Assembly: GCF_015291725.1 (NCBI RefSeq)
Contig: NZ_CP030038.1
Coordinates: 1,663,001 to 1,727,000, forward strand
Direction of reading: 5' to 3'
Length of the DNA: 64,000 nucleotides
DNA from: Bradyrhizobium sp. CCBAU 51765
GTDB taxonomy: Bacteria > Pseudomonadota > Alphaproteobacteria > Rhizobiales > Xanthobacteraceae
Below, piece after piece: positions 1-64,000 of the stretch (positions are counted from its first letter, which is position 1; every line of letters begins with the position of its first letter). Below the pieces are notes generated by a model. That model was not told where the DNA came from. It worked only from the letters and a program-made list of their open reading frames with translations, and made no database searches. A program made the position numbers and the translations under genes.

Positions 1-257
1 TCGGCCTGGTGCGGCAGGTCGTCGACGATGCCAAGCTGATGGAGGAGGCGCTGACGCTGGCACGCCGTCTGGCTGATGGACCGACGCGCGCCTTGGTGGC
101 AACGCGCGCGCTGGTCGAGGAGAGCGAGCATGCGACCTACGAGGCGCAGTTCCGCCGCGAGATCGAGCTTCAGGCCACGATCCGCAAAAGCGCGGACGCC
201 ATCGAAGGCCGCAATGCCTTCATCGAGAAGCGCAAGGCGAGGTTTACGGGACGGTGA
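1..257 (+). CDS. Enoyl-CoA hydratase/isomerase family protein, C-terminal part
   Basis: Only the last 84 residues are in the window; the reading frame is open at base 1 (codons from base 3) and ends at a TGA at 255-257. The visible part is the C-terminal helical region of a crotonase-fold enzyme: a run of the form AxxLARRLADGPTRAL followed by an E-rich helix and an ending of the form GRNAFIEKRKARF, which is typical of enoyl-CoA hydratases and of the phenylacetate-pathway isomerase PaaG. The active-site half lies outside the window, so the substrate cannot be judged. A palindromic intergenic repeat follows the stop codon. Confidence 0.8.
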   Translation, partial: GLVRQVVDDAKLMEEALTLARRLADGPTRALVATRALVEESEHATYEAQFRREIELQATIRKSADAIEGRNAFIEKRKARFTGR

Positions 258-286
258 GGTGCGGGGCTGCTCCTCAATCTCGCTAT

Positions 287-362
287 ACCCTGGCTTGACC
301 CGGGCATCCACGTCTTCGCATCCCCAGAACGTGGATGGCCGGGACAGGCCCGGCCATGACGA
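287..362. repeat. Palindromic intergenic repeat (REP-like)
   Basis: GC-rich sequence with two facing half-sites: cccgggcatccacgt on the left and acgtggatggccggg on the right, followed by a further GGCCGGGCC-type palindrome. Its reverse strand translates as MAGPVPAIHVLG, a peptide I recall as a frequent spurious prediction in Bradyrhizobium and Rhodopseudomonas genomes, which suggests a dispersed repeat. Only one copy is in this window. Confidence 0.6.
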
Positions 363-406
363 CGGATAGACGGAGATCAGTCGGAAAGCGGCTAAAACCT
401 AAGTGC

Positions 407-583
407 TCAGAGCGAGCGGTCCAGCCGGCTGGCCTGATGCTTGGCGCGCCATTTCGGGCCAGGCCCGCGCATGTAGTGCAGCTCGGGGCGGTAGGGGTTG
501 CCCGCGACACGGATCAGCGTCTGCCATTTGGTGGTGACGTAGGTCAGGGGCTGGCGGAGCAGGTTCAGTGACGACAGCAACAT
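407..583 (-). CDS. Small conserved hypothetical protein (58 aa)
   Basis: A 58-residue frame beginning MLLSSLNLLRQ and ending QASRLDRSL. The ATG at 583 is preceded by GAGGTG at good ribosome-binding distance, and the start lies only 9 bases after the stop of the gene at 593-826, so the two are probably co-transcribed. The protein is basic, with an aromatic stretch (NPYRPELHYMRGPGPKW) and no signal peptide or recognisable domain. I do not recognise its function. The good ribosome-binding site and tight spacing are the reasons for calling it a gene. Confidence 0.55.
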   Translation of the reverse strand: MLLSSLNLLRQPLTYVTTKWQTLIRVAGNPYRPELHYMRGPGPKWRAKHQASRLDRSL

Positions 584-592
584 GGCATCACC

Positions 593-826
593 TCAATGCG
601 GCTTGCCGAGAATGGCGGTGAACGGGAGATCGAAAATCTCCTCGCCGTCATCGTCGCTGATATGGATGACCCAGTCGCGCCAGTCTTCGGCACCGGGCGT
701 CTGGATCATCGAGTTCATGATCTGGGCGGCGCGGTCGCGCGCCTCGGTCAGATTGGCGACGACGGCCCCGTAGCGGTCGATCAGCGTGCCCTCGGTGTTG
801 GAGCAGTGAAAATAGACCTGGACCAT
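593..826 (-). CDS. DUF6894-like small protein (77 aa)
   Basis: 77 residues from an ATG at 826, with a strong AGGAGG ribosome-binding site seven bases upstream; the longer frame reaching 880 lacks one. The order of elements (YFHC near the start, DRYGAVVANLTEARDRAAQIM, then HISDDDGEEIFDLPF) matches the short DUF6894-type proteins that occur in many copies in Bradyrhizobium genomes. The family has no assigned biochemical function. It is the first gene of a probable two-gene unit with the 58-residue gene just downstream. Confidence 0.75.
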   Translation of the reverse strand: MVQVYFHCSNTEGTLIDRYGAVVANLTEARDRAAQIMNSMIQTPGAEDWRDWVIHISDDDGEEIFDLPFTAILGKPH

Positions 827-1030
827 GAACGCCTCCTGTAGAAAGCGATTGGGAAGGCATATCGATACCACCCCAGGCATTTGCGAAACATTCGGGTCGA
901 GCCCGGTAAGGGAATCTACGGAGGTTGGTCGCTGCGGAAGCCGCTACAGGTTTTATCACAGGCGGGTGATGATCAACTGGACGGCGTTCCGGCGACATGG
1001 AACAAGTTTTCCGGGAAGGTCGGGGGCACC

Positions 1031-3103
1031 GTGAACCAGTTCTCATTCCTGAGCGAACGCCGAAGCCTGCGCGTGGTTGCGGCGGCCGTCGCCGGCGCGC
1101 TGCTCGCCTTCACCCCGGCTTCTTCCGAACCGGTCAGGAAGAGCGGCTATGCGATCGGCACCGACATTTGCGGCAGCGGCGATCTCGCTTTTCCCAGGAT
1201 TCAGATCGACATGAAGGCGGGATTCTGCGCCGGGCTCGTCGCCAGCGAAGAGGATCATCTCAAATTTCCGCGTTCGATCGTCCAGGTGCCCGGCCGCGAC
1301 CTGTTCGTCGTGGCCGACATGGGCGGCTGGGGTCATGCCGATGGACGGCTGCTGCTGCTCGACCCGCACGCGCGACAGGACCGGCGTTTCAGGGAGCTGC
1401 TGACCGGAATCGAGTATCCGTTCGGCCTCGTCACCGGCCCGGAGAAGAAGCTCTATGCCTCGACCCCGGAAGCGATCTTCCGGTTCGATCCGCTTGCGGA
1501 TAATCCGCGGAGCACGGTGGAGACCATCATCCGTCACCTGCCCGGCCGGCGGATCAGGCTGCCGGATGGCACCAGGCTCGACGAGATCGCGCACCCGCTC
1601 AAGCAGTTCGTGTTCGATCGCGACGGCCGGCTGTTCGTCAATGTCGGCTCGCACAGCGACGACTGCGTCACGCCGGCGCCGATCACAAAGCCCTGTGCGG
1701 CCGCCGAAGGCGCCTCCGCGCTGGCATCGATCTGGCTGTTCACGCCGCCGGCGGGTGGTGTGTTTCCGGCATTGAAGCCTGGCGATCCCGATCCGCCGCA
1801 CACCGTCTATGCGCGCGGCCTGCGCAATTCGATGGCGCTGGCGCTGCACCCGATGTTTCCGGACGCCGGCTACGCCTTCCTGCAGGGCGAGAACGGTCGC
1901 GATCTGCCTGACATCTTCAAGCCGAACGAGGAGATCAACGCGATCGAGCAGGGCCGGCACTATGGCTGGCCCTATTGCTACGACCTGTCGACCCCGAGTC
2001 CCGAGTTCAAGCGCGTGCTGCAATCCGGGGTCTACAAGTCGCTCTGCACGGCCAATCCGCTCTACAAGGCACCATTCTCGCTGCTGCCACCGCACGGCGC
2101 GCCGCTCGCGATGATGTACTATCACGGCGGCAAATTCCCGGAGCTCGAAGGCAAGCTGCTGGTCGGCCTGCACGGCTATCGGCCGACCGGAAGCCGCCTG
2201 CTCGTCTATGACGTCGACGATCACGGCTTCCCCAAACCTGCTCCGGCGCCGGTGCGCTATCACGTCAGTTGCGCCGGCGACCCGACCCGCAGCTTCCAGA
2301 CCAACGCCGGCGAAGTCGCTGCCGCGCCGTTCGAGGAGCTGATTGCAGGCTGGCACCGCGTCAATGGCGCGCGGCCGCAAGGCGCGCCCGTGGGCATGAC
2401 GGTCGCCGAGGACGGCGCGATCTGGCTGGTCGAAGACAAGAACAAGACCGTCATCAGGATCGATCGCACCACGGGCGATGCGCCTCAGCCGCTACCCTGC
2501 GACATGCGCAGCCAGGTCATGATCGACCAGCTCGCGGCCTTCGTCGCCAGGGACACGCAGAACAGCGCCCGGCTCACCACGCTGCGCAAGGGCCTCGTCG
2601 AGAAGCATTGCGTCGGCTGCCACGCGGATTTCGGCCTGGCGCCGGGTCAATCGGAGACGGAGAAGGACGGGGCCGTGCTGCGCTTCATGCTGTCGCAAGA
2701 CGGCTGGATCTATCCGGGCGATCCCGACGCCGGCAAGCTGCGCACGCGCCTGCGCGGCCTGGGCGCGGAGAAGCTGATGCCGCCGGGCGGCGAGGGCCTT
2801 CCGAAGTCCGAGCCCGGCTACAAACGTCTGCTGGACGCGGCGGATCTGCTCGTCGCGAACATGGTTCCGGGCACGCGGATGCGGATCAAGTCGGGTCCGC
2901 CGCAGCGCAAGTTCTACGGCAGGACGAGCAAGGAATGCGGCGAAATACCGGCCGCCAAGGTCGTCGTCGTGACACAAAGGAACGCTGTAGACAAACCCGG
3001 CTTCAGCCGATTCTTCCGGCCGGCCGATCCCTATCTGAATGGCGAGTGCACCGACGGCGATGGCTATTACATCCGGCAGGAATTTCTGGTGCCTGTGCGG
3101 TAG
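1031..3103 (+). CDS. Secreted PQQ-type sugar/sorbosone dehydrogenase-like protein with C-terminal cytochrome c domain
   Basis: 690 residues from a GTG at 1031, chosen because it places a Sec signal peptide (RRSLRVVAAAVAGALLAF) at the N-terminus; the frame extends back to 881 without signal character. Residues about 60-500 form a glucose/sorbosone dehydrogenase-like beta-propeller, with GLRNSMALALHP and NEEINAIEQGRHYGWPYC as diagnostic pieces. A c-type haem motif CVGCH (Cys527, Cys530, His531) and a later LMPP, the probable Met ligand region, follow. The arrangement suggests periplasmic sugar or alcohol oxidation with electrons passed to the attached cytochrome. The substrate is not predictable. 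Its 3' end overlaps the SMP-30-like gene. Confidence 0.75.
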   Translation: MNQFSFLSERRSLRVVAAAVAGALLAFTPASSEPVRKSGYAIGTDICGSGDLAFPRIQIDMKAGFCAGLVASEEDHLKFPRSIVQVPGRDLFVVADMGGWGHADGRLLLLDPHARQDRRFRELLTGIEYPFGLVTGPEKKLYASTPEAIFRFDPLADNPRSTVETIIRHLPGRRIRLPDGTRLDEIAHPLKQFVFDRDGRLFVNVGSHSDDCVTPAPITKPCAAAEGASALASIWLFTPPAGGVFPALKPGDPDPPHTVYARGLRNSMALALHPMFPDAGYAFLQGENGRDLPDIFKPNEEINAIEQGRHYGWPYCYDLSTPSPEFKRVLQSGVYKSLCTANPLYKAPFSLLPPHGAPLAMMYYHGGKFPELEGKLLVGLHGYRPTGSRLLVYDVDDHGFPKPAPAPVRYHVSCAGDPTRSFQTNAGEVAAAPFEELIAGWHRVNGARPQGAPVGMTVAEDGAIWLVEDKNKTVIRIDRTTGDAPQPLPCDMRSQVMIDQLAAFVARDTQNSARLTTLRKGLVEKHCVGCHADFGLAPGQSETEKDGAVLRFMLSQDGWIYPGDPDAGKLRTRLRGLGAEKLMPPGGEGLPKSEPGYKRLLDAADLLVANMVPGTRMRIKSGPPQRKFYGRTSKECGEIPAAKVVVVTQRNAVDKPGFSRFFRPADPYLNGECTDGDGYYIRQEFLVPVR

Positions 3104-4001
3104 CGTTCTTCTCGTCATTGCGACCGCGTCCGCCCGGGCCGAGACCAGGCTGTTCGAAAGCGTGCAGGTGACGCCTGCGGGAGAATACACGTTCGGCATC
3201 GAAGGGCCGGCTACCGATCTCGACGGCAATCTCTTCGTGGTCAATCTCGGCAAGCCCGGCACCATCGGCAGGCTGCCGGCCGGCGGCGCGGCGTCGGAGC
3301 CGTTCACGGTGCTTCCCGAAGGCAGTGTCGGCAACGCCATCCGTTTCGATCGGAACGGCACCATGTTCATTGCCGACTACAAGAAGCACAATATCTTCGC
3401 GATCCCGAAGGGCGCGACCAAGCCGGCCGTCTGGTTTCACTCCGAGGAGATGAACCAGCCCAACGACATCACCATCGCCCGCGACGGCACGATCTATGCG
3501 AGCGATCCGAACTGGAAGGGCCGCGAAGGATACGTCTGGCGCATCGCGAAGGGAGCCGACGGCACGGTGCAGGGCCGGGTCATGGCTGCGCCGCGCGCGA
3601 TGGGCACCACCAACGGCATCGATCTCAGTCCGGACGGCAAGACGCTTTATGTCGGCGAATCCAGCAGCGGCCAGATCTGGTCCTATGCGATCAGCGGCAA
3701 CGAGCTCACCGGGGCAAAACTCGTCAAGTCGTTTCAGCCCGACACCATCGACGGTCTGCGCACCGACGTTGCCGGCCGTCTCTATGTCGCGCGCATTCTC
3801 AAAGGCACGATAGCGCTGATGAAGCCCAGTGGCGCCGTCGAGCGGGAGATCGCGCTGAAGGGCAAGGAGCCGACCAACCTCGCCTTCGGCGGCAGCGACG
3901 GCAAGACCGTCTTCGTCACCCAGCGCCAGGGTGGCTACATCGAGTCCTTCCGCACCGACCAGCAGGGGCGCGAGCACTGCCTCCAGCGCGGGCGTTGCTA
4001 G
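3060..4001 (+). CDS. SMP-30/gluconolactonase-like beta-propeller protein, exported
   Basis: 313 residues from the ATG at 3060, overlapping the end of the dehydrogenase gene by 44 bases; an in-frame ATG at 3039 is possible. A signal peptide ends near TASARA-ET. The body has repeated propeller blades (GIEGPATDLDGNLFVVNL, QPNDITIARDGTIYASDP, TTNGIDLSPDGKTLYVGES) characteristic of SMP-30/gluconolactonase/LRE-like lactonases. The overlap and shared export imply it works with the upstream dehydrogenase, perhaps hydrolysing the lactone product; that pairing is inference. Confidence 0.75.
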   Translation: MAITSGRNFWCLCGSVLLVIATASARAETRLFESVQVTPAGEYTFGIEGPATDLDGNLFVVNLGKPGTIGRLPAGGAASEPFTVLPEGSVGNAIRFDRNGTMFIADYKKHNIFAIPKGATKPAVWFHSEEMNQPNDITIARDGTIYASDPNWKGREGYVWRIAKGADGTVQGRVMAAPRAMGTTNGIDLSPDGKTLYVGESSSGQIWSYAISGNELTGAKLVKSFQPDTIDGLRTDVAGRLYVARILKGTIALMKPSGAVEREIALKGKEPTNLAFGGSDGKTVFVTQRQGGYIESFRTDQQGREHCLQRGRC

Positions 4002-4041
4002 CAATGGCTTCACGTTGAAACGGTTGCCGCGGGTGGCTCAG

Positions 4042-4194
4042 CTCTCCCGCTTGCGGGAGAGGTCGCGCCCACCGGGTCGCGCCGAAGGCGCGCCCGATGA
4101 CAGGCTCCGGCGCGGGTGAGGGCTCTCTTCTCTTAGGGATTGTCCCATTGCGGAAACACCCTCTCCCCAACCCTCTCCCGCAAGCGGGAGAGGG
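4042..4194. repeat. Intergenic repeat family A, copy 1
   Basis: Most of the 324-base gap between 4002 and 4325 is this element, and I see no gene there. It starts and ends with near-identical hairpins (ctctcccgcttgcgggagag at 4042 and its mirror at 4172-4193). The right-hand part, from the gctccggcgcgggtgaggg stretch to 4194, is present in reverse orientation at 23728-23818 with only scattered differences. Confidence 0.8.
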
Positions 4195-4325
4195 AGCGCA
4201 CCTCGCTCGTTGCAGCGATCAAGCCTCCCGCAAGAGGGCGGCATTCTTCTTGCTTGCATCCGGCCGCCGCAGGGATCAAGAATCTGTGGCACCCCCTCAA
4301 GAGCATGCGACCACGGAGTGTTTGA

Positions 4326-5351
4326 GTGAAAGCCGTCCATACCGAACTGCACCGCAGCCACGATCCGCAATTCTTCCTGGTTCGCGGTGTCGTCAAGCGC
4401 ACCACCGAGCAGCCCGAGCGCGCCGACCGCCTGCTCAAGGGATTGAAGGAAGGAAAGCATCAACTGGTCGAACCGACCAGGTTCGGGCAGGGGCCGCGCG
4501 CGCGCATTCACAGTCCGGAATATCTGTCGTTCCTGAGCGAAGCCTGGGACGCCTGGACCGCGCTCGGCGATTCCGGCCCGGAGATGATCGGCAACATCCA
4601 TCCGGTGCGCCATGCCGCGACCTATCCCACCCACATCGTTGGCAAGCTCGGCTGGCACACCGCCGACACCGCGGCGCCGATCGGGCCGGGCACGTGGGCG
4701 GCCGCCTGCGCCGCAACCGATGTCGCAGTTACCGCGGCGCAGATGGTGATGGACGGCGAGGACGCGACCTACGCGCTGTGCCGTCCTCCCGGCCATCACG
4801 CCTATCGCGATATGGCCGGCGGCTTCTGCTTTCTCAACAACAGCGCGATCGCCGCCGCGCATCTGCGGCTCAAGCACGAGCGCGTCGTGATCCTCGACGT
4901 CGACGTTCATCACGGCAACGGCACGCAAGGCATTTTTTATGCTCGGCCCGACGTCTACACGATCTCGATCCATGCCGACCCCGTCGCGTACTATCCTTAC
5001 GTGTGGGGCTATGCGCATGAGCGTGGCGAAGGCCCCGGTCTCGGCACCAATCTCAACATTCCCCTCGCCATCGGCACCGGCGATGACGGCTACATCCAGG
5101 CGCTGGACCTCGCGCGAAAGGCGATCGAGGCGTTTGCGCCGGGCGCCCTCGTCATCGCGCTTGGTCTCGATGCCTCCGAGCACGATCCACTGAAGGGATT
5201 GGCCGTCACCACGCCCGGCTTCCGCCGCATCGGCCAGGCCATCGCGAAAATGGGGCTGCCGACCGTGTTCGTGCAGGAGGGCGGTTATCTCTCGGATATC
5301 CTCGGCGCGAACCTGACCTCAGTGCTGGCAGGATTCGAAGAAGCGCGATGA
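4326..5351 (+). CDS. Histone deacetylase family protein / acetylpolyamine amidohydrolase-like
   Basis: 341 residues from a GTG at 4326 preceded by CGGAG at suitable distance. It shows the complete zinc-amidohydrolase signature of the arginase/deacetylase superfamily: RPPGHHA (general-base histidine pair), DVDVHHGNGTQ (zinc-binding Asp and His), GLDASEHDPL (third zinc ligand) and a late QEGGY (transition-state Tyr). Bacterial members remove acetyl groups from polyamines or other small acetylated amides. It stands alone between repeat copies, so context gives no substrate hint. Confidence 0.85.
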   Translation: MKAVHTELHRSHDPQFFLVRGVVKRTTEQPERADRLLKGLKEGKHQLVEPTRFGQGPRARIHSPEYLSFLSEAWDAWTALGDSGPEMIGNIHPVRHAATYPTHIVGKLGWHTADTAAPIGPGTWAAACAATDVAVTAAQMVMDGEDATYALCRPPGHHAYRDMAGGFCFLNNSAIAAAHLRLKHERVVILDVDVHHGNGTQGIFYARPDVYTISIHADPVAYYPYVWGYAHERGEGPGLGTNLNIPLAIGTGDDGYIQALDLARKAIEAFAPGALVIALGLDASEHDPLKGLAVTTPGFRRIGQAIAKMGLPTVFVQEGGYLSDILGANLTSVLAGFEEAR

Positions 5352-5385
5352 GGTCTCTTTCGCCTCTCCCTGCAAGCGAGCAGGG

Positions 5386-5583
5386 CTATCGCATATGACA
5401 GTGGGGGGTTGCCGGATGAGCCGGGCCTGCATGGTTCGAGACGCCCGCTTTGGCGGGCTCCTCACCATGAGGGTCTGATATCTCGCCGCAAAACGCGCCC
5501 TCATCCTGAGGGCCCGCCGGAGGCGGGCGTCTCGAAGGATGGCCGCAGGCGAGTTTCCCGCCGCGTTCCCTCATATGCGATAA
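5386..5583. repeat. Intergenic repeat family B, copy 1 (MITE-like)
   Basis: About 198 bases bounded by terminal inverted repeats ctatcgcatatga and tcatatgcgataa. Inside is a long inverted repeat: cgagacgcccgctttggcggg with a ccatgaggg shoulder on the left, and the matching ccctcatcctgaggg and ggcgggcgtctcg on the right. A second copy with the same layout is at 29711-29908. There is no coding capacity beyond chance frames. It fills most of the gap between the amidohydrolase and the monooxygenase gene. Confidence 0.85.
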
Positions 5584-5614
5584 CCCCTGCCGCGTGCGGA
5601 GGAGGGAGAAGAAC

Positions 5615-6595
5615 CTAGAACATCCCGCTCGCCGCGAGCGCTTTGCAGACGTGCTGCATCTCGGATTCGTCGGCGACCATGTCGAGCATGATCGTCGTCA
5701 GGCCTTTCGCCGAAAACTGCTTCAGCTTCGCGCCGATCTCGTCGTAGCTGCCGACGAGATACGGGCAGTCGGCCTGGAAGGTCAGGAACGGCAGCAGCCA
5801 GTAGCCGTTGTCCTGAAGCTCGCCGCTTTGCCCCTCATGGAGCCGCCGCTTCCACACGGAGTCGCTGTTCTCCACCGTGAGCGCGAGCAGCTCGCGATCA
5901 TCTTGATTGTCGCGGAAGCGCGCCGTTGCGGCCTGCCGGGCTTCGTTGCGGTCCGCGCGCGCGAAGATTCCAAAGTTCATGCCTGCTGCGTCGAGCCCGC
6001 GATCGAGGTCGGGCGGCAGCATCTGCATCTTGATGCAGCCGGTCTCCTCCGCGACGCGCTGGGCCGCCTCGGATTGGCCGGCGATCAGGAACTCCGGCAT
6101 CAGCTCCGCGGGCAGGCGCGGACGAAGCTGCAGATTGCTGGCGCGGTAGAACCGGCCCGCGAAATTGACGGGTCGCGGGCTTGCCAGCAACTGGCGCATC
6201 AGTGCGACGTATTCGCCGAGCCGAACGTAACGATCGGCATGCGACTGGTCGTCGCCCAGTCCCTGCAAGTCGCTGATCGCCGTCCCCGTGATCATGTTGA
6301 GATAGACCTTGCGGCCGTAGAGCTGCGCGAAGGACGAAACGAATTTCGCGGCCGTGAACGGGTGCATGTAGAGCGGATTGACGGCGATCAGCGGCGAACT
6401 CCGCGTCGTCTCTGCCATGATGTGCTGGGCCATCGCCCAGGGCTCGACGAACACGTCATTGCCTTCGAACAGCAGGATGCCTTCGAAGCCGTTGCGGTCG
6501 GCGAACCCGGCCACCCGCATCAGCTCGCCGACATAGGCCTTGGGATCGCGGTTGCGTGAAATCGCCGGAAAGACGCGCAGCCGCGGCGGCATCAT
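5615..6595 (-). CDS. LLM-class (luciferase-like) flavin-dependent monooxygenase
   Basis: 326 residues; the ATG at 6595 overlaps the stop of the phosphopantetheinyl transferase gene (ATGA). It is recognised by FPAISRNRDPKAYVGEL at the N-terminus, NPLYMHPFTAAKFVSSFAQ, YLNMITG and RLGEYVALMRQL, the pattern of alkanesulfonate-monooxygenase (SsuD)-like members of the bacterial luciferase family, which use FMNH2 and oxygen. Translational coupling to the transferase, and proximity to the peptide synthetase, make a tailoring oxygenation of its product plausible. That role is inference; sulfonate desulfonation is the alternative. Confidence 0.8.
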   Translation of the reverse strand: MMPPRLRVFPAISRNRDPKAYVGELMRVAGFADRNGFEGILLFEGNDVFVEPWAMAQHIMAETTRSSPLIAVNPLYMHPFTAAKFVSSFAQLYGRKVYLNMITGTAISDLQGLGDDQSHADRYVRLGEYVALMRQLLASPRPVNFAGRFYRASNLQLRPRLPAELMPEFLIAGQSEAAQRVAEETGCIKMQMLPPDLDRGLDAAGMNFGIFARADRNEARQAATARFRDNQDDRELLALTVENSDSVWKRRLHEGQSGELQDNGYWLLPFLTFQADCPYLVGSYDEIGAKLKQFSAKGLTTIMLDMVADESEMQHVCKALAASGMF

Positions 6596-7323
6596 TCAGC
6601 CGCTTGCTGGAGCGGCCAGGCGTGGCGGCTGATGGGAAGGCCGCCGTCCGCACGGGAGCCGTCGGCGATCGCGAGGCGATGCGAGGGCGATGGCGAGCAC
6701 AGCGAGAAGCGCCAGCCGTCCGGATCGTCGGCGATGTCGGGCTTGAAGCTGATCTCGATGGCCTCGCTCGACACCTGCATCGCGAACGCGTCGAGCGGCA
6801 AATTGAGTCCGAAGCCTCTGGCCTTCAGATAGGCCTCCTTGAGCGTCCAATAGTCGAAGAAGCGCTCGATGGCCGCGGGCTCAGGCAGCCCACGCAGCGT
6901 CTCCACTTCCTCCGGCGCAAAGAAGCGGAGCGCGGTGGACAGCGGGGCGACGCGCCGTGACACGGTTTCGACGTCGATGCCGACGGCCTCATGCCGCGAC
7001 ACCACGCAGGCAACGCATCCATCGGCATGCGACAGGCTGAAATGCAGCGGGGTCGAGCTGACCGGCGCTGCGACAAACGGCCGCCCATAGCGGCCCGCGG
7101 CAAAGGACCAGTCGGAGGGTGCGACGTTGCGCGCGACCTGCGATAGTGCGAGGCGCAACATGGCGTGTGCGAAGATGTATTGCCGCCGGTGCCGCTCGAA
7201 CATGAAGCGATCGGCCCGGGCTCGTTCGTCGACCGAGAGCAGACGCCGGCACGCCTCGACCGCGCCCGGCCTGTCAATGGCCTCGATCAGCCCGACAAAG
7301 AGTTCAATTCTGTCGTCCGCCAT
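6592..7323 (-). CDS. 4'-phosphopantetheinyl transferase (Sfp type)
   Basis: 243 residues from the ATG at 7323 (MADDRIELF); the frame continues to 7398 but those residues look unlike the family. It carries the three hallmark blocks: HFSLSHADG, GIDVETV (magnesium-binding Asp/Glu) and FFDYWTLKEAYLKARGFGL. Such enzymes attach the phosphopantetheine arm of CoA to carrier domains. The only obvious client nearby is the two-carrier peptide synthetase at 7935-14378, on the same strand upstream, so it is the likely activator of that enzyme. Its end overlaps the start of the monooxygenase gene. Confidence 0.9.
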   Translation of the reverse strand: MADDRIELFVGLIEAIDRPGAVEACRRLLSVDERARADRFMFERHRRQYIFAHAMLRLALSQVARNVAPSDWSFAAGRYGRPFVAAPVSSTPLHFSLSHADGCVACVVSRHEAVGIDVETVSRRVAPLSTALRFFAPEEVETLRGLPEPAAIERFFDYWTLKEAYLKARGFGLNLPLDAFAMQVSSEAIEISFKPDIADDPDGWRFSLCSPSPSHRLAIADGSRADGGLPISRHAWPLQQAAE

Positions 7324-7505
7324 CACTTGGGCCCATGACGTCAGGCGGGGCCAAATCCCCGGTCCTGACGGAAGATTCAACTGCGCAAGAATCACCAAGA
7401 GGACCGTTCCTAACGGTCCACCCAGGCGAATTCTTGTCGATTTGCAGGCCGGTTTACAGGCGCAAGCTTGTGCGAGACCCCAACTCGACCAGCGAGCGGC
7501 CGACG

Positions 7506-7589
7506 ACCGAAAACCAAAGGCCGAAAATTAAAGGCCGAAAGTCAAAGACTGAAATCCAAAGTCCGAGAACTGAAGCTCGAACGTTGAAG
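7506..7589. repeat. Six degenerate 14-bp tandem repeats
   Basis: Six consecutive 14-base units, in order accgaaaaccaaag, gccgaaaattaaag, gccgaaagtcaaag, actgaaatccaaag, tccgagaactgaag, ctcgaacgttgaag; a decaying seventh may follow. The array is A-rich in a GC-rich genome and occupies part of the 301-base gap (7324-7624) between the transferase start and the small lysine-rich gene. No gene is seen in that gap. No role is evident. Confidence 0.75.
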
Positions 7590-7624
7590 TCTGGAGATTG
7601 CTGCGGCGTCCCGGCCGGCGAATC

Positions 7625-7795
7625 TTACTTCTTTTTCTTCTTGGTCTTCTTCGACCCGCCCAGCATCGAAAGGCTGGCGTCGACGTCCTTCAGCGCGGAT
7701 TGCAGCTTCTTCTTCTCGTTGGTCAGCAGCTTCTGGAGGGCCTTGCGGTCCTTGTCGCTCAACGAGGTGCCCTTGGTAAATTTGACGAAACCCAT
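7625..7795 (-). CDS. Small lysine-rich hypothetical protein (56 aa)
   Basis: 56 residues from the ATG at 7795, preceded by GGGGGAA. The product starts MGFVKFTKGTSLSDKDRKALQKLL, continues as a charged helix with leucine heptads, and ends in a very basic tail, GGSKKTKKKKK. It has no signal peptide and looks like a short coiled-coil or nucleic-acid-binding peptide. I do not recognise a named family. It lies between the synthetase and the transferase on the same strand, but the large gap before the transferase argues against tight coupling. Confidence 0.6.
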   Translation of the reverse strand: MGFVKFTKGTSLSDKDRKALQKLLTNEKKKLQSALKDVDASLSMLGGSKKTKKKKK

Positions 7796-7934
7796 AATAT
7801 TCCCCCGGTTGAAAACAATCGTCCAAATCGAAGCGCGAGAATAATCTTGCGCGGCGACGCCAAATAATCAAGACGCAACTTGATCATTCACAGCCTTCGC
7901 ACGTGAATCCGCACTCGTCCGCGACGCAATCCGC

Positions 7935-10900
7935 TCAGGCTGCCCTGCGTGCGAGTAACCGGCCGAGCGGTGTGTTGGGCTGCGCGACGGCCGCCGTCAG
8001 CAGCGCGACGAGATCGTCCATCCACTCGCCGACTATTCGGCCCGCGAGCAACTCGCGCTTGTAGTTGCATGAGCCGGTGATGCCGGTCGGCCGTTCCTTG
8101 AGCATCAGCGACAGCCGGGTCTGGTCGATCGGCAGCACCGGCTGGCCTTCGCGGGCGATGTTGCCGATCGATCCTGTCGCGAGATCGGGAAGATCGAGCG
8201 GCTGGCGCAGCGGATTCTGCAGCGTGAAATAGACCTGCAGCAGCGAGGCCGGATCGATCCCCTCCTGCTCCAGATGGTCGGCCAGGATACTGAACGGCAG
8301 CTCCTGCCGCGCATGCGCGTCGAGCACGCTCTGGCGCACCCGCACCAGGGCCTGCGCGAACGACAGCTCCGGCGTGATCGTCGTACGGACGATCACCGTG
8401 TTCTCGAACGGGCCGATGATGCGGTCGGTGTCCGGCTGGGCTCGATTGGCCATGGCGGTCGCGACCGCGATGTCGGTGCGGCCCGTCCGCGCCAGCAGCA
8501 TGCCCTTCAGGCCGGTGAGCAGGCACATGAACAGCGTGCAATTGTGCCGGCCGGCGAACGCCGTGAGCCGGCCGACCAGTTCACGCTCGAGGCTGACCGG
8601 ATGGTGCCCGGTGGATGCGCCCGGGCGTGCTTCGCCGTCGAAGACGGGACCCGCTCCGCGCAAATTCTCCGTCCAGTCTGACGCCTGGCGGCGGGCGGCG
8701 TCGGTATCGCACCACCAGCGCTGCCAGCGTGCGACAGCCGAATAAGCCGCTGGCGGCTTCGGCAGCGGCGCCGACGGATATCCGGCCAGCGCCGCATACC
8801 GGCTCGACAATTCCTCGAACAGCACGCCGATCGACCAGCCGTCGACAACGGCGTGATGCAGCGTCAGCAAGAGCACGTGGTCGTCGTCGTGGAGCCGCAA
8901 TAACCGGGCGCGCAGCAGCGGCGCGCGCGTGGTGTCGATCGGGGTATAGGTCTCCTGCTCGATCAGGAGATTGATCTTCCTGAGTTCGAGCGCCCTGCGC
9001 CGCTTGTTGTTGTGGGGCTGACCGTCGCCGATCGTCTCGACGGTCATGACGGGGCCAAGGGCGCGAGGCGCGACGATGCGGCTTTCGGGCTCCTCGCCGT
9101 TCCAGGTGAACGCGGTCCGCAGCGATTCGTGCCGGCGCACGACGTCGTCGATCGCCTTTGCCAGGGCGACCGGATCGAGCGGGCCCTCTAGACGGAACGC
9201 GAAGGGCAGGTTGAACAACGGCAGCTCCGGCAGATTCCGCTCGATCCGCAGCATCTGGTCCTGCGCGATGGAAAGCGCAGGAGGCCCGCTCGCGGCCAAT
9301 CGCGGCACGCCTGCGACAGGCTTGTGCGGCTTCGCCGCCACGGCCTCGTCGACCCGCCGAGCGAGCTCCTCGATCGTCGGTGCCTCGAAGATGGTCTTGA
9401 TCGGCAGCGACACGCCAAGCGCGCGCGCAACGCGCGCCATCGCCTGGCCGGCCAGCAGCGAATGGCCGCCGAGATCAAAGAAATTGTCGGTCACACCGAT
9501 GCTCTCCAGCTTCAGCAGGTCGACCCAGATGTCGGAGAGCACCTTTTCGGTGAAGCGCCGCGCCGGCACGGCCGCGTCCGGCCCGGACGTTTCCGGCGGG
9601 GCGGAGGCCAGCAGCGCGGAGCGGTCGATCTTGCCGTGGGCGTTGAGCGGCACCTGGTCCAGGAACAGGAAGGCGGACGGGATGGCGTGGGCTGACAGCC
9701 TGGCTTTCAGGAATTCGCGCAGCTCGCTGGCGCTGCTCCGGCGGCCGGGCTTGGCGACGATGTGGGCGATCAGCCTGATATCGCCGCTCGCCTCGCGGCG
9801 CGGCTCGACGATGCCGGCGCGCACGCCTGGATGATCGGCAAGCGCGTTCTCGATCTCCTTGAGCTCGATACGATGGCCGCGGATCTTGACCTGGTGGTCG
9901 GCACGGCCGAGGCATTCGATCGTCCCGTCGGCGCGGCGCCGGGCGAGATCGCCAGTCCGGTAGAGTCGGCTGCCTTGCTGGCGCGAGAACGGATCGGGGA
10001 GGAAGCGCTGCCGGCTTTGCGCGGGATCGTTGACATAGCCGCGGCCGACGCCGGCACCGCCGACGCAGAGTTCGCCGGTCACGCCGATCGGCTGCGGCTG
10101 GAGGTTTGCGTCGAGCACGTAGAGCTGGGTGTTCGGCAGCGGCGCGCCGACCGGAACGTTGCCGGTCGCGACCGCCGGGGCCTTGCTCAGGCGATGCAGG
10201 GAGACGTCGTCGGAGCACTCCGACGCGCCATAGGCATTGATCACCGGCACTTTCGGACAGCGGGCGAACCACGCGCGGCAGAGCTCGACGGGCAACGGCT
10301 CTCCGGTCGAGATCAGGAGACGCAACCTGGAGAAGGCGCGCAGCACCGGCACTTCCTCCAGGCGATCGAGAATGACGCGCAGCAGCGAAGGCACGATCTC
10401 GAGCACCGTGATGCCCTCACGCTCGATCTCCCGCGCCAGCAGGATCGGGTCCCGCGCGATCGCGTTGCCGCAGACATGCACGCGCGCGCCGACCATCGGC
10501 CCGGCGAGGAATTGCCAGACCGAGATGACGAAGCTCTGCGGCGCGGTCTGCGCGATCACGTCACCGGCGGAGAGGTCGAGCTCGGAGATGAGCGAAGCGA
10601 GGTGGTTCGACAGGCCGCGCTGCTCGATCATGACGCCCTTCGGCGCGCCGGAGGAGCCGGACGTATAGACGAGATAGGCGAGGCTGGAGGCGGCCCGCGC
10701 TGCGGCGCGAGCGGGCTTGGTCACCCCCGAGGCAATCGCGTCTTCGAGCGCGGCCACCTGGATGCGTTCGACCAGCGGCTCGAGCAGTGTCTCGACCATG
10801 GCGGACTGAGCCCGTCCGGTCAGCAGCACGCGGGCACAGCTCGATCCGAGGATGGTCGTGAGCTGGGCGGTCGGCTGGTCGGGATCGAGATTGAGGAAAG

Positions 10901-13900
10901 CCGCGCCGACGCGCTGCACCGCGATCATCGCAGCGAGCAGGTCGGGCCCGCGCTCCGCGAGCAAGGCGACGACGCTCTCGGCGCCGATACCCTCACGGGT
11001 CAGCCAGCGCGCGGCCGCCAGGCTGCGGTGCGCCAGCTCACGATAGCTCAGGGAGGTGCGGCCGTCCGACACCGCAACAGCGTTCGGCGTCTTCCTCGTC
11101 TGGCGTGCGAAGCGTTCGCTCAAATTGCCGCGCGTCGTGAAATTGGCCGGCACGCCCCGGCCCTTCGCCAGCAACAGCCGGCGTTCGGCCTCGGTCAGCA
11201 GCGGCAGGCGCGAGATGCGCTGTTCCGGATTGGCGATGACGGCCTTGAGCAGAGTCCTGAGCTGGGCGGCCATGCCTGCGATCGTCGCGGCGTCGAACAG
11301 ATCGGTGGCGTATTCGAAGAACCCGCTGAAGCGGCCATCGGCCTCGACCAGTTCGAGCGTAATGTCGAAGCGCGCCACCTTCGGATCGATTTCCAGCCGC
11401 CGTGCCGACAGGCCGGGAAAGCGTGCCGTCTCGATCGAGGCGTTCTGCAGGATGAACATGATCCGAAACAGCGGATTGCCGTCGCTGCGGCGCGCGATCT
11501 GGAGCGTGCGCAACACCTCCTCGATCGGGAGGTCCTGGTTGCGATAGGCGTCCAACGTGACCTGTCGCACCCGCCGCAACATCTCGCCGAAGCTCGGATC
11601 GCCGCTGAAATCGTTGCGCAGGATGAGGGTGTTGGCGAACAGCCCGATCAGGCGCTCGCTCTCGATCTGGTTGCGGTTGGCGATCAGCGATCCCGTCGCG
11701 ACATCCTCATGCGAGGTGTGGCGGAACAACAGGCACTGGAAGGCCGCCAGCAGCGTCATGAACGGTGTGACGCCCTGGCTCTGGCTCAGTGCGCGCAGAT
11801 CGCCCGACAGCGTTCTGGAAAATTCGAGATAGTGGCGCGCGCCGTGACCGCTCCAGACCTCCGGCCTGGGCCGGTCCGTTCGCAGCGGCAGCGTGGTGAC
11901 GCCGTTGAGCTTGGCCCTCCAATAATCGAGCTGCTCCTTCGCCGCCGGCGTCTGCGCCCAGCTCTGCTGCCAGAGCGCGAAGTCGCGATATTGGAACGCA
12001 GGCGGAGGCAGCGCGGCCGGTTGCGTCTTGCGTGCCGCGGCGTAGTGGACGGCAAGCTCCTCCCAGAACAGCCGCTGCGACCAGCCGTCGGTGACGAGAT
12101 GATGGACGTTGACCAACAGCGCATGGCTGTTTCCGTCGAACGACAGCAACGTGACCTTCAGCGGCGGCTCGTGAGCCAGGTCGAACGGATGTTGCGCGAG
12201 CTTGAGCGCCTCGCGCCGGACAACCGCCAGCCGCTTGCCGGCAGGGCAGGGCTTGAGCCTGATGCGCGCGAGTTGCGGCAGTGATGACAGCACAAGCTGC
12301 ACCGGTTCGCCCCGACGTTCGATGAAGATTGTGCGCAGCGCCTCATGGCGTGTGCAGATCGCAGTGAGGCTCGCAGAAAGCGCGGCGACGTCGACCGGGC
12401 CGTCGAGCAGCGCAACTTCGACGACATTGTAATTGTAACGGGTCGGGTCGAGCCGCGAGAGGACGTACATCCGCTGCTGCTGGAACGACAGCGGTGCGTC
12501 TACGCCCGTAGCGGGGCGCCAGGCCGGCAGCGCCGCCTCGCGCCGGCTCGCGGCGGTTTCGATCCGCGCCGCAAGTGCTACGACCGTGGTGCAATCGAAG
12601 ATGTCCTCGAACGAGAACTCGACATTGAAACGTTCGCGCAGGCGCGAGCGCATCTGCGTCACCGCGAGCGAGTCTGCGCCGAGCGCGAAGACGTCCTGGT
12701 CGGCGCCGAGCTGCGGCAGCTCCAGCAGACCGGCCCAGATTTCGGCGAGCTGGGCCTCCATCGCATTGTGCGGCAGCCGGGTCTCGTCACGGCCGTCTAC
12801 TGCTGCAATCAGTCCGGCCAGCGCACCGCGTTTGACCTTGCCGCTGGCGCCCTTCGGCAGTGCCGCGACGCTGCGGATCAGGCTCGGGACCTTGTAGGCT
12901 GCGAGCCGCTTTCGTGCGAACTGGCGCAGCTGGTCGGAAGTGGCCTCGGAATTCGGCCGCAGCACCACGACGGCGGCGACGTTCTCGCCAAGCTTCGGGT
13001 GCGGCACGGCAAACACGCCGGCCTCCAGCACCGCCGGGTGGCCGAGCAGGATTTCTTCCACCTCCAGCGGCGAGATCTTCTGCCCACCGCGGTTGATGAC
13101 GTCCTTGATGCGGCCGACGATGAAGAGATAGCCGTCGGCATCGAGATAGCCGAGGTCGCCGGTCCGGAACCAGCCATTGCGGAACGCAGCCTGCGTCGCC
13201 GCCTCGTCATTATAATAGCCGCGGCTCATGTTGGGCCCGCGCAGCATGATCTCGCCGCGTGCGCCGTTTGCAAGCGTGCGGCCCGTCTCGTCCATGATCG
13301 CGATCTCGGGGCCGGCGGCGCGGCCGACCGATCCGACCTTGCGCAGCTCGAACGGATTGGCCGCGATCTGCGAGGCCGCTTCCGTCATCCCGTAGGTCTC
13401 CAGCACGGGAACGCCGAACGTCGCCTCCAGCCCTCGAAGAATCGCAGGCGCGAGCGAGGCCGAGGCCGAGCGGATCACGCGCAGCGACGACGACCGGGCA
13501 CGGTCCGGGTTCGCTTCCGCCGCCGTCAGCAATGCGCGATGAATGGTCGGCACCGCCGTGTACCAGGTCGGTTGCAGCTCCCGCATCCAGCCGAAGAAGG
13601 ACGAAGAATCGAAGCCGTCGGTGCAGATCACGCTGGAGCCAGCGGCCAGCGCCGTGAGAAGGCCGGAGATCAAGCCATGGGCATGAAACAGCGGCAGGAC
13701 GTTGAGCAGGCGATCGCGCGACGTGAGCGACAGCACATGGCCGGCATTGTAAGCGGACAGGCAGACATTGCGATGCGTCAGCGGCACCATCTTCGGCCGC
13801 GCCGCCGTGCCTGACGTCAACAGGATGAACGCATCGTCGTCGCCGCGCGAGGGACCACTGGTGCTCGCCGGCCCGACCGAGGGGCCGATGAACGCGCAAC

Positions 13901-14378
13901 CGCCGAGATCGTCTTCCGGCCCCGGCACGAAATCGATCACCGCGATATCGAGCGTCCTGGCGACGTCGCGGCTCGCCGAGTTCATGTCGGCCCGGGTCAC
14001 GAGCGCCGCCAGCTTCAATTCGCTGAAATAACGTTGCAGCTCGTCCGCCGTCAGATCCGGACTGACGGGGATGCATACGGCGGCCGACGCGACCGCGATC
14101 AATGCCAACGCGCTGTCGGCGCCACGCGGCAGTGCAACTGCAATGCGGTCCGCAGGCGCGATGCCGAGCCCGCGCAGCGTGCCGATCAGATCCTGCGTCC
14201 GGTCGCCCAAGGTGCGGTAGGTGAGAACCGGCCGGCCAGGCGCGAGGAGTGCGGGCGCCGCCGGTGTCCTGCGCGCGTAGAACTCGAGAAGGCCGCTGAT
14301 ATGCGCGAATATCTTCGTTTCGGCCGTCGCACCGGCTGATCCTTCGTCTGCTCCGGATGCAATGTCCGACAACGCCAT
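7935..14378 (-). CDS. Nonribosomal peptide synthetase, A-T-C-A-T-C
   Basis: 2147 residues from the ATG at 14378 (MALSDIASG); the frame runs back to 14537 without family similarity. Order of domains: an acyl-CoA-ligase-like adenylation domain (core LLTSGTAARPKMVPLTH near residue 188); carrier (GADSL near 566); condensation domain (HHLVTDG near 761); second adenylation domain (YTSGSSGAPKG near 1243); carrier (LGGHSLLAG near 1639); final condensation domain (HHAVVDG near 1844). There is no thioesterase or reductase. The first A domain has no preceding C domain, so it is a loading module; the last C domain must pass the chain to a free amine/alcohol or another protein. The second A domain has Val where the alpha-amino-binding Asp235 is expected (FVISVWQ). 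The product is unknown. Confidence 0.9.
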   Translation of the reverse strand: MALSDIASGADEGSAGATAETKIFAHISGLLEFYARRTPAAPALLAPGRPVLTYRTLGDRTQDLIGTLRGLGIAPADRIAVALPRGADSALALIAVASAAVCIPVSPDLTADELQRYFSELKLAALVTRADMNSASRDVARTLDIAVIDFVPGPEDDLGGCAFIGPSVGPASTSGPSRGDDDAFILLTSGTAARPKMVPLTHRNVCLSAYNAGHVLSLTSRDRLLNVLPLFHAHGLISGLLTALAAGSSVICTDGFDSSSFFGWMRELQPTWYTAVPTIHRALLTAAEANPDRARSSSLRVIRSASASLAPAILRGLEATFGVPVLETYGMTEAASQIAANPFELRKVGSVGRAAGPEIAIMDETGRTLANGARGEIMLRGPNMSRGYYNDEAATQAAFRNGWFRTGDLGYLDADGYLFIVGRIKDVINRGGQKISPLEVEEILLGHPAVLEAGVFAVPHPKLGENVAAVVVLRPNSEATSDQLRQFARKRLAAYKVPSLIRSVAALPKGASGKVKRGALAGLIAAVDGRDETRLPHNAMEAQLAEIWAGLLELPQLGADQDVFALGADSLAVTQMRSRLRERFNVEFSFEDIFDCTTVVALAARIETAASRREAALPAWRPATGVDAPLSFQQQRMYVLSRLDPTRYNYNVVEVALLDGPVDVAALSASLTAICTRHEALRTIFIERRGEPVQLVLSSLPQLARIRLKPCPAGKRLAVVRREALKLAQHPFDLAHEPPLKVTLLSFDGNSHALLVNVHHLVTDGWSQRLFWEELAVHYAAARKTQPAALPPPAFQYRDFALWQQSWAQTPAAKEQLDYWRAKLNGVTTLPLRTDRPRPEVWSGHGARHYLEFSRTLSGDLRALSQSQGVTPFMTLLAAFQCLLFRHTSHEDVATGSLIANRNQIESERLIGLFANTLILRNDFSGDPSFGEMLRRVRQVTLDAYRNQDLPIEEVLRTLQIARRSDGNPLFRIMFILQNASIETARFPGLSARRLEIDPKVARFDITLELVEADGRFSGFFEYATDLFDAATIAGMAAQLRTLLKAVIANPEQRISRLPLLTEAERRLLLAKGRGVPANFTTRGNLSERFARQTRKTPNAVAVSDGRTSLSYRELAHRSLAAARWLTREGIGAESVVALLAERGPDLLAAMIAVQRVGAAFLNLDPDQPTAQLTTILGSSCARVLLTGRAQSAMVETLLEPLVERIQVAALEDAIASGVTKPARAAARAASSLAYLVYTSGSSGAPKGVMIEQRGLSNHLASLISELDLSAGDVIAQTAPQSFVISVWQFLAGPMVGARVHVCGNAIARDPILLAREIEREGITVLEIVPSLLRVILDRLEEVPVLRAFSRLRLLISTGEPLPVELCRAWFARCPKVPVINAYGASECSDDVSLHRLSKAPAVATGNVPVGAPLPNTQLYVLDANLQPQPIGVTGELCVGGAGVGRGYVNDPAQSRQRFLPDPFSRQQGSRLYRTGDLARRRADGTIECLGRADHQVKIRGHRIELKEIENALADHPGVRAGIVEPRREASGDIRLIAHIVAKPGRRSSASELREFLKARLSAHAIPSAFLFLDQVPLNAHGKIDRSALLASAPPETSGPDAAVPARRFTEKVLSDIWVDLLKLESIGVTDNFFDLGGHSLLAGQAMARVARALGVSLPIKTIFEAPTIEELARRVDEAVAAKPHKPVAGVPRLAASGPPALSIAQDQMLRIERNLPELPLFNLPFAFRLEGPLDPVALAKAIDDVVRRHESLRTAFTWNGEEPESRIVAPRALGPVMTVETIGDGQPHNNKRRRALELRKINLLIEQETYTPIDTTRAPLLRARLLRLHDDDHVLLLTLHHAVVDGWSIGVLFEELSSRYAALAGYPSAPLPKPPAAYSAVARWQRWWCDTDAARRQASDWTENLRGAGPVFDGEARPGASTGHHPVSLERELVGRLTAFAGRHNCTLFMCLLTGLKGMLLARTGRTDIAVATAMANRAQPDTDRIIGPFENTVIVRTTITPELSFAQALVRVRQSVLDAHARQELPFSILADHLEQEGIDPASLLQVYFTLQNPLRQPLDLPDLATGSIGNIAREGQPVLPIDQTRLSLMLKERPTGITGSCNYKRELLAGRIVGEWMDDLVALLTAAVAQPNTPLGRLLARRAA

Positions 14379-14514
14379 TCCCTTTTGATCCGATTGGGCT
14401 ATTCTTCCAAGAAGTTGGGGAACGCGTCCAGTCCGAGGTGAAGTTTGAGCCCCAAAATCTGTGGTTGAGGGGCATCGGAGCCCTTCGACGGAGTGATGGT
14501 CGGGCAGAATCACC

Positions 14515-17500
14515 ATGCTGGAGAATGAGCCGGGCACGGGGACGGAAGGCGAGCTGAAGCGCTGGCTCGACGGTATCGGCCTCGGTCACTACACCGATCT
14601 CTTCGCGCAGCACCGTCTCGATCTCGACGTGATCGGGGACCTGACCGAATCCGATCTGGTCGAACTCGGATTGCCGCTCGGCGATCGCAAGCGGATCCAG
14701 CGGGCGATGGCGGCGCTGTTTCAAGCGGAAACGGCGGAGGCGCCAATCGAGGCGGTGCGTCCGCAAGCACGGGCGGAGGTCGGAGCCGAACGGCGCCAGC
14801 TCACCACGATGTTCTGCGACATGGTGGATTCCACCTCGCTGTCCGCGCAGTTCGATCCCGAAGACGTCCGCGACATGATTGCGGGCTTCCGCGAAACCTG
14901 CGTTCGCGTGGTCAAGCATTATGAGGGCTTTGCCGCCCGTTTCGTCGGCGACGGTATCCTGGTCTATTTCGGCTATCCGACCGCACATGAGGACGATGCC
15001 GAGCGCGCGGTGCGCGCCGGGCTCGAGATCGTGCGGGTGCTGTCGACGGCGCACGCGGTCGAGCAGCGCGGTGCGCTCGGCCATTCACCCGCAGTCCGTA
15101 TCGGGATCGCGACCGGCCTCGTCGTGGTAGGCGACCTCGTCGGGCAGGGCACCGAAGAACGCGACTCCGCGGTCGGCGAAACCGTCAATCTCGCTGCGCG
15201 CCTGCAGGCCCTGGCGCCGCCCAATGGCGTGGTGATCTCGGCTGCGACGCAGTCGCTGCTGAAGGGGAAGTTCGACTACCGCAATCTCGGCGTCCATGTC
15301 CTGAAGGGGATCCCCGAGAAGGCACAGGCCTGGCACGTGGTGCGCGCCTCGCGGGTGGAGACCCGCTTCGCCGCCGCCAGGGGCTCGCGGTTGACGCCGC
15401 TCGTCAACCGCGAGGAGGAGATCGCGCTGTTGATGGGGCGCTGGCAGCAGGCCAAGGACGGCGACGGCCAGGTCGTGGTCAAGTTCGGCGAGCCCGGCAT
15501 CGGCAAGTCGCGCATCATCCAGGAGATCTTCGAGCGGATATCGGGCGACCGCCATGGACAAGTCTCGCTCCAATGCTCGCCCTACTACACCTCCACGGCG
15601 TTCCATCCGTTCGTCGACCAGCTCAAATTCTCCCTCGGCCTCGATCGCGAGGAGTCGTCCGCGCTGTCGCTCGCGAGCCTTGAGACCGCGATCGCCGCCG
15701 CTCATGGCGACATCGAGCAGGTCACGCCGCTGTTTGCCGCGCTGCTGTCGATACCGACCGGGAACCGCTATCCGCCGCTCGAACTGTCGCCGCGGCAGCA
15801 GAAGGATGCGACCGTCGTGGCGCTAGTCGACCACTTCCTCGGCCTTGCGCGCGAGATGCCGCTGGTGATCGCGTTCGAGGACCTGCACTGGATCGACCCG
15901 ACGTCCCGCGAAGTGATCGACCTTCTGGTCGACCGGGTGCAGAACCGGCCGATCCTGGTCATCATCACCGCGCGCTCCGAATTCCAGCCGAGCTGGAACG
16001 CGCATTCACACATCACCACCGTGGTCCTGAACCGCCTGAGCCGGCAATTGCGCACGACGCTGGTCGAGCGCGTGGCGGGACGCGAGCTGCCCAAGGAGGT
16101 CGTCGAGGAGATCATCGTCAAGACCGACGGCGTGCCGCTGTTTTTGGAAGAGCTGACCAAGACGGTTCTCGAATCCGACCTGCTGACCGAGCGGCACGGG
16201 CGCTATGTGCTGTCCGGGCCGTGGCGGCAGCTTGCAATCCCGGCAACCCTGACCGACTCGCTGATGGCGCGGCTCGACCGGATGGGACCGTTCAAGCGGA
16301 TCGCGCAGATCGGCGCCACGATAGGTCGCGAGTTCTCCTACGAGACGCTGCACGCCGTCGCCAACACGCCGGCCGAGCAGATCGTGGCGGCACTCAATCA
16401 TCTGGAGGATGCGGGGCTGATCATGCGCCGCGGCCATCCACCGGACGCGCTCTACTCCTTCAAGCACGTGATGATCCAGAACGCCGCGCATGCGAGCCTG
16501 TTGCACAGCGAGCGGCGCAAGCTGCATTCCCGGATCGTGCAGGTGCTTTCCGAATTGTATCCGGAGAAGTCCGAGCGCGAGCCGGAGCTGCTCGCCCATC
16601 ACCTGACCGAATCCGGCCAGAGCGAGGGCGCCGCCAGCTTTTGGCTGAAGGCCGGCAAGCAGGCGGCGAGGAGCGGCGCCAATCTGGAGGCGATCGGCCA
16701 TCTGCGCCGCGGCCTCAGCGTCGTGCACGCCAGCGCGGGCATACCGGGGGCCGACGTGATGGAGCTCGAGCTGCGCATCGCATTGGGCAATTCGCTGATT
16801 GCCGCCAAGGGCTATGCGGTGCAGGAAGTCGAGGAAAACTACATCCGCGCGCTGGAGCTCGGCCATCAGCTCGATGACGACGAAAAGGTCTTCGCGGCCA
16901 CTCGCGGACTCTGGGTGTGCCATTTCATCCGCGCCGATCTCACCCGCGCGCACGATCTCAGCGTCGAGTTGTTGAGATTCGCCAAGCGGCAGCGGCTGAG
17001 CGAGCGTTCGCAGCCGGCGCAGCAGACCGGGTATCTGATCGAGGCGCACCGTTCGATCGCGATGACCATGCTCTATCGCGGCCGCTTTGCCGCCTCGCAG
17101 CATCATCTGCACCGCTGCATCAATCTCTACAGCCCCGATTTGCACTCCGACCTGATGGAGCGGCACGGCACCGATCCCGGCGTCGTCTCGCTGTCCTATC
17201 TCGGCTATCTCCTCTGGTTCCTCGGCCGGCCCGACGCGGCGCGCCAGCACAGCGAGCAGGCGATCGCCAATGCCGAGAAGATCCGCCATCCCTTCACGCT
17301 CGCCTTTGCGCTCGTGTTCGGCGCCTATCTCTGCCAGCATCTGCGTGACGTCGAGGGTACGCGCGACCACGCCAACCGCGCCATGATCATCGCCAGCGAG
17401 CACAATTTCCTGCACTGGAAGCAGCAGGCGACGATCCTGCGCGGCTGGGCGCTGACGCAGCTCGGCGAGACCGACGAAGGCCTCAGCCAGATGCGCTTCG

Positions 17501-17979
17501 GTCTCGACGAGTACGAGGCGATGGATTCCTGGCTCGCCGGCTGCTGGTTCCGCTGCCTGCTCGCGGAAGCCTACGCCAAGGTCGGGATGCGGGATGCCGC
17601 CTTGCGCGCGCTGGACGGCGCGCTCGCAATCGCGCGGCGGACCGGTGATCATTCCTACCTCGCCGAGGTCTATCGCCTTCAAGGCGAGATCATCCTGTCG
17701 GATGGCGATCCCGCCTCGGTGCAGGAGGCCGAGGAGCTGTTCGCCCAGTCGCTGGCGACAGCGCGCAAGCAGGGTGCGCTGTCCTGGGAGCTTCGCACCG
17801 CCGTCAGCCTCGCGCGCCTGTCGCTCGAAGCCGGCAGGCGCGAGCACGCAAGTCTCCTGCTCGCGCCGGTCGTGGGCAAGTTCAGCGAAGGTTTTAACAC
17901 GCCGGACCTGAAGCAGGCGATGCAGCTCGTGACCGAGCTCGGGACCGACACGCCCGCGCGCGAACAGGCCGATCTGTGA
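14515..17979 (+). CDS. SAM domain-class III cyclase-AAA ATPase-TPR signalling protein
   Basis: 1154 residues. Residues about 11-68 are a SAM domain (LKRWLDGIGLGHYTDLF, ending in DRKRIQRAM). About 90-280 form a class III adenylate/guanylate cyclase domain with metal site FCDMVDSTSLS, FVGDGILVYFG and the catalytic VNLAARL. Residues from about 300 hold an AAA/STAND-like ATPase with P-loop GEPGIGKSR and Walker B LVIAFEDLHWID. The C-terminal half is helical tetratricopeptide-like repeat. The whole is a common rhizobial architecture. All cyclase residues look intact. Its stop is one base before the next gene, so both are likely co-transcribed. The activating signal is unknown. Confidence 0.88.
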   Translation: MLENEPGTGTEGELKRWLDGIGLGHYTDLFAQHRLDLDVIGDLTESDLVELGLPLGDRKRIQRAMAALFQAETAEAPIEAVRPQARAEVGAERRQLTTMFCDMVDSTSLSAQFDPEDVRDMIAGFRETCVRVVKHYEGFAARFVGDGILVYFGYPTAHEDDAERAVRAGLEIVRVLSTAHAVEQRGALGHSPAVRIGIATGLVVVGDLVGQGTEERDSAVGETVNLAARLQALAPPNGVVISAATQSLLKGKFDYRNLGVHVLKGIPEKAQAWHVVRASRVETRFAAARGSRLTPLVNREEEIALLMGRWQQAKDGDGQVVVKFGEPGIGKSRIIQEIFERISGDRHGQVSLQCSPYYTSTAFHPFVDQLKFSLGLDREESSALSLASLETAIAAAHGDIEQVTPLFAALLSIPTGNRYPPLELSPRQQKDATVVALVDHFLGLAREMPLVIAFEDLHWIDPTSREVIDLLVDRVQNRPILVIITARSEFQPSWNAHSHITTVVLNRLSRQLRTTLVERVAGRELPKEVVEEIIVKTDGVPLFLEELTKTVLESDLLTERHGRYVLSGPWRQLAIPATLTDSLMARLDRMGPFKRIAQIGATIGREFSYETLHAVANTPAEQIVAALNHLEDAGLIMRRGHPPDALYSFKHVMIQNAAHASLLHSERRKLHSRIVQVLSELYPEKSEREPELLAHHLTESGQSEGAASFWLKAGKQAARSGANLEAIGHLRRGLSVVHASAGIPGADVMELELRIALGNSLIAAKGYAVQEVEENYIRALELGHQLDDDEKVFAATRGLWVCHFIRADLTRAHDLSVELLRFAKRQRLSERSQPAQQTGYLIEAHRSIAMTMLYRGRFAASQHHLHRCINLYSPDLHSDLMERHGTDPGVVSLSYLGYLLWFLGRPDAARQHSEQAIANAEKIRHPFTLAFALVFGAYLCQHLRDVEGTRDHANRAMIIASEHNFLHWKQQATILRGWALTQLGETDEGLSQMRFGLDEYEAMDSWLAGCWFRCLLAEAYAKVGMRDAALRALDGALAIARRTGDHSYLAEVYRLQGEIILSDGDPASVQEAEELFAQSLATARKQGALSWELRTAVSLARLSLEAGRREHASLLLAPVVGKFSEGFNTPDLKQAMQLVTELGTDTPAREQADL

Positions 17980-17980
17980 C

Positions 17981-18775
17981 ATGCGCGATCTTGCCGCCGC
18001 GCGTGCGCGCTACGTGGAGCGGATTGCCAGGCGCGAGCGGATTTCCTCGCCGCGCCTGCTCGAGGCGCTCGCCACCGTTCCGCGCGAGGATTTTCTGTCG
18101 AAGGGGCCCTGGCGCATCAAGAGCGAGGCGGCGCGCAGCTACCGGCTGACGCCCGACGCGGATCCCGTTCATCTCTACGACAATGTGTTGGTCGCGATCG
18201 ACGCTCGCCGCAAGCTCGACACCGGCTTGCCGAGCCTGTGGGCGCATCTCATCGACATTCTCGACGTCAGGGAGAGGGACCGCGTCGTGCAGATCGGCTG
18301 CGGACTTGGCTATTTCTCCGCGGTGTTGTCGAAGATGGTCGGTCCAAAGGGCAGCGTACATGCGATCGAGTGCGACGAGCGGCTCGCGGCCCGGGCGGCG
18401 AACCACTTGCACGGATATCGCAACGTCACGGTCGTCAACGGCGACGGATGCAAGGACGTCGGCGAGCCCGCCGACGTGATCATCGTGCATGCCGGCTTCC
18501 CGCAGCCGCACCCGCTCTGGCTCCAGTCGCTCCGTCCGCGCGGCCGCCTCCTGGTGCCGCTGACCCAGCGGGATCGCGAAGGCGCGGCGCTCAGGATCAC
18601 GCGCAAGGGCAGGGGCTTTGAAGCTGAGGCAATCCAGCAGATCCGGATCTTTCCCGGCCAAGGCCGCGGCACGACCGCCCTCGACGACCGCGTCGCCGAC
18701 TGGTGGCAGCGAGCATCAGCCCTGGCACCGCTGCGCTTTCGCAGCCTCGCGCAGGGGCTGCCGGCGGATGGCTGA
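17981..18775 (+). CDS. Protein-L-isoaspartate O-methyltransferase-like protein
   Basis: 264 residues from an ATG one base after the previous stop. An N-terminal helical region with LLEALATVPREDFL, and a SAM-binding motif (RVVQIGCGLGYFSAVLSKMVG with the acidic end of strand 2 at AIECDE), fit the PIMT fold. The usual PIMT substrate loop is poorly conserved, so it may be a divergent methyltransferase rather than a repair enzyme. Spacing suggests it is translated with the large cyclase. Confidence 0.75.
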   Translation: MRDLAAARARYVERIARRERISSPRLLEALATVPREDFLSKGPWRIKSEAARSYRLTPDADPVHLYDNVLVAIDARRKLDTGLPSLWAHLIDILDVRERDRVVQIGCGLGYFSAVLSKMVGPKGSVHAIECDERLAARAANHLHGYRNVTVVNGDGCKDVGEPADVIIVHAGFPQPHPLWLQSLRPRGRLLVPLTQRDREGAALRITRKGRGFEAEAIQQIRIFPGQGRGTTALDDRVADWWQRASALAPLRFRSLAQGLPADG

Positions 18776-18870
18776 TGCTCCGTGTCGCTTTACCTTGATT
18801 GCGATCGCAAGTTTCCATCGCCTCCCATTGCCGCTATGAGTGCGGACTGACTGCCATTCGAGTGCGCGCC

Positions 18871-19821
18871 ATGCATTCCGTTGCCCTGCTGACTGCCAGC
18901 TACGCCAAGGATATCGAGCGCTTTTCGCTGCTCAGCGAGAGCATCGACACCTGGCTCTCGGGATATACGCGGCATTATGTTCTCGTTAACGATGAGGACG
19001 TTCCGCTGTTCGCGCGGTTCGCCTCCGACAAGCGGGTCATCGTTCCGGCCTCGCGCTACCTGCCGAAGTGGCTGTTCGCGGTGCCGCCGGCCCTCCAGTT
19101 CCTCAGCAGCCGGCGTGTCTGGCTCTCGCTGCTGTCGTCACCCGTGCATGGCTGGCACATCCAGCAGATGCTGAAGATCGCCGGGGTCCTCAATGCGCCC
19201 GAGCAGCGCGTCTGCATCCTGGATTCGGACAATCTGTTCTTCCGCGAATTCGACGTCGGCCTATATGCCGGCGGCGAGAAGACGCCGCTCTTCGTCACCC
19301 GCAGGGCGATCGGCGCGGACCATCCGGTGCATGGCGTGTGGCTCCGCACCATCGATCAGCTTCTGGGTATCAAGGAACGCTCGTTCCCGGCGGACGACTA
19401 TGTCGGCAATGCGCTGGTCTGGGACAGGAGCACCGCGCGTGCGATGACCGACGCCATCAAGTCGGCGACGGGCCTCAGCTGGGCGCTGGCACTGTGCCGG
19501 AAGAAGAAGTTCTCCGAATACCTGCTGTATGGCAATTTCGTCGCCAATTCGCCGGAGCATCTGGCGGCCCATCGGGTCACCGAAGATAGTATCGCGGTCT
19601 CGCACTGGGACGACACGCCGCTCGACCGCCCGGCGATCGAGGCCATGATGCGCACGGCCTCGCCGGAGCAGGTCGCGCTCTGCATCCAGTCCTATTCGTC
19701 GACCTCGGTCGACGACATTCGTGACGTGTTCCGCCTCTCCTCGCGCGACCGTCGCAGTCCGAGCCTTGCTCCCGATCACATCGGAGATGCGCCCGCGTTC
19801 GAAACGCCGAAGACACGCTGA
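18871..19821 (+). CDS. DUF6492 family protein, probable polysaccharide-related glycosyltransferase
   Basis: 316 residues from the ATG at 18871 (MHSVALLTASYAKD); the frame extends to 18799 without family character. The features VALLTASYAKDIERFSLL, VLVNDEDVPLF, RVCILDSDNLFFREFD and ADDYVGNALVWDR resemble GT-A-like proteins grouped as DUF6492, where LDSDNLF would be the DxD-type metal and nucleotide-sugar site. It neighbours a xylanase, a glycosyltransferase and a flippase, which supports a role in surface polysaccharide synthesis. The donor and acceptor are unknown. Confidence 0.65.
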   Translation: MHSVALLTASYAKDIERFSLLSESIDTWLSGYTRHYVLVNDEDVPLFARFASDKRVIVPASRYLPKWLFAVPPALQFLSSRRVWLSLLSSPVHGWHIQQMLKIAGVLNAPEQRVCILDSDNLFFREFDVGLYAGGEKTPLFVTRRAIGADHPVHGVWLRTIDQLLGIKERSFPADDYVGNALVWDRSTARAMTDAIKSATGLSWALALCRKKKFSEYLLYGNFVANSPEHLAAHRVTEDSIAVSHWDDTPLDRPAIEAMMRTASPEQVALCIQSYSSTSVDDIRDVFRLSSRDRRSPSLAPDHIGDAPAFETPKTR

Positions 19822-19832
19822 GGACCGGCGCC

Positions 19833-20900
19833 TCAGGCGTCCTTCGTAAACCTGCTGATGACGTCCATGAACGGCTTCGGCTTGAACTCGCCGTCGAGCG
19901 GCAGCGGACGGTTCGGCTGCTTGTCCTTGCGGGCGAAGGTGCCGTTGATCCAGCTGTAGCGGTCCGAGATGCCCCAGGTCAGGATCGAGCGCACCGGGCC
20001 GCTGCTCGAGATCGCGGTGAGGAGATCGTCGACGCGCTTGGCGACGATGGCGTCGCGTTCGGCCGGATTGCCGCTCAGCTTCTGGTCGTCGACGTCGAGC
20101 TCGGTGACCAGCACCTCGAGTCCCCAGGACCGCAGCTCGGCCACGAACGCGGCGAGCCCGTGCGTGTCGATCTCGAGCTCGGCGTGCAGATGCGACTGCA
20201 GGCCCACGGCGTGGAGCGGAATGCCCTGGTCGAGCAGCTCCATGATGAGGTTGCGATAGGCTGCCCGCTTGGCGATGAACGAGTCCTTTGCCGACTCGAT
20301 GTCGTATTCGTTGATCGCGAGCTTGACCAAGGGATCCGCCGCAGCCGCCGTGCGGAACGCCAGCGGAATCCAGCCTTGACCCAGATGCTGCGTCCAGAAC
20401 GTGTCACGGCGGTCCTTCGGACTGCGGGGACTGTCCGGAATCGGCTCGTTCACGACATCCCACGACGTCAGCTTGTCCTTGTAGTAGGAGACGACGGTGC
20501 CGATGTGGTCGCGATACGCGCGCTCGACGCCCCTGGAATCCTTGATCTGCTTGGTCCAGTCCGGAATGTCGTGATACCAGGCGAGCGCGTGGCCGCGCAT
20601 CGTCAGGTCGTTCGCCTGCGCGAAATCAAGGATCGCGTCGGCGCGTTCGAAGGCGAACGTATGCGCGTCCGGCCGCAACATCGGCCATTTCAGCTCGAGC
20701 ACCGGCACCACCTGGGTGCAATAGGTGCTGATGGCCTCGCCGAGCCTGGGATCGGCTTCCAGGTCCCAGAGCGTCGCCGCAGCGCCATAGCCGGGCCGGC
20801 GCTGGGCGCGTTTCGATGCCGGCACTGCGGACGCAGATGAGCCCGCCGCGAGGGCCGCGGCGCTGCCGAGCAGGAATTGGCGTCTGTCGATCCTGGTCAC
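19833..20900 (-). CDS. Endo-1,4-beta-xylanase, GH10, Tat-exported
   Basis: 355 residues from a GTG at 20900 that overlaps the stop of the glycosyltransferase gene (GTGA). A twin-arginine leader (RIDRRQFLLGSAAALAAG) precedes a GH10 domain: LKWPMLRPD, RGHALAWYHD, WDVVNEPI with the acid/base Glu, LHAVGLQSHLH, and LVTELDVDD with the nucleophile Glu. These are the catalytic and sugar-binding signatures of family 10 xylanases. Length is normal for a single-domain enzyme. Translational coupling to a glycosyltransferase suggests it trims or releases a self-made polysaccharide, although attack on plant xylan is the textbook activity. Confidence 0.88.
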   Translation of the reverse strand: MTRIDRRQFLLGSAAALAAGSSASAVPASKRAQRRPGYGAAATLWDLEADPRLGEAISTYCTQVVPVLELKWPMLRPDAHTFAFERADAILDFAQANDLTMRGHALAWYHDIPDWTKQIKDSRGVERAYRDHIGTVVSYYKDKLTSWDVVNEPIPDSPRSPKDRRDTFWTQHLGQGWIPLAFRTAAAADPLVKLAINEYDIESAKDSFIAKRAAYRNLIMELLDQGIPLHAVGLQSHLHAELEIDTHGLAAFVAELRSWGLEVLVTELDVDDQKLSGNPAERDAIVAKRVDDLLTAISSSGPVRSILTWGISDRYSWINGTFARKDKQPNRPLPLDGEFKPKPFMDVISRFTKDA

Positions 20901-21994
20901 GCGTGACGCTGCATCGCCGCTTCCGCGATCTCGTAATAGTGAAGCGCGCCCTTCTCGAGCGTCAGGTGGTCCAGCACATAGTCGCGCGGCGCGAAGTCCC
21001 CCGCGCCGACGCGCGACCAGAAGTCGTCCCAGCTGGCGGTGAATCGGCTGGCATCGGTGAAGGTCATGCCACAGCGCCCGTCGAAATAGGGCACCGAGGA
21101 CACGTCGCCCTCGAACCTCACCTTGTCCGGGAAATATTTCGGATCCTGCCACGGCCCGCCGCGATCCCAGGCAAAGACGGGAACGCCGCTCGACAGCGCC
21201 TGCTGGCAGGCGATGCCCTGGCTTTCGTGCTCGCAGAGGAAGACCATGCTGCGGCAACGCGCCAGCGCGGCCTTGTAATCGTCTTCCTTGTAGTGCCCGT
21301 AGCGGATCACTTCGACGGTACGTCCGCTTGCCTCGAGATGCCTGCGGATCGGCTCGATCAGCTCTCGCTCGTACCGCCCCTGATCCCAGCGGACCTTGTC
21401 GTAGAGCAACACGTCGACGCTCTTCTGATCCGCCGGCGCGGGTGTCCAGAGATCGGTCTCGATGCCGACCGGCCAGGCGCCGACGTGGGGCCAGTGCGGG
21501 CGGAACATGTCGGCATACCAGGCGCACGGCACCAGCACGCGCCTCACATCGAGGTCCTTCAGGCTCTCCGGCGCATCGATCGGGTGGTCATACATGGCGA
21601 CGCCGAGCAGGAGCGGGTTCTTCCACTTGAACCAGTCGAGCACGAACGGCCGGCCGATGATGCAGGCCAGTTCCTCGGGGTGCTTCCGGATGTGGCGATA
21701 GTCGTTGACGCGGTAGCGGATTCCGAGCCGATCGAGGCCTGCGCACAGATTGAGCAGGACGCGCCGCTGGCCGCTGATGAAGGACTTGCCCAGCAGCAAA
21801 CGTCGCAGCAGCGGCCGGAGATGGCGGTCGCCGGGAAACCAGCGGTCGTCCCGTTCTTCGAAAAAGAGGTTGAGGACCATCCTGTCGCGGCCTCCTGCGC
21901 CGAAATCCGAAGGAACAGAAGGCACGTTGGTGCCGCGACGCGGCAGCGAGGCCGGTTTCAGCCGGGTTGGTTCGGCAACGTCCATGTCGGTCAC
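20897..21994 (-). CDS. Glycosyltransferase (GT-B type, GT4-like)
   Basis: 365 residues. The C-terminal half has a nucleotide-sugar-binding Rossmann pattern: RCRSMVFLCEHESQGIACQQALSSGVPVFAWD corresponds to the conserved E-x7-E region of GT-B enzymes, and VDVLLYDKVRWDQGRYE begins the second domain. The N-terminal half contains FISGQRRVLLNLCAGLDRLGIRYRVND. The ATG at 21994 is used here; 21985 is also possible. Its end overlaps the start of the xylanase gene by four bases, and a flippase gene is divergently placed 254 bases upstream. Confidence 0.78.
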   Translation of the reverse strand: MTDMDVAEPTRLKPASLPRRGTNVPSVPSDFGAGGRDRMVLNLFFEERDDRWFPGDRHLRPLLRRLLLGKSFISGQRRVLLNLCAGLDRLGIRYRVNDYRHIRKHPEELACIIGRPFVLDWFKWKNPLLLGVAMYDHPIDAPESLKDLDVRRVLVPCAWYADMFRPHWPHVGAWPVGIETDLWTPAPADQKSVDVLLYDKVRWDQGRYERELIEPIRRHLEASGRTVEVIRYGHYKEDDYKAALARCRSMVFLCEHESQGIACQQALSSGVPVFAWDRGGPWQDPKYFPDKVRFEGDVSSVPYFDGRCGMTFTDASRFTASWDDFWSRVGAGDFAPRDYVLDHLTLEKGALHYYEIAEAAMQRHA

Positions 21995-22248
21995 ATCAAC
22001 GCATCGGAGGAGTCGAGCGACGTTTCGCCATCATTGCTTCTTTTCCGTGATCGCACCGGCCGCTTCAAGGACAGGGCAAATTTAACGCTAACGCGCGATA
22101 ACCGCGCGCTTGCTCCATTCGCGGTCCGATTTGCAGGCTTATGCAGCTATCTTCGCCGATGCCAGCGGCGCAATCCGATTGTCACACCAAAGTCCAACTG
22201 CCTTAACGTCTCGTTAATCCTGATGGCCGCCAACGGTCCCGTGCCCGC

Positions 22249-23685
22249 ATGCTGAACCGCCATTTCTCGATCTATCTGGTCGCCTACATCCTGCCCGCGG
22301 CGGTGGGCTTTTTCGCTGTCACCGCCTATACGCGGCTCCTGAGCCCGGCGGAATACGGCGTCTATGTCGTCGGCATCAGCCTTGCGGGCATTCTGGGCGC
22401 GATCTTCTTCGCCTGGATCAAGCTGTCGGTGTCCCGCTATCAGGCGATGTCGGCGGAGGTCGATTTCCGCGGCACGGCGATGGTCGCCTTCGCTCTCACG
22501 GCCGCGGTGCTCTGTGCCACCACTCCGCTGGTAGTCCTGTTCCGCAGCGACGTCAGTGTCGAGCTGCTGCTCGCCAGCATGTTCGTCGCGATCATGGCCA
22601 ACGCGGTCGACGTCGGCCAGGAGTTCGAGCGCGCCAAATTGCGCCCCTATCGGTTCGCGGCGATCTCGATCGTGCGCAGCGTCTCCAGCGTCGGCTTCGG
22701 TCTGCTCGGCATCTGGCTCGGCTGGGGCGGATTGGGGCTGCTCGCCGCGTTTGGTCTGGGGTCGCTCACGGGCATCATCCTGAACCTCGTCGGCGACCGC
22801 ACCAGGATCGCGCGCTTCCAGCGCAGCCAGTTCATGCAGCTGGCGCGCTACGGCCTGCCGCTGACGCTGGCTGGATTGTCCGTCGCCGTCTATTCGGCCT
22901 CCGACCGGCTCATTGTCGCCTATTTGCTCGGCAAGGACGCTGCCGGCATCTTCGGCGTTGCCGCCGATCTGCCGCGCCAGTTCATGGTCATGATCGCATC
23001 CAGCGTTGCCGCGGCGACCGTGCCGCTGGTGTTCCGGTCATTGTCCGAGAACAACGGCGAGACGACACGCGAGCGGCTGACCGAAAGCCTCGAGCTCCTG
23101 CTGGTCGTCGTTGCGCCCGTGGCGGTCTGGCTCGCGCTCGCCGCGGACCAGGTGGCCGGCACGCTCGTCGGCGTCGACTTCCGGGCCGGCGTCTCGGTGC
23201 TGCTGCCGACCCTGGTGCTCGCCCGCTCCTTCGGTATCGCCAATCAGTTCTACGTGCAGATCAGCTTTCAGCTCGCCGAGCGGCCCTTCATGCTGTCGGC
23301 GCAATCCTTCCTCACGCTCGTGGTCAGCGTGATCCTGATGTTCGCGCTGATCCCCGGCTATGGCCTCCACGGCGCGGCGCTGGCAACCCTGGCGACCGAG
23401 GCGATCGGCTTCCTCGCTGCCGTCGTCCTGATGCATCGGGCCCACCCGGTCCCGTTCGAGTTCAACCGCCTCGCCGGTGTTGCCGTCTCCGCAGCCGTGA
23501 TGGCAGCCGCGATCTTGATCGCGCGATCGCAGGCGGGCGGCACCGGCCTCGTGCCGCTCGCCATCGTCAGTCTCGCCGGCGGCCTCGCTTACGCGGCTGC
23601 GGCCTGGTTGCTGAATGTTGCGAATGTGCGAACCTTGTCGCTGCGATTTCTTCGCACGTTCAACCGCAAGGCGCTGGGCGTTTAG
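22249..23685 (+). CDS. Polysaccharide flippase (Wzx/MATE-like, oligosaccharide flippase family)
   Basis: 478 residues with roughly twelve to fourteen hydrophobic segments spread along the whole length and no large soluble domain. The N-terminal YILPAAVGFFAVTAYTRLLSPAEYGVYVV is characteristic of O-antigen/exopolysaccharide flippases of the MOP superfamily. These move lipid-linked oligosaccharide units across the inner membrane. It is divergent from the glycosyltransferase-xylanase pair and completes the picture of a small polysaccharide locus; no polymerase is visible. Confidence 0.82.
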   Translation: MLNRHFSIYLVAYILPAAVGFFAVTAYTRLLSPAEYGVYVVGISLAGILGAIFFAWIKLSVSRYQAMSAEVDFRGTAMVAFALTAAVLCATTPLVVLFRSDVSVELLLASMFVAIMANAVDVGQEFERAKLRPYRFAAISIVRSVSSVGFGLLGIWLGWGGLGLLAAFGLGSLTGIILNLVGDRTRIARFQRSQFMQLARYGLPLTLAGLSVAVYSASDRLIVAYLLGKDAAGIFGVAADLPRQFMVMIASSVAAATVPLVFRSLSENNGETTRERLTESLELLLVVVAPVAVWLALAADQVAGTLVGVDFRAGVSVLLPTLVLARSFGIANQFYVQISFQLAERPFMLSAQSFLTLVVSVILMFALIPGYGLHGAALATLATEAIGFLAAVVLMHRAHPVPFEFNRLAGVAVSAAVMAAAILIARSQAGGTGLVPLAIVSLAGGLAYAAAAWLLNVANVRTLSLRFLRTFNRKALGV

Positions 23686-23727
23686 AGCGTGATGAGATCG
23701 GTTTGATCGCTACAACGGAGCTGCACT

Positions 23728-23818
23728 CCCTCTCCCGCTTGCGGGAGAGGGCTGGGGAGAGGGTGTTTCCGCGATGGGACAATCCCCTGGAGGAGAAAGC
23801 CCTCACCCGCGCCGGAGC
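23728..23818. repeat. Intergenic repeat family A, copy 2
   Basis: Inverted, shorter copy of the element at 4042-4194. It opens with the ccctctcccgcttgcgggaga hairpin half and continues through ggtgtttccgcgatggga to ccctcacccgcgccggagc. The surrounding gap (23686-24131, 446 bases) contains no gene that I can support. The final part, just before the transpeptidase, is comparatively A+T rich and probably holds its promoter. Confidence 0.8.
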
Positions 23819-24131
23819 CGAGCCCGTGGCCATCGATTCAGCCTAAAGCCATTCCCACTTTAGTTGCGCGCCGGTGGGCGTCGCCGTCACGACGCATCCA
23901 CCGGGCAGCTAACTCGGACATTCTGCCGCAGCGATCGACGCCAGCTTCGGACCAGCCTCGGCCGCAGGCCGCCTTTCGCCAGCGCAGACCGTCGTATATG
24001 AGAGATTTATCGCGGGAACGTGCCGAATCTCGCCACAGACGGAACGTAAAGCAGCTGCGATTTCTTAATCCAATGATTCCAATCTGACGCGTGATCGACA
24101 CAGGCGGACTGGCATTTCGACCGAGGATGGC

Positions 24132-25685
24132 ATGAAAAACCGACTGACGACGGCGAAATCCACCTTGGCGATGCGGCGTTGGGGGCCCTCCGCAATTGTG
24201 GCCTTGGCGGCAATGGTCGCGTTAACCGCGACCCCGGCAACCGCCGCCAAGCAGCCGCGCCAGGCGGCCGAGGCCGTGGCGCCGCGTGTGGCCGGCGAGC
24301 CGATCATGGCGATCGTGTCGATCAAGAGCCAGCAGGTCACTTTCTACGACGCCGACGGCTGGATCATGCGCGCGCCGGTGTCGACCGGCACCACGGGCCG
24401 CGAGACGCCGGCCGGCGTGTTCGCCATCGTCGAGAAGGACAAGGACCACCGCTCGACCATGTATGACGATGCCTGGATGCCGAACATGCTGCGCATCACC
24501 TGGAACGGTATCGCGCTGCATGGCGGACCATTGCCCGGCTATGCCGCCTCGCACGGCTGCGTGCGCATGCCGTTCGGCTTTGCCGAGAATCTGTTCGACA
24601 AGACGAATATCGGGATGCGCGTGATCATCTCGCCGCACGACGCAGTCCCGGCCGACTTCTCCCACCCCTCGCTGTTTGTGCCGAAGTCGGACGCCATCGC
24701 GGCAGCGCCCGGCCTGGCCGACAAGCTCTCCGCCGAGGCCGAGGAGGCCACGAGGGCCGCCGATGCGGCCAAGAAGGCTGCTTCCGCTGCCGCGAAGGAA
24801 GCTGCCTCGCTTCCCGCCGCGCTGCGCAAGCTGGAACAGCAGAAGGCCCGCGCAGATGCCGAGCTCGCCTTCGCCGACAAGACGCTTGCGAACGCCAAAA
24901 CCGATCAGGCCCGCGTCAAGGCCGAAGAGCTGAAGCAAAAGGCGGCGGCCAAGGCGGCCGACGCGACGACGCAGCTCGACGCCGCCAGGGCCGCCGCGCA
25001 GCCGAAGCGCGATGCGGTGGCCGCCACGAAGGAAGCCGCGAAGGCGGCCGCGACCCGGAAAGCCGACGCCGTCAAGGCGGCGACCGACGCGAAGCTCGCA
25101 GGCGAGCCGGTCTCGGTCTACATCAGCCGCGCTACGCAGAAGCTCTACGTGCGGCGGAACACGCACAAGCCGGCGCCCGACGGCGGCGGCGAGGTGTTCG
25201 ACACTAGCATCGAGGTTCCCGTCACGATCCGCAATCCCGACCAGCCGCTCGGTACGCATATCTTCACGGCGATGGCGAAGACCGATACCGGCCTGCGCTG
25301 GAACGTGGTCACGATCGAGAACGGCGACGAGGCGAGGAATGCGCTCGACCGCATCACCATCCCGCAGGATGTGTGGGATCGCATCGGACCGACCGCGTTG
25401 CCGCGCTCGTCGATCGTCGTCTCGGATGAGCCCCTGAGCAGCGAGACCAATTACCGCACCGAGTTCGTCGCGGTGCTGAGCAACGAGCCGCAGGGCGGTT
25501 TCATCACGCGCAAGCCGACCGCGCCTGCCATGATCGCGAGCGATGACGGCTGGGACAACGGCGGTAACGGCTTCGGCTTCTTCTTCCAGCAGCGCGATCC
25601 CTATGTGCAGCCGGCCAATCCGCGCCGCCGCAGCCAATATCAGTACTATCAGCCGGCGCAGCCGATGCAGCGCGGCTTCTGGTAG
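24132..25685 (+). CDS. L,D-transpeptidase (YkuD) with long Ala/Lys coiled coil
   Basis: 517 residues with a signal peptide (AIVALAAMVALTATPATA). Residues about 50-170 are a YkuD domain with the full catalytic motif HGGPLPGYAASHGCVRMP, nucleophile Cys143. Residues about 195-320 are an alanine/lysine/glutamate-rich coiled coil, followed by a second region (PVSVYISRATQKLYVRR, then PLGTHIFTAM) that resembles the substrate-side half of a YkuD fold but lacks a catalytic SHGC motif. The tail is rich in Gln, Tyr and Pro. It probably crosslinks peptidoglycan or attaches envelope proteins in the periplasm; the coiled coil may span or anchor to the wall. Confidence 0.85.
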   Translation: MKNRLTTAKSTLAMRRWGPSAIVALAAMVALTATPATAAKQPRQAAEAVAPRVAGEPIMAIVSIKSQQVTFYDADGWIMRAPVSTGTTGRETPAGVFAIVEKDKDHRSTMYDDAWMPNMLRITWNGIALHGGPLPGYAASHGCVRMPFGFAENLFDKTNIGMRVIISPHDAVPADFSHPSLFVPKSDAIAAAPGLADKLSAEAEEATRAADAAKKAASAAAKEAASLPAALRKLEQQKARADAELAFADKTLANAKTDQARVKAEELKQKAAAKAADATTQLDAARAAAQPKRDAVAATKEAAKAAATRKADAVKAATDAKLAGEPVSVYISRATQKLYVRRNTHKPAPDGGGEVFDTSIEVPVTIRNPDQPLGTHIFTAMAKTDTGLRWNVVTIENGDEARNALDRITIPQDVWDRIGPTALPRSSIVVSDEPLSSETNYRTEFVAVLSNEPQGGFITRKPTAPAMIASDDGWDNGGNGFGFFFQQRDPYVQPANPRRRSQYQYYQPAQPMQRGFW

Positions 25686-25716
25686 GAATGCGCCGCGCGC
25701 ATCGTCGCTGCGGACA

Positions 25717-26538
25717 TCATCCGAGGTCGGCCACCGCTTGGCCCAGCCGCAACTCAATGTCGGAACGGAGCTGCAGGCCGCGCTCGACCAGAGCCGCCGC
25801 ACGCGCGCGGGTGGCTGGGTGAGATGCCGAGCTGAAGAAGGCCGACAGCGCCGCCGGAAAGACGCCGTCCGCAGGGAGTGTGACGTCGTTCATCAGGGCC
25901 TTGGCGCCGACCAGCGCGTGCTTTTCGAACGAGGCGAGACGGCGTGCGAACGCATCGACGAATGCCTCGATCTCGCTGTCCGGCAGGGCTCTATTGACGT
26001 AGCCGTAGCGCTCGGCGAGGTCGGCTGAAAAATCGTCGGCGCCCAAGATCACCTCCAGCCCGCGTCCGCGTCCCATCAAGCCGGCCAGCCGCGCCATCGG
26101 ATTTCCACCGGGCACCGAGCCGAGCCCGACCTCGAACTGCCCCAGGATCGCGCGCTCGCGACTGGCGAAGCGCATATCGCAGGCGAGGACGAATTCGCTC
26201 CCCGCGCCGCGTGCGCGGCCACGGATCTCGGCAATGGAGGCGACCGGCGCCCGCGACAGCCGCACGAGCACGTCGATCCACGGGTGCATTCCGGTCGGAC
26301 CGGGCGGCATCGCTGCGACCTTGGTCTTGTCGGCAAGCACGTCCCAATGCGCGAGGAAGAAATCAGGGTCGGCACTCCGGAATACCACGACCTTCACATG
26401 CGCGTCGGTTTCGAGCGCTGCAACCAGCGCCTGCAGTTCGCCGATCGTGTCCGGATCGATCAGGTTGATGGGCGGATTGTTGAATGTGGCGGTCCAGAAT
26501 CCTGGCAGCGACTTCTCGATCGTGATCTGTCGGCTCAT
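25717..26538 (-). CDS. Enoyl-CoA hydratase/isomerase family protein
   Basis: 273 residues from the ATG at 26538 with GGAG nine bases upstream. Crotonase-fold landmarks: NNPPINLIDPDTI, the oxyanion-hole region IRGRARGAGSEFVLACDMRFAS, and FEVGLGSVPGGNPMARL. The first catalytic Glu position is not obvious, because GAGSEF replaces the more usual GGGxEL. The acyl-CoA substrate is unknown. It is the last gene of a probable three-gene run with the isochorismatase-like and 175-residue genes, separated by 130 bases. Confidence 0.82.
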   Translation of the reverse strand: MSRQITIEKSLPGFWTATFNNPPINLIDPDTIGELQALVAALETDAHVKVVVFRSADPDFFLAHWDVLADKTKVAAMPPGPTGMHPWIDVLVRLSRAPVASIAEIRGRARGAGSEFVLACDMRFASRERAILGQFEVGLGSVPGGNPMARLAGLMGRGRGLEVILGADDFSADLAERYGYVNRALPDSEIEAFVDAFARRLASFEKHALVGAKALMNDVTLPADGVFPAALSAFFSSASHPATRARAAALVERGLQLRSDIELRLGQAVADLG

Positions 26539-26668
26539 TGCTGTCTCCATGTGATGTTGCGAGGACGTTCGGTCGCATTCGGGCTTTTGCCCGGCGTCGG
26601 CGCGCGGGCATTTCCGCGCGGATGCCGCCCGATCCGGTTCGACCGTCCCGGTCTTTCGTCGGATCAGG

Positions 26669-27316
26669 TCACTCGGCAGCGGTGATCGCCCGGTTTGACG
26701 ACAGCGCTGCGACGACCTCGTCCGTTGTCACGATCGCACTGGCGTAGTTGGGCATGTTGATGTCGAGCGCTGCGTGCATCATCTCTTCGGAGTAGTCGGC
26801 AACCGCATCCTTGACGACCGTGACGTCGTAGCCAAGTTCGGCAGCAAAGCGGACAGTCGCTTCGATGCAGGTGTGCGCGACCAATCCGATGACGATGAGC
26901 CGCTGGATGCCGTGCCGCTTCAGCTGGAGATCCAGATCGGTATTGGCGAAGCCACTGGAGCACCAATGCTCGCTGGCGACGATCTCGCCGGGTGCGGGCA
27001 CGAACTCGGCGCGGAATTCGCCGCCCCAGGTGCCGAATTCGAAGCTCCTGTTCCTCCACGCTCTCCGTTGGATCGGCGCAACGTACTTCCAGGATGCATA
27101 ATCGCCTTCGCGGTAGCGATGGTGCATGGCGTAGACGACGCGAAGCTTCGCGTCGCGCGCGGCATGCAGGACCTGTTGCATGTGTGGAACGCAATTGTTC
27201 GATTCGGCGATGGCCTTGATCCGCGGCCAGATCTTGCCGCCTTCCGAAATGAAGTCGTTGTAGGGATCGACCACCAGGAGCGCCGTGACGGTCTTGTCGT
27301 AGGATAGGTCGGTCAT
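26669..27316 (-). CDS. Isochorismatase-like cysteine hydrolase
   Basis: 215 residues from the ATG at 27316, with GGAG upstream. It has the family's catalytic elements: VVDPYND (Asp) near the N-terminus and the late IGLVAHTCIEATVRFAAELGY with nucleophilic Cys. These enzymes hydrolyse amide or ether bonds in small metabolites (nicotinamide, N-carbamoyl compounds, isochorismate); the variable middle does not identify which. Only 14 bases separate it from the 175-residue gene upstream, indicating an operon. Confidence 0.85.
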   Translation of the reverse strand: MTDLSYDKTVTALLVVDPYNDFISEGGKIWPRIKAIAESNNCVPHMQQVLHAARDAKLRVVYAMHHRYREGDYASWKYVAPIQRRAWRNRSFEFGTWGGEFRAEFVPAPGEIVASEHWCSSGFANTDLDLQLKRHGIQRLIVIGLVAHTCIEATVRFAAELGYDVTVVKDAVADYSEEMMHAALDINMPNYASAIVTTDEVVAALSSNRAITAAE

Positions 27317-27330
27317 GGGACTCTCCGTCG

Positions 27331-27858
27331 TCAGGCGTTCGCCAGGGCCGCGCGCTCGATGCTTGCAGCGAACAATGGTGTTTCGCCCTGATTGTGGGCG
27401 ATCGAGGCGGGCTGGCGCTGGGCGCGGAACAGGTCGAACGGAATGCCCTGCTTGCCGATGAACGCCATGAACTCGTCCGTCGCGTACGACCTGACGCGGT
27501 TGGTGAACTCGCACTTGCCGGGCTCGATCTCCTTCACGCTCAATTCCCAGGTCACATGAATGGTGGTGCGTCCATTGGGCGTGAACACGTCGGAGGTGGA
27601 ATCGAGGATCAGATGGTCCTTCTCGCCCAGCGTCTCGACATAGTGCTGCACCATGAGGCTGCCGCCGATGATCTCGACATTGATGGACATCCGCTTGCCA
27701 TCCGGCGCCGTCGTGAAGCCCGCGGCGATGTGCGCGGGCGAGCAACCCTGATATTCGCGTTCCGGCAGGTTGAAGCACCATTCGGCGATGTCGATCCGGT
27801 CGATCGGTGCGTTGATGATGGCGGTGAAACTTGAATCGACGATCTGGTTATCGGTCAT
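27331..27858 (-). CDS. Hypothetical protein, possibly SRPBCC-like (175 aa)
   Basis: 175 residues, ATG at 27858 preceded by AGGAG. It has no signal peptide or membrane segment. Alternating hydrophobic strands (SINVEIIGGSLMVQHYVE, HLILDSTSDVF, TIHVTWELSVKEI) followed by a C-terminal helical part are compatible with a START/SRPBCC ligand-binding fold, but I cannot see a diagnostic motif. It heads the probable operon with the isochorismatase-like hydrolase and crotonase, so it may bind or modify the same small molecule. Function is not assigned. Confidence 0.6.
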   Translation of the reverse strand: MTDNQIVDSSFTAIINAPIDRIDIAEWCFNLPEREYQGCSPAHIAAGFTTAPDGKRMSINVEIIGGSLMVQHYVETLGEKDHLILDSTSDVFTPNGRTTIHVTWELSVKEIEPGKCEFTNRVRSYATDEFMAFIGKQGIPFDLFRAQRQPASIAHNQGETPLFAASIERAALANA

Positions 27859-28213
27859 CTCCGGAACTCCTCATGGGTTGCAGGCTCGAGGCGTCACGGC
27901 TCCGTGTCCCAACGCTGCCCAATGTGCTCGCAGGGGCGGCTGGCCGCTCGTCCTGCGACCAGATTGGCGCGAGCCGCCGGAAATTGCTCGTTATGGGTTG
28001 TTATAGGTCGTTAGCTTCCGAGGAGCCGTGGAAAGCGCGCGGATAACGCGCAGACCGCCGCCCGGCGCCGATCGGACCGCCCGGTGTTAGGGACTGCGAG
28101 ATTTTGTTATGGCGGTGATCGGGAGGCCGCAGGTCTGCGCCTGCCGGCCGGATGCATGCGCCGTTGGTCTTGAAGGCGAAGCCGGTGGCGCAGTGGATTA
28201 CGCTCCGCGCAAA
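27859..28213. other. Gene-free stretch between operon and methyltransferase gene
   Basis: These 355 bases contain no reading frame that I would call. The part near 27985-28015 has short direct repeats of the form cgttatgggttgttataggtcgtta. The left edge holds the ribosome-binding site of the 175-residue gene and presumably its promoter. Nothing else is recognisable. Confidence 0.5.
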
Positions 28214-29026
28214 TTACCCGCGCGCCTCGATCACGATAGCCTGGATCTTGCCCTCGACCGGTCCAGAGCCATGGTTCGCCCGGATCGCCTCGGCAACGAT
28301 ATCAGTTGCAGCCTGAAGCTTGCTCGCATCCTTTGCCTCGATCTCGCTGCGCAGCGGTGTGCCCTGGCAGAGCGCGGTGGCGACATATTCGGCCGACGGC
28401 GCGCGGCTGATCTCAGATCGGGTTTCGATCGATATGTCATGGAAGCCCGCCCGTTCGAGGTCGCCTCTGATGACGGTCTTGTCGCAATAGCCGTGCGGCG
28501 TCCGGATCATGAAACGGGGCGGATCGTCGGGAAACAGCTTTTCGAGCGCGACCATCGCTTCCCGCGTGAGCACATTGTCCTCGATGCGATCCCATACGTT
28601 GAAGACGAACGTGCCGTCCGCCTTCAGGACTCGCTTCACCTCTCCGTAAGCCTTGATCCGGTCCGGAAAGAACATCGCGCCGAACTGGCAGCAGACCACG
28701 TCGAACTCGGCATCGTCGAAGGGCAGGGCCATTCCGTCCGCCTGGCGCCAGGTGATGCGATTATCTCCCGCCTGGCGCTGTGCGGCAACAGCCAGCATCG
28801 GCTCGTTCAGATCGGTCGCAACGTAGCGGATGCTGCCCGGCAACGCCGCCGCCACGGCGCGTGTCACCGCGCCGGTGCCTGCCGCGATCTCCAGCAGCAC
28901 GGAGGGCGAGAGCGCAGCGATCCGTCTTGCGATGTCCTCGGCGTAAACGGCGAAGATCATCGGCACCAGATATTCGTCGTAGAGTCTGGGGATCGAGCCG
29001 GCGAAAACCTTGTCGGTGTCGGGCAT
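28214..29026 (-). CDS. Class I SAM-dependent methyltransferase (UbiE/MenG-like group)
   Basis: 270 residues, start preceded by GGGAGG. The Rossmann motifs are VLLEIAAGTGAVTRAVA (glycine loop), YVATDLNEPML (acidic ribose ligand), QADGMALPFDDAEFDVVCCQFGAMFF (motif II) and VKRVLKADGTFVFNVWD. This is the usual layout of small-molecule methyltransferases of the Methyltransf_11/UbiE type. The substrate is unknown. It is a single gene with no obvious operon partner. Confidence 0.85.
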   Translation of the reverse strand: MPDTDKVFAGSIPRLYDEYLVPMIFAVYAEDIARRIAALSPSVLLEIAAGTGAVTRAVAAALPGSIRYVATDLNEPMLAVAAQRQAGDNRITWRQADGMALPFDDAEFDVVCCQFGAMFFPDRIKAYGEVKRVLKADGTFVFNVWDRIEDNVLTREAMVALEKLFPDDPPRFMIRTPHGYCDKTVIRGDLERAGFHDISIETRSEISRAPSAEYVATALCQGTPLRSEIEAKDASKLQAATDIVAEAIRANHGSGPVEGKIQAIVIEARG

Positions 29027-29135
29027 GCTTGCCTCCCTGAAGGTTCGGACACGGCTTCAGATTAGCATGATTTGGCCTCGGTCCTTACGTCGTCTTGCGC
29101 GCTTCGAACGACGCCGACCAAGCCGGTGATCGGTC

Positions 29136-29675
29136 CTACGATCGGCTCCCGCCGACCTCCCGGATCGGCCGCGTGCCGTCCCAGCTCATCGCGGCCTGCC
29201 GGACCTTCTCGAAGAACGGTCCCTTGGTGCCGCTGATATCGGAGATCTCGATCACGGTGCCCGGATGGGCCTGTGTGTCGAAATAGGCAAAGCGCCCCTT
29301 GTCGCCGCCGATCTGGCCCTCATGGCCGATCCTGTAGCCGAGCCCGAGCGCCCTGTCGTAGAGCGCCTGATAGTCGTGGCTCCAGTACGACATGTGCTGA
29401 AGGCCTTCGTGGCCGGCGTCGAGAAACTCCTTGTAGAGCGAGGGCGCGTCGTTGCGCTGCTGGATCAGCTCGATCTGGAGATCGCCGGAATTGGCCAGCG
29501 CAATGCTCATCTCGACGGCGGAATCCTGGCCGCGATGCCGGAACCAGTCGGTCTTGACGCGGTCCATGTAGTACCAGGGTCCGACGCCCATCACCTCGAT
29601 CCAGTGTGTCATCGCGGCGTGGATGTCCCGCACCACATATCCGTTCTGGCGCACCGCGCCGAAGATGCGGCTCAT
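29136..29675 (-). CDS. VOC (glyoxalase/dioxygenase superfamily) protein
   Basis: 179 residues with AAGGAG upstream of the ATG at 29675. Paired beta-alpha-beta-beta-beta units are recognisable: GYVVRDIHAAMTHWIEVMGVGPWYY, then QIELIQQRND, then GLQHMSYWSHDYQALYDRALGLGYRI and TVIEISD. Metal-ligand positions His (LQHMSYW) and Glu (VIEISD) are present. Likely a metal-dependent lyase, isomerase or dioxygenase on an unknown small molecule. Confidence 0.8.
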   Translation of the reverse strand: MSRIFGAVRQNGYVVRDIHAAMTHWIEVMGVGPWYYMDRVKTDWFRHRGQDSAVEMSIALANSGDLQIELIQQRNDAPSLYKEFLDAGHEGLQHMSYWSHDYQALYDRALGLGYRIGHEGQIGGDKGRFAYFDTQAHPGTVIEISDISGTKGPFFEKVRQAAMSWDGTRPIREVGGSRS

Positions 29676-29710
29676 GCCCGCGCTCCTTTTCTGCTCTCAA
29701 TCAGGTCACC

Positions 29711-29908
29711 GCTATCGCATACAACCAGCGGGGGCTGCCGTATGAGCGCGGCGTGGTTCGAGACGCCCGCTTTGGCGGGCTCCTCACCATGAGGGTCTGA
29801 AATCTTGCCGCAAGACGTGACCTCATCCTGAGGGCCCGCCGCAGGCTGGCGTCTCGAAGGATGGGCTGCAGGCAAGCTGCCCGCCACGTCTTCTTCGTAC
29901 GTGATAGC
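29711..29908. repeat. Intergenic repeat family B, copy 2 (MITE-like)
   Basis: Second copy of the element at 5386-5583, same orientation and almost the same length. Terminal inverted repeats are gctatcgcatac and gtacgtgatagc. The inner stem ttcgagacgcccgctttggcg ... ctggcgtctcgaa is preserved. It fills the gap between the VOC gene and the tricarboxylate-binding-protein gene. Confidence 0.85.
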
Positions 29909-29916
29909 CCAGCCGC

Positions 29917-30885
29917 TCACTTGACCTCGATCCCGGCATCCTTGGCAACCTGCTTCCAGGCCGTGATGTCGCGGGCATTGATGTCGCGCTGCTCGTCGCC
30001 GGGGACAAATTGGGGCGTGATGCCGAGGCCCAGAAGTTTCTGCTTCACCACCTCGTCGCCGAGCGCCTCCTTCAGGGCTGCCGACAGCTTTTGCGCGGTC
30101 GGCGGAGCGAGCCCCGCCGGCGCATACATCGCCCAGGACAGGCTGCGGTCGAACGGCACGCCCTGTTCCTTGTAGCTGGCGACATCCGGCAGGCTCGGCG
30201 AACGTTCGCCGCAGGCGGCGAGCGCCTTGATCGATCCGTCCTTCACCAGCGGCGTCGCCGTGGCGACGTCGAGCGTCGCGAGCGAGATGTGGCCGCCGAG
30301 CAGATCGCCGGCCAATTTTGCGATGCCGTTGAACGGCACATGGTCCATCTTGATGCCGGCCTGCTGCATCAGGATCTCCGCGCAGAATTGACCGGTCGAG
30401 CCGACGCCCCAGCTGCCGTACTGGATCGGCTCGCCCTTCCTGGCCAGCGCGACCAGGCCCCTGATGTCATTGGCGGCAAAGTTCCTGGTCGCGACCAGCA
30501 TGATCGAGGAGGTGCCGACGCGGCCGATGGTCGTGAAATCCTTGATCGGATCGTAGGGCAGTTTTGGATAGATCGCGGGGGCAAGCACATGCGTGGTCAT
30601 GCCGCCGACGGTGATGGTGTAGCCGTCATTCGGAGATGTCGCGACCATCTGCGTGCCAAGCGTGCCGGCCGCGCCGGTGTGGTTCTCGATATAGATGCTC
30701 TGTCCGAGCGTCTTGCTCATCCTGTCCGCAAGCAGCCGGCCGACCACGTCGCCGCCGCCGCCGGCCGCATAGGGCAGCAGCATCTTGATCTTGCGGGTGG
30801 GGTAGGCGGCAGGGTCCTCGGCGCCTGCCGGCAATCCCGCCGACAGCAATGCGAACAATGAGAGCGTGACGGTCCTGAACTTCAT
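29917..30885 (-). CDS. Tripartite tricarboxylate transporter substrate-binding protein (Bug/TctC family)
   Basis: 322 residues from the ATG at 30885; AGGGAC precedes it. A signal peptide (TLSLFALLSAGLPAGA) is followed by the family pattern KIKMLLPYAAGGGGDVVGRLLADRM, IENHTGAAGTLGTQMVA and VPFNGIAKLAGDLLGGHI. Bug proteins bind carboxylates in the periplasm, often as orphans without a cognate membrane pair, as here. It follows the MBL-fold gene by 11 bases and so probably belongs to the same operon as the MBL-fold and ABC-binding-protein genes. Confidence 0.87.
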   Translation of the reverse strand: MKFRTVTLSLFALLSAGLPAGAEDPAAYPTRKIKMLLPYAAGGGGDVVGRLLADRMSKTLGQSIYIENHTGAAGTLGTQMVATSPNDGYTITVGGMTTHVLAPAIYPKLPYDPIKDFTTIGRVGTSSIMLVATRNFAANDIRGLVALARKGEPIQYGSWGVGSTGQFCAEILMQQAGIKMDHVPFNGIAKLAGDLLGGHISLATLDVATATPLVKDGSIKALAACGERSPSLPDVASYKEQGVPFDRSLSWAMYAPAGLAPPTAQKLSAALKEALGDEVVKQKLLGLGITPQFVPGDEQRDINARDITAWKQVAKDAGIEVK

Positions 30886-30896
30886 GGCGTTTGTCC

Positions 30897-31790
30897 CTAA
30901 TCCTCGAAACGAAATCGGTAGGTCTCGCCGTGCCGGATCACGCGGCCCGCAGTCGGCGCCGGGAAATGGCCGGTGAGCAGGTAGCTCGGCGTGTCCGCGA
31001 GCTCCTCCAGCAGCGCCATCCGCGTTGCGAGTGCCGCAGCCGGATCGACGTCGGCGGCATTCGACAGCCACGGCGCGGCGCACTGGATCGGATGATGGAT
31101 GACGTCGCCGGACATCACCGCATGATCGTGGCCGCCGTTGAGGTGGATCTGCATGTTGCCGGCGGTGTGGCCGGGCGCCGGCGCGAAGCGCAGGGCCGCG
31201 TCGCGATCGCTGAACAGGCGGTGGTCGGTCTCGACGAGTTCGGCGAGGCCGGCCGCGACCACCGGCAGCACGGAATCCGCGAACGAGCCGTGGTTCACCG
31301 GGGTCTTCGGCGCAGCATTGTGCGCGACCTCGAAATGGCGGTACTCGTCCCGCCCCATCAGATAGCGCGCGTTGGGGAAGGTCGGCACCCAGCGCCCGTC
31401 CACGAGGCACGTGTTCCAGCCGACGTGGTCGACATGCAGGTGCGTGCACATCACGAAGTCGACCTGCTCGGGGGCAACGCCCAGCGCCTGCAAGTTTTCG
31501 AGATAGGGCTGGTCCAGGTTGTTCCACGCCGGCACGCGCGGCCGCGGTTTGTGATTGCCGCAGCAGGTGTCGACGACCGCGGTCCAGCGCGGCGTGCGCA
31601 CCAGGTAGGAATGGTGACTGAGGATGAATCGGCCGGTCTCCGGCTCGATATAGCGGTGGTCGAGCCAACTCCGGTTCTCCGCGATCACATCGTCGGTGAC
31701 GTTGGCGAACAGCCAGCTCTTGTCGAACGCGAGCGCAGGAATCTCGCTGACGAGATCGACCCGCATGCTGCCGATCCGCAACCCCCGCAT
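30897..31790 (-). CDS. MBL-fold metallo-hydrolase
   Basis: 297 residues; the start lies two bases after the stop of the upstream binding-protein gene. It has the metallo-beta-lactamase signature CTHLHVDHVGWN, further metal ligands in FAPAPGHTAGNMQIHL and VMSGDVIHHP, and a late TGHFPAPTAGRV. The fold is shared by lactonases, esterases and arylsulfatase-like enzymes. Coupling to two solute-binding proteins suggests a catabolic step on the imported compound. Confidence 0.85.
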   Translation of the reverse strand: MRGLRIGSMRVDLVSEIPALAFDKSWLFANVTDDVIAENRSWLDHRYIEPETGRFILSHHSYLVRTPRWTAVVDTCCGNHKPRPRVPAWNNLDQPYLENLQALGVAPEQVDFVMCTHLHVDHVGWNTCLVDGRWVPTFPNARYLMGRDEYRHFEVAHNAAPKTPVNHGSFADSVLPVVAAGLAELVETDHRLFSDRDAALRFAPAPGHTAGNMQIHLNGGHDHAVMSGDVIHHPIQCAAPWLSNAADVDPAAALATRMALLEELADTPSYLLTGHFPAPTAGRVIRHGETYRFRFED

Positions 31791-31792
31791 GA

Positions 31793-33004
31793 TCAGTTCT
31801 TCAGGAGGTCACCGAACGGCACCCAGCGCGTGCCGTCGAAGCGGATCAATTGAAGGCTCGTCATCGGCGTGACGCGCTCGGGCGAATTGCTCACGGCGGT
31901 GCCGTTGATCAGCATCGGCAGGCGCACGTCTTTCATGGTGGTCGCCTGCTTCATGACGCTGGCGCGGGTGAGGTCGTTGCCTGATGCCTTCAGCACGGTC
32001 ACCAGCGTCTGCGCGATGGTGTAGCCGTAGACGTTGAGCCAGTCGCTCTTGTTGGCGTCCGGCATGTACTTGTCCATGAAGGCCAGCCACTCCTTGTAGC
32101 CGGCATCGTCCTTCAGCGCGGGGTCGGTCGCGTCCTTCAGGTATTGGCTGGAGATGACGCCGGTGGAATTATCCTTGCCGGCCGGCTCCAGCACGCCGCT
32201 GATCGAGGCCGAGACGTTCGAGATGATGATCACGGGCTTCCAGCCGATCTCGCCGATCTTGCGGATCGCCTGCGCCGCGAATTTCGGCGTCGCCGCGACG
32301 AGGACGACATCCGCGCCCGCGGTCTTCAATTGCAGGATCTGGGTGTCGACGGTCGGGGCCGAGGTCTCGTAAGCCGCCCGCGCGACGATCGCCTCGCCGC
32401 TGCCGAGCCCTTCCTCCAGCGCCTTCAGATAATCCTTGCCGAGATCGTCGTTCTGGTAGAGCACGCCGACCTTGGCATTGGCGTGGCTCGCCTTGATGTA
32501 CTTGGCGTAGGCGATCGCCTCGTCGCGATAGGTCGGCTGCCAGCCGACGGTCCACGGGAAATTCTTCGGGTCGTCCCACTTGGCGGCGCCGGAGCCGAGG
32601 AAGAGCTGCGGCACCTTGCGCTCGTTGAGATATTTGTGCACGGCGCTGTTGGTCGGCGTGCCGACGCCGCCGAAGATCAAAAGCACTTCCTCGCTCTCGA
32701 CCAGCCGCCGGGTCTGCTCCACCGTCTTGGGCGGGCTGTAGGCATCGTCGGCAATGATCATCTGGATGCGGCGGCCGTTGACGCCGCCCTCGTCATTCAC
32801 TTTGCGGAAATAGGCTTCCGCCGATTTCGCGATCTGCGCGAAGGCCGACACCGGGCCGCTCAGCGGCGCGGTGGTACCGATCTTGATGGTCTTGTCGTCG
32901 GCGCCGGGATCGTATTTCCCGCTTTGGGCCTGGGCAGTGCTTGCTGCGAGCAGCGGCAACAGGATGCAGGCCGCATAAAGCCGAGGGCGGGCAAGGCGCG
33001 CCAT
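31793..33004 (-). CDS. Branched-chain-amino-acid-type ABC transporter substrate-binding protein
   Basis: 403 residues from the ATG at 33004, chosen because GGGAG precedes it and a signal peptide follows (LYAACILLPLLAASTAQAQ). Family features: IKIGTTAPLSGPVSAFAQIAKSAEAYF, NGRRIQMIIADDAYSPPKTVEQTRRLVE, GVGTPTNSAVHKYLNE. It is a periplasmic LivK-like receptor, an orphan here because no permease or ATPase is adjacent. The 5' region shares an intergenic space with a divergent TetR gene carrying two operators, so TetR probably controls it. Confidence 0.87.
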   Translation of the reverse strand: MARLARPRLYAACILLPLLAASTAQAQSGKYDPGADDKTIKIGTTAPLSGPVSAFAQIAKSAEAYFRKVNDEGGVNGRRIQMIIADDAYSPPKTVEQTRRLVESEEVLLIFGGVGTPTNSAVHKYLNERKVPQLFLGSGAAKWDDPKNFPWTVGWQPTYRDEAIAYAKYIKASHANAKVGVLYQNDDLGKDYLKALEEGLGSGEAIVARAAYETSAPTVDTQILQLKTAGADVVLVAATPKFAAQAIRKIGEIGWKPVIIISNVSASISGVLEPAGKDNSTGVISSQYLKDATDPALKDDAGYKEWLAFMDKYMPDANKSDWLNVYGYTIAQTLVTVLKASGNDLTRASVMKQATTMKDVRLPMLINGTAVSNSPERVTPMTSLQLIRFDGTRWVPFGDLLKN

Positions 33005-33116
33005 GACGTCGTCTCCCAAAATTGCTCTCCGCCTCTCGATGGAGCGGAGTTGAAACGCGAGAACAGTGCCCGACAGCGATCTTGCGGGCCGCGACCGTTG
33101 CCGCCAGACTGGCAAA

Positions 33117-33132
33117 ACGAACGATCGTTCGT
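33117..33132. promoter_or_regulatory. Putative TetR operator 1
   Basis: Perfect 16-base palindrome acgaacgatcgttcgt in the divergent promoter region. It has the same core as the larger palindrome at 33137-33166, the two centres being 27 bases apart. Placement and symmetry point to the divergent TetR regulator as the binding protein. Confidence 0.7.
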
Positions 33133-33136
33133 ACGG

Positions 33137-33166
33137 TTGACTAACGAACGATCGTTCGTTAGTCAA
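33137..33166. promoter_or_regulatory. Putative TetR operator 2, perfect 30-bp palindrome
   Basis: Each arm reads ttgactaacgaacga with no mismatch and no spacer. Both arms begin with TTGACT, so each strand carries a possible -35 box inside the operator. It ends five bases before the TetR start codon; repressor binding would block transcription in both directions. Confidence 0.75.
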
Positions 33167-33171
33167 GCCGC

Positions 33172-33870
33172 ATGGCTGTCCACACCTCCAGCGCGGCGGA
33201 AGCGGCTGCGCCCACGACCCGCGAGCGCATCCTCACCGAGGCGCTCCACCTGTTCGCGCAGAGCGGCTATGGCGGCGCCTCGATGCGCGAGCTGGCGCGC
33301 CGCGTCGGCATCCGCGAGAGCAGCCTCTACAATCATTTCCCCGGCAAGGCCGCGATCCTGGAGGCGATCGTCGCCGAGCACGGCCCGGCCAGCTCCGCGA
33401 GCCGGCTGGAGGAGCCGCGCTACAGGCAGCTCGCGCGCCAGCCCGCCGCGTTCTGCCGGCAGTTCGCGCTCGACCTCGTCGAGCAATGGTCCGATCCGCG
33501 CGAGCACCAGTTCCAGAAGGTCATCACTGCCGAACGAAATCGCGTGCCCGGCATCCGTGCCAAGTTCGCCGACCATTTCTACGCGCGCGAGCAGAGCCTG
33601 ATGACGGACTACTTCCGTGGCTTTGCGCTCGCCGGCCTGATCTCGACGACTGATCCGCGCGAGACCGCGCGGCTGTTCGCCGCCGGGCTGATCTACATTC
33701 GTCTCGAACATTACGTGATGGGCGCTGCGCCCTCGCCGCGGGCGAAGGTGATCGAGGCGATCGACCGCTATCTCGCGTTCTTCCTGTCGCTGATCGCGGC
33801 AGGGAATGACGGCGACAACAAGAAACGAAAGCCCAAGGGAGAAACGCGTGGCAAGGTTGCCCCTGATTGA
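33172..33870 (+). CDS. TetR/AcrR family transcriptional regulator
   Basis: 232 residues. The N-terminal helix-turn-helix is clear: TRERILTEALHLFAQSGYGGASMRELARRVGIRESSLYNHFPGKAAIL. The C-terminal ligand domain is TetR_C-like and helical, and ends in a basic tail. The ATG at 33172 has no Shine-Dalgarno sequence; the operator palindrome ends five bases upstream, so the mRNA may be leaderless. Its own operator placement implies autorepression. The next gene starts inside its 3' end (23-base overlap). Confidence 0.9.
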   Translation: MAVHTSSAAEAAAPTTRERILTEALHLFAQSGYGGASMRELARRVGIRESSLYNHFPGKAAILEAIVAEHGPASSASRLEEPRYRQLARQPAAFCRQFALDLVEQWSDPREHQFQKVITAERNRVPGIRAKFADHFYAREQSLMTDYFRGFALAGLISTTDPRETARLFAAGLIYIRLEHYVMGAAPSPRAKVIEAIDRYLAFFLSLIAAGNDGDNKKRKPKGETRGKVAPD

Positions 33871-34408
33871 TCCGGAGACGACGAGCGGCGACATCCGCGC
33901 CTCGTTCGACCGCATGCCGGTCAAGCTCAACATCTTCCGCATGATGGCCCACGCCGAGGCCAACATGATCCCGGCGATGCGGCTCGGCAATTCGATCCTG
34001 CACAAGCAGAAGCTCTCGGCCGTCAATCGCGAGCTGCTGATCCTGCAGGCCGCCCAGCTCGAAGGCGGCGCCTATGAATGGCGCCAGCACGTGCCGATCG
34101 CGCTCGGTGTCGGCTGTACGCAAGAACAGATCGATGCGATCGAACGCGCAGATTACGACGCCGCCGCGCTGGGTGAGGCCGAGCGTGCGCTGCTGAAGTT
34201 CGGCCGCGAGGTGGTCGAGAACGTCCGGGTAGCCGAGGCGACCTTCGCTGCGGCGCGAAACCACTTCAGCGACCAGGAGATCGTCGAATCCATCGTTGCG
34301 CTCGGCTTCTACATGATGATGGCCCGCCTCACCGAGGCCACCGAGACCGATCTGGATCCAGCCGCCGGCATGAAGGTCTATGACGGCGGCAAGAGGCCGG
34401 GTGGCTGA
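33848..34408 (+). CDS. Carboxymuconolactone decarboxylase/AhpD-like protein
   Basis: 186 residues from a GTG at 33848 with AAGGGAG upstream, overlapping the TetR gene by 23 bases. The pattern LNIFRMMAHAEANMIPAMRLGNSILHKQKLSAVNRELLILQAAQLEGGAYEW is typical of CMD-family proteins, but the AhpD-type CxxC pair is absent: this region reads LEGGAYEWRQH. Thus a redox-active peroxidase role is unlikely, and it is closer to the cysteine-free carboxymuconolactone-decarboxylase-like group. It is co-transcribed with TetR and the following SDR. Confidence 0.82.
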   Translation: MARLPLIDPETTSGDIRASFDRMPVKLNIFRMMAHAEANMIPAMRLGNSILHKQKLSAVNRELLILQAAQLEGGAYEWRQHVPIALGVGCTQEQIDAIERADYDAAALGEAERALLKFGREVVENVRVAEATFAAARNHFSDQEIVESIVALGFYMMMARLTEATETDLDPAAGMKVYDGGKRPGG

Positions 34409-34409
34409 G

Positions 34410-35255
34410 ATGACGGAGACCGAGAGCAAGCCGGACCGTTATGTTCGTCCGCCGAGTGCGGAATCGCTGGGCGAAGCGCCGGGCAGGGGACGCCTGACAG
34501 GGCGCCGCATCCTCATCGTCGGCGGCGGCCAGCGCGTCTTCGACGCCGCCACCGACCCGATCGGCAACGGCCGCGCCATGAGCATTTTATGCGCTCGCGA
34601 AGGTGCCAAGGTCGCGGTCGCCGATCTCAATCGCCCCTCTGCCGAGCAGACCGTCAGGCGCATCACCGATGAAGGTGGCGAGGGTTTCGCCATCGCCGCG
34701 GACGTCACCTCCGAAGCGGACGTCCGGCGCATGATCGAGGAGGCGCATCGCGCGATGGGCGGACTCGACGGCATGGTGCTGAACATCGGCACCTTCGGCA
34801 AGGTCGGGCTCGATGCCGTCAGCCCCGAGGAGTGGAATAAAATCTACGACGTCAACGTCCGCGGCCCCATGCTGTGCTGCCGCGCCGCGCTGCCGAAATT
34901 CGACGATGGCGGCGCCATCGTCTTCATCTCCTCGATCGCCGCGCTGAAGGCCGGCTCGCAGATGGCGGTGTACGATTCCTCCAAGGCCGCGCTCGGCGGC
35001 CTCATGCGCAACATCGCCCATCTCGGGTCGCGGCGCGGCATCCGCGCCAACCTCGTCTATCCCGGCCTCGTCGACACGCCCAACGGCCGCGAGGCCGGCG
35101 CCGGCCGCCCCAACCGCGGCAAGGGCCACGTCCCGTTCGGCCGCCAGGCCACCGCTTGGGAGATCGCCTATGCCGTGCTGTTCTTCCTCTCGGACGAAAG
35201 CGTCTACGTCACCGCGCAGACGCTCGCGGTCGATAGCGGCCTGAGCGGGATGTGA
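34410..35255 (+). CDS. Short-chain dehydrogenase/reductase (SDR)
   Basis: 281 residues starting one base after the previous stop. The cofactor site is ILIVGGGQRVFDAATDPIGNGRAM, an SDR glycine motif carrying an insertion; the usual acidic or basic selector follows at VAVADLNRP. Catalytic residues are visible: Ser in FISSIAALK, and the YxxxK motif in VYDSSKAAL. The C-terminus has LAVDSGLSGM. Likely an NAD(P)-dependent alcohol/ketone oxidoreductase in the TetR-controlled pathway. Confidence 0.87.
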   Translation: MTETESKPDRYVRPPSAESLGEAPGRGRLTGRRILIVGGGQRVFDAATDPIGNGRAMSILCAREGAKVAVADLNRPSAEQTVRRITDEGGEGFAIAADVTSEADVRRMIEEAHRAMGGLDGMVLNIGTFGKVGLDAVSPEEWNKIYDVNVRGPMLCCRAALPKFDDGGAIVFISSIAALKAGSQMAVYDSSKAALGGLMRNIAHLGSRRGIRANLVYPGLVDTPNGREAGAGRPNRGKGHVPFGRQATAWEIAYAVLFFLSDESVYVTAQTLAVDSGLSGM

Positions 35256-35257
35256 CG

Positions 35258-35273
35258 GGCGCGCTACCGCGCC
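35258..35273. terminator. Possible bidirectional terminator hairpin
   Basis: Perfect six-base-pair hairpin ggcgcg-ctac-cgcgcc between, and slightly inside, the converging SDR and DoxX gene ends. It lacks a T tract, so intrinsic termination is uncertain. Confidence 0.3.
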
Positions 35274-35773
35274 GTCGATCGCGCGCGACAGATCAGATGA
35301 TCGAGCGAAATGCGCCCCGGCCCGTAGGCCATGATGCCGAGCGCCATCGCGGCCCAGGTGAGGTGGATCGGCCAGCCGTCCGGCACCGTGAGCTCGACGA
35401 TCAGCGTCATGAACAGCAGCCCGAGCGCCGCGAATCGCGTCCCTAGTCCCAGCACCAGCAGGATCGGGAACATGATCTCGCCGGAGCCCGACAGGAAGGC
35501 CATCACCGTCGGTGCCGGAAAGTGATAGGGCCCACCCGGCAGATGCAGCATGAATTCGTCGCTGAACAGCGTCACGGCGGTGTCGTTGAGCCTCAGGAAG
35601 CCGCCCCATTTGAGCATGCCCGAGCGCCAGAACGGCACGGCCAGCGCGAGGCGCAGCACGAGCTGGACGAGCGATGGCGTCGCGAGCGTCTGCACCAGAA
35701 GATTGGCTCTATCGATGAGCGCTCCGGGCGACGGCAGGCCGCTGTCGGTGGCCATGTGTTGGTCCGTGATCAT
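35264..35773 (-). CDS. bufD: DoxX family membrane protein (BufD-like)
   Basis: 169 residues; the ATG at 35773 overlaps the stop of the preceding bufC-like gene (ATGA-type). Four hydrophobic segments are visible, the first with LVQLVLRLALAVPFWRSGMLKWGGFLRL, which is the DoxX signature, and the second containing SGSGEIMFPILLVLGLGTRFAA. In bufferin loci a DoxX protein is the membrane component of the four-gene set. The symbol rests on operon position plus family. Confidence 0.78.
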   Translation of the reverse strand: MITDQHMATDSGLPSPGALIDRANLLVQTLATPSLVQLVLRLALAVPFWRSGMLKWGGFLRLNDTAVTLFSDEFMLHLPGGPYHFPAPTVMAFLSGSGEIMFPILLVLGLGTRFAALGLLFMTLIVELTVPDGWPIHLTWAAMALGIMAYGPGRISLDHLICRARSTAR

Positions 35774-36552
35774 GTTGGGTCTCCAGAGGCGAGCGAAGTG
35801 AAGGCGCCGGCCTCGATCAGTCCGGCGATGTTCGCGGCGATGTCGAATTCGCTTGAAGCTTCCAGCGCCGCCGCCGCGGCCTCGCCGAGCGGCCGACCCG
35901 AGATCAGATGGTTCGCGAAGACCGCGCCGTCGGGCGGAAGGCGGCGCACTGCAACGTCGAACTCGGGGCGCGTGATCAGGGTATCCTCCGGCCTGGAGGC
36001 ATCGATGCGCGTGACCGGTGCATCGTCGCGGTTGGCGGCAAAGATCGTCACGGCGGCATATTGAGAGCGCAGGCATCGTGTGGCGGGATGCGGAATGAAT
36101 GCCAGATCGGCCAAACGATCGGGCGTCACCGCCGACAGCCGGCCCGGCGACAGCGGAAGCGCGTCGGCGGCGTGATAGGCATCGAGCCAGGCGCGTTCGA
36201 TGCGGGCGACGTCGGGGAGCCAGGGCATGGCCTGCGCATGCTCATACTGCGCGATGAACTCCGGGAAGTAGCGGCCGTATTCGAACAACAGCGGCGATGT
36301 CGGCGGATTGCTGCGGACATGGGGACGCGCCATGGCGCGGAAGAAGTCGGCGCCGGTGATGCGCTGCACCGCCGGATAGATCGCGGCCAGCGCGTCGATC
36401 AGGCTGACCGTGACGTTGTTGCGGTAGACGTCGTAGCGCCGGCCGGCGGCCTTGCCGTTCGGGCCGGTCAAGTCCGCAGGCGTGCTGCGCGCCGGATCCA
36501 GCAGCGCCTGCGCGAATGAAGCGGCGAAGGACAGGCCGGCTTCATGCGGCAT
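35770..36552 (-). CDS. bufC: DUF2063 protein (BufC-like MNIO partner)
   Basis: 260 residues from the ATG at 36552, overlapping the end of bufB by 11 bases. The N-terminal region FAQALLDP and GRRYDVYRNNVTVSLIDALAAIYPAVQRITGADFFRAMARPHV is the DUF2063 signature. These proteins act as partner or recognition subunits of MNIO (DUF692) enzymes, helping the enzyme bind its precursor peptide. Gene order and overlap support joint translation with bufB. Confidence 0.87.
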   Translation of the reverse strand: MPHEAGLSFAASFAQALLDPARSTPADLTGPNGKAAGRRYDVYRNNVTVSLIDALAAIYPAVQRITGADFFRAMARPHVRSNPPTSPLLFEYGRYFPEFIAQYEHAQAMPWLPDVARIERAWLDAYHAADALPLSPGRLSAVTPDRLADLAFIPHPATRCLRSQYAAVTIFAANRDDAPVTRIDASRPEDTLITRPEFDVAVRRLPPDGAVFANHLISGRPLGEAAAAALEASSEFDIAANIAGLIEAGAFTSLASGDPT

Positions 36553-37459
36553 GACGGTCTCCAACCGGCATGGCGGACTGATGACGGTCGAGGATCGTCT
36601 GGGCCGCGGCGGCTTCCGCCTGCAGCACCGGCCAGTCCGGTATCTTGCTGTCCCACTCGATCAGCGTCGGCACCGCGCCGCGGCGCTGGATCACGATCTC
36701 GTAGAGCTTCCAGACGGCGTCCGCGACCGGGCCGTCATGGCTGTCTATCAACAGCAGGTCGCCTTCGTCGTCGGCCTGCTCGGCATGGCCGGCGAGATGA
36801 ATTTCCCCGACCTGCGACAGCGGGAAGTTCGCGAGATATTCAAGCGCCGAGAAGCCATGATTTGTCGCGGAGACGAACACGTTGTTGACGTCGAGCAACA
36901 GTCCGCAGCCGGTGCGCTCGGCGACGGTGCGGATGAAATCGGTCTCGCTCATCGAGGACTGGCGAAACGCGACATAGGTCGACGGGTTTTCCAGCAGCAG
37001 CGGGCGCCGGATCGCCTCCTGCACCTGGTCGATGTGATCGCAAACGCAGGCCAGCGTCGCCGCGGTATAGGGCAGGGGCAACAGATCGTTGAAGAAGCTG
37101 GTCTCGTGCGTCGACCAGGCGAGATGTTCGGAGACCAGCGCCGGCTGGTAGCGTGCGACCAGGCCGCGGAAGCGCGCCAGATGCGCCTTGTCGAGCGGCC
37201 CGGGCCCGCCGATCGACATGCAGACGCCATGCAGCGAGAGCGGATGATCGCGGCGGATCGCCTCCAGCGCACGATGCGATGGGCCGCCGGCCCCCATGTA
37301 GTTCTCGGCGTGGACCTCGAAGAAGCCACGCCGAGGTCCTGCCTCGAGGATATCAGGGAGATGCTCGGGCTTGAAGCTCGTCCCGGCAACGCCGCCGATG
37401 GGCGTCGCGAAGCGGAGCGGCACGGCCGCAGGTCCGGTCGACTTGGTCACCGTGCTCAT
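36542..37459 (-). CDS. bufB: MNIO-family (DUF692) iron-dependent peptide-modifying oxidase (BufB-like)
   Basis: 305 residues. DUF692 landmarks: GTSFKPEHLPDILE, FFEVHAENYMG, SLHGVCMSIGG, SEHLAWS, LLLENPSTYVAF, GLLLDVNNVFVSATNHGF and GEIHLAGHA; the conserved His/Asp/Glu in these blocks are the ligands of the multinuclear iron site. Members oxidise cysteines of small precursor peptides, to thiooxazole in bufferins. The precursor with four cysteines is encoded 43 bases upstream. Confidence 0.9.
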   Translation of the reverse strand: MSTVTKSTGPAAVPLRFATPIGGVAGTSFKPEHLPDILEAGPRRGFFEVHAENYMGAGGPSHRALEAIRRDHPLSLHGVCMSIGGPGPLDKAHLARFRGLVARYQPALVSEHLAWSTHETSFFNDLLPLPYTAATLACVCDHIDQVQEAIRRPLLLENPSTYVAFRQSSMSETDFIRTVAERTGCGLLLDVNNVFVSATNHGFSALEYLANFPLSQVGEIHLAGHAEQADDEGDLLLIDSHDGPVADAVWKLYEIVIQRRGAVPTLIEWDSKIPDWPVLQAEAAAAQTILDRHQSAMPVGDRHAA

Positions 37460-37502
37460 CGTGCTGCTCCCTTCGTGCGTCCTGGCGATGTCGCGCCGGC
37501 CG

Positions 37503-37808
37503 TTACACCGGCTTGAGCGAACCTTTCTTGCCGTTCGGCAGCTCGATGCTGGTGCAGGTGCCGCCCTGCACGAATTTCCAGGCGTTGCCCTGGAAGTCGA
37601 CGGTCGAGGTGCCCTGGCAGGTCGTGCCCGGACCCGCCGCGCAATCGTTCTGGCCCTTCAGTGCGACGCCGAAGCACTTTTCCTTCTTGGCGGCGATGGC
37701 CGCATCGCCCTCGGCCTTCGTCAGTGGCCCGGCGGCGGCAAGGGTCGCGAGCGCGGTCGACATCGCGCCGGCGAGGACGAGGGAGGTGACGGCATGTTTG
37801 GCAGACAT
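37503..37808 (-). CDS. bufA: DUF2282 bufferin-type precursor protein (BufA1-like)
   Basis: 101 residues from the ATG at 37808 with AGGAG well placed. A signal peptide ([20 protein letters not shown]) precedes a short domain with four cysteines, Cys45, Cys56, Cys64 and Cys85, in the order [27 protein letters not shown]. This is the cysteine spacing of DUF2282 bufferins, exported peptides whose cysteines are modified by the MNIO enzyme and which bind copper. It is first in the operon bufA-bufB-bufC-bufD. Confidence 0.87.
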
Positions 37809-38114
37809 CGAGATTCTCCTGTTCGAGATGGCATCGCCTGGCAGGCGGCTGCGCATGATCTTTTTCGCTCCGCTCGCCACCTGCGTTACCGGCAGGCTGC
37901 TCACGAATCCGTGAGAGCGATTGGATCGGGCGCACGGGCGGTGCGCTCGAACGGGGATTAGCGGGCAAGCTTCGGCTCGAAGCCAATGCCCAGCTTCTAT
38001 CGAGATGGTAGCCACCGGGCATTGGCTGCGCGCGCTCGCTCCTGCCAGACGTAACGAACGAGCGCCGGCGGCGTAAGACATGTCAGTGACTCGCAACGAG
38101 GCGCGAAAGCAGCG
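37809..38114. other. Divergent intergenic region between bufA and a cyclase gene
   Basis: 306 bases with no gene that I would call. It holds the bufA ribosome-binding site, the sigma-F-like motif and the small inverted repeat described separately, and presumably the promoter of the membrane cyclase on the plus strand. Confidence 0.6.
37864..37889 (-). promoter_or_regulatory. Possible ECF sigma(F)-type promoter of the buf operon
   Basis: On the minus strand GTAACG (37889-37884) is followed after exactly 16 bases by CGAA (37867-37864), 55 bases upstream of the bufA start codon. From memory, Caulobacter sigma-F promoters follow GTAACC-N16-CGAA and include a buf-type operon. The match is by eye only. 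A TCACG-aatc-CGTGA inverted repeat lies just upstream at 37901-37914. Confidence 0.45.
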
Positions 38115-40211
38115 ATGAAGGTTGATCCCGAACGACGGCTTCGCGCGATCGCAGGGTTGACGATCAGCATCCGCCTTGCGGTCTCCGCGCTGGTCCTGGC
38201 GGCAATCCTGCTGACGGCCGCGCTGTCGAGCCTGTTGTGGTGGCGCACGGCGGAAGCGACCAGCCGGCAGCTCGCCTCGACCATCAACGAGCAGATCGTG
38301 GCGGCCGTGCGCAAGGAGGTCTCGGCGATCGTTGACGAGGCGCGCGCCGCTCACACCGCGATCCGCACGCTGTTCCTCCAGAACGTGCTCGACACCCGCG
38401 AGGCTGACAAGCGCGAGTTCGTCTTTCTCTCGCAATTGCAGTCGCAGGCGACGATTTCCTGGGTCGCGTTCGGCTGGCCCGACGGCTCCTTCTTCGCTGC
38501 GCACAAGCTCGGCGATCGCCGCCTGGAGATGATGGAGATCTCGCTGACTGACCATGCCGGCCAGCGCCGCGTCGATGAGTATGACGTGGTGCCCGGCGAC
38601 ATCGAGTTCGCCAACCGCCGCTTCGAGCCGACCTCGTTTCGCGTCGCCGACCAGGCCTGGTTCAAGGCCGGGCTGACCGCAGATGATCCGCAATGGTTCA
38701 GGGTGATGGACCATGCGACCGGCGTGCGGCCGTCGATCGCCTTTGCAGGACCGATCGACGTCTATCAGGAGCGGCAAGGCGTACTGGCCGTCGTCATCGA
38801 ATACACCAGGCTCGCGCGCTTCCTGTCCCAGCTCGAGGTCGGGCGCACGGGGACTGCCTTCATCGTCGATGGCAGCGGCGAGCTCGTCGCGGCGCCGGAC
38901 AAGGATGCCGACGAGCTTCATCCGGCGCGCGGCGACACGGCGCTGCTGCCGCTCGCGCGTCTGGCGCTCCACAAGGCGGGCGAGGCCGGTGGCAGGGAGG
39001 CCTGGCGGAGCCGGCTCACGTCGGACGGCGCTGCCTATGAAGTCGCGCTGACGCCGCTGCCGTTTCCCGGCTGGTCGCTCGCGACCGTGATCCCCGAGGC
39101 CGAGTTTCTCGGGCCAGTCGAGACCACGCTGCGGCGCCTGATCCTTGGCCTTGCCATCGGCGCCGTGCTCGCGGCGCTGGCCTCGGCGATGCTGGCGCGC
39201 TCAGTCATCGCCGCACCGCTGTCGCGCGTCGCCGGCGAGCTGCGCCATGTCGAGGCCTTCGCGCTGGAGCAGGTCCGCCGCCATCCGTCGCGGCTCAGGG
39301 AAATCGCGAGCCTGTCGGGCGCGATCGCCGAGATGGCGGCCGGATTGTCGGCCTTCCGCAAGTTCATCCCGGCGGATCTCGTCCGCGGCTTGCTGCGCCA
39401 GGGCGTCGAGGCGAGGCCCGGCGGCAGCGTCCAGGAGCTCAGCGTGATGTTCATCGACATTGCCGGCTTCACCGGGCTGTCCGAGCGGCTGGGCGACCGC
39501 GTGGTGCCGCTGCTGTCGCGTTATCTCGACATCACTTCGGAGATCATCGTCGCCAATGGCGGGACCATCGACAAGTTCATCGGCGACGCCGTGATGGCGT
39601 TCTGGGGCGCGCCGCAGCCGCAAGACGATCACGCCGCGCGATGCTGCCGCGCGGCGCTCGCCTGCCGGAGGGCGATCGACCAGTCGGGTCTCGTCGACGA
39701 CCTCGGCCAGCCGCTCCAGATCCGCATCGGCATCAATTCCGGCCGCATGCTGGTCGGCAATATCGGCTCGGAGCTGCGGCTGAACTACACCGTGATCGGC
39801 GATGCCGTGAACGTCGCCAGCCGGCTCGAAGGCGCCAACAAATCCTACGGGACTCAGATCTTGATCGGCGCGGCGACCGAACGTCTGGCGCGCGGCGTCG
39901 TCATCACGCGCGAGGTCGACAGCATCGCGGTCTACGGACGCGAGGAGGGGATCTCCGTGCACGAGCTGATCGGGATTGCGGGCGAGACGGCCGATGATAG
40001 TGACGCGATCGGCTGGATCGCGGATTACGAGCGCGGCCTCGCCGCCTATCGTGCACGCCGGTTTGCTGATGCGCTCGCCGATTTCGAGATGGTGTTGGAA
40101 CAGCGGGGCCGCGATCGTCCGGCCGAGCTGATGCGCGACCGCTGCCGGCAGCTCGCTGCGACGTCGCCTGATAACGTCTGGCGACCCGTGGCGGCATTGA
40201 CGTCGAAATAG
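38115..40211 (+). CDS. Membrane-bound class III adenylate/guanylate cyclase with periplasmic sensor domain
   Basis: 698 residues. A transmembrane helix near residues 16-40 ([18 protein letters not shown]) and a second near 340-365 ([19 protein letters not shown]) flank a periplasmic domain of about 300 residues resembling dCache sensors. A linker leads to a cyclase domain from about residue 440: [15 protein letters not shown] (first metal Asp), [13 protein letters not shown] (second metal Asp), VNVASRLEG (catalytic Asn/Arg). All catalytic positions look intact. The C-terminal extension has a TPR-like helical pair. It probably makes cAMP in response to a periplasmic ligand. Confidence 0.87.
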
Positions 40212-40291
40212 CGACGTAAACCCAATTCGAGCTCCAGCGGCTGAAGTGAAAACCGGTGGCAAAGCCGGTCCATCCCGCGCATGATGTGGAC

Positions 40292-40876
40292 ATGAAAACC
40301 ACACTGCTCAATCCTGAAAACTACACCCGCTCGCCGTGGAAGAACGGCGGCGGCATCTTCACCGACATTGCGGACGCTCATCGGGCCGATGCGCCGCAGA
40401 AGAGCTGGGACAGCCTGCTCTGGCGCTTCGCGAGCACGCCGATCGTGGCTCCCGGCCCCTTCTCCTACATGCCCGGCATCGACCGTTTGCAGATGGTCGT
40501 GGGTGGGCGCGGGCTCGTGCTGAAGTCACCCACGCAGGAATTCGACGAACGTGAACCTTTCACGACCGTGCGCTTCACCGGCGAGCTCGAGATCGTCACC
40601 GAGCTCGAAGCCGGCCCGGTCGAGGTCGTGAACCTGATGGCGCGGCGCGGTGCGGCGGAGATTGATCTCCGCGCGCTCAGGGAGCCCGGCGAGCGGCCGC
40701 TCGCGGCGGGCACGCATCTCCTCTACGCCGCGCGCGGCGAATGCCGCATCCGTCTCGATGACGAGAATTTTACGATTCCCGGCCAAGGCACGCTGAAGGT
40801 CGAGCTGACGGAGCCGGCGAAGCTCGCGCTCGTGTCGGGCCTCGCGGTGCTGGGATCGATCCGGCTGCTCGCTTAG
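40292..40876 (+). CDS. HutD/Ves family protein
   Basis: 194 residues from the ATG at 40292; the frame extends to a GTG at 40256. The N-terminal block YTRSPWKNGGGIFTDIA and the internal WDSLLWRFASTPIVAPGPFSYMPGIDRLQMVVGGRGLVL are diagnostic of the HutD/Ves cupin family. Members are linked to histidine utilisation or cold stress, with no proven enzymatic activity. No hut genes are nearby. It lies between two cyclase genes on the same strand. Confidence 0.85.
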   Translation: MKTTLLNPENYTRSPWKNGGGIFTDIADAHRADAPQKSWDSLLWRFASTPIVAPGPFSYMPGIDRLQMVVGGRGLVLKSPTQEFDEREPFTTVRFTGELEIVTELEAGPVEVVNLMARRGAAEIDLRALREPGERPLAAGTHLLYAARGECRIRLDDENFTIPGQGTLKVELTEPAKLALVSGLAVLGSIRLLA

Positions 40877-40992
40877 GCCGCCGGCTGCGCCGGTCGCCTG
40901 CTGCGCACAATCCATGCAACTGGCCAGGTTGACGCCGCCCGGCCGGAGCATGATATCTGCCTTGCAACAGACCGCAGCTCGAGGGGCAGAAT

Positions 40993-42183
40993 ATGACCGC
41001 GCCAGACAACCATGCCCCCACGCCTGCCGACGGCGTCATCGACTGGCTGACCAACGGCACGCGCGACGAGCGCTTCATCGACGACATCTTCGCGCAGATG
41101 TGCATCCGCCTCCAGCAGGACGGCATTCCCGTGAAGCGGGCGACGCTCCACGTGTTGATCAATCACCCGCAATGGCTGGGGGCCCGCATGATGTGGTCCG
41201 ACGGCAGCCGCGAGGCCGAGATTGCGCTGGTCGACTATGAAGTCCGCGAGCGGCCCGAATATATCGGCAGCGCCGCCCACGAGATCCATGACGGCGCCAC
41301 CGAGCTGCGCGAGAGGCTCGAGCAGGATCCCTCGCTCGGCCGCAAGCACGCCCTCTATGACGAGATGCGGGCCAAGGGCCTCACCGACTACGTCGGCTGG
41401 CCGCTCTACCATACGCTCGGCAAGCGCCACATCGTCACCTTCGCGACTGACCGGCCCGGCGGCTTCGACGATGCGCATATCGCGGGTCTGAAGAAGCTGC
41501 TGCCGGTGCTGGCGCTGGTCAGCGAGATCCGCATCAAGAACCGGCTGGCCCGCACGCTGCTGGAGACCTATGTCGGCTCTCATGCCGGCGAGCTGATCCT
41601 GGCCGGTGCTACCAGGCGCGGTACCGGCACGACGGTCCGCGCCGCGATCATGATCTGCGACCTCAGGGATTTCACCAAGATCTCCGACAACTGGCCGCGC
41701 GACGACGTCATCGACCTGCTCAACGACTATTTCGACGCGATGTCGGAGCCGATCGCGCGGCACGGCGGCGAGATCCTGAAATTCATCGGCGACGGGCTGC
41801 TCGCCATCTTTCCGCTCAGCGCGCCCGGCGCCTGCGCGAACCTGCTGCATGCCGTGACCGAGGCCCGGCAGGCCATGGCCGCGCTGAATGAACGGAACAA
41901 AGGCACCGGCCGCGCGCCGCTGAACTACGGCATCGGCGTCCATGTCGGCGACGTCATGTACGGCAATATCGGATCGACCAGCCGCCTCGACTTCACCGTC
42001 ATCGGCCCGGCCGTCAACATGGCCTCCCGCCTCGAGGCGCTGACCAAGACGATCGGCAAGAAGGTGCTGCTGTCGCGTGCCTTCGCCGAGCTGGTGGAGA
42101 AGGAGTTCGCGCTGGAGCATGTCGGCCGGCACGAGGTGCGCGGCTTCAACGAGCCGATCGATCTGTTCGCGTATCCGGAGTGA
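40993..42183 (+). CDS. Soluble class III adenylate/guanylate cyclase
   Basis: 396 residues with GAGGGG upstream of the ATG. The first 200 residues are an uncharacterised regulatory domain found in rhizobial cyclases (VIDWLTNGTRDERFIDDIFAQMCIRLQQDGIPVKRATLHV). The catalytic domain has MICDLRDFTKISDNW, LKFIGDGLLAIFP and VNMASRLEALT, so both metal Asp residues and the Asn/Arg pair are present. There is no membrane segment. It is one of four cyclases in the window. Confidence 0.87.
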   Translation: MTAPDNHAPTPADGVIDWLTNGTRDERFIDDIFAQMCIRLQQDGIPVKRATLHVLINHPQWLGARMMWSDGSREAEIALVDYEVRERPEYIGSAAHEIHDGATELRERLEQDPSLGRKHALYDEMRAKGLTDYVGWPLYHTLGKRHIVTFATDRPGGFDDAHIAGLKKLLPVLALVSEIRIKNRLARTLLETYVGSHAGELILAGATRRGTGTTVRAAIMICDLRDFTKISDNWPRDDVIDLLNDYFDAMSEPIARHGGEILKFIGDGLLAIFPLSAPGACANLLHAVTEARQAMAALNERNKGTGRAPLNYGIGVHVGDVMYGNIGSTSRLDFTVIGPAVNMASRLEALTKTIGKKVLLSRAFAELVEKEFALEHVGRHEVRGFNEPIDLFAYPE

Positions 42184-42206
42184 GGGCGCGAGCTTCCGCC
42201 CCGCGC

Positions 42207-42503
42207 CTATTTGCGGTTCGTTCCCATCGTGCCGGCGCCCGGTGCGTTCATCTGGCCGCCCTGGCTTTGCCTTGTGTCGTTGTCCCCGGGGCGCTCCGTC
42301 TTTGATTTCGCCGGTGCGCTCGAGCCCCCGCTGTTGGCGTCCGATGACGTGTTGAGGCTCGATGCGCCCGCACCCGTCGCGCCGCCTGTCCCGGTTGCAT
42401 CGATGCTCGACCCGGATCTGGAGGCACCCGCGCCGCCTTGGGCGAACGCGGAAGGTTGAGACGCGAGAGCTGCAATGAGCCCTGCCAGAACAAGCGCTTT
42501 CAT
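42207..42503 (-). CDS. Small secreted Gly/Ser-rich protein (98 aa)
   Basis: 98 residues; the ATG at 42503 is preceded by AAAGGAG. A signal peptide (KALVLAGLIAALASQPSAFAQ) leads to a low-complexity mature part rich in Gly, Ser, Ala and Thr with repeated SGSS, GTGGATGAG and NSGGSS pieces, probably disordered in the periplasm or outside the cell. No family is recognised. It is a single gene convergent with the soluble cyclase. Confidence 0.7.
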   Translation of the reverse strand: MKALVLAGLIAALASQPSAFAQGGAGASRSGSSIDATGTGGATGAGASSLNTSSDANSGGSSAPAKSKTERPGDNDTRQSQGGQMNAPGAGTMGTNRK

Positions 42504-42652
42504 GTTCGCTCCTTTCGCGCGCGATCAGGCGGCCCCGGCCGTCCGGGGGCGGTTCATGCCGGGGCCGCCATTGCCGGAACAAGTGGGATCCGGCCCGGGC
42601 CAATGCGCGGGAACGCCTGGTCGTTCCAAATCCTGCGGGGCGGCGGCTGCCG

Positions 42653-42832
42653 CTACGCCGACCAGCGATCCTGCTCTTCCCGATGCGCGTGCTCGTTCAG
42701 CCGCTCGGCGATCTCGTCCGCAATCTGCTCCGATTCGGCCTCGGCGACGGGCTCGCCCTTGTGCGTCTTCAGCTTGTCCTTGTCGGCTTCGATCGGGAAA
42801 TCGTCGGGCTTCAGTTCGTTATCCCTGGTCAT
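42653..42832 (-). CDS. Small acidic conserved protein (59 aa)
   Basis: 59 residues from the ATG at 42832 with GAGG upstream; the frame continues to 42976 without ribosome-binding site. The product is very acidic and helical: EADKDKLKTHKGEPVAEAES and EQIADEIAERLNEHAHREEQDRWSA. The conserved-looking EPVAEAESEQIADEIAERLN stretch recalls short hypothetical proteins common in Rhizobiales. No function is known. Confidence 0.65.
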   Translation of the reverse strand: MTRDNELKPDDFPIEADKDKLKTHKGEPVAEAESEQIADEIAERLNEHAHREEQDRWSA

Positions 42833-43033
42833 GGCACGCCTCACGCGGTTCTCGGCGGAGGGAAAACTCGCGTGAAGGCGGATCGTTGCGTCGAGGATGA
42901 AGCTTCGATCGACCGCGCAAGTCAGGCGCCGCCGATCGCCCGGGGCGCGGCACCAAGGTCCGCGCCCCAGATCCATCGTTCATGGCCGTGATGTGCAAGC
43001 GCCAGGAAACGGGAACCGCGCGACCTGTTCCGC

Positions 43034-43402
43034 CTATTTTTCGACTGCCCCGGACCAATCCTTGAAGCCGCCGACGTTGTAGACCTTCTCGTAGCCCATA
43101 TCCTTCAGCACCTTCCCGGCCAGCGCCGATCTGCCGCCGGACGCGCAATAGAGGATGACGGTCTTGGTCTTGTCGAACGCCTTGTCGTGATAGGGCGACT
43201 CCGGATCGGCGCGAAACTCCAGCATGCCGCGCGAGACGTTCACGGCGCCCGCGATCTTGCCGCTGGCGGCGACTTCCGGCGCATCGCGAACGTCGACGAC
43301 CAGCGTGTCGCCGTTCTTGATCATCTCGGCTGCCTGGTCGGAGGTGATCTTCGGGACCGCCGCGTTCGCAGCTTCCAGCATTTGCTTGACGCTCGTTGCC
43401 AT
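43034..43402 (-). CDS. Rhodanese-like domain protein
   Basis: 122 residues from the ATG at 43402 with AGGAGAG upstream; the longer frame to 43660 is not supported. A single rhodanese domain: LVVDVRDAPEVAASGKIAGAVNVSRG, then the active-site loop YCASGGRSALAGKVLKDMGYEKVYNVGGFKDW. Cys in CASGGR is the sulfur-carrying residue. Such single-domain proteins transfer sulfane sulfur in detoxification or cofactor sulfuration. It is not in an operon. Confidence 0.9.
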   Translation of the reverse strand: MATSVKQMLEAANAAVPKITSDQAAEMIKNGDTLVVDVRDAPEVAASGKIAGAVNVSRGMLEFRADPESPYHDKAFDKTKTVILYCASGGRSALAGKVLKDMGYEKVYNVGGFKDWSGAVEK

Positions 43403-43709
43403 GGTTTCTCTCTCCTGCCGCCCCCGCGGGAGGATAGCACAACGCTTTTCGCTGCGTCTCCTCCAGTCGATCGACGCCGCGCCGGGCAGGCCGGCGTTGG
43501 CCGGCCCGTCATGTGCCGGGCCGCCGCGTCGTGCGGATGCGCAATTGGGGGCGCCTTGGTGAAAGAGACCGCCGCGCAGGACCCGTAGACTGGCATCGTT
43601 GGCGGCTGAGACGACGAATGCCGCCCGCGTCATCGGGAGGCAAGGCAAGCCCCGGTGCAACGGAAGAGGTGATCGGCGACATCAGGCGCGACAGCGAGAG
43701 GAGACGTCA
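43403..43709. other. Gene-free divergent intergenic region
   Basis: 307 bases between the rhodanese gene (minus) and the small cysteine-rich gene (plus). I see no reading frame with a credible start or composition. It probably carries promoters for both directions. Confidence 0.5.
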
Positions 43710-43928
43710 ATGCCAACCTGCTCTGGAAATCCTCATGGTCGAACCGGGCGCTGCGCCGTCTGCGACGGCCGGTTCGGCCTGGTCAGGTATTACGCGTGGC
43801 GCAAGCCGCTCTGCTCGAAGAAGTGCGTCGAACGTTTCGCGACGCGACGCCAGGATGACCGCGACTGGTTCGGCCGTGTCCCGATCGCCTTCGACCTATC
43901 TCCAGAGAACCGCGCGAGGATGCTATGA
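43710..43928 (+). CDS. Small cysteine-rich, zinc-finger-like protein (72 aa)
   Basis: 72 residues from the ATG at 43710, with GAGAGGAG upstream. Cysteines are arranged as TCSGN, CAVCDGRFG and LCSKKC, that is CxxC followed by CxxxC, consistent with a small zinc ribbon. The basic tail contains RFATRRQDDRDWFGR. It overlaps the next gene by four bases (ATGA), so it is translationally coupled. It may bind nucleic acid; no named family is recognised. Confidence 0.65.
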   Translation: MPTCSGNPHGRTGRCAVCDGRFGLVRYYAWRKPLCSKKCVERFATRRQDDRDWFGRVPIAFDLSPENRARML

Positions 43929-44146
43929 CCCTGCAGATGTCACGACGAGGGAAGCAATACATGGAAACGGCGCAGAGCCTGCTGCGCGCGGCGATGAGCA
44001 TGACCGACGAGGTGGTCGCGACGCGCCTGAAGCTGCTGGCCGACGACTATCAGCGCCGCGCCGAAAAGGCCTCGAGCGTCGACGCCGCCAAACCGGCGCG
44101 CTCGGCCGCCAGGCCCGAATACGATTGGCCGCAGGAGCTTGTGTGA
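43925..44146 (+). CDS. Small helical hypothetical protein (73 aa)
   Basis: 73 residues; the ATG overlaps the previous stop. It is mostly helical and charged (QYMETAQSLLRAAMSMTDEVVATRLKLLADDYQRRAEKAS) with a short C-terminal EYDWPQEL. It resembles the many small helical proteins of rhizobia that lack known function. It is followed one base after its stop by the next small gene, completing a tight three-gene unit. Confidence 0.65.
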   Translation: MTLQMSRRGKQYMETAQSLLRAAMSMTDEVVATRLKLLADDYQRRAEKASSVDAAKPARSAARPEYDWPQELV

Positions 44147-44147
44147 G

Positions 44148-44357
44148 ATGATCAGGATCATCGCCGTGCTCTGCAGCCTCTCGTCTCCGACGGACTGTCA
44201 TGAACAGATCGTCACGACCTCGGACTTCGCCGACGTCACGATGCAGTCCTGCCTGATCGGCGCGCCGCAACTCGCCGCATGGATGGAGCAGCATCCGGCC
44301 GAACGCCTGGCCGGGTGGCGCTGCACGATCGGCAAGCAGGGCGGCAGAGGAATTTAG
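44148..44357 (+). CDS. Small conserved protein (69 aa)
   Basis: 69 residues from the ATG at 44148 with AGGAG upstream. Sequence runs MIRIIAVLCSLSSPTDCHEQ, TTSDFADVTMQSCLIGAPQLAAWMEQHP, AERLAGWRCTIGKQGG; three cysteines after the N-terminal hydrophobic stretch suggest an exported or membrane-tethered small protein. I recall similar proteins in Bradyrhizobium, but no function. Last gene of the three-gene unit. Confidence 0.7.
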   Translation: MIRIIAVLCSLSSPTDCHEQIVTTSDFADVTMQSCLIGAPQLAAWMEQHPAERLAGWRCTIGKQGGRGI

Positions 44358-44545
44358 GTTGCCAGCCTGGGGAGCGCAGTGCAGGGCAATCGCAATGGCA
44401 TCTTCTCAGGGGGAGGCCAAGCGCATCGGTGCCCGCTGAAACTGCTGCCCCGTGCGGAGGGGCGGACTGGGAGTCCGGTTGCCAACGCCAGATTGTGCGA
44501 CTAGCTTTTGGGAAAGCTACGCAAACGGTCTTTGGCCGCACATTC

Positions 44546-45343
44546 ATGCCGAAATTCCTTCGCATCGGTGTCCATCAGTCGAACGTCTCCGGGTACACGT
44601 CGAAGGCGTGGTGTGTCAGGCGCGTTGGCTCGGCGGTCTTCCTGAAGTGGGGCGCGGTGGAGGTGCATGGCGCCGGAGCCGGCCGCAAGGTCTACTGGTC
44701 GCGTCTGCCGCAGGAGAAGACGGTTCGTTGCGGCAGCGCGCAGCGCGCGCAGGACTACACCAAGGCCGCGATCGCGCGGCGCCGCAATCATCGCTATGAG
44801 CCGCTGACCGGACCCATCGCCAACCGGCTTCCCTCGGCCGTACGCGGCACCGAGCCCAAGCAGGCGCTCGCCACCATCCTGATCGTTGACATCGTCGGCT
44901 CCACCGCGAAGGCCGCCAAGCTCGGCGATGCCCGCTGGACCAAGGTGATGGGCCACTACTATGCCGCCGTCCGCAAGGAGCTGAAGACGTGCGGCGGCAA
45001 GGAGGTCGTGACCACCGGCGACGGCGTGCTCGCGACCTTCAAAAAGCCCGCCGCCGGCATCGCCTGCGCGACCGCGATCCAGAAGGCCATGCGCACGCTC
45101 GGCCTCGAGATCCGGGTCGGCCTGCACGCCGGCGAATACACCATCAGCGGCGGCGAAATGGTCGGCCTCGCCTTCCACATCGGCACCCGCGTCGCCGCAA
45201 AGGCGCGCGCAGGCGAGGTGCTGGTGTCGAGCGCCGTGAAGGAGCTGGTGACGGCGCAGTCCGCGATCAGCCTGAGGGATCACGGCGTGCACCGGCTCAA
45301 GGGCGTGCCGGAAAGGTGGAGGCTGTGGCGGGTGGAGGGGTGA
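44546..45343 (+). CDS. WGR-like domain fused to class III cyclase domain
   Basis: 265 residues from the ATG at 44546; the open frame reaches back to 44279 but the extra residues look non-coding. Residues about 1-85 resemble a WGR domain (AVFLKWGAVEVHGAGAGRKVYW). From about residue 105 a cyclase domain follows: TILIVDIVGSTAKAAKLGD and VVTTGDGVLATF give both metal Asp residues. The catalytic Asn/Arg region reads AFHIGTRVAAKA, with His in place of the usual Asn. Short C-terminus. No Shine-Dalgarno is visible, so the start is uncertain. Activity is likely but may be altered. Confidence 0.75.
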   Translation: MPKFLRIGVHQSNVSGYTSKAWCVRRVGSAVFLKWGAVEVHGAGAGRKVYWSRLPQEKTVRCGSAQRAQDYTKAAIARRRNHRYEPLTGPIANRLPSAVRGTEPKQALATILIVDIVGSTAKAAKLGDARWTKVMGHYYAAVRKELKTCGGKEVVTTGDGVLATFKKPAAGIACATAIQKAMRTLGLEIRVGLHAGEYTISGGEMVGLAFHIGTRVAAKARAGEVLVSSAVKELVTAQSAISLRDHGVHRLKGVPERWRLWRVEG

Positions 45344-45412
45344 GAGGCAAAGGAGCACGGCGCGTGATGCGCGTGTCACCCCGGATGACGGCCCTGGCAT
45401 CTTTGCGCTTGC

Positions 45413-46399
45413 TCAGCCATCGAACCGCCAGTTCGCCGCCACCCAGCGATAGCCGCCGTCCGTTTTCCTGATGTTGCCGATGCCCGGAAACGGAAAATGA
45501 AACCCGAGCACCGGGATGCGGTCCGTCGCGGCCCGGTCGAACAATCGCCTGCGCGACTGCAAGGCGGTATCAGGATCGAGATCGGGGCCGGGCCGCCAGG
45601 CATTGTCGATGTTGAGCAGGGGGCTATAGGCGGCATCGGACGTGATCAGCAATGCTTGCGCGCCGGAATGCACCAGGATCGCCGACATGCCCGGCGTGTG
45701 GCCGCCGGCGGCGATCGTCGTGATGCCCGGCAATAATTCGCTGCCCGGCCGGTACAGCACGGCGGACTTGGCGACCGGCGCCACGCTGCGCTTGATGTTG
45801 GCGATGAAGGCGCGCCGGAAGTCTTCCGGCATCGGCAGCCGCGACAGGTCCGGCTCGCTGCGGATGAAGAAAGCGAAATCGTCCTCGGGAATATAGACGG
45901 CCGCCTTCGGAAAGGCGCTCGATCCGTCGGCGCGGCTGAGGTTGCCGACGTGATCGGGATGGGTATGCGTGATCACGATGGCGTCGATGTGCTCGGGCTC
46001 TACGCCGATCGCCGCAAGATTGCGGAACAGATGTCCGCCGTCGGGGCCGAGGGTTTGCGCTGCACCGGCCTCGATCAGGATTTTCCTGCCGCCGGTTTCC
46101 AGCAGAAGCGTGTTGAGGTTGAGCCTGAAAGTGTCGGTCGGCAGGAACGCATCGCTCAACGTCCTGCCGAGTTCCTCCGCCTGCGCGGTAGAGGCGTAGA
46201 TGCGCGGATTGCCGCTCAGCGTGCCGTCGCTGACGACGGTTGCCTTGATCTCGCCGACCCGGAAGTTGTAGTGGCCGGAATTGATCTGAGGCGCCGGCGT
46301 TTGCGCGATCGCGGCCGGCATGCCCAGCAGCGGCGTCATCGCTCCGGCCGTGCTGCCGGCGAGCAGGAGGCGGCGACTGATGTTCAGATGGGATGGCAT
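45413..46399 (-). CDS. Exported MBL-fold metallo-hydrolase
   Basis: 328 residues from the ATG at 46399 preceded by GGAGGAG. A leader with RRLLLAGSTAGAMTPLLGMPAAIA resembles a Tat signal. Metal-binding motifs are VITHTHPDHVGNL, AAGGHTPGMSAILV and LITSDAAYSPLL, with a late FHFPFPGIGNI. It belongs to the MBL-fold hydrolase group containing periplasmic lactonase-like enzymes. A LysR regulator starts 84 bases away in the opposite direction and is the probable controller. Confidence 0.87.
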   Translation of the reverse strand: MPSHLNISRRLLLAGSTAGAMTPLLGMPAAIAQTPAPQINSGHYNFRVGEIKATVVSDGTLSGNPRIYASTAQAEELGRTLSDAFLPTDTFRLNLNTLLLETGGRKILIEAGAAQTLGPDGGHLFRNLAAIGVEPEHIDAIVITHTHPDHVGNLSRADGSSAFPKAAVYIPEDDFAFFIRSEPDLSRLPMPEDFRRAFIANIKRSVAPVAKSAVLYRPGSELLPGITTIAAGGHTPGMSAILVHSGAQALLITSDAAYSPLLNIDNAWRPGPDLDPDTALQSRRRLFDRAATDRIPVLGFHFPFPGIGNIRKTDGGYRWVAANWRFDG

Positions 46400-46462
46400 G
46401 ACGGCTCCTCCGGCCTGGCGGCGATGGCAGGCTGTGTACGCCCACCTGGCGTCATCCACAAA

Positions 46463-46472
46463 TATCATGATA
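46463..46472. promoter_or_regulatory. Possible LysR operator
   Basis: Perfect 10-base palindrome tatcatgata in the 84-base divergent region between the MBL-fold gene and the LysR gene, within a locally A+T-rich stretch. Short, so chance is not excluded. Confidence 0.35.
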
Positions 46473-46483
46473 GAAATTGCATT

Positions 46484-47422
46484 ATGCGCTCAATGGATTT
46501 GGCGAAGGTCGATCTCAATCTGCTCGTGGTGTTGCATGCGCTGCTCGAGACCGGCAGTGTCACGCGCGCCGCCGAGCGTCTCGGCAGCAGCCAACCGGCG
46601 ATCAGCCGTGCGCTGGCCAAGCTGCGGCGCCTGTTCGGGGACCGGCTGATGGTGAAGGCGGCAAGCGGCATGATGCCGACGCTCCGTGCCGAGGCGATGC
46701 GCGAGCCGCTGGCGACCCTGCTCGGCGGCGTCGAGACATTTCTCCACAAGCCGAAGTTCGATCCGTCCGCCACCGACCGCGTTTTTCGCATCGCGACGAC
46801 CGATTATGGCGCGCTCGCCATCCTGCCCAATGTCGCCGCCCGCTTTGCGCGCGAGGCGCCCAATGCGGCGATCGAAATCGTCAGCTTCTCGCGCGATGTG
46901 TTTCGTATGCTCGCCGACGGTCAGGTCGATTTCGTGCTGTATGCCGATAATCCGGTGGCCGGCTCGTTTCGGGCGCGCGAGCTGTTTCGCGAAAGTTTCG
47001 TGACGCTGGTCCGGCAGGGGCATCCCTTGCTCAAGGAGATGCGCGGGGCGAAGGACGTGATGCCGATCAAGCTGTTCACGGCCTGGCCGCACATCGTGGT
47101 CAGTATTTTCGGCGGGCAGGGCGGGCCGATCGATACCACATTGGCCGAGCGCGGCTACAAGCGGCACGTCGCGCTGCGTGTTCCCTATTTCGCAACGGCC
47201 GCGGTGATCACGGCCGCGTCGGACTACCTGGTGACCATGCCCTCGCGGGCGGCCCGGCAACTCGCGCCGCGGCTCGGCCTCGTGATGCTGAAACCGCCGG
47301 CGCAGGTGACGCCCTACGGCTATCGCCTGCTCTGGCACGAACGAAGCCACGACGATCCCGGCGCGGTCTGGCTGCGCCGGCTGGTGATCGATGGTGTCAA
47401 ATCGGGGGGCGCGGGCGCCTAA
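46484..47422 (+). CDS. LysR family transcriptional regulator
   Basis: 312 residues from the ATG at 46484 (46493 is equally possible). The N-terminal winged helix is classic: KVDLNLLVVLHALLETGSVTRAAERLGSSQPAISRALAKLRRLFGDRLMVKAASG. A periplasmic-binding-like effector domain follows, with FRIATTDYGALAILP and ADGQVDFVLYAD. The NodD/NahR-like subgroup uses aromatic or lactone-type ligands. Divergent placement implies control of the MBL-fold gene. Confidence 0.88.
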   Translation: MRSMDLAKVDLNLLVVLHALLETGSVTRAAERLGSSQPAISRALAKLRRLFGDRLMVKAASGMMPTLRAEAMREPLATLLGGVETFLHKPKFDPSATDRVFRIATTDYGALAILPNVAARFAREAPNAAIEIVSFSRDVFRMLADGQVDFVLYADNPVAGSFRARELFRESFVTLVRQGHPLLKEMRGAKDVMPIKLFTAWPHIVVSIFGGQGGPIDTTLAERGYKRHVALRVPYFATAAVITAASDYLVTMPSRAARQLAPRLGLVMLKPPAQVTPYGYRLLWHERSHDDPGAVWLRRLVIDGVKSGGAGA

Positions 47423-47700
47423 CCGAAGTTCGAGAAATGAAGGAAGCCGACATGGCCGGCGGGCTCACTCGCTTTCCGCCGCCACCGTGTTGTCGGCTCG
47501 ATTTGCTTTCCCCGCCCCCGGTCGAAAGCGATGGGCGACAATCTCCAGCACTGTCACCGTAAGTCTCCCGGTCGGACCGTCGCTGCGACTGGAACGGGTT
47601 TGAAGCATGGATATTACGCTGGCAACGGGCCATTTCTTTGAGCCTTCGAACCCGCGAAAGCGGTCGGAGCAATTAAATGCACTAGACTGCTCCCCTTAGC

Positions 47701-48678
47701 TCAGAAGAGGTTCAAAGCGTTCCTTAACCACGGAAGAAAGCGGGGCTTTAAGATGTGGTACGGGACCTTCGCAAATTGCGGGCCTGCCGCGTAGGGGGCG
47801 ACCTGATACGGTCCGAACGAGAATTCCACTCCGTCCGTATCAAAGACGAATGTTCCGAATGCGTTCCAATCTGCCGTGCCTTCTTGGACCCACTCTTCCG
47901 ACAAGGCTGAATCCCCATCCGGTAGAGGATACAGGAGCTGGTCCCTGACAGTAGCTTGGATCAAGCTCAGGGCCTCGTCTCGGTTCGCAAATACGTTTCT
48001 CAAGTCGCTGATGCGCAGCAGAGGATCGAGCAAGAAGCAAAAAGAGATGAAGAACTGATTTGGATGTGCTGCTCCAGCGCCGTACCAGTGAACGCTGTAC
48101 CGCGTGGAGATAATTTTGCCGACAATCTTAGGTTCGCTCGGAAATGCCTCCCAAGTGTTAGTTCGGGCGTGTGGTTCCTGACCGAAGTTGAATGTGTCAT
48201 GATTTTGTTCAAGCTTGGCAGAGCGATGGCTAGATACTGACTCTAGCAACGTACCTTTGATTATGTCCGTCACCTCGCCAATTTTTGGATATTTGTCCGA
48301 CGTGAACTGCACGAGTTTGAATTCAGTCTCGTAACCGGGGAGTCCGTCCCAGCTTTCTCGGTAGGAGGAGTGGGACCATCGCACATTTGCAAGAGTTTGC
48401 GCTTCTGCGATATCGGAGCCTTGCTGTTGTAGTTGATGCTTGATGGCATCTTCGATCTTACTCACGCAATCATGATCGCTCGCGCGAACAACGTGTATGT
48501 GCTTTAGTTCCTCCGGAATAACTGCGTCGTCGTCTAGCAGTACTGGTATGAGGTAGATATCGCCCGATAGCTTCTCCATAGCCTTGTCGAGCGCGATCTT
48601 GATTTCACGCTGAACGTATCCCCTACGAGAGACCGAATTATTTGAGACGAATAAACTTCTTACCGCTCCCACATGCAC
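47701..48678 (-). pseudogene. 5'-truncated TIR domain-DUF3298 protein gene
   Basis: The open frame gives 325 residues from a GTG at 48678. It begins in the middle of a TIR domain: VRSLFVSNNSVSRRGYVQREIKIALDKAMEK and DIYLIPVLLDDDAVIPEEL are the second half. The N-terminal strand, the catalytic-loop region and the usual first 60-70 residues are missing, and two in-frame stops lie just upstream. The C-terminal half ends in a DUF3298/RsiV-like domain (GPYQVAPYAAGPQFAKVPYHIL). Composition is more A+T rich than its neighbours, suggesting transfer. A complete protein would be a TIR-type immune or signalling factor; this copy is probably inactive. Confidence 0.6.
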
Positions 48679-49246
48679 AGAGTGCGTTTCGACCTCGTCT
48701 TGTCATCCTCATCGCCCTGCAATCACCGGCCGAACTTATAGTTCGGATGTCTATCAGCCACCACGCTACCATAGGTAAAATGATCGAGCAGGCTTCTGAA
48801 ACCGGAACGTCGCGAGCTTATCAGCCGTACGGGAGGCAACTGTCGCTCTTAAGACCAGCAGCGGGGCGGCCCTGCTACACGCCGAAAGGGCAATCAGAAG
48901 CCACCGCTGATTTATTGGTGGGCCCGGCAGGACTCGAACCTGCAACCAGACCGTTATGAGCGGCAGGCCATCAATGAGTTTCGTTGATTTTGCTGCACTT
49001 TGGTTTGAATTTGATCGCGTTCATCGTGGTTTGTTCACGTCGTTTCTGGTGCGAAACTGGCGCGGTCAGTGAGCTTCGGTAGGCACTTTACGCCGTTGGC
49101 GACGCAGTCTGTCCCATGATGGATTGGACCGAGGCAGCTCGAAACCTGAAAGCGAAAAAGCGCTGACGAGGCTTTGAGAGCGGAGCGGTGACGCCTAACT
49201 TCAGTTTGGCTTTACGGGCCGCAGCCGACCGGATCTGAAGCGTTCT
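48679..49246. other. Gene-poor junction region carrying a tRNA remnant
   Basis: 568 bases with no convincing gene. It contains the tRNA-Ile fragment annotated separately. The stretch 48990-49060 is A+T-richer than the catabolic genes that follow. Short frames here, including one reading GPAGLEPATRP, are antisense translations of the tRNA piece. No integrase is recognisable. Confidence 0.6.
48916..48963 (-). tRNA. 3' half of tRNA-Ile(CAT), remnant / attachment site
   Basis: Read on the minus strand: part of the anticodon stem CCG, loop CTCATAA (anticodon CAT), 3' stem CGGTC, T arm GCAGG-TTCGAGT-CCTGC, 3' acceptor strand CGGGCCC, A, CCA. The 5' acceptor and D arm are absent; similarity stops inside the anticodon stem. 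A tRNA half cut at the anticodon is the usual scar of tyrosine-recombinase integration. CGGGCCC and the loop fit the lysidine-type tRNA-Ile rather than tRNA-Met. Confidence 0.8.
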
Positions 49247-49993
49247 TCATGCATGCAGTGCGGTGGCGTGGTCCCGGCCGAAATAGGCCCGTTCCAGGCG
49301 GCGCGGTAGATCGGCCTCGGTGGTTGCGGCTTGCAGGACTACACGTCCTTGGGCCAGCGCGCAGACTCGATCCGCAGCGGCAAGCGCCTTCTCGATCAGT
49401 TGTTCGACCAGCAGCACGGCGGTGCCGTTCGCGCGCAGCTTCGCCACCACCGCAAGCACCCGGTCGACAAGGACAGGAGAGAGGCCTGCTGATGGCTCGT
49501 CGAGCATCAGCAGGCGCGGCCGCCGCACCAGCCCCTGGGCCACTGTCAGCATCTGCTGCTGCCCGCCGCTCAGCGCGCCGCCGCGCTGATGGCGCTTCTC
49601 GGCAATCTCCGGAAAGAAGTTTAGCGCCTCCTCGACGCGGGCCATGCGCTCGCCACGCGGCAGGTCATAGGCCGCGAGCAGCAGGTTGTCGGTGACCGAT
49701 TGCTGGGTGAAGACGCGGTGACCCTCAATCACATGGACAAGGCCAGCCCGCGCCGTCTCCTGCGGGCCCCAGCCGCGCAAGTCCTGGCCTGCAAAACGCA
49801 CGGCGCCGGTCCAAGGCAGCAGGCCGGAGACGGCGCGGAGAAGCGTGGTCTTGCCGCCGCCGTTAGGGCCGAGAAGGGCGACCACCTCGCCAGGGCCGAT
49901 CGCAAGATCGATCCCGTGCAGCACGCGAATCTTGCCGTAGCCGGCTTCGAGACCTCGAATGTCGATCAGTGGTTCAGGCACCGAGATAGGCAC
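49247..49993 (-). CDS. ABC transporter ATP-binding protein, LivF type
   Basis: 248 residues, overlapping the upstream fusion gene by 20 bases. Walker A is [13 protein letters not shown], signature ALSGGQQQM, Walker [14 protein letters not shown] and switch region VLLVEQ. Length and the ending AYFG fit LivF-type ATPases of branched-chain/urea-type importers. It is the last gene of the island operon and supplies the second ATPase. Confidence 0.9.
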
Positions 49994-51779
49994 TGATCAC
50001 CTCCTTGTGCACGCGGATTTCGGCAGGCGTACCGTTCGCCAGCACGCGACCGAGATTGAGCACGGTAACCTCGTCGCAGATGTCGAAGATCAGGTCGGCG
50101 TGATGTTCCACTAGGAGAACGCCGGTGCCCTGGCGGCTGATCTCCTTGATCAACTGGCCGAGCCGCTCGATCTCGTCAGTCGCAAGGCCTGCTGCCGGTT
50201 CGTCAAGCAGCAGGAAGGCGGGTTTCAGCATCAGCGCGCGCGCGATCTCCACAAAGCGCAGTTCGCTGTGTTGCAGCCGGTCGGCCCTTACGTCGGCCAG
50301 TTCCTCCAGACCTACCGCACGCAGCGCAAGGCGCGCGGCCGCTTCCAGGCTCCGCTCGTCCTGACGATGACGTGGCAGCGACATGAGTGTTTCCACGAAG
50401 GACGATTGTCCCTCAATCCAGCCGCCGATCATCACATTGTCGATGACCGACGCCTCGCCAACAATCCGCGGCGTCTGGAACGTGCGGGCGATGCCATGTC
50501 CGGCCCGAGTCTCGGGTGCGCCTCTCGCCAAAGGCGAGTTGAGCCTGACTTCGCCTTCCTGCGGCGCGTAGTAGCCGGAAATAACGTTCAGCGTTGTGGT
50601 CTTGCCGCTGCCGTTCGGGCCAATCAGCCCGTGCACCTGGCCAGGCTGGATGTTGAGGTCGAGACCATCAATAGCCCGCACGCCGCCGAAGGTGAGCACG
50701 ATGCCCTTCAGGGTCATGGGCCTACCGGCTCCACTGCGCTTCAGGATCTCGCCGAGCAGCGTCGGCCGCGGCTTGATCGCTCGATCGCTTTGAAGCGGCT
50801 TGCGGTTCTTGAAGTCGAGGAGCGCGGCAATGCCGCCGGGCATGGCGAGGACGATGATCAGGAGTAGCGCGGCATAGAGAAAGGTGGACCATGCGGCGAG
50901 CGGAGCGGCGATCTCCGGCAGGATGGTGAGGATGATCGTGCCGATGAGCGGACCGAGAATGGAACCTCGGCCGCCGATCAGCACCGCGATAAAGAATAGC
51001 AACGACAGTTCGAAAGTGAAAGCGTCCGGGGTGATATAAGTCTGGAGGCTTGCGAACAGGCCGCCTGCGACCGCCGCCACTGCGCCACTGAATAGAAAGA
51101 TGGTGACGAACAGCTTCGGCTTGGAAATGCCGTTGGCCTCGGCCGCCACATCGGCGTCGCGCACGGCGATCAGCGCCCGGCCAAATCGGCTCTTGGCGAC
51201 ATTTGAGGTCGCCCAGGTGACCATCGCGGCAAGGGCCAGGCAAAGATAGAGAAAGCCCCATGCGGTGTTGAACGGCGCTGGCATTTCCGGCCCGCTGATG
51301 CCGATTCCGCCGCCGGTGACGCCCTCCCAGGCCAGCGCCACCTGGGTAACGATGGTTGCAAAGCCGAGTGTCGCCATGGCGAAATAAAAGGTGCGCAGCC
51401 TTAGCGCCGGCAGGCCGACGACGACGCCGAATACTGCACCCGCAACTGCGGCAATTGCCAGCGCCACGAAGGTCGGTAGGGGCGGCAACACATTGCCGGC
51501 GGCGAGCACGCTCGTCGTATATGCGCCGAGCGTCAGGAGGGCGACATAGCCGATGGCAAGCTGGCCGGCGTAGCCAACGACCAGGTTGAGGCCCGCAACC
51601 AGGACCCAATAGATCGCCGCACGGGTGGTGATCAGTGCCCAATACTCGTTATCCGTAAGCGGCAACAGCACGGCGAAGATGAACAGGGCAACCAAAGGCA
51701 GGACCTTCGGCAAGACGACGCGCCAGCCGATATCGGCAGGCGCATCCGAATGGATCGTTGGTTGACTCGTATCTGGCAT
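49974..51779 (-). CDS. Fused LivM-type permease and LivG-type ATPase
   Basis: 601 residues. Residues about 20-325 are an integral membrane permease with eight to ten hydrophobic segments; GLNLVVGYAGQLAIGYVALLTLGAYT is typical of LivM. Residues about 350-601 are an ATPase with Walker A GLIGPNGSGKTTTLN, Q-loop TFQTP, Walker B FLLLDEPAAGLATDEI and switch LLVEHHADLIFDICD. The signature reads LQHSELRFVEIARAL, which departs from LSGGQ or LPYGQ. The ATG overlaps the stop of the LivH gene. Confidence 0.9.
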   Translation of the reverse strand: MPDTSQPTIHSDAPADIGWRVVLPKVLPLVALFIFAVLLPLTDNEYWALITTRAAIYWVLVAGLNLVVGYAGQLAIGYVALLTLGAYTTSVLAAGNVLPPLPTFVALAIAAVAGAVFGVVVGLPALRLRTFYFAMATLGFATIVTQVALAWEGVTGGGIGISGPEMPAPFNTAWGFLYLCLALAAMVTWATSNVAKSRFGRALIAVRDADVAAEANGISKPKLFVTIFLFSGAVAAVAGGLFASLQTYITPDAFTFELSLLFFIAVLIGGRGSILGPLIGTIILTILPEIAAPLAAWSTFLYAALLLIIVLAMPGGIAALLDFKNRKPLQSDRAIKPRPTLLGEILKRSGAGRPMTLKGIVLTFGGVRAIDGLDLNIQPGQVHGLIGPNGSGKTTTLNVISGYYAPQEGEVRLNSPLARGAPETRAGHGIARTFQTPRIVGEASVIDNVMIGGWIEGQSSFVETLMSLPRHRQDERSLEAAARLALRAVGLEELADVRADRLQHSELRFVEIARALMLKPAFLLLDEPAAGLATDEIERLGQLIKEISRQGTGVLLVEHHADLIFDICDEVTVLNLGRVLANGTPAEIRVHKEVISAYLGA

Positions 51780-52636
51780 TAGACTCTCCGCGCCGCGGGT
51801 GCGCCGAACAAGCCCTGCGGAGCTGCGAGCAGGACGACGATGAACAGCACGAAGACGGCAACCGAGGAGAAGATGCCGCCGACCAGGAAATTGGCGGCCT
51901 GCTGGAAGACGCCGAGCGCGAGCCCGCCGATGACCGCGCCGCGATTGTTGCCCAGGCCGCCGAGTGCAACCGGCACGAAGCCGTAGAAGTTGAGGAGCGG
52001 GCCGTTGGCAAAGAAGGCGAGCAACAATTGTCCGCCGGCGAAGCCCGCAAGCCCGCCGATGGCACCGGCGAGCGCGTAGCTGGCGATTCTCAGATTGCGC
52101 TCGGGCAGGCCAAGCGCGCGGGCAGCGAAATTATCCTCGGCGACGGCCAGGAAGGCGCGGCCGACCAAGGTCTTTCGGTAAAGAAGTTCGAGCCCGGCAA
52201 TGGTTAGTCCGCAAGCAACGAGCGGGAGCCAGAACTTCTCGTCGAACACGCCCGAGCCGATGCCAAAGAGCTTTGGGAAAGGCTGCGGTTCGGTACTCCA
52301 TTCGATAGCCGTGACCTGCTGGATCATCAGTGCCAGCGCCAGCGTGGAGAGCACATAGAGATGCTGTTCGAGGCTCTTCAAGACCGGACGCACCGCGACG
52401 ATCTCGGTAACTACGCCGATCAGCGCGCAAGCGCCAAGCGATGCCAGCAAGCCGATCACCGGCGGCCAGCCGAGGCGCAGCATAAAGAGCGAGCCGAAGA
52501 CGCCGCCGAGCATACCGAGCTGGCCAGCGGTGAAGCTCATTACACGGGAGGTGGCGAACATCGTGTTGTAGGTGATCCCGATGAGAGCGTAGATGGCGCC
52601 GACCGCGAGGCCGGACGCCAGGATTGAAGCGAGCAT
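51779..52636 (-). CDS. ABC transporter permease, LivH type
   Basis: 285 residues from the ATG at 52636, chosen over the adjacent ATG at 52639 because GAGG is better spaced; the frame to 52777 is not supported. Hydrophobic throughout, with the LivH pieces GLAVGAIYALIGITYNTMFATSRVMSFTAGQLGMLGGVFG and GFVPVALGGLGNNRGAVIGGLALGV. Forms the transmembrane pore with the LivM part of the fusion protein. Confidence 0.9.
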   Translation of the reverse strand: MLASILASGLAVGAIYALIGITYNTMFATSRVMSFTAGQLGMLGGVFGSLFMLRLGWPPVIGLLASLGACALIGVVTEIVAVRPVLKSLEQHLYVLSTLALALMIQQVTAIEWSTEPQPFPKLFGIGSGVFDEKFWLPLVACGLTIAGLELLYRKTLVGRAFLAVAEDNFAARALGLPERNLRIASYALAGAIGGLAGFAGGQLLLAFFANGPLLNFYGFVPVALGGLGNNRGAVIGGLALGVFQQAANFLVGGIFSSVAVFVLFIVVLLAAPQGLFGAPAARRV

Positions 52637-52781
52637 CATCACCTCACTAATTACCGAGAGAGCGGGTTCTGTGGTCCGCCGCGCCGGCCGGTTAGGCGCG
52701 ATTGACTTGGAGCGGTCGAAGTCTTGAAGAGATCGTGGGGATCGCATCCGACGCGGCGTCGGATGCACGAAACCCAAGTCA

Positions 52782-53975
52782 TCACCGTCCGCCAGAATAG
52801 CCGGGCGCCAGCGCGAAGGCGCCGTTCTTGGCCGAACTTGCTGCCGACATCACTACATCTGCGGTTGGATAGCCGTTGTGCTGAGTCGGGCTATAGCTGT
52901 AGTCGCCAAAATAGCCGTTATACTTCGAAAGACTGTTCCAGTAGCCGGTGATCGCCTCGCTCGAGGAGGACCCGCGCGTCTCCACCGCCTTGGCCACCAA
53001 TTCGACGGCGTCGATGCCGCACGCGACCCACCAGAGCAGAGTGTCCGAAAGGTTCACCTTTCCCGCGAGTCGTTCGACCAGTTCCTGGTTGCGCCCTTGC
53101 AGTTTGCCGTCGGCGCCGTAGCTGCAGCTGCGATAGCCGACGGCATAAACCTTGTCCCAATTGGCCGGCTTGTCGATAAGGCTTCCGATTTCCCCGGAAG
53201 ACAGCGACGGGTGTCCGACAAAGGGAACGTCCCAGCCCATGGCTGCGCGTGTGTTCATCATACGCGCTTCCATGCCAGTGGAGACGCTCCAGATCACGAT
53301 CGCCTCCGCTCCGGCATTGCGGGCCCGCAACAGGTCGGGTGTCAGGTCCGGCTGGGTGGCGTCAATATTGGCCTGATAGACCACCTCGGCGCCGTCGTTC
53401 TTGAATCCGGCGACCGACGCCTTGACCGCCGAGACACCATAGCCGGTCGTGTCTCCGATCACCGCCACTTTCTTCAGCTTGAGGATCGCCAGGCAATAGT
53501 TGCGTACCGCGTCGTCCCACTGGGTATTGGACGGCGCGATGCGAAACGCGTTGGGGAATTTCTGGACGTCGATCAGGCTGTCGACCACGCAGGGGTGGAT
53601 ATTGGGCATCTTGGCGCGCGCCATGATCGGAGTCACCGCCAGCGACTCGCCGGAATTGGTCGGGCCCCAGATCGCGTGGACGCGAGCCTGGCTGATCATC
53701 TCCTGGGTGGCATTCACCGCCTTCGTCGGGTCGCCCTGGGTGTCGCGGGTTATCAGTTCCACCTTGCGCCCCTTGACGCCGCCGGCGCCGTTGATGGATT
53801 CGGTTGCAAAGATGACGCCGCGGTTGAAGCCGACGCCGGGCGCCGAACTTGGGCCAGTGAGTGCGGCCAGCCAGCCGATCTTGATCGGCTCGGTCTGGGC
53901 AATGGCCGGACGGGCGAGACCGACCATAGAAGCGCCCATTGCGGCCTTGGTGAATCGACGACGACTGATAATCAT
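52782..53975 (-). CDS. ABC transporter substrate-binding protein (amino-acid/amide type)
   Basis: 397 residues; GGGAG precedes the ATG. A twin-arginine-like leader SRRRFTKAAMGASMVGLARPAIAQ is followed by IKIGWLAALTGPSSAPGVGFNRGVIFATESINGAGGVKGRKVELI, the type I periplasmic-binding fold of Peripla_BP_6. It captures the ligand for the LivH/LivMG/LivF importer encoded directly downstream. The two enolase-superfamily enzymes upstream suggest that the ligand is a hydroxy acid or sugar acid, but that is inference. Confidence 0.9.
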   Translation of the reverse strand: MIISRRRFTKAAMGASMVGLARPAIAQTEPIKIGWLAALTGPSSAPGVGFNRGVIFATESINGAGGVKGRKVELITRDTQGDPTKAVNATQEMISQARVHAIWGPTNSGESLAVTPIMARAKMPNIHPCVVDSLIDVQKFPNAFRIAPSNTQWDDAVRNYCLAILKLKKVAVIGDTTGYGVSAVKASVAGFKNDGAEVVYQANIDATQPDLTPDLLRARNAGAEAIVIWSVSTGMEARMMNTRAAMGWDVPFVGHPSLSSGEIGSLIDKPANWDKVYAVGYRSCSYGADGKLQGRNQELVERLAGKVNLSDTLLWWVACGIDAVELVAKAVETRGSSSSEAITGYWNSLSKYNGYFGDYSYSPTQHNGYPTADVVMSAASSAKNGAFALAPGYSGGR

Positions 53976-54078
53976 TTCGTTCTCCCTGTTATTGTATTCG
54001 CCGCTCGTCGGTTGCGAGCTTCGGCTTGTCCCTGTCGTATTATTCCGGCAAAGGCTTCGTATCGCCGGAACCTGTCGC

Positions 54079-55179
54079 TCACGCGCCTCGCGGGCCTGAG
54101 GTTCTCAAATGTCCGATGTAGTCGCGGTTGAAAGTGAAGCCCCAGCCGGGCCGCTCGGGCACGATGGCGCAGCCATCGGCAAAGCTCAGCCGTTCATTGT
54201 AGAGCGGCGAGAACCAGGGCATGTATTCAAGGAACACGGCATTGGACAGCGCGCCGAGTGCCTGGATGCTTGTCTCAGGGAACAAGTGGCTCGACACCGC
54301 CACGTCGTGGCTCTCCGCCATATGGCCGACCCGTATGAATTCGCTCAAACCCCCAACCCTTTGCATGTCGGGCATCAAGATGTCAGCCGAGCGCAACTCC
54401 AGCATGCGGCGGAAACCGTAGCGGGTATATTCCGTCTCGCCCGATGCGATCGGCGTGTCGAGCGCGGCTGAGACACGGGCGAGGCCTTCCAGATCCCAGG
54501 CCGGCAGCGGTTCCTCGAACCAGGTGAGATCGAATTCCTCCAGCATCCGGCCGAGCCGGATCGCTTGTGCTTCGTTCAGGCCCTGGTTCGCATCGGCCAT
54601 CAGCTTAATCTTCGGGCCGATCGCCTGACGCACGGCCCGAACGCGGGCGATATCTTCCTTCGGGTCAGCATGGCCGAGCCGCATTTTCATGGCGCCAAAA
54701 CCTTCGGCCGCGAAGCGGCCCGCTTCCTCGACCAACTCGTCGGTGGCGAGCGACAGCCAGAGTCCGCCGCTGTGATAGACCGGCACGCGGTCCTGGGCGC
54801 CGCCCAGCATGCGATAGAGCGGCAGGCCCGCGGCCTTTCCCGCAAGATCCCAAAGCGCGCCGTCCAGGGCCGAGATGCCGACGACGGGGACCCCCTTGTG
54901 GCCGAGGAAATTGATGTCCTTCCAGGCGCGCGCCCAAAAATTCGCGATATGTCCGGCGTCGCGCCCGATAATGAGATCGGCGAGTTCATCGACCATCTTG
55001 CGCAGCACGGCGGTGCGCCGGTCGTTCAGCGTGAAGATCAGATTCTCGCCGGTCAGGCCTTCATCCGTCCTGACCGTGATCAGCACGCAGCCGAAATCGC
55101 GGATCTGGCCCAAGGCGCTGCCGATCGGCGACGGCAGGGTTACGAGAACGACTTCTGTCTCGACTTTGAGAACCTTCAT
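54079..55179 (-). CDS. Mandelate racemase/muconate lactonizing enzyme family protein (enolase superfamily) 1
   Basis: 366 residues from the ATG at 55179, overlapping the stop of the upstream paralogue (ATGA). Capping domain, then barrel motifs: GAMKMRLGH (catalytic Lys, with Arg where the second Lys of KxK is usual), LMADANQG, WFEEPLP and ASGETEYTRYG as the three metal-ligand strands, DILMPDMQRVGG (Asp of the His-Asp dyad), VSSHLFPE (catalytic His) and FLEYMPW. This is the mandelate-racemase subgroup pattern, consistent with an acid-sugar dehydratase or racemase. The exact substrate is unknown. Confidence 0.88.
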   Translation of the reverse strand: MKVLKVETEVVLVTLPSPIGSALGQIRDFGCVLITVRTDEGLTGENLIFTLNDRRTAVLRKMVDELADLIIGRDAGHIANFWARAWKDINFLGHKGVPVVGISALDGALWDLAGKAAGLPLYRMLGGAQDRVPVYHSGGLWLSLATDELVEEAGRFAAEGFGAMKMRLGHADPKEDIARVRAVRQAIGPKIKLMADANQGLNEAQAIRLGRMLEEFDLTWFEEPLPAWDLEGLARVSAALDTPIASGETEYTRYGFRRMLELRSADILMPDMQRVGGLSEFIRVGHMAESHDVAVSSHLFPETSIQALGALSNAVFLEYMPWFSPLYNERLSFADGCAIVPERPGWGFTFNRDYIGHLRTSGPRGA

Positions 55180-56297
55180 GAGTGGGCCCGCCATTCATTG
55201 CGTATGGTTTCGCCAACGCGGTAACGCCGGAGCACGTCCAGATCCGGTTCGCAGCCGAGCCCGGGACCATGAGGCAGGTTGAGTTTGCCGTCCTTGGCGC
55301 GCACCCACGGGTCGAACGGATTGGCCTCCATCTCGAGCCAGAGCACTTCGATGAACGGCTTTTCCATGCGCGCGGCAGCGATATGCAGAGTGGCGACGAA
55401 GCCCGGACCGAAATAGGGACTGTGCGGAGCAACCGCCACGCCATGGGTCTCGCACAAGTCGAAAACCCTGAGCATCTCGCCGATACCGCCCACCTTGGTG
55501 ACGCTAGGCTGGGCGATGTCGATGGCTCCAGCCTCTATCAGCGACTTGAAACCGAACACCCCGGCGACATTCTCACCGGCCGAAATGGGGATGCCATGGG
55601 CGCGGATGCTGGCAAGCCCATGCACGTCCTCTGGTGGCCACACCGGCTCTTCGAGCCAGTAGAGCCCATCACCGGCCAGCGAGGCGGCCATTTCACGCGC
55701 CACCTGCGGCGACCAGGCACAATTAACATCAAGCATGATCGCAGCATCGCTCGCGACGCGCTGCGCAGCGAGCACTGCCGGCCTGGTCACCTCATGCAGC
55801 TTGATGAAGCGATAACCGGCGGCGCGTGCATCCGCCGTGTTCTTGGACACCAAGGCGTCGTCCCCATAGTTCAAGAGGCTAGCATAGCCGTCCATCGGCC
55901 CTGGATCGCGTCCGCCGAGCAGGCGATAGAGCGGTTGGCCCGCGCGCTTTCCCGCGAGGTCCCAAAGTGCGATTTCGATGCCGGACCAGCCATACAGAAA
56001 GGAGCCGTTGCGGCCGAGCAGATGCAGCGCATGTGATATTTGTCGTGACAAGCCGTTGATGTCCCCGGCATCCCGCCCGAGTACCAGCGGCGCTACGATG
56101 GTGTCGATCGCCGTTTTGGTGGCGGGAATGGCGGCATGGCCGAAAGCCTCCCCCCAGCCGCTGCGACCGTCCTCGGTCTCTACCTTGACGATAAGCACGT
56201 CGAGCGTCGTCCAGGGCTTGCCGGCAAAAGCGGGCTTCGGGCCGCCCATGTCGAAGGGCAGCGACACAACGCAGGTCTCAACCGCGGTAATCTTCAT
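55176..56297 (-). CDS. Mandelate racemase/muconate lactonizing enzyme family protein (enolase superfamily) 2
   Basis: 373 residues, first gene of the island operon. Barrel motifs: YRFIKLHEVTR (Lys with His in the KxK second position), IMLDVNCAW, WLEEPVWPPED, SAGENVAG, DIAQPSVTKVGGIGEM and VAPHSPYFGPG. The N-terminal part has WGEAFGH and LWDLAGKRAGQPLYRLLGG, as in other capping domains. It is a distinct subgroup from its neighbour. Tandem paralogues under one LysR regulator suggest consecutive or alternative reactions on an imported acid. Confidence 0.88.
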   Translation of the reverse strand: MKITAVETCVVSLPFDMGGPKPAFAGKPWTTLDVLIVKVETEDGRSGWGEAFGHAAIPATKTAIDTIVAPLVLGRDAGDINGLSRQISHALHLLGRNGSFLYGWSGIEIALWDLAGKRAGQPLYRLLGGRDPGPMDGYASLLNYGDDALVSKNTADARAAGYRFIKLHEVTRPAVLAAQRVASDAAIMLDVNCAWSPQVAREMAASLAGDGLYWLEEPVWPPEDVHGLASIRAHGIPISAGENVAGVFGFKSLIEAGAIDIAQPSVTKVGGIGEMLRVFDLCETHGVAVAPHSPYFGPGFVATLHIAAARMEKPFIEVLWLEMEANPFDPWVRAKDGKLNLPHGPGLGCEPDLDVLRRYRVGETIRNEWRAHS

Positions 56298-56368
56298 GGC
56301 TGGTCAGCGTTTCCTCAGGATTCTTGACCGGCACGCTAGGCATCCCCCGAAATAAGTTCAATTGCGCC

Positions 56369-56390
56369 TGCCTTAATTCTGTATAAGGCA
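56369..56390. promoter_or_regulatory. LysR-type operator
   Basis: Perfect inverted repeat tgcctta-N8-taaggca in the 98-base divergent region between the enolase operon and the LysR gene, ending five bases before the LysR start. Size and symmetry fit a LysR recognition site (T-N11-A type) and imply autoregulation. Confidence 0.7.
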
Positions 56391-56395
56391 AACTG

Positions 56396-57307
56396 ATGTC
56401 ACTCAGTCTGCGCCAGCTTGAAGTCGTCCATGCCGTCAGCCGCAGCGGCTCGGTGACGGCGGCTGCGGACGCGCTCGGAATCTCGCAGCCCGCGGTGAGC
56501 ATGATGCTGAGGGACTGCGCCCGGCTCGCCGGCTTTCCCCTGTTCCTGAGAAAGCAAGGGCGGTTGCAGCCGACGGCCGAGACCAAGCTCCTGCTCCCCC
56601 ACCTCGAACGGGTGTTCGACGGTGTCGAGCGGATCGGGCGGCTAATCGAAGACATGGGCGACGCCCATGTCGGCACCATTCAGATCGCCGCGACCGCAAC
56701 GCTCGCGGACAATATCCTGCCCGTGGCGATCGCCGCGTTTCAGCAGGCGCGGCCGCGCGTTCACATCGTGGTGCGCACCACCGACAGCCCGAGCGTCATC
56801 GCCAGCGTCCTGCGCGAGGAGGTCGACCTAGGTCTCGTCCTGTCGCCGCTCATCCATCACGACGCGCTCGCGCTCGATCTTTGCATCGCCGACCTCGTCG
56901 CCATTGTCCATCCAGGCCACGAACTCGCCCGCCGCGAGGTCGTCGAGCCAAGCGATATGGAGCGCTTTCCGCTGATCTCATTCAGCCGCAGCCAGCCACT
57001 CGGCACGTTGGTCGAGCAGGCCTTTCGCGAGGCCGGCGTGCCCCGTCGCATCGCTCTCGAGGTCAACCAGTCGTCGGTCGCCTGTTCGCTGGCGCGCGCG
57101 GGTGCCGGCATCGCGGTGATTGACCCGTTCTGGATAATCGAAGCACGAGAGCATGGCGTCGTCTGTCTGAAATTCCGGCCAAAGACGCCGGTTACAGCCC
57201 AGGTTCTGGTCAACAAGAGCACGCCCCTGTCGCGGTCGGCGCGCCACTTCCTCGTCACGCTACGCCAAACGGCACGGTCCCTGCCGCATCAGGGTGCGCT
57301 GCGGTGA
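56396..57307 (+). CDS. LysR family transcriptional regulator of the catabolic island
   Basis: 303 residues. N-terminal winged helix: SLRQLEVVHAVSRSGSVTAAADALGISQPAVSMMLRDCARLAGFPLFLRKQGRLQPT. The effector domain contains GTIQIAATATLADNILPVAIAAFQQARP and EVDLGLVLSPLIHHDAL, as in CysB/GbpR-like regulators. Divergent from the enolase-ABC operon, with a clear operator between them, so it very probably responds to the imported compound. No good Shine-Dalgarno precedes its ATG. Confidence 0.9.
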   Translation: MSLSLRQLEVVHAVSRSGSVTAAADALGISQPAVSMMLRDCARLAGFPLFLRKQGRLQPTAETKLLLPHLERVFDGVERIGRLIEDMGDAHVGTIQIAATATLADNILPVAIAAFQQARPRVHIVVRTTDSPSVIASVLREEVDLGLVLSPLIHHDALALDLCIADLVAIVHPGHELARREVVEPSDMERFPLISFSRSQPLGTLVEQAFREAGVPRRIALEVNQSSVACSLARAGAGIAVIDPFWIIEAREHGVVCLKFRPKTPVTAQVLVNKSTPLSRSARHFLVTLRQTARSLPHQGALR

Positions 57308-57381
57308 CGATCAGCTGCTGAAATTCGGCCAGGGCTCCATCGCAGACTTTCCTCACGATATCTCAAGCAGAATCGATTTTT

Positions 57382-57427
57382 CCCTCTCAAGGCTGAAACA
57401 GGGGTTCGATTCCCCTAGGGAGCGCCA
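57382..57427 (+). tRNA. 3' half of tRNA-Glu(CTC), remnant / attachment site
   Basis: Anticodon loop CTCTCAA (anticodon CTC), 3' stem GGCTG, T arm AGGGG-TTCGATT-CCCCT, 3' acceptor strand AGGGAGC, G, CCA. Upstream bases (aatcgatttttcc) do not give a D arm or 5' acceptor strand, so the gene is cut at the anticodon stem. This is the expected footprint of an integrase that recombines in the anticodon region. The intact tRNA-Glu gene is not in the window. Confidence 0.82.
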
Positions 57428-57558
57428 GAAATTTCAATGCCTTAGAGCTTGAACTGAAAAGTCGTCGAATATCCGTTGAATAAGCGTCGACGAACGTTGG
57501 CGAACCCCGCCGCACTAATTTAGTGATCCGGTGGCAACTTCGTGCGCCGAATTCAGAG

Positions 57559-58755
57559 CTACGCGTCATAAAGTTCATGCGCGAACATGCGGATCTCGCT
57601 GGACGCAGCATCGCCTAGCGCCCGGAGGTAATCGAGAAACTCTTGCGGATTGCTCATCGAGAAAATGCGCGCGCGGTAGTTCAGCTCGGAACGAAGCCGG
57701 CCTTGCTGTAACAAAGACGAGCATTGCCGATCGACAAACATGGCATCGACATATGGCGCATAGGTCGCGATCGCCGTAAAATCGCTAAGGATGCCCGCAC
57801 TCAATTTTGGGCTTTGTCCCGACGAGACGCGCCAGCCGAGCGCAGCCATAAGATAGGCGAATATTTTATGCGCCGGCTGCTGCTCGTTGCCTTTCCAATC
57901 AAGGAAGGTAGACACGTCCTTGCCGGGCACGGCACGCTTGGCGAATAGGGTCGCGAGCTCCTTGTACCTGTTTTGCAAGCCGAAGCTTATATCCAGCACG
58001 CTGGATGGATCATCGGATGCAAAAGCCGCGTAGCTTCGCTTCACTTCCTCTTGGACGGCGTAGCGCATGGCCGGCCCATAGCTTGAGAGCTCATGCTTCA
58101 GGACCTGATCAAAGGTAGCTCGGTTCTTCACCCAGCCTTCCGCCAGCTGTTTCAGGCTGTCCTCGGCCGTTGCCTTGCTCTTCCGTAAGCCCGGCGCAAA
58201 CATCGAATAGTCGGAGTTCACCCCGATATGATAGATCGGTAGCCAGACATTGCGATCGCCGGACAACACGTCGTCAACGTTGAAGCTCAGGGCAGGTGGT
58301 CCTTCCCCGCTGAGATAGGCTTCGGCAAATATCCACTCCTGCAGGCGGGCGATACTGTCGCTGTTCTCGAATCGCGTCTCGCCGCTGAACATCTCGTGCG
58401 CGAGACGGAGCTCCTCTGGCGAATGGAAAACAATCGTCTCGTCGGAATGAAGATTCGAGAATGGAAAGATGACCTGTTGCCTCAAATACGCGCGGTTGGC
58501 GAGCGCGTAGCAATCCTGCCAGAATTGCTCACTAGGTGCGCCGACGCGCCGCGTCTTTGTTTTGGTTTTGTATAGCTCACTGACGGCGAACTGGTCGAGG
58601 TAGACAACACGCTTATCCAGATCGGGAAGAATCTCTCCGTGCGAATAGCGACATTCTGCGCAGCGCTTCTCCGCTACGTTGCCGCCGACAGAAAGCGTGC
58701 CAAACGCTTCCGCTCTGCATTTCGGGCATTTTCGATATGGCGGCAATTCAAACAT
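57559..58755 (-). CDS. Zinc-ribbon plus PIN-like putative nuclease in ubiquitin-like operon
   Basis: 398 residues, start 52 bases after the E1 stop. The N-terminus is a zinc ribbon: Cys10-x2-Cys13 and Cys32-x2-Cys35. It is followed by VVYLDQFAVSEL (Asp54), a first acidic strand as in PIN nucleases. A helical middle leads to a conserved-looking acidic end: ILSDFTAIATYAPYVDAMFVDRQC, whose spaced Asp residues resemble PIN-like active sites. I therefore predict an RNase/DNase-like toxin or effector, but the PIN assignment is by eye only. Last gene of the ubiquitin-like operon; composition is less GC-rich than the core genome. Confidence 0.6.
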   Translation of the reverse strand: MFELPPYRKCPKCRAEAFGTLSVGGNVAEKRCAECRYSHGEILPDLDKRVVYLDQFAVSELYKTKTKTRRVGAPSEQFWQDCYALANRAYLRQQVIFPFSNLHSDETIVFHSPEELRLAHEMFSGETRFENSDSIARLQEWIFAEAYLSGEGPPALSFNVDDVLSGDRNVWLPIYHIGVNSDYSMFAPGLRKSKATAEDSLKQLAEGWVKNRATFDQVLKHELSSYGPAMRYAVQEEVKRSYAAFASDDPSSVLDISFGLQNRYKELATLFAKRAVPGKDVSTFLDWKGNEQQPAHKIFAYLMAALGWRVSSGQSPKLSAGILSDFTAIATYAPYVDAMFVDRQCSSLLQQGRLRSELNYRARIFSMSNPQEFLDYLRALGDAASSEIRMFAHELYDA

Positions 58756-58807
58756 GCGGCGGTGTCAGGATCGAAAACATCAATTAGCAGGAAGAGGCGT
58801 ACGCCCG

Positions 58808-60172
58808 TCACGCGGCTGCTGCGACACTGCCAGGATTGAAGGCCTGCAGCGCGGGTCCCTCGATCGCAGTGAAATCTCTTGGATCGCGCAGGTGGATCGA
58901 AACGAGTTCGTAGGATTGTCCACCCATACAAAGCCTCACAAGTTCGCTGATGGCGAGCGCTGCGGCCACTGAACCGACAAACGGGGCGCCAATCGATCGG
59001 CCAGCCAGCCTTATGGTCCCGCAGCGGTCGCCCGACTTCTCCAACATTGCGCGATAGGCGGGGAGGGTGATGTCCGCGTCCGATGATCCAGCCTGCGACC
59101 ACACCTCTCGGGCAGGTATGGACGACGGAAATGTGTGTAGGTCGATCCCGAGGAAATCCTGCGGCCCTCGCCCGAGACCTGCTTCGATCACTCGGCCGAA
59201 TCCCACGTCCTCGATCGCTTGCCGTGCAAGTGCATTGTCTACGCCGATCAATGCTACACTAGGCTCCCGAGGCCCGACCACAAAGTTTGGCGCGAAGTCT
59301 CGCTCGACAATTGAGGCTTCGAAGCCTCGGGCTTCAGCCCATGCTGCCATCGCACGCGTCTTCTTGGTGCGGAGCATGGTGCGTGTGGTCAACATTGACG
59401 TGCTGAGATTTGAAGGCGCGACGACATCAGTGTCCTGTAAGACTACGCGCAGGGCCTTGTGACCGTAGGGCAGAAGCCCGAGCGTCCAAAGGTAGGCCTG
59501 CCCGAGGTTACCCATACCTACCATCCAAATATCAGAAGGAAGTCGATCTAGCGAAGGTCCGCTTGCTCCCTTCAGCCAGTCACGGCGCAGGTCCCAAAGA
59601 TCGAGTCCGACAGTTCGGCGGCAGGCGATCGGCGTACCGCCGCGCGCACGCTGGAACAACTCGGCAACACCGAGTGATCCCGCCAGGACTCCGGCCGGCG
59701 TGAAGACGCCCGTTTCAGCGAGGCGCAGTCTGCTGCTTGCTGGCACGACCCCGCCGCACCAGTCTGCAAAAGTGACGCGCAATGCAAGCGGTTCGAGGTC
59801 GACGCTGCCTATCGGCCCTATCACCAGCGTTGGTAGATCCTTGCGGACGTCACTTGCGACGCGTCCACCCAAGCCCGCCACCGCGTTCTCGACGCTTTCA
59901 AAGCCCGGGATCGAAACTAGTAGGCTGCCTCGTGCCCCTATGACGCTGACGCCGCCGAGAAATGCGCGTGCTCCGGAATTCACCGCAGTCAGCAGGGCGG
60001 CTTGCAACACCGCGCTGTCTGCGACGTCTGGCCCGACTACGATTTGCATGCGATACCCGGCGAAGATGCGTTCGGCTTCGTCTATGGTGGAAGCCTCGCC
60101 GGTGTCGAGCGCGATCTTAACTAGACGGTTGAGCCCATCGGCCTTCGCTTCGAGTTCAGTCATGCCGTTCAT
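58808..60172 (-). CDS. ThiF-type E1-like ubiquitin-activating protein
   Basis: 454 residues from the ATG at 60172 with GGAGAATAAC upstream, one base after the JAB stop. The first 200 residues are an extra domain of unknown or inactive-adenylation type. Then a ThiF fold: nucleotide loop GMGNLG (residues 219-224), VVLQDTDVVAPSNLSTSM (ATP/Mg Asp and the SNL segment). A candidate catalytic Cys384 lies in DRCGTIRLAGRSIGAPFVGSVAAALAISELVR. Such proteins adenylate the C-terminus of a ubiquitin-like protein and take it up as a thioester. No E2 is fused, unlike CBASS Cap2. Confidence 0.87.
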   Translation of the reverse strand: MNGMTELEAKADGLNRLVKIALDTGEASTIDEAERIFAGYRMQIVVGPDVADSAVLQAALLTAVNSGARAFLGGVSVIGARGSLLVSIPGFESVENAVAGLGGRVASDVRKDLPTLVIGPIGSVDLEPLALRVTFADWCGGVVPASSRLRLAETGVFTPAGVLAGSLGVAELFQRARGGTPIACRRTVGLDLWDLRRDWLKGASGPSLDRLPSDIWMVGMGNLGQAYLWTLGLLPYGHKALRVVLQDTDVVAPSNLSTSMLTTRTMLRTKKTRAMAAWAEARGFEASIVERDFAPNFVVGPREPSVALIGVDNALARQAIEDVGFGRVIEAGLGRGPQDFLGIDLHTFPSSIPAREVWSQAGSSDADITLPAYRAMLEKSGDRCGTIRLAGRSIGAPFVGSVAAALAISELVRLCMGGQSYELVSIHLRDPRDFTAIEGPALQAFNPGSVAAAA

Positions 60173-60173
60173 G

Positions 60174-60638
60174 TTATTCTCCAATCTTGAGGGTCGAGCC
60201 GCGGCAGCCGCCACGAGGCTGCCAACGATGATCACCCAAATATTCGTAAACCCCGACGCTCCATCGTCGTATGGGCGGCTTGGCCATGCGAGGCAGAATG
60301 ATCGCGATGTGACCGGGACGCGCGATCATCGGATTTTGGCGATCGGAGCTGCTTTGGCCGGCTCCGAGCGGATGGACGTGCGCGTCGGCGATAACTGTCA
60401 TTTCCAGCTCTGAGCATCTGTCCCACAGCCTTGAGAAGGCGTCGGCGTGCAAAATGCAGACGCCCGAATCATATGCGCCGCGATCGAGTTCGTCGTAGTA
60501 GACGAGCTTCAAAGCTCGACGCTCACCTTCTGTACGGTGACCAAGGAGAAACGCTCCGGATTCGTGTCGATTCTCCGTTTTGCGATGAAGCTCGGATGTG
60601 AGTTCGGTCCACAGGGGGCGCGCGATATGCAGAGCCAT
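60174..60638 (-). CDS. JAB/JAMM-family metalloprotease (deubiquitinase-like)
   Basis: 154 residues from the ATG at 60638, one base after the E2 stop. JAMM zinc site: Glu26 (RHESGAFLLG), then His87-Val-His89-Pro and Ser96/Asp99 in HVHPLGAGQSSSDR, i.e. the HxHP-x5-SxxD form found in prokaryotic JABs, followed by NPMIARPGHIAIILP. In ubiquitin-like operons this protease trims the Ubl precursor or removes it from targets. The Ubl here already ends in Gly, so deconjugation is the likelier job. Confidence 0.9.
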   Translation of the reverse strand: MALHIARPLWTELTSELHRKTENRHESGAFLLGHRTEGERRALKLVYYDELDRGAYDSGVCILHADAFSRLWDRCSELEMTVIADAHVHPLGAGQSSSDRQNPMIARPGHIAIILPRMAKPPIRRWSVGVYEYLGDHRWQPRGGCRGSTLKIGE

Positions 60639-60639
60639 G

Positions 60640-61107
60640 TCAACCCGCCTGTCCCAAATAGTCGCCGGAATTGAGCAAGTCATGAACGATGCGCAGGTAG
60701 TGCACGATGCCGACCGACGGGTCCCAAATCAGGCTGGGATGTTCTCCGTACCAGTTTGCATGGCCCTCGATGGATTGGCGGTCGCACGGGAGGTAAAGAC
60801 ACGATCCGTTCTTCCATCCTGGATTGAAGGCCAGCGGAATGCGGCTCCTTCCTTTGGGCCATTGATTGTTGGCCAAGGGTGCATCACGAGCGATGTCCCA
60901 AGGCCGTGCCGTCGGCGGCGTTCGCGGGTAGCCGCAACATTCAAAGCGAAGGCCGTATTTTACGCCGTCCGCGGCCCGCACGCCGAATACTGCGTACGGC
61001 CAACTTACGGAAACCAGGCGCCATCTTCCCGACGAGGCGCCGAGCAGGAAACTTCCGCTCGCGAGATGCGCGCGGAAGACCTTCTCGTCCGGTGCTGCGA
61101 CCGCCAT
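60640..61107 (-). CDS. E2-like ubiquitin-conjugating protein
   Basis: 155 residues from the ATG at 61107, four bases after the Ubl stop. The C-terminal half has the E2-family pattern of bacterial conjugation operons: [45 protein letters not shown]. Cys103 and Cys108 are both present; LPCDR (Cys108) is the likelier thioester site. The N-terminal half has [18 protein letters not shown] beta strands, as in the UBC meander. It would accept the Ubl from E1 and pass it to a target. Confidence 0.78.
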
Positions 61108-61111
61108 TGCG

Positions 61112-61627
61112 TCAGCCCTCCACCCGCTTCCGCGGCACAAGATCGAGCTCAACAGAACACACCTTGCCACTGGTAAGAGCACCGATATGCACGTCGCGGT
61201 CAGGACGCTTTTGCGTGCCGCGGATTTCCAGCACGTGTTCCGCAGCGTCGCGCGGGGAAAGGCCGAATTTTCGTCGCGCCGCCCAGTGATGGACCCGCCC
61301 GATCGTGGCGCTCGGCGGGAATTTGCGCTTGGCAACTTCCCCGTTGAACCGCACCGATACCTCGACATGACGGCATCGCGTCACGTGGAGCTTGAGCGGG
61401 ATGAGGATCGCCTCCTCATCGGTGCAAAGGGGGAGCAGCTCCTCCACGATGGTCTCCAGACCGAGCGGCGCGTGCGCGTCCTCAGCGAAGACCAGGAGCT
61501 CCTCAGGATTGCCGAGAGAAGGTGCGAGGTTCGCAAGAATCTCGGCGATCGAGTGGATCGGAGCCGCCTGGCCGACCAAGATCTCGGAAAATTCTCCACC
61601 CTGGATGAACACGTCGATTGACTTCAT
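61112..61627 (-). CDS. Tandem ubiquitin-like protein ending in glycine
   Basis: 171 residues; AAGGGA lies seven bases upstream of the ATG at 61627. The protein looks like two beta-grasp units: residues about 1-80 ([14 protein letters not shown] up to [10 protein letters not shown]) and about 84-167 ([34 protein letters not shown] up to [12 protein letters not shown]). It ends VEG immediately before the stop, giving an exposed C-terminal glycine suitable for adenylation. Gene order directly upstream of E2, JAB and E1 supports a conjugatable ubiquitin-like modifier comparable to BilA. Confidence 0.82.
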
Positions 61628-61719
61628 TGTATGTCCCTTATTTTCGCGCCGCCCGGCAATCGGAACAGCTGCTCAAAGGGTAAGTCGCGGCGTGTTGAAA
61701 AAACCGGAAGTCGGGACGA

Positions 61720-64000
61720 TCAGTCCGGGACCGCCCTGCAGATGAAATAATGGGGGCAGCGTGGGCAGTCGTCAGATGGCTTAGCGGGGAAGGCCCCTTG
61801 CCCTAAGCCCGACAATGCGGCGGACGCTCGCTCCAATCGGTCCTGCATAACGCCATCCAGCTTAACGGGCATCTCATCGTCGGTGGACAGATAGCGAATC
61901 CGGAAGTTGCCCTTTCCGCCAAGCGTTTGTTCCGCGGCTTCGAGCATCAGAGCATGCAGCAGCCGCTGGTCAGGCGTCGATGGTGCTCGTCCCGTTCGCA
62001 ACCGTCGGACGATTAGATTGCGGCCGGTCTGTTCGATCTCATCGATTTCCAACCGCACCGAATGCCCGCCAACGTTGACGGACACGGTTTCCGCGATGCG
62101 TATTCCCGAACGCGACCTATGCCGTTCGCGCTCAAGCATCTGTTCGGCTGAGGTCCGATAAACCAGTTCCAGCGGATTTCCCACGGGACCAGTCTCGGCC
62201 CAGCGCGCGTCGAACTCTGCCTTGATCTGAGCGGCATCAACCGCGCCGGTCTGTTGCGAGAGCCAGCGCAGCACTCGGTAGACAGTGCGGTGAAAATGGA
62301 CGAAGCCGTTGTCTTGGCGCGACCGGCTCAGTCCGAGCACGACTTGATAGAGATAGCGACGAGGGCACTCGTCGTACGTCTCAATGTCGCGGCCGTCGTG
62401 CTCACGCCCGTCTACCTTCAAATCGGGCCGCAGCGGATCTTGCGCCCGCGCTGGCAAGGTCGTTGTCCAAGTGGGAGCAGAGTTTGGAGGGCGCGGCAAA
62501 TGGGACGCGATCGCTTCCAGCGCCAATGAAGGTTTAGAGACACCGCGCTCGTTATACCGCTCCGCGCGCGACAGAGAGAGATGATCTCTTCCGCGAGATA
62601 GTGCGACGAAGAACAGGCATTCCTCTTCCTCGGCTTTTGAGTCCTCGACCGGCGTTTCAAGCATTCCATCGGGGGCGGGACACACCGAGCCGCCGCCACC
62701 GCTGAGCGGAAACATGCCCCTTCCCAGGCCCGGAAGATGAACGACGTCGAACTCCAACCCCTTACTCAAGTGGACCGTCATCAGACGGACCGCGTCAATC
62801 CCATCGACCGCGGCCGGCAGTTCGCGCAAGGAGCGATCGTCTCCGAAGACCGCAAGCCTCCTGATCCAGTCCAGAAATTGCCGTTTCGGGTCGGTTTGAC
62901 CTGATGTGTCATTCTCCGCCGCGAATTGCAGCAACTGGTGAATCGCCAGCCGTCGCTGCTGATCTGCGGGTGTCACTCCGGGGAGATAATCGCGTACCAG
63001 TCCTCGTTCGAATAGAAGATCGAACAGCATCTGGCCAGGTCCGGTCTTGAAGCCGATTGCATCGAGGTCAACGCGCAGCTGGTGCAGAGCCTTCTTGCCG
63101 TCCGACGAAATGTCGGGCATGGCGTCCAACGCCTTAAGCGCCGCCAGCGGCGTCTTATCCATCTCATCTGCTACTGCGAGAAACTTCTGCACGTCCGAAA
63201 GCATCATGCGATAGCGCGGCAAGGTTGCCGCACGCATCAGCCCCGCACGATGGGGCTCGGAGACAAATGAGATTAGAGACAAAAGGTCCCTGACTTCCTC
63301 CCGCTCGAATATGTCCCCGAGATTGAGGACTGGAACGCCTGCCGCCTCCAACCCCGCTGCGATTTTCTGCAAATAAGAGTGGCCCCGGCAGAGGATCGCT
63401 TGATTTCTGTAGTCACGCCCTTGCGCGCGGTATTGATTGATGATTGCCGCGAGCCCAGCAATTTCACCCTCGCGATCACGCGCCACGTTGAAGTTAACCG
63501 GCGCCGTTCCAAGCCCGCGCTTGGCTTCAAGACTATTACCGCGACACCGTCCGATCTCCATCTGGTCGGCATACGTCACGAACGCATCAACGATCTGCTT
63601 TCGCGAGCGGTAGTTTATAGCGAGCGCCTTTCGCTTGGCGTTCGGATAATCCTTCTCGAAGTTGGTGGTGTTGGTCGGCGCGGCGCCGCGGAACCGGTAG
63701 ATCGACTGCCGCGCATCTCCCACGACCCAAAGGGTCTTGCCTTCGCCTGCCAGCTCTTTCAGGAGCAACGCACTGGCGCGGTTCACATCTTGATATTCGT
63801 CGACCAGGATGTGCAGATATTGACCGCGGATTTCATCGCGAATCTCCGGATGGTTCCGAAGGATTTCAATCGGGCGGTTGATTAGGTCTGCAAAGTCAAC
63901 AATACCCTCTGCGCGCAGGCGATCCTCATAGTAGCGGTAGACACCAGCGACCTCGGCCGTCTTCTGCGCGCGCAGAATGCGCTTCTCGTCATGATCTGCC
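61720..64000 (-). CDS. UvrD-type helicase with C-terminal Fe-S nuclease-like domain, 5'-partial
   Basis: 759 residues are visible; the frame is open to the right edge. Superfamily 1 motifs appear in order: IVDFADLINR, ILVDEYQDVNRA (Walker B), VVGDARQSIYRFRGA, AINYRSRKQIVDAF, and MTVHLSKGLEFDVVHLPGLGRGMFP. The Walker A part is off the window. The C-terminal 250 residues resemble AddB/Cas4-like PD-(D/E)XK domains: YDECPRRYLYQVVLGLSR, LEIDEIEQTG, VRRLRTGR, then DDCPRCPHYFIC. The four cysteines needed for a 4Fe-4S cluster are present, but the expected acidic-x-Lys motif is replaced by RRLR. The Ubl gene starts 92 bases downstream. Confidence 0.87.
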   Translation of the reverse strand, partial: ADHDEKRILRAQKTAEVAGVYRYYEDRLRAEGIVDFADLINRPIEILRNHPEIRDEIRGQYLHILVDEYQDVNRASALLLKELAGEGKTLWVVGDARQSIYRFRGAAPTNTTNFEKDYPNAKRKALAINYRSRKQIVDAFVTYADQMEIGRCRGNSLEAKRGLGTAPVNFNVARDREGEIAGLAAIINQYRAQGRDYRNQAILCRGHSYLQKIAAGLEAAGVPVLNLGDIFEREEVRDLLSLISFVSEPHRAGLMRAATLPRYRMMLSDVQKFLAVADEMDKTPLAALKALDAMPDISSDGKKALHQLRVDLDAIGFKTGPGQMLFDLLFERGLVRDYLPGVTPADQQRRLAIHQLLQFAAENDTSGQTDPKRQFLDWIRRLAVFGDDRSLRELPAAVDGIDAVRLMTVHLSKGLEFDVVHLPGLGRGMFPLSGGGGSVCPAPDGMLETPVEDSKAEEEECLFFVALSRGRDHLSLSRAERYNERGVSKPSLALEAIASHLPRPPNSAPTWTTTLPARAQDPLRPDLKVDGREHDGRDIETYDECPRRYLYQVVLGLSRSRQDNGFVHFHRTVYRVLRWLSQQTGAVDAAQIKAEFDARWAETGPVGNPLELVYRTSAEQMLERERHRSRSGIRIAETVSVNVGGHSVRLEIDEIEQTGRNLIVRRLRTGRAPSTPDQRLLHALMLEAAEQTLGGKGNFRIRYLSTDDEMPVKLDGVMQDRLERASAALSGLGQGAFPAKPSDDCPRCPHYFICRAVPD

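Follow-up and report, generated by a model that had tools for sequence, protein, structure and literature searches.

A Bil ubiquitin-like conjugation operon in Bradyrhizobium preceded by a putative DNA-triggered module that also adjoins multiubiquitin-type operons

Results and Discussion

The window, a 64,000 nt stretch of Bradyrhizobium sp. CCBAU 51765 (NZ_CP030038.1, positions 1,663,001 to 1,727,000), contains a four-gene bacterial ubiquitin-like (Ubl) conjugation operon of the Bil type that is preceded by three genes extending beyond the window (Table 1). Judged from sequence, it is moderately probable that these genes form a seven-gene defence array, SIG - H - M78-UvrD-PD-(D/E)XK fusion - BilA - BilB - BilC - BilD, in which the first three would constitute a DNA-triggered switch based on a helicase-coupled protease that cleaves H. 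Bil is not its only neighbour: representatives of the alpha-, beta- and gammaproteobacteria, one cyanobacterium and Abditibacteriota carry the SIG-H-helicase module beside a multiubiquitin-type operon that is unrelated to Bil. We regard it as an evenly balanced proposition that at least two Ubl conjugation systems of independent origin share one mobile device, consisting of SIG, a cleavable H and a protease-helicase whose nuclease is dead, as their DNA-sensing front end or as a subunit for E3-like targeting, which would make them DNA-triggered rather than constitutive. A partner common to two unrelated conjugation families points to a shared answer on how bacterial Ubl conjugation is turned on and how its targets are selected.

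Table 1. Features of the Bil region in window numbering; the window ends within the helicase gene, at 64000, and H and SIG lie beyond it
Feature	Position	Strand	Evidence or location
SIG, sigma-70-like	65713-66483	-	beyond window, past H
H, small helical protein with XRE-like domain	65081-65716	-	beyond window, past helicase
ImmA/IrrE (M78) peptidase - UvrD helicase - degenerate PD-(D/E)XK, 1122 aa	61720-64000, on to 65088 (L002:8720-12088)	-	Pfam
BilA, two-domain Ubl, 171 aa, terminal reactive Gly	61112-61627	-	PADLOC BilA E=7.2e-52
BilB, E2-like conjugating enzyme, 155 aa	60640-61107	-	PADLOC BilB E=2.7e-62; Pfam DUF7665 E=6.3e-65
BilC, JAMM/JAB isopeptidase, 154 aa, E...HxH...SxxD intact	60174-60638	-	PADLOC BilC E=3e-60
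BilD, E1-like activating enzyme, 454 aa	58808-60172	-	PADLOC BilD E=3.7e-162
Four-Cys (zinc-ribbon-like) protein, 398 aa, remainder possibly PIN-like	57559-58755	-	Pfam Zn_ribbon_TFIIB 12 bits (cut-off 22)
Attachment-site scar, exact 47-bp copy of the tRNA-Glu(CTC) 3' half	57382-57428	+	repeat match

The Bil operon

The bilABCD genes span 58808-61627 on the minus strand, are present together and in Bil gene order, and their products match all four PADLOC Bil models near full length (E 7e-52 to 4e-162); by these profile matches, the core operon is a fresh member of an already known defence system. Pfam is weaker than PADLOC on this core, with no match in a search with BilA and with ThiF and Prok-JAB matches that fall under Pfam's own cut-offs. 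The catalytic residues are present in all four of the window's own proteins and are strongly conserved in their relatives. The C-terminal residue of BilA is a Gly in 77/77 aligned sequences, the active-site Cys of BilB is present in 77 of 79 and the His after it in all 79, and the E, H, H, S and D of the BilC JAMM motif and the Cys of the BilD D-x-C-G motif are each retained in 81/81.

A first-pass annotation, made from the letters of the window, had described five minus-strand genes spaced by 4, 1, 1 and 52 bases with a UvrD gene ending 92 bases upstream, and the coordinates are as it claimed (gaps: helicase/BilA 92, with the helicase gene ending at 61720; BilA/BilB 4; BilB/BilC 1; BilC/BilD 1; BilD/398-aa gene 52). 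Its two-domain Ubl ending in Gly and its JAMM protease correspond to BilA and BilC, and the 155- and 454-residue products that it had called E2 and E1 belong to the BilB and BilD families. Its assignment of the operon to the Bil/Bub group stands as far as Bil is concerned and is narrowed by the PADLOC models to Bil proper. A CBASS label, which it had also set apart from this locus, was rejected; E1 and E2 are encoded by separate genes matching the BilD and BilB models, and there is no fused Cap2.

The portion of PMC11354881 drawn on here presents Bil as comprising four genes and, according to the part of PMC11364771 available to us, a Collimonas Bil system stops phage by attaching the Ubl to the central tail fibre. 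By analogy with Bil elsewhere, BilD would activate BilA, and BilB would conjugate it to phage virion proteins, with BilC responsible for BilA processing and deconjugation.

The upstream module at Bil loci

Loci were compared around the 80 nearest of 127 BilD relatives (39-93% identity). The proposed operon recurs as a unit, with BilA, BilB, BilC and BilD all present in 76 of the 80. Three of the incomplete loci (L021, L023, L063) are cut by a contig end, and the fourth (L053), as judged by eye, lacks BilA and the first part of BilB beside transposase-like ORFs. A further candidate genome, G105 (L009, L014), was rejected as a Bil carrier, having a weak BilB match (E=5e-4) and no other Bil gene there.

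Among the 65 loci where 6.9 kb or more of sequence is available upstream of BilD, 62 carry the SIG-H-helicase module there, a count that holds for the relatives nearest to the window and in which L057, a duplicate of L012, was counted once. These loci span Proteobacteria, Acidobacteria, Chloroflexi and Planctomycetes. The remaining 15 of the 80 are too short upstream, 8 showing part of the helicase and 7 none; among these 7, the sequence stops short of it at L021, L023, L026 and L063, L053 is interrupted by the transposase-like ORFs, and the other two are L025 and L091. Helicase sequence is seen in 71 of 75 loci with a visible stretch before BilA. At L025, a divergent SIG (185 bits) lies 0.2 kb before BilA with no helicase between them, at L091 BilA to BilD are present but 3 kb of other ORFs precede BilA, and at L061 and L070 the module is replaced by a divergent HTH-M78 protein, which is a predicted like-for-like regulator swap. 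The module is, as these four loci document, not obligatory for Bil. Relative to the published four-gene unit, three more genes precede bilA and one lineage-specific gene follows bilD; among relatives of the window locus, the Bil unit would usually be one of seven genes.

The helicase fusion

All three parts of the fusion are recognized by Pfam: M78 at 35.3 bits (cut-off 22), UvrD-helicase at 5.5e-69 and PDDEXK_1 at 3.9e-14. The helicase motifs are intact and the HExxH of the M78 domain is retained in 63/63 homologues (motif counts leave out the frameshifted L013 and the duplicates L088 and L057). The PDDEXK_1 match suggested a working nuclease, but inspection of the motifs spoke against it, the catalytic DxK being replaced. 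The motif III Asp position is occupied by R in 57, K in 4, H in 1 and L in 1 of the 63 sequences, the Lys position by R in 49 and K in 14, and an acidic residue is absent from the Asp position in 63/63 and, in a second set, in 14/14. Elsewhere in the genome, LDYK and VDFK are retained in two PDDEXK_1 proteins that are probably AddB and AddA. The nuclease domain of the fusion looks catalytically dead, although its four flanking Cys residues are retained. A PDB sequence search with this domain returned nothing useful, and a scan of viral contigs with the helicase recovered generic UvrD relatives only (best-segment identity 23-44%), with no match extending into the ImmA portion of the query. The helicase-nuclease of the first-pass annotation is thus a UvrD helicase whose nuclease looks dead and whose N-terminal ImmA-type peptidase lies beyond the window. 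The same annotation counted it among unusual partners of the operon, a description that the distribution of the module at Bil loci contradicts for the helicase.

With a UvrD helicase and a PD-(D/E)XK_1 fold, the fusion resembles Gabija GajB and AddAB/RecB, and it strongly matches GajB helicase models (best E=6e-69). This match, with a PDDEXK_1 score above cut-off, would be expected if the fusion were a defence effector in its own right (Gabija-like or RecBCD-like), with regulator and operon in common with Bil, giving two stacked systems. We consider this improbable, as the neighbours in 62/65 loci are H/SIG and BilA rather than GajA, for which reason a Gabija label was also rejected. The non-acidic motif III position also argues against a separate effector, as does the broken helicase in the sole Ubl-free plasmid region described below. 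The fusion differs from the named nucleases in the loss of its nuclease site and the addition of an M78 domain.

SIG, H and the proposed switch

The SIG stop codon overlaps the H start codon as ATGA. SIG of the window genome matches Pfam Sigma70_r4_2 at 31.6 bits (cut-off 25.7), and region 4 is above cut-off also in L012 and L267; a region 2 match (Sigma70_r2, 39.1 bits, cut-off 24) is found in the Abditibacteriota copy only. Copies of SIG vary, with L131 and L260 below the sigma-70 cut-offs, no match for L259 and a split gene in L268. The SIG profile is blank at L265 and L271 despite an ORF in place, and in L271 this ORF matches Pfam sigma region 2. Neither SIG nor H is represented by a model in the PADLOC library. 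One sigma-70-like promoter was found upstream of SIG, which is at chance level (2 in the region against an expectation of 2.4), as was the promoter and terminator scan of the region as a whole.

H has no Pfam match. An AlphaFold model of an Afipia homologue, 74% identical to H of the window genome, has a pLDDT of 90.6, and its residues 92-160 align to the XRE domains of CapH (Z 7.3; 1.7 Å over 61 residues), ImmR (Z 6.8) and DdrO (Z 6.5); structural statements on H are limited to residues 91-160. The top Z score (8.0) belongs to an uncharacterised XRE-like protein, proteins of no relation that contain an XRE domain come close to these scores, and the Foldseek E value is 0.1 at best, which is not significant.

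CapH, ImmR and DdrO are each cut by M78 proteases. Cleavage of CapH is documented in the section of PMC13373217 used here. An M78 peptidase with an XRE-like-fold partner beside an immune operon is the arrangement of CapP/CapH, ImmA/ImmR and IrrE/DdrO, but this module differs from them in having its peptidase joined to helicase and nuclease-like domains and in including a sigma-like factor. If the module follows the logic of these pairs, but with a protease that carries its own DNA sensor, the helicase part would engage abnormal or single-stranded DNA arising from phage replication or DNA damage, and this would activate the attached peptidase to cleave H. H may act as a repressor, may hold SIG, or both, and SIG, once free to act, would drive the operon. 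SIG, H and the fusion would together be the switch, and the same module would control the multiubiquitin-type operons that carry it.

A broader role, in which Bil and the module provide a general response to genotoxic stress through UvrD-led repair, with phage defence as one outcome, seems to us very improbable. Such a role would agree with the presence of the DNA-damage regulators CapW, or CapH and CapP, with 219 of 544 Bub operons and of capKS upstream of five Bil operons, and with the statement that phage protection by Bub has not been demonstrated, all as given in the consulted part of PMC13373217. The Collimonas system does, however, target phage tails (PMC11364771, same portion), and presence on many plasmids suits defence or mobility.

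The module beside multiubiquitin-type operons

Multiubiquitin-type operons with the module (L130, L131, L243-L247, L258-L261, L265, L268, L269, L271) have Ubl, E1 and E2 families that differ from those of Bil. They correspond to the fifth operon type (row 6e) of Iyer et al. 2006, with a multi-Ubl, an E1 carrying a JAB or other domain, an E2-like protein and a treble-clef protein. Searches that began from the module gave the same association: 5/5 genomes with a whole-length helicase match adjoin a Ubl operon (385 genomes searched, with two candidates scored per genome, so that module carriers may be missed), as do 6/6 genomes found with H (398 searched). The two sets, which share the window's own genome, comprise 10 distinct genomes, 10/10 with a Ubl operon, 3 being Bil and 7 multiubiquitin. 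On plasmids, 15 of 17 helicase regions, chosen for diversity from 93 plasmid records (45 from Acinetobacter), adjoin a Ubl operon, and one has no Ubl gene and a degenerate helicase broken into several ORFs. The module and its Ubl operon are divergently oriented in Robbsia and Abditibacteriota, which argues that the adjacency is not mere read-through. When 11 of a set of 12 multiubiquitin genomes (all but G355) were inspected, 9 were found to lack the module. The helicase tree follows Ubl type, with 2 label changes versus at least 10 in 500 shuffles; this tree excludes L271, which missed the score filter, L267 and L273, and includes at least one duplicate pair (L085, L128).

Were the module a general switch, one might expect to meet it with CBASS and other systems too. 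It was seen only beside Ubl operons, a pattern that also fits a direct functional partner.

The helicase fusion could act more directly than in the DNA-triggered switch, as an E3-like targeting factor that travels on phage DNA and delivers E2~Ubl to phage proteins that are assembling or bound to DNA, with SIG and H only regulating it. We know of no E3 in either Bil or multiubiquitin operons, which speaks for this role, as do the association of the helicase with two unrelated Ubl operon types in 10/10 genomes and 15/17 plasmid regions, a helicase lineage that tracks Ubl type as a co-adapted partner would, and a nuclease-like domain that has lost its site and kept four Cys, as in a binding platform. 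Nevertheless, we judge it unlikely. The bilABCD genes alone are reportedly sufficient in E. coli, no helicase lies directly upstream of BilA in L025, L061, L070 or L091, with HTH-M78 in two of these (L061, L070), and most of the multiubiquitin genomes examined lack the module. The four-gene description of Bil and the attachment of Ubl to the Collimonas tail fibre, as cited above, also count against it.

The words 'sigma', 'helicase', 'UvrD' and 'RecB' are absent from the main text of Iyer et al. 2006 (PMC1779556), and no mention of the module was found in the portions consulted of PMC13373217, PMC11354881, PMC11364771, PMC10952713 and PMC1779556. We do not claim that the module is unreported.

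Flanking features

The first-pass annotation had placed a tRNA scar at the left boundary of a defence island. The scar is an exact repeat of the 3' half of an intact tRNA-Glu(CTC) located at about 1,479,800 on the same chromosome, 240.6 kb away. The Bil operon is not within the tRNA-bounded element; it lies to the right of it, at a distance of 130 bp.

Of the 80 BilD loci, just two, that of the window and that of B. barranii (L015), have the 398-aa gene, the other unusual partner of that annotation, next to Bil. On this ground and on the contexts of its homologues given below, it was rejected as a part of the Bil system and is probably lineage-specific cargo. Its designation as zinc-ribbon/PIN-like is borne out in part. 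The four Cys are invariant in 4 homologues, but the PIN-like portion has no sequence match to PIN, conserved YLDQ and VDAMF-D motifs being no more than suggestive of the PIN acidic cluster, and the AlphaFold model (pLDDT 33.6) is too poor for a fold call. Searches of PADLOC and the PDB gave no match. One homologue (L136) adjoins a ribonucleotide-reductase-like ORF, as judged by eye. Another, on a Rhizobium plasmid (L135), is tail-to-tail with a different JAB/E1 operon, which leaves room for a loose tie of the 398-aa gene to conjugation operons.

Bil operon and its upstream module

The first-pass annotation described an operon for a ubiquitin-like protein (Ubl), an E2, a JAMM protease and an E1, a description borne out by their tight order on the minus strand with gaps of 4, 1 and 1 bases, by nearly full-length matches to the PADLOC models for BilA (Ubl, E = 7e-52), BilB (E2, E = 3e-62), BilC (JAMM, E = 3e-60) and BilD (E1, E = 4e-162), and by the key residues. 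The BilA glycine (kept in 77/77 relatives), the BilB cysteine (77/79), the BilC JAMM residues (81/81) and the BilD cysteine (81/81) are all present in the window proteins. Pfam was less informative for these four proteins; no family matched BilA, BilB is DUF7665, and the ThiF (E1) and Prok-JAB (JAMM) matches were under the cut-off. Judged by sequence, the operon is Bil, a further member of an already known system.

Positions of the module genes and of the neighbouring tRNA-bounded element
Feature	Position	Remarks
M78 (ImmA/IrrE) peptidase domain of helicase fusion		Pfam 35.3 bits, cut-off 22
UvrD helicase and PDDEXK_1 domains		same 1122-aa fusion; Pfam
H	65081-65716 (window numbering)	upstream of helicase gene
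SIG, 256 aa	65713-66483 (window numbering)	upstream of H
Putative integrated element, ~240.6 kb	G000:C1:1479800-1720428 (right end = window 1-57428)	47-bp tRNA-Glu(CTC) repeat at bounds

On the 8.4 Mb chromosome that carries the window (G000:C1:1,663,001-1,727,000), the complete helicase gene extends past the window edge and is preceded by the genes for a small protein, H, and a sigma-70-like protein, SIG, which together with the helicase fusion are termed the module. SIG stop and H start overlap as ATGA, and H overlaps the start of the helicase gene by 8 bases. Sigma region 4 scores over the Pfam cut-off in this SIG, as does region 2 in an Abditibacteriota copy; some other copies score lower, and one has no match. 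No Pfam family was found for H. A structure model of H, derived from 47 homologues headed by the Afipia sequence, is helical (pLDDT 90.6, pTM 0.61), and its residues 92-160 superpose on the XRE domain of NGO0477 (Z 8.0), on CapH (Z 7.3; 1.7 A over 61 residues), and on SinR (Z 7.1), ImmR (6.8) and DdrO (6.5), of which ImmR is a substrate of ImmA and DdrO of IrrE. Since Foldseek alone gave no significant match for the model (E 0.1 at best) and XRE folds are common, an XRE-like domain in H is suggestive only.

Active sites of the helicase fusion

The peptidase HExxH is invariant in Bil-linked (63/63) and multiubiquitin-linked (14/14) fusions, and the helicase Walker A and DExQD box are intact in the motif alignment. 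The earlier label of helicase-nuclease stands for the UvrD part and probably fails for the nuclease, as no fusion in either set (63 and 14) has an acidic residue at the Asp position of nuclease motif III. The window fusion has VRRLRTG as its motif III; two further PDDEXK_1 proteins encoded by this genome, probably AddB and AddA, have LDYKTG and VDFKTN there. Of the 63 Bil-linked fusions, 40 retain the motif II Asp. Both sets keep, without exception, four cysteines of the nuclease-like domain whose equivalents in AddB-like proteins bind an Fe-S cluster. This pattern suggests a domain that binds DNA and does not cut it.

Association with Bil and multiubiquitin operons

A BilD-alignment scan of genome contigs kept 80 of 127 relatives, in which SIG, H, the M78 part, UvrD, the nuclease-like part and BilA-C were located with iterated profiles. 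Of the 65 loci that reach 6.9 kb or more upstream of BilD, 62 carry the entire set on one strand; by their record titles, they span Proteobacteria, Acidobacteria, Chloroflexi and Planctomycetes. The exceptions are L015, L061 and L070. In L015 (L015:7666-8454, Bradyrhizobium barranii; BilD 93% identical to the window's) the same locus is decaying: the helicase gene lacks its first part and much of the middle, transposase-like ORFs are seen by eye upstream, and neither SIG nor H remains; bilABCD and the gene for a 398-aa protein are still open. L061 and L070 have, in the module's place, a divergent single-gene HTH-M78 protein (M78 38.5 and 59.5 bits, cut-off 22), the HTH match in L061 falling slightly short of the Pfam cut-off. 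Among the 15 loci with shorter upstream sequence, a partial helicase is visible in 8; BilA has no preceding helicase in L025:2-956, where there is a divergent SIG, or in L091:1-3042, with other ORFs on the opposite strand. By eye, the L070 operon and its regulator (~2800-15250) lie amid prophage-like genes. Another array, L013 (G284), has apparent frameshifts in helicase, BilB and BilD, from either decay or sequencing error.

A whole-length helicase-fusion match was found in 5 of 385 genomes of the class: the window's own, two with further Bil loci (L128, L129) and two without Bil (L130, L131). In the latter two the module is followed by Multi_ubiq-DUF6791/ThiF-DUF6527 or Multi_ubiq/Prok-E2_E-JAB/ThiF, operons that fit the fifth of the operon types described in 2006 by Iyer et al. 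(PMC1779556). Searching 398 of the phylum's genomes with H returned the window's own and five others, all five with a multiubiquitin operon after the module. Plasmids gave 93 records at E <= 1e-60 with the helicase; of 17 regions inspected, Bil adjoins in 7 and a multiubiquitin operon in 8, the P. koreensis region has a multiubiquitin ORF at a distance of 6.4 kb, past IS66 genes, and in the Roseomonas region the helicase is broken and there is no Ubl gene. In Robbsia and Abditibacteriota, module and Ubl operon are divergently oriented. Conversely, among 11 multiubiquitin genomes examined out of a set of 12, the module is present only in G560 and G361, and an opposite-strand ImmA-domain ORF is nearby in 5 of the other nine regions. 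The Rhizobium sp. C104 plasmid (L268:11249-15677) combines the module with multiubiquitin, a separate E2/UBC, ThiF, an annotated phosphotransferase gene and DUF6527. The window's own genome has a second, unrelated Ubl system (L253, G000:C1:7098001-7118000, ORFs ~7702-9312) of Multi_ubiq, a DUF6791-type E1 and DUF6527, without the helicase module.

In a tree of 86 fusions (72 Bil-linked, 14 multiubiquitin-linked), a single clade (support 1.0) takes in 13 of the 14 multiubiquitin-linked ones, and the Ubl label changes twice, vs a minimum of 10 changes over 500 shuffles. The Ubl partner was exchanged rarely, and module and Ubl operon are not random neighbours.

Gene content, gene order, motif states and these associations are direct observations. 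That the module was found only with Ubl operons argues for a direct, E3-like role in conjugation, the main alternative, which we consider improbable. More likely than not, the module is a DNA-triggered switch for Bil. This reading is favoured by the replacement of the module by an HTH-M78 regulator in L061 and L070, and by the report in PMC13373217 that CapHP, CapW and CapKS accompany Bub, CBASS and five Bil operons. The same paper states that CapP/CapH cleavage is activated by ssDNA. In such a switch, the helicase part would engage phage or damaged DNA and activate the attached peptidase, which would then remove H and free expression through SIG.

Genomic context and the 398-aa gene

The tRNA scar placed to the left of the array in the first-pass annotation was confirmed, positions 57382-57428 repeating 47 bases of tRNA-Glu(CTC). 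The copy in the intact tRNA gene begins 240,553 bases further left and is followed by a gene with DUF6538 over the cut-off and a phage-integrase match under it. On this reading, a ~240-kb integrated element would have its right end in the first 57.4 kb of the window, leaving the Bil array just beyond it. GC falls from ~0.66 mid-window to 0.54-0.62 past position 56,000, and an AbiEii-like gene and a C5 methylase are among the array's neighbours; therefore, the array itself is probably also in acquired DNA.

The 398-aa protein, whose gene comes last in the row after BilD and which may be PIN-like, has four cysteines and a small number of acidic positions conserved across four homologues. Among the 80 BilD loci, its gene adjoins Bil only in the window and L015, the other homologues being elsewhere. 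On a Rhizobium plasmid (CP049733.1; L135:5968-11936), a homologue and a small-protein/Metal_CEHH/JAB/E1-N-ThiF operon lie tail-to-tail. The operon is accompanied by a divergent pair, HTH plus ImmA/IrrE; when its E1 and JAB were run against PADLOC, JAB alone matched (BilC, 54 bits).
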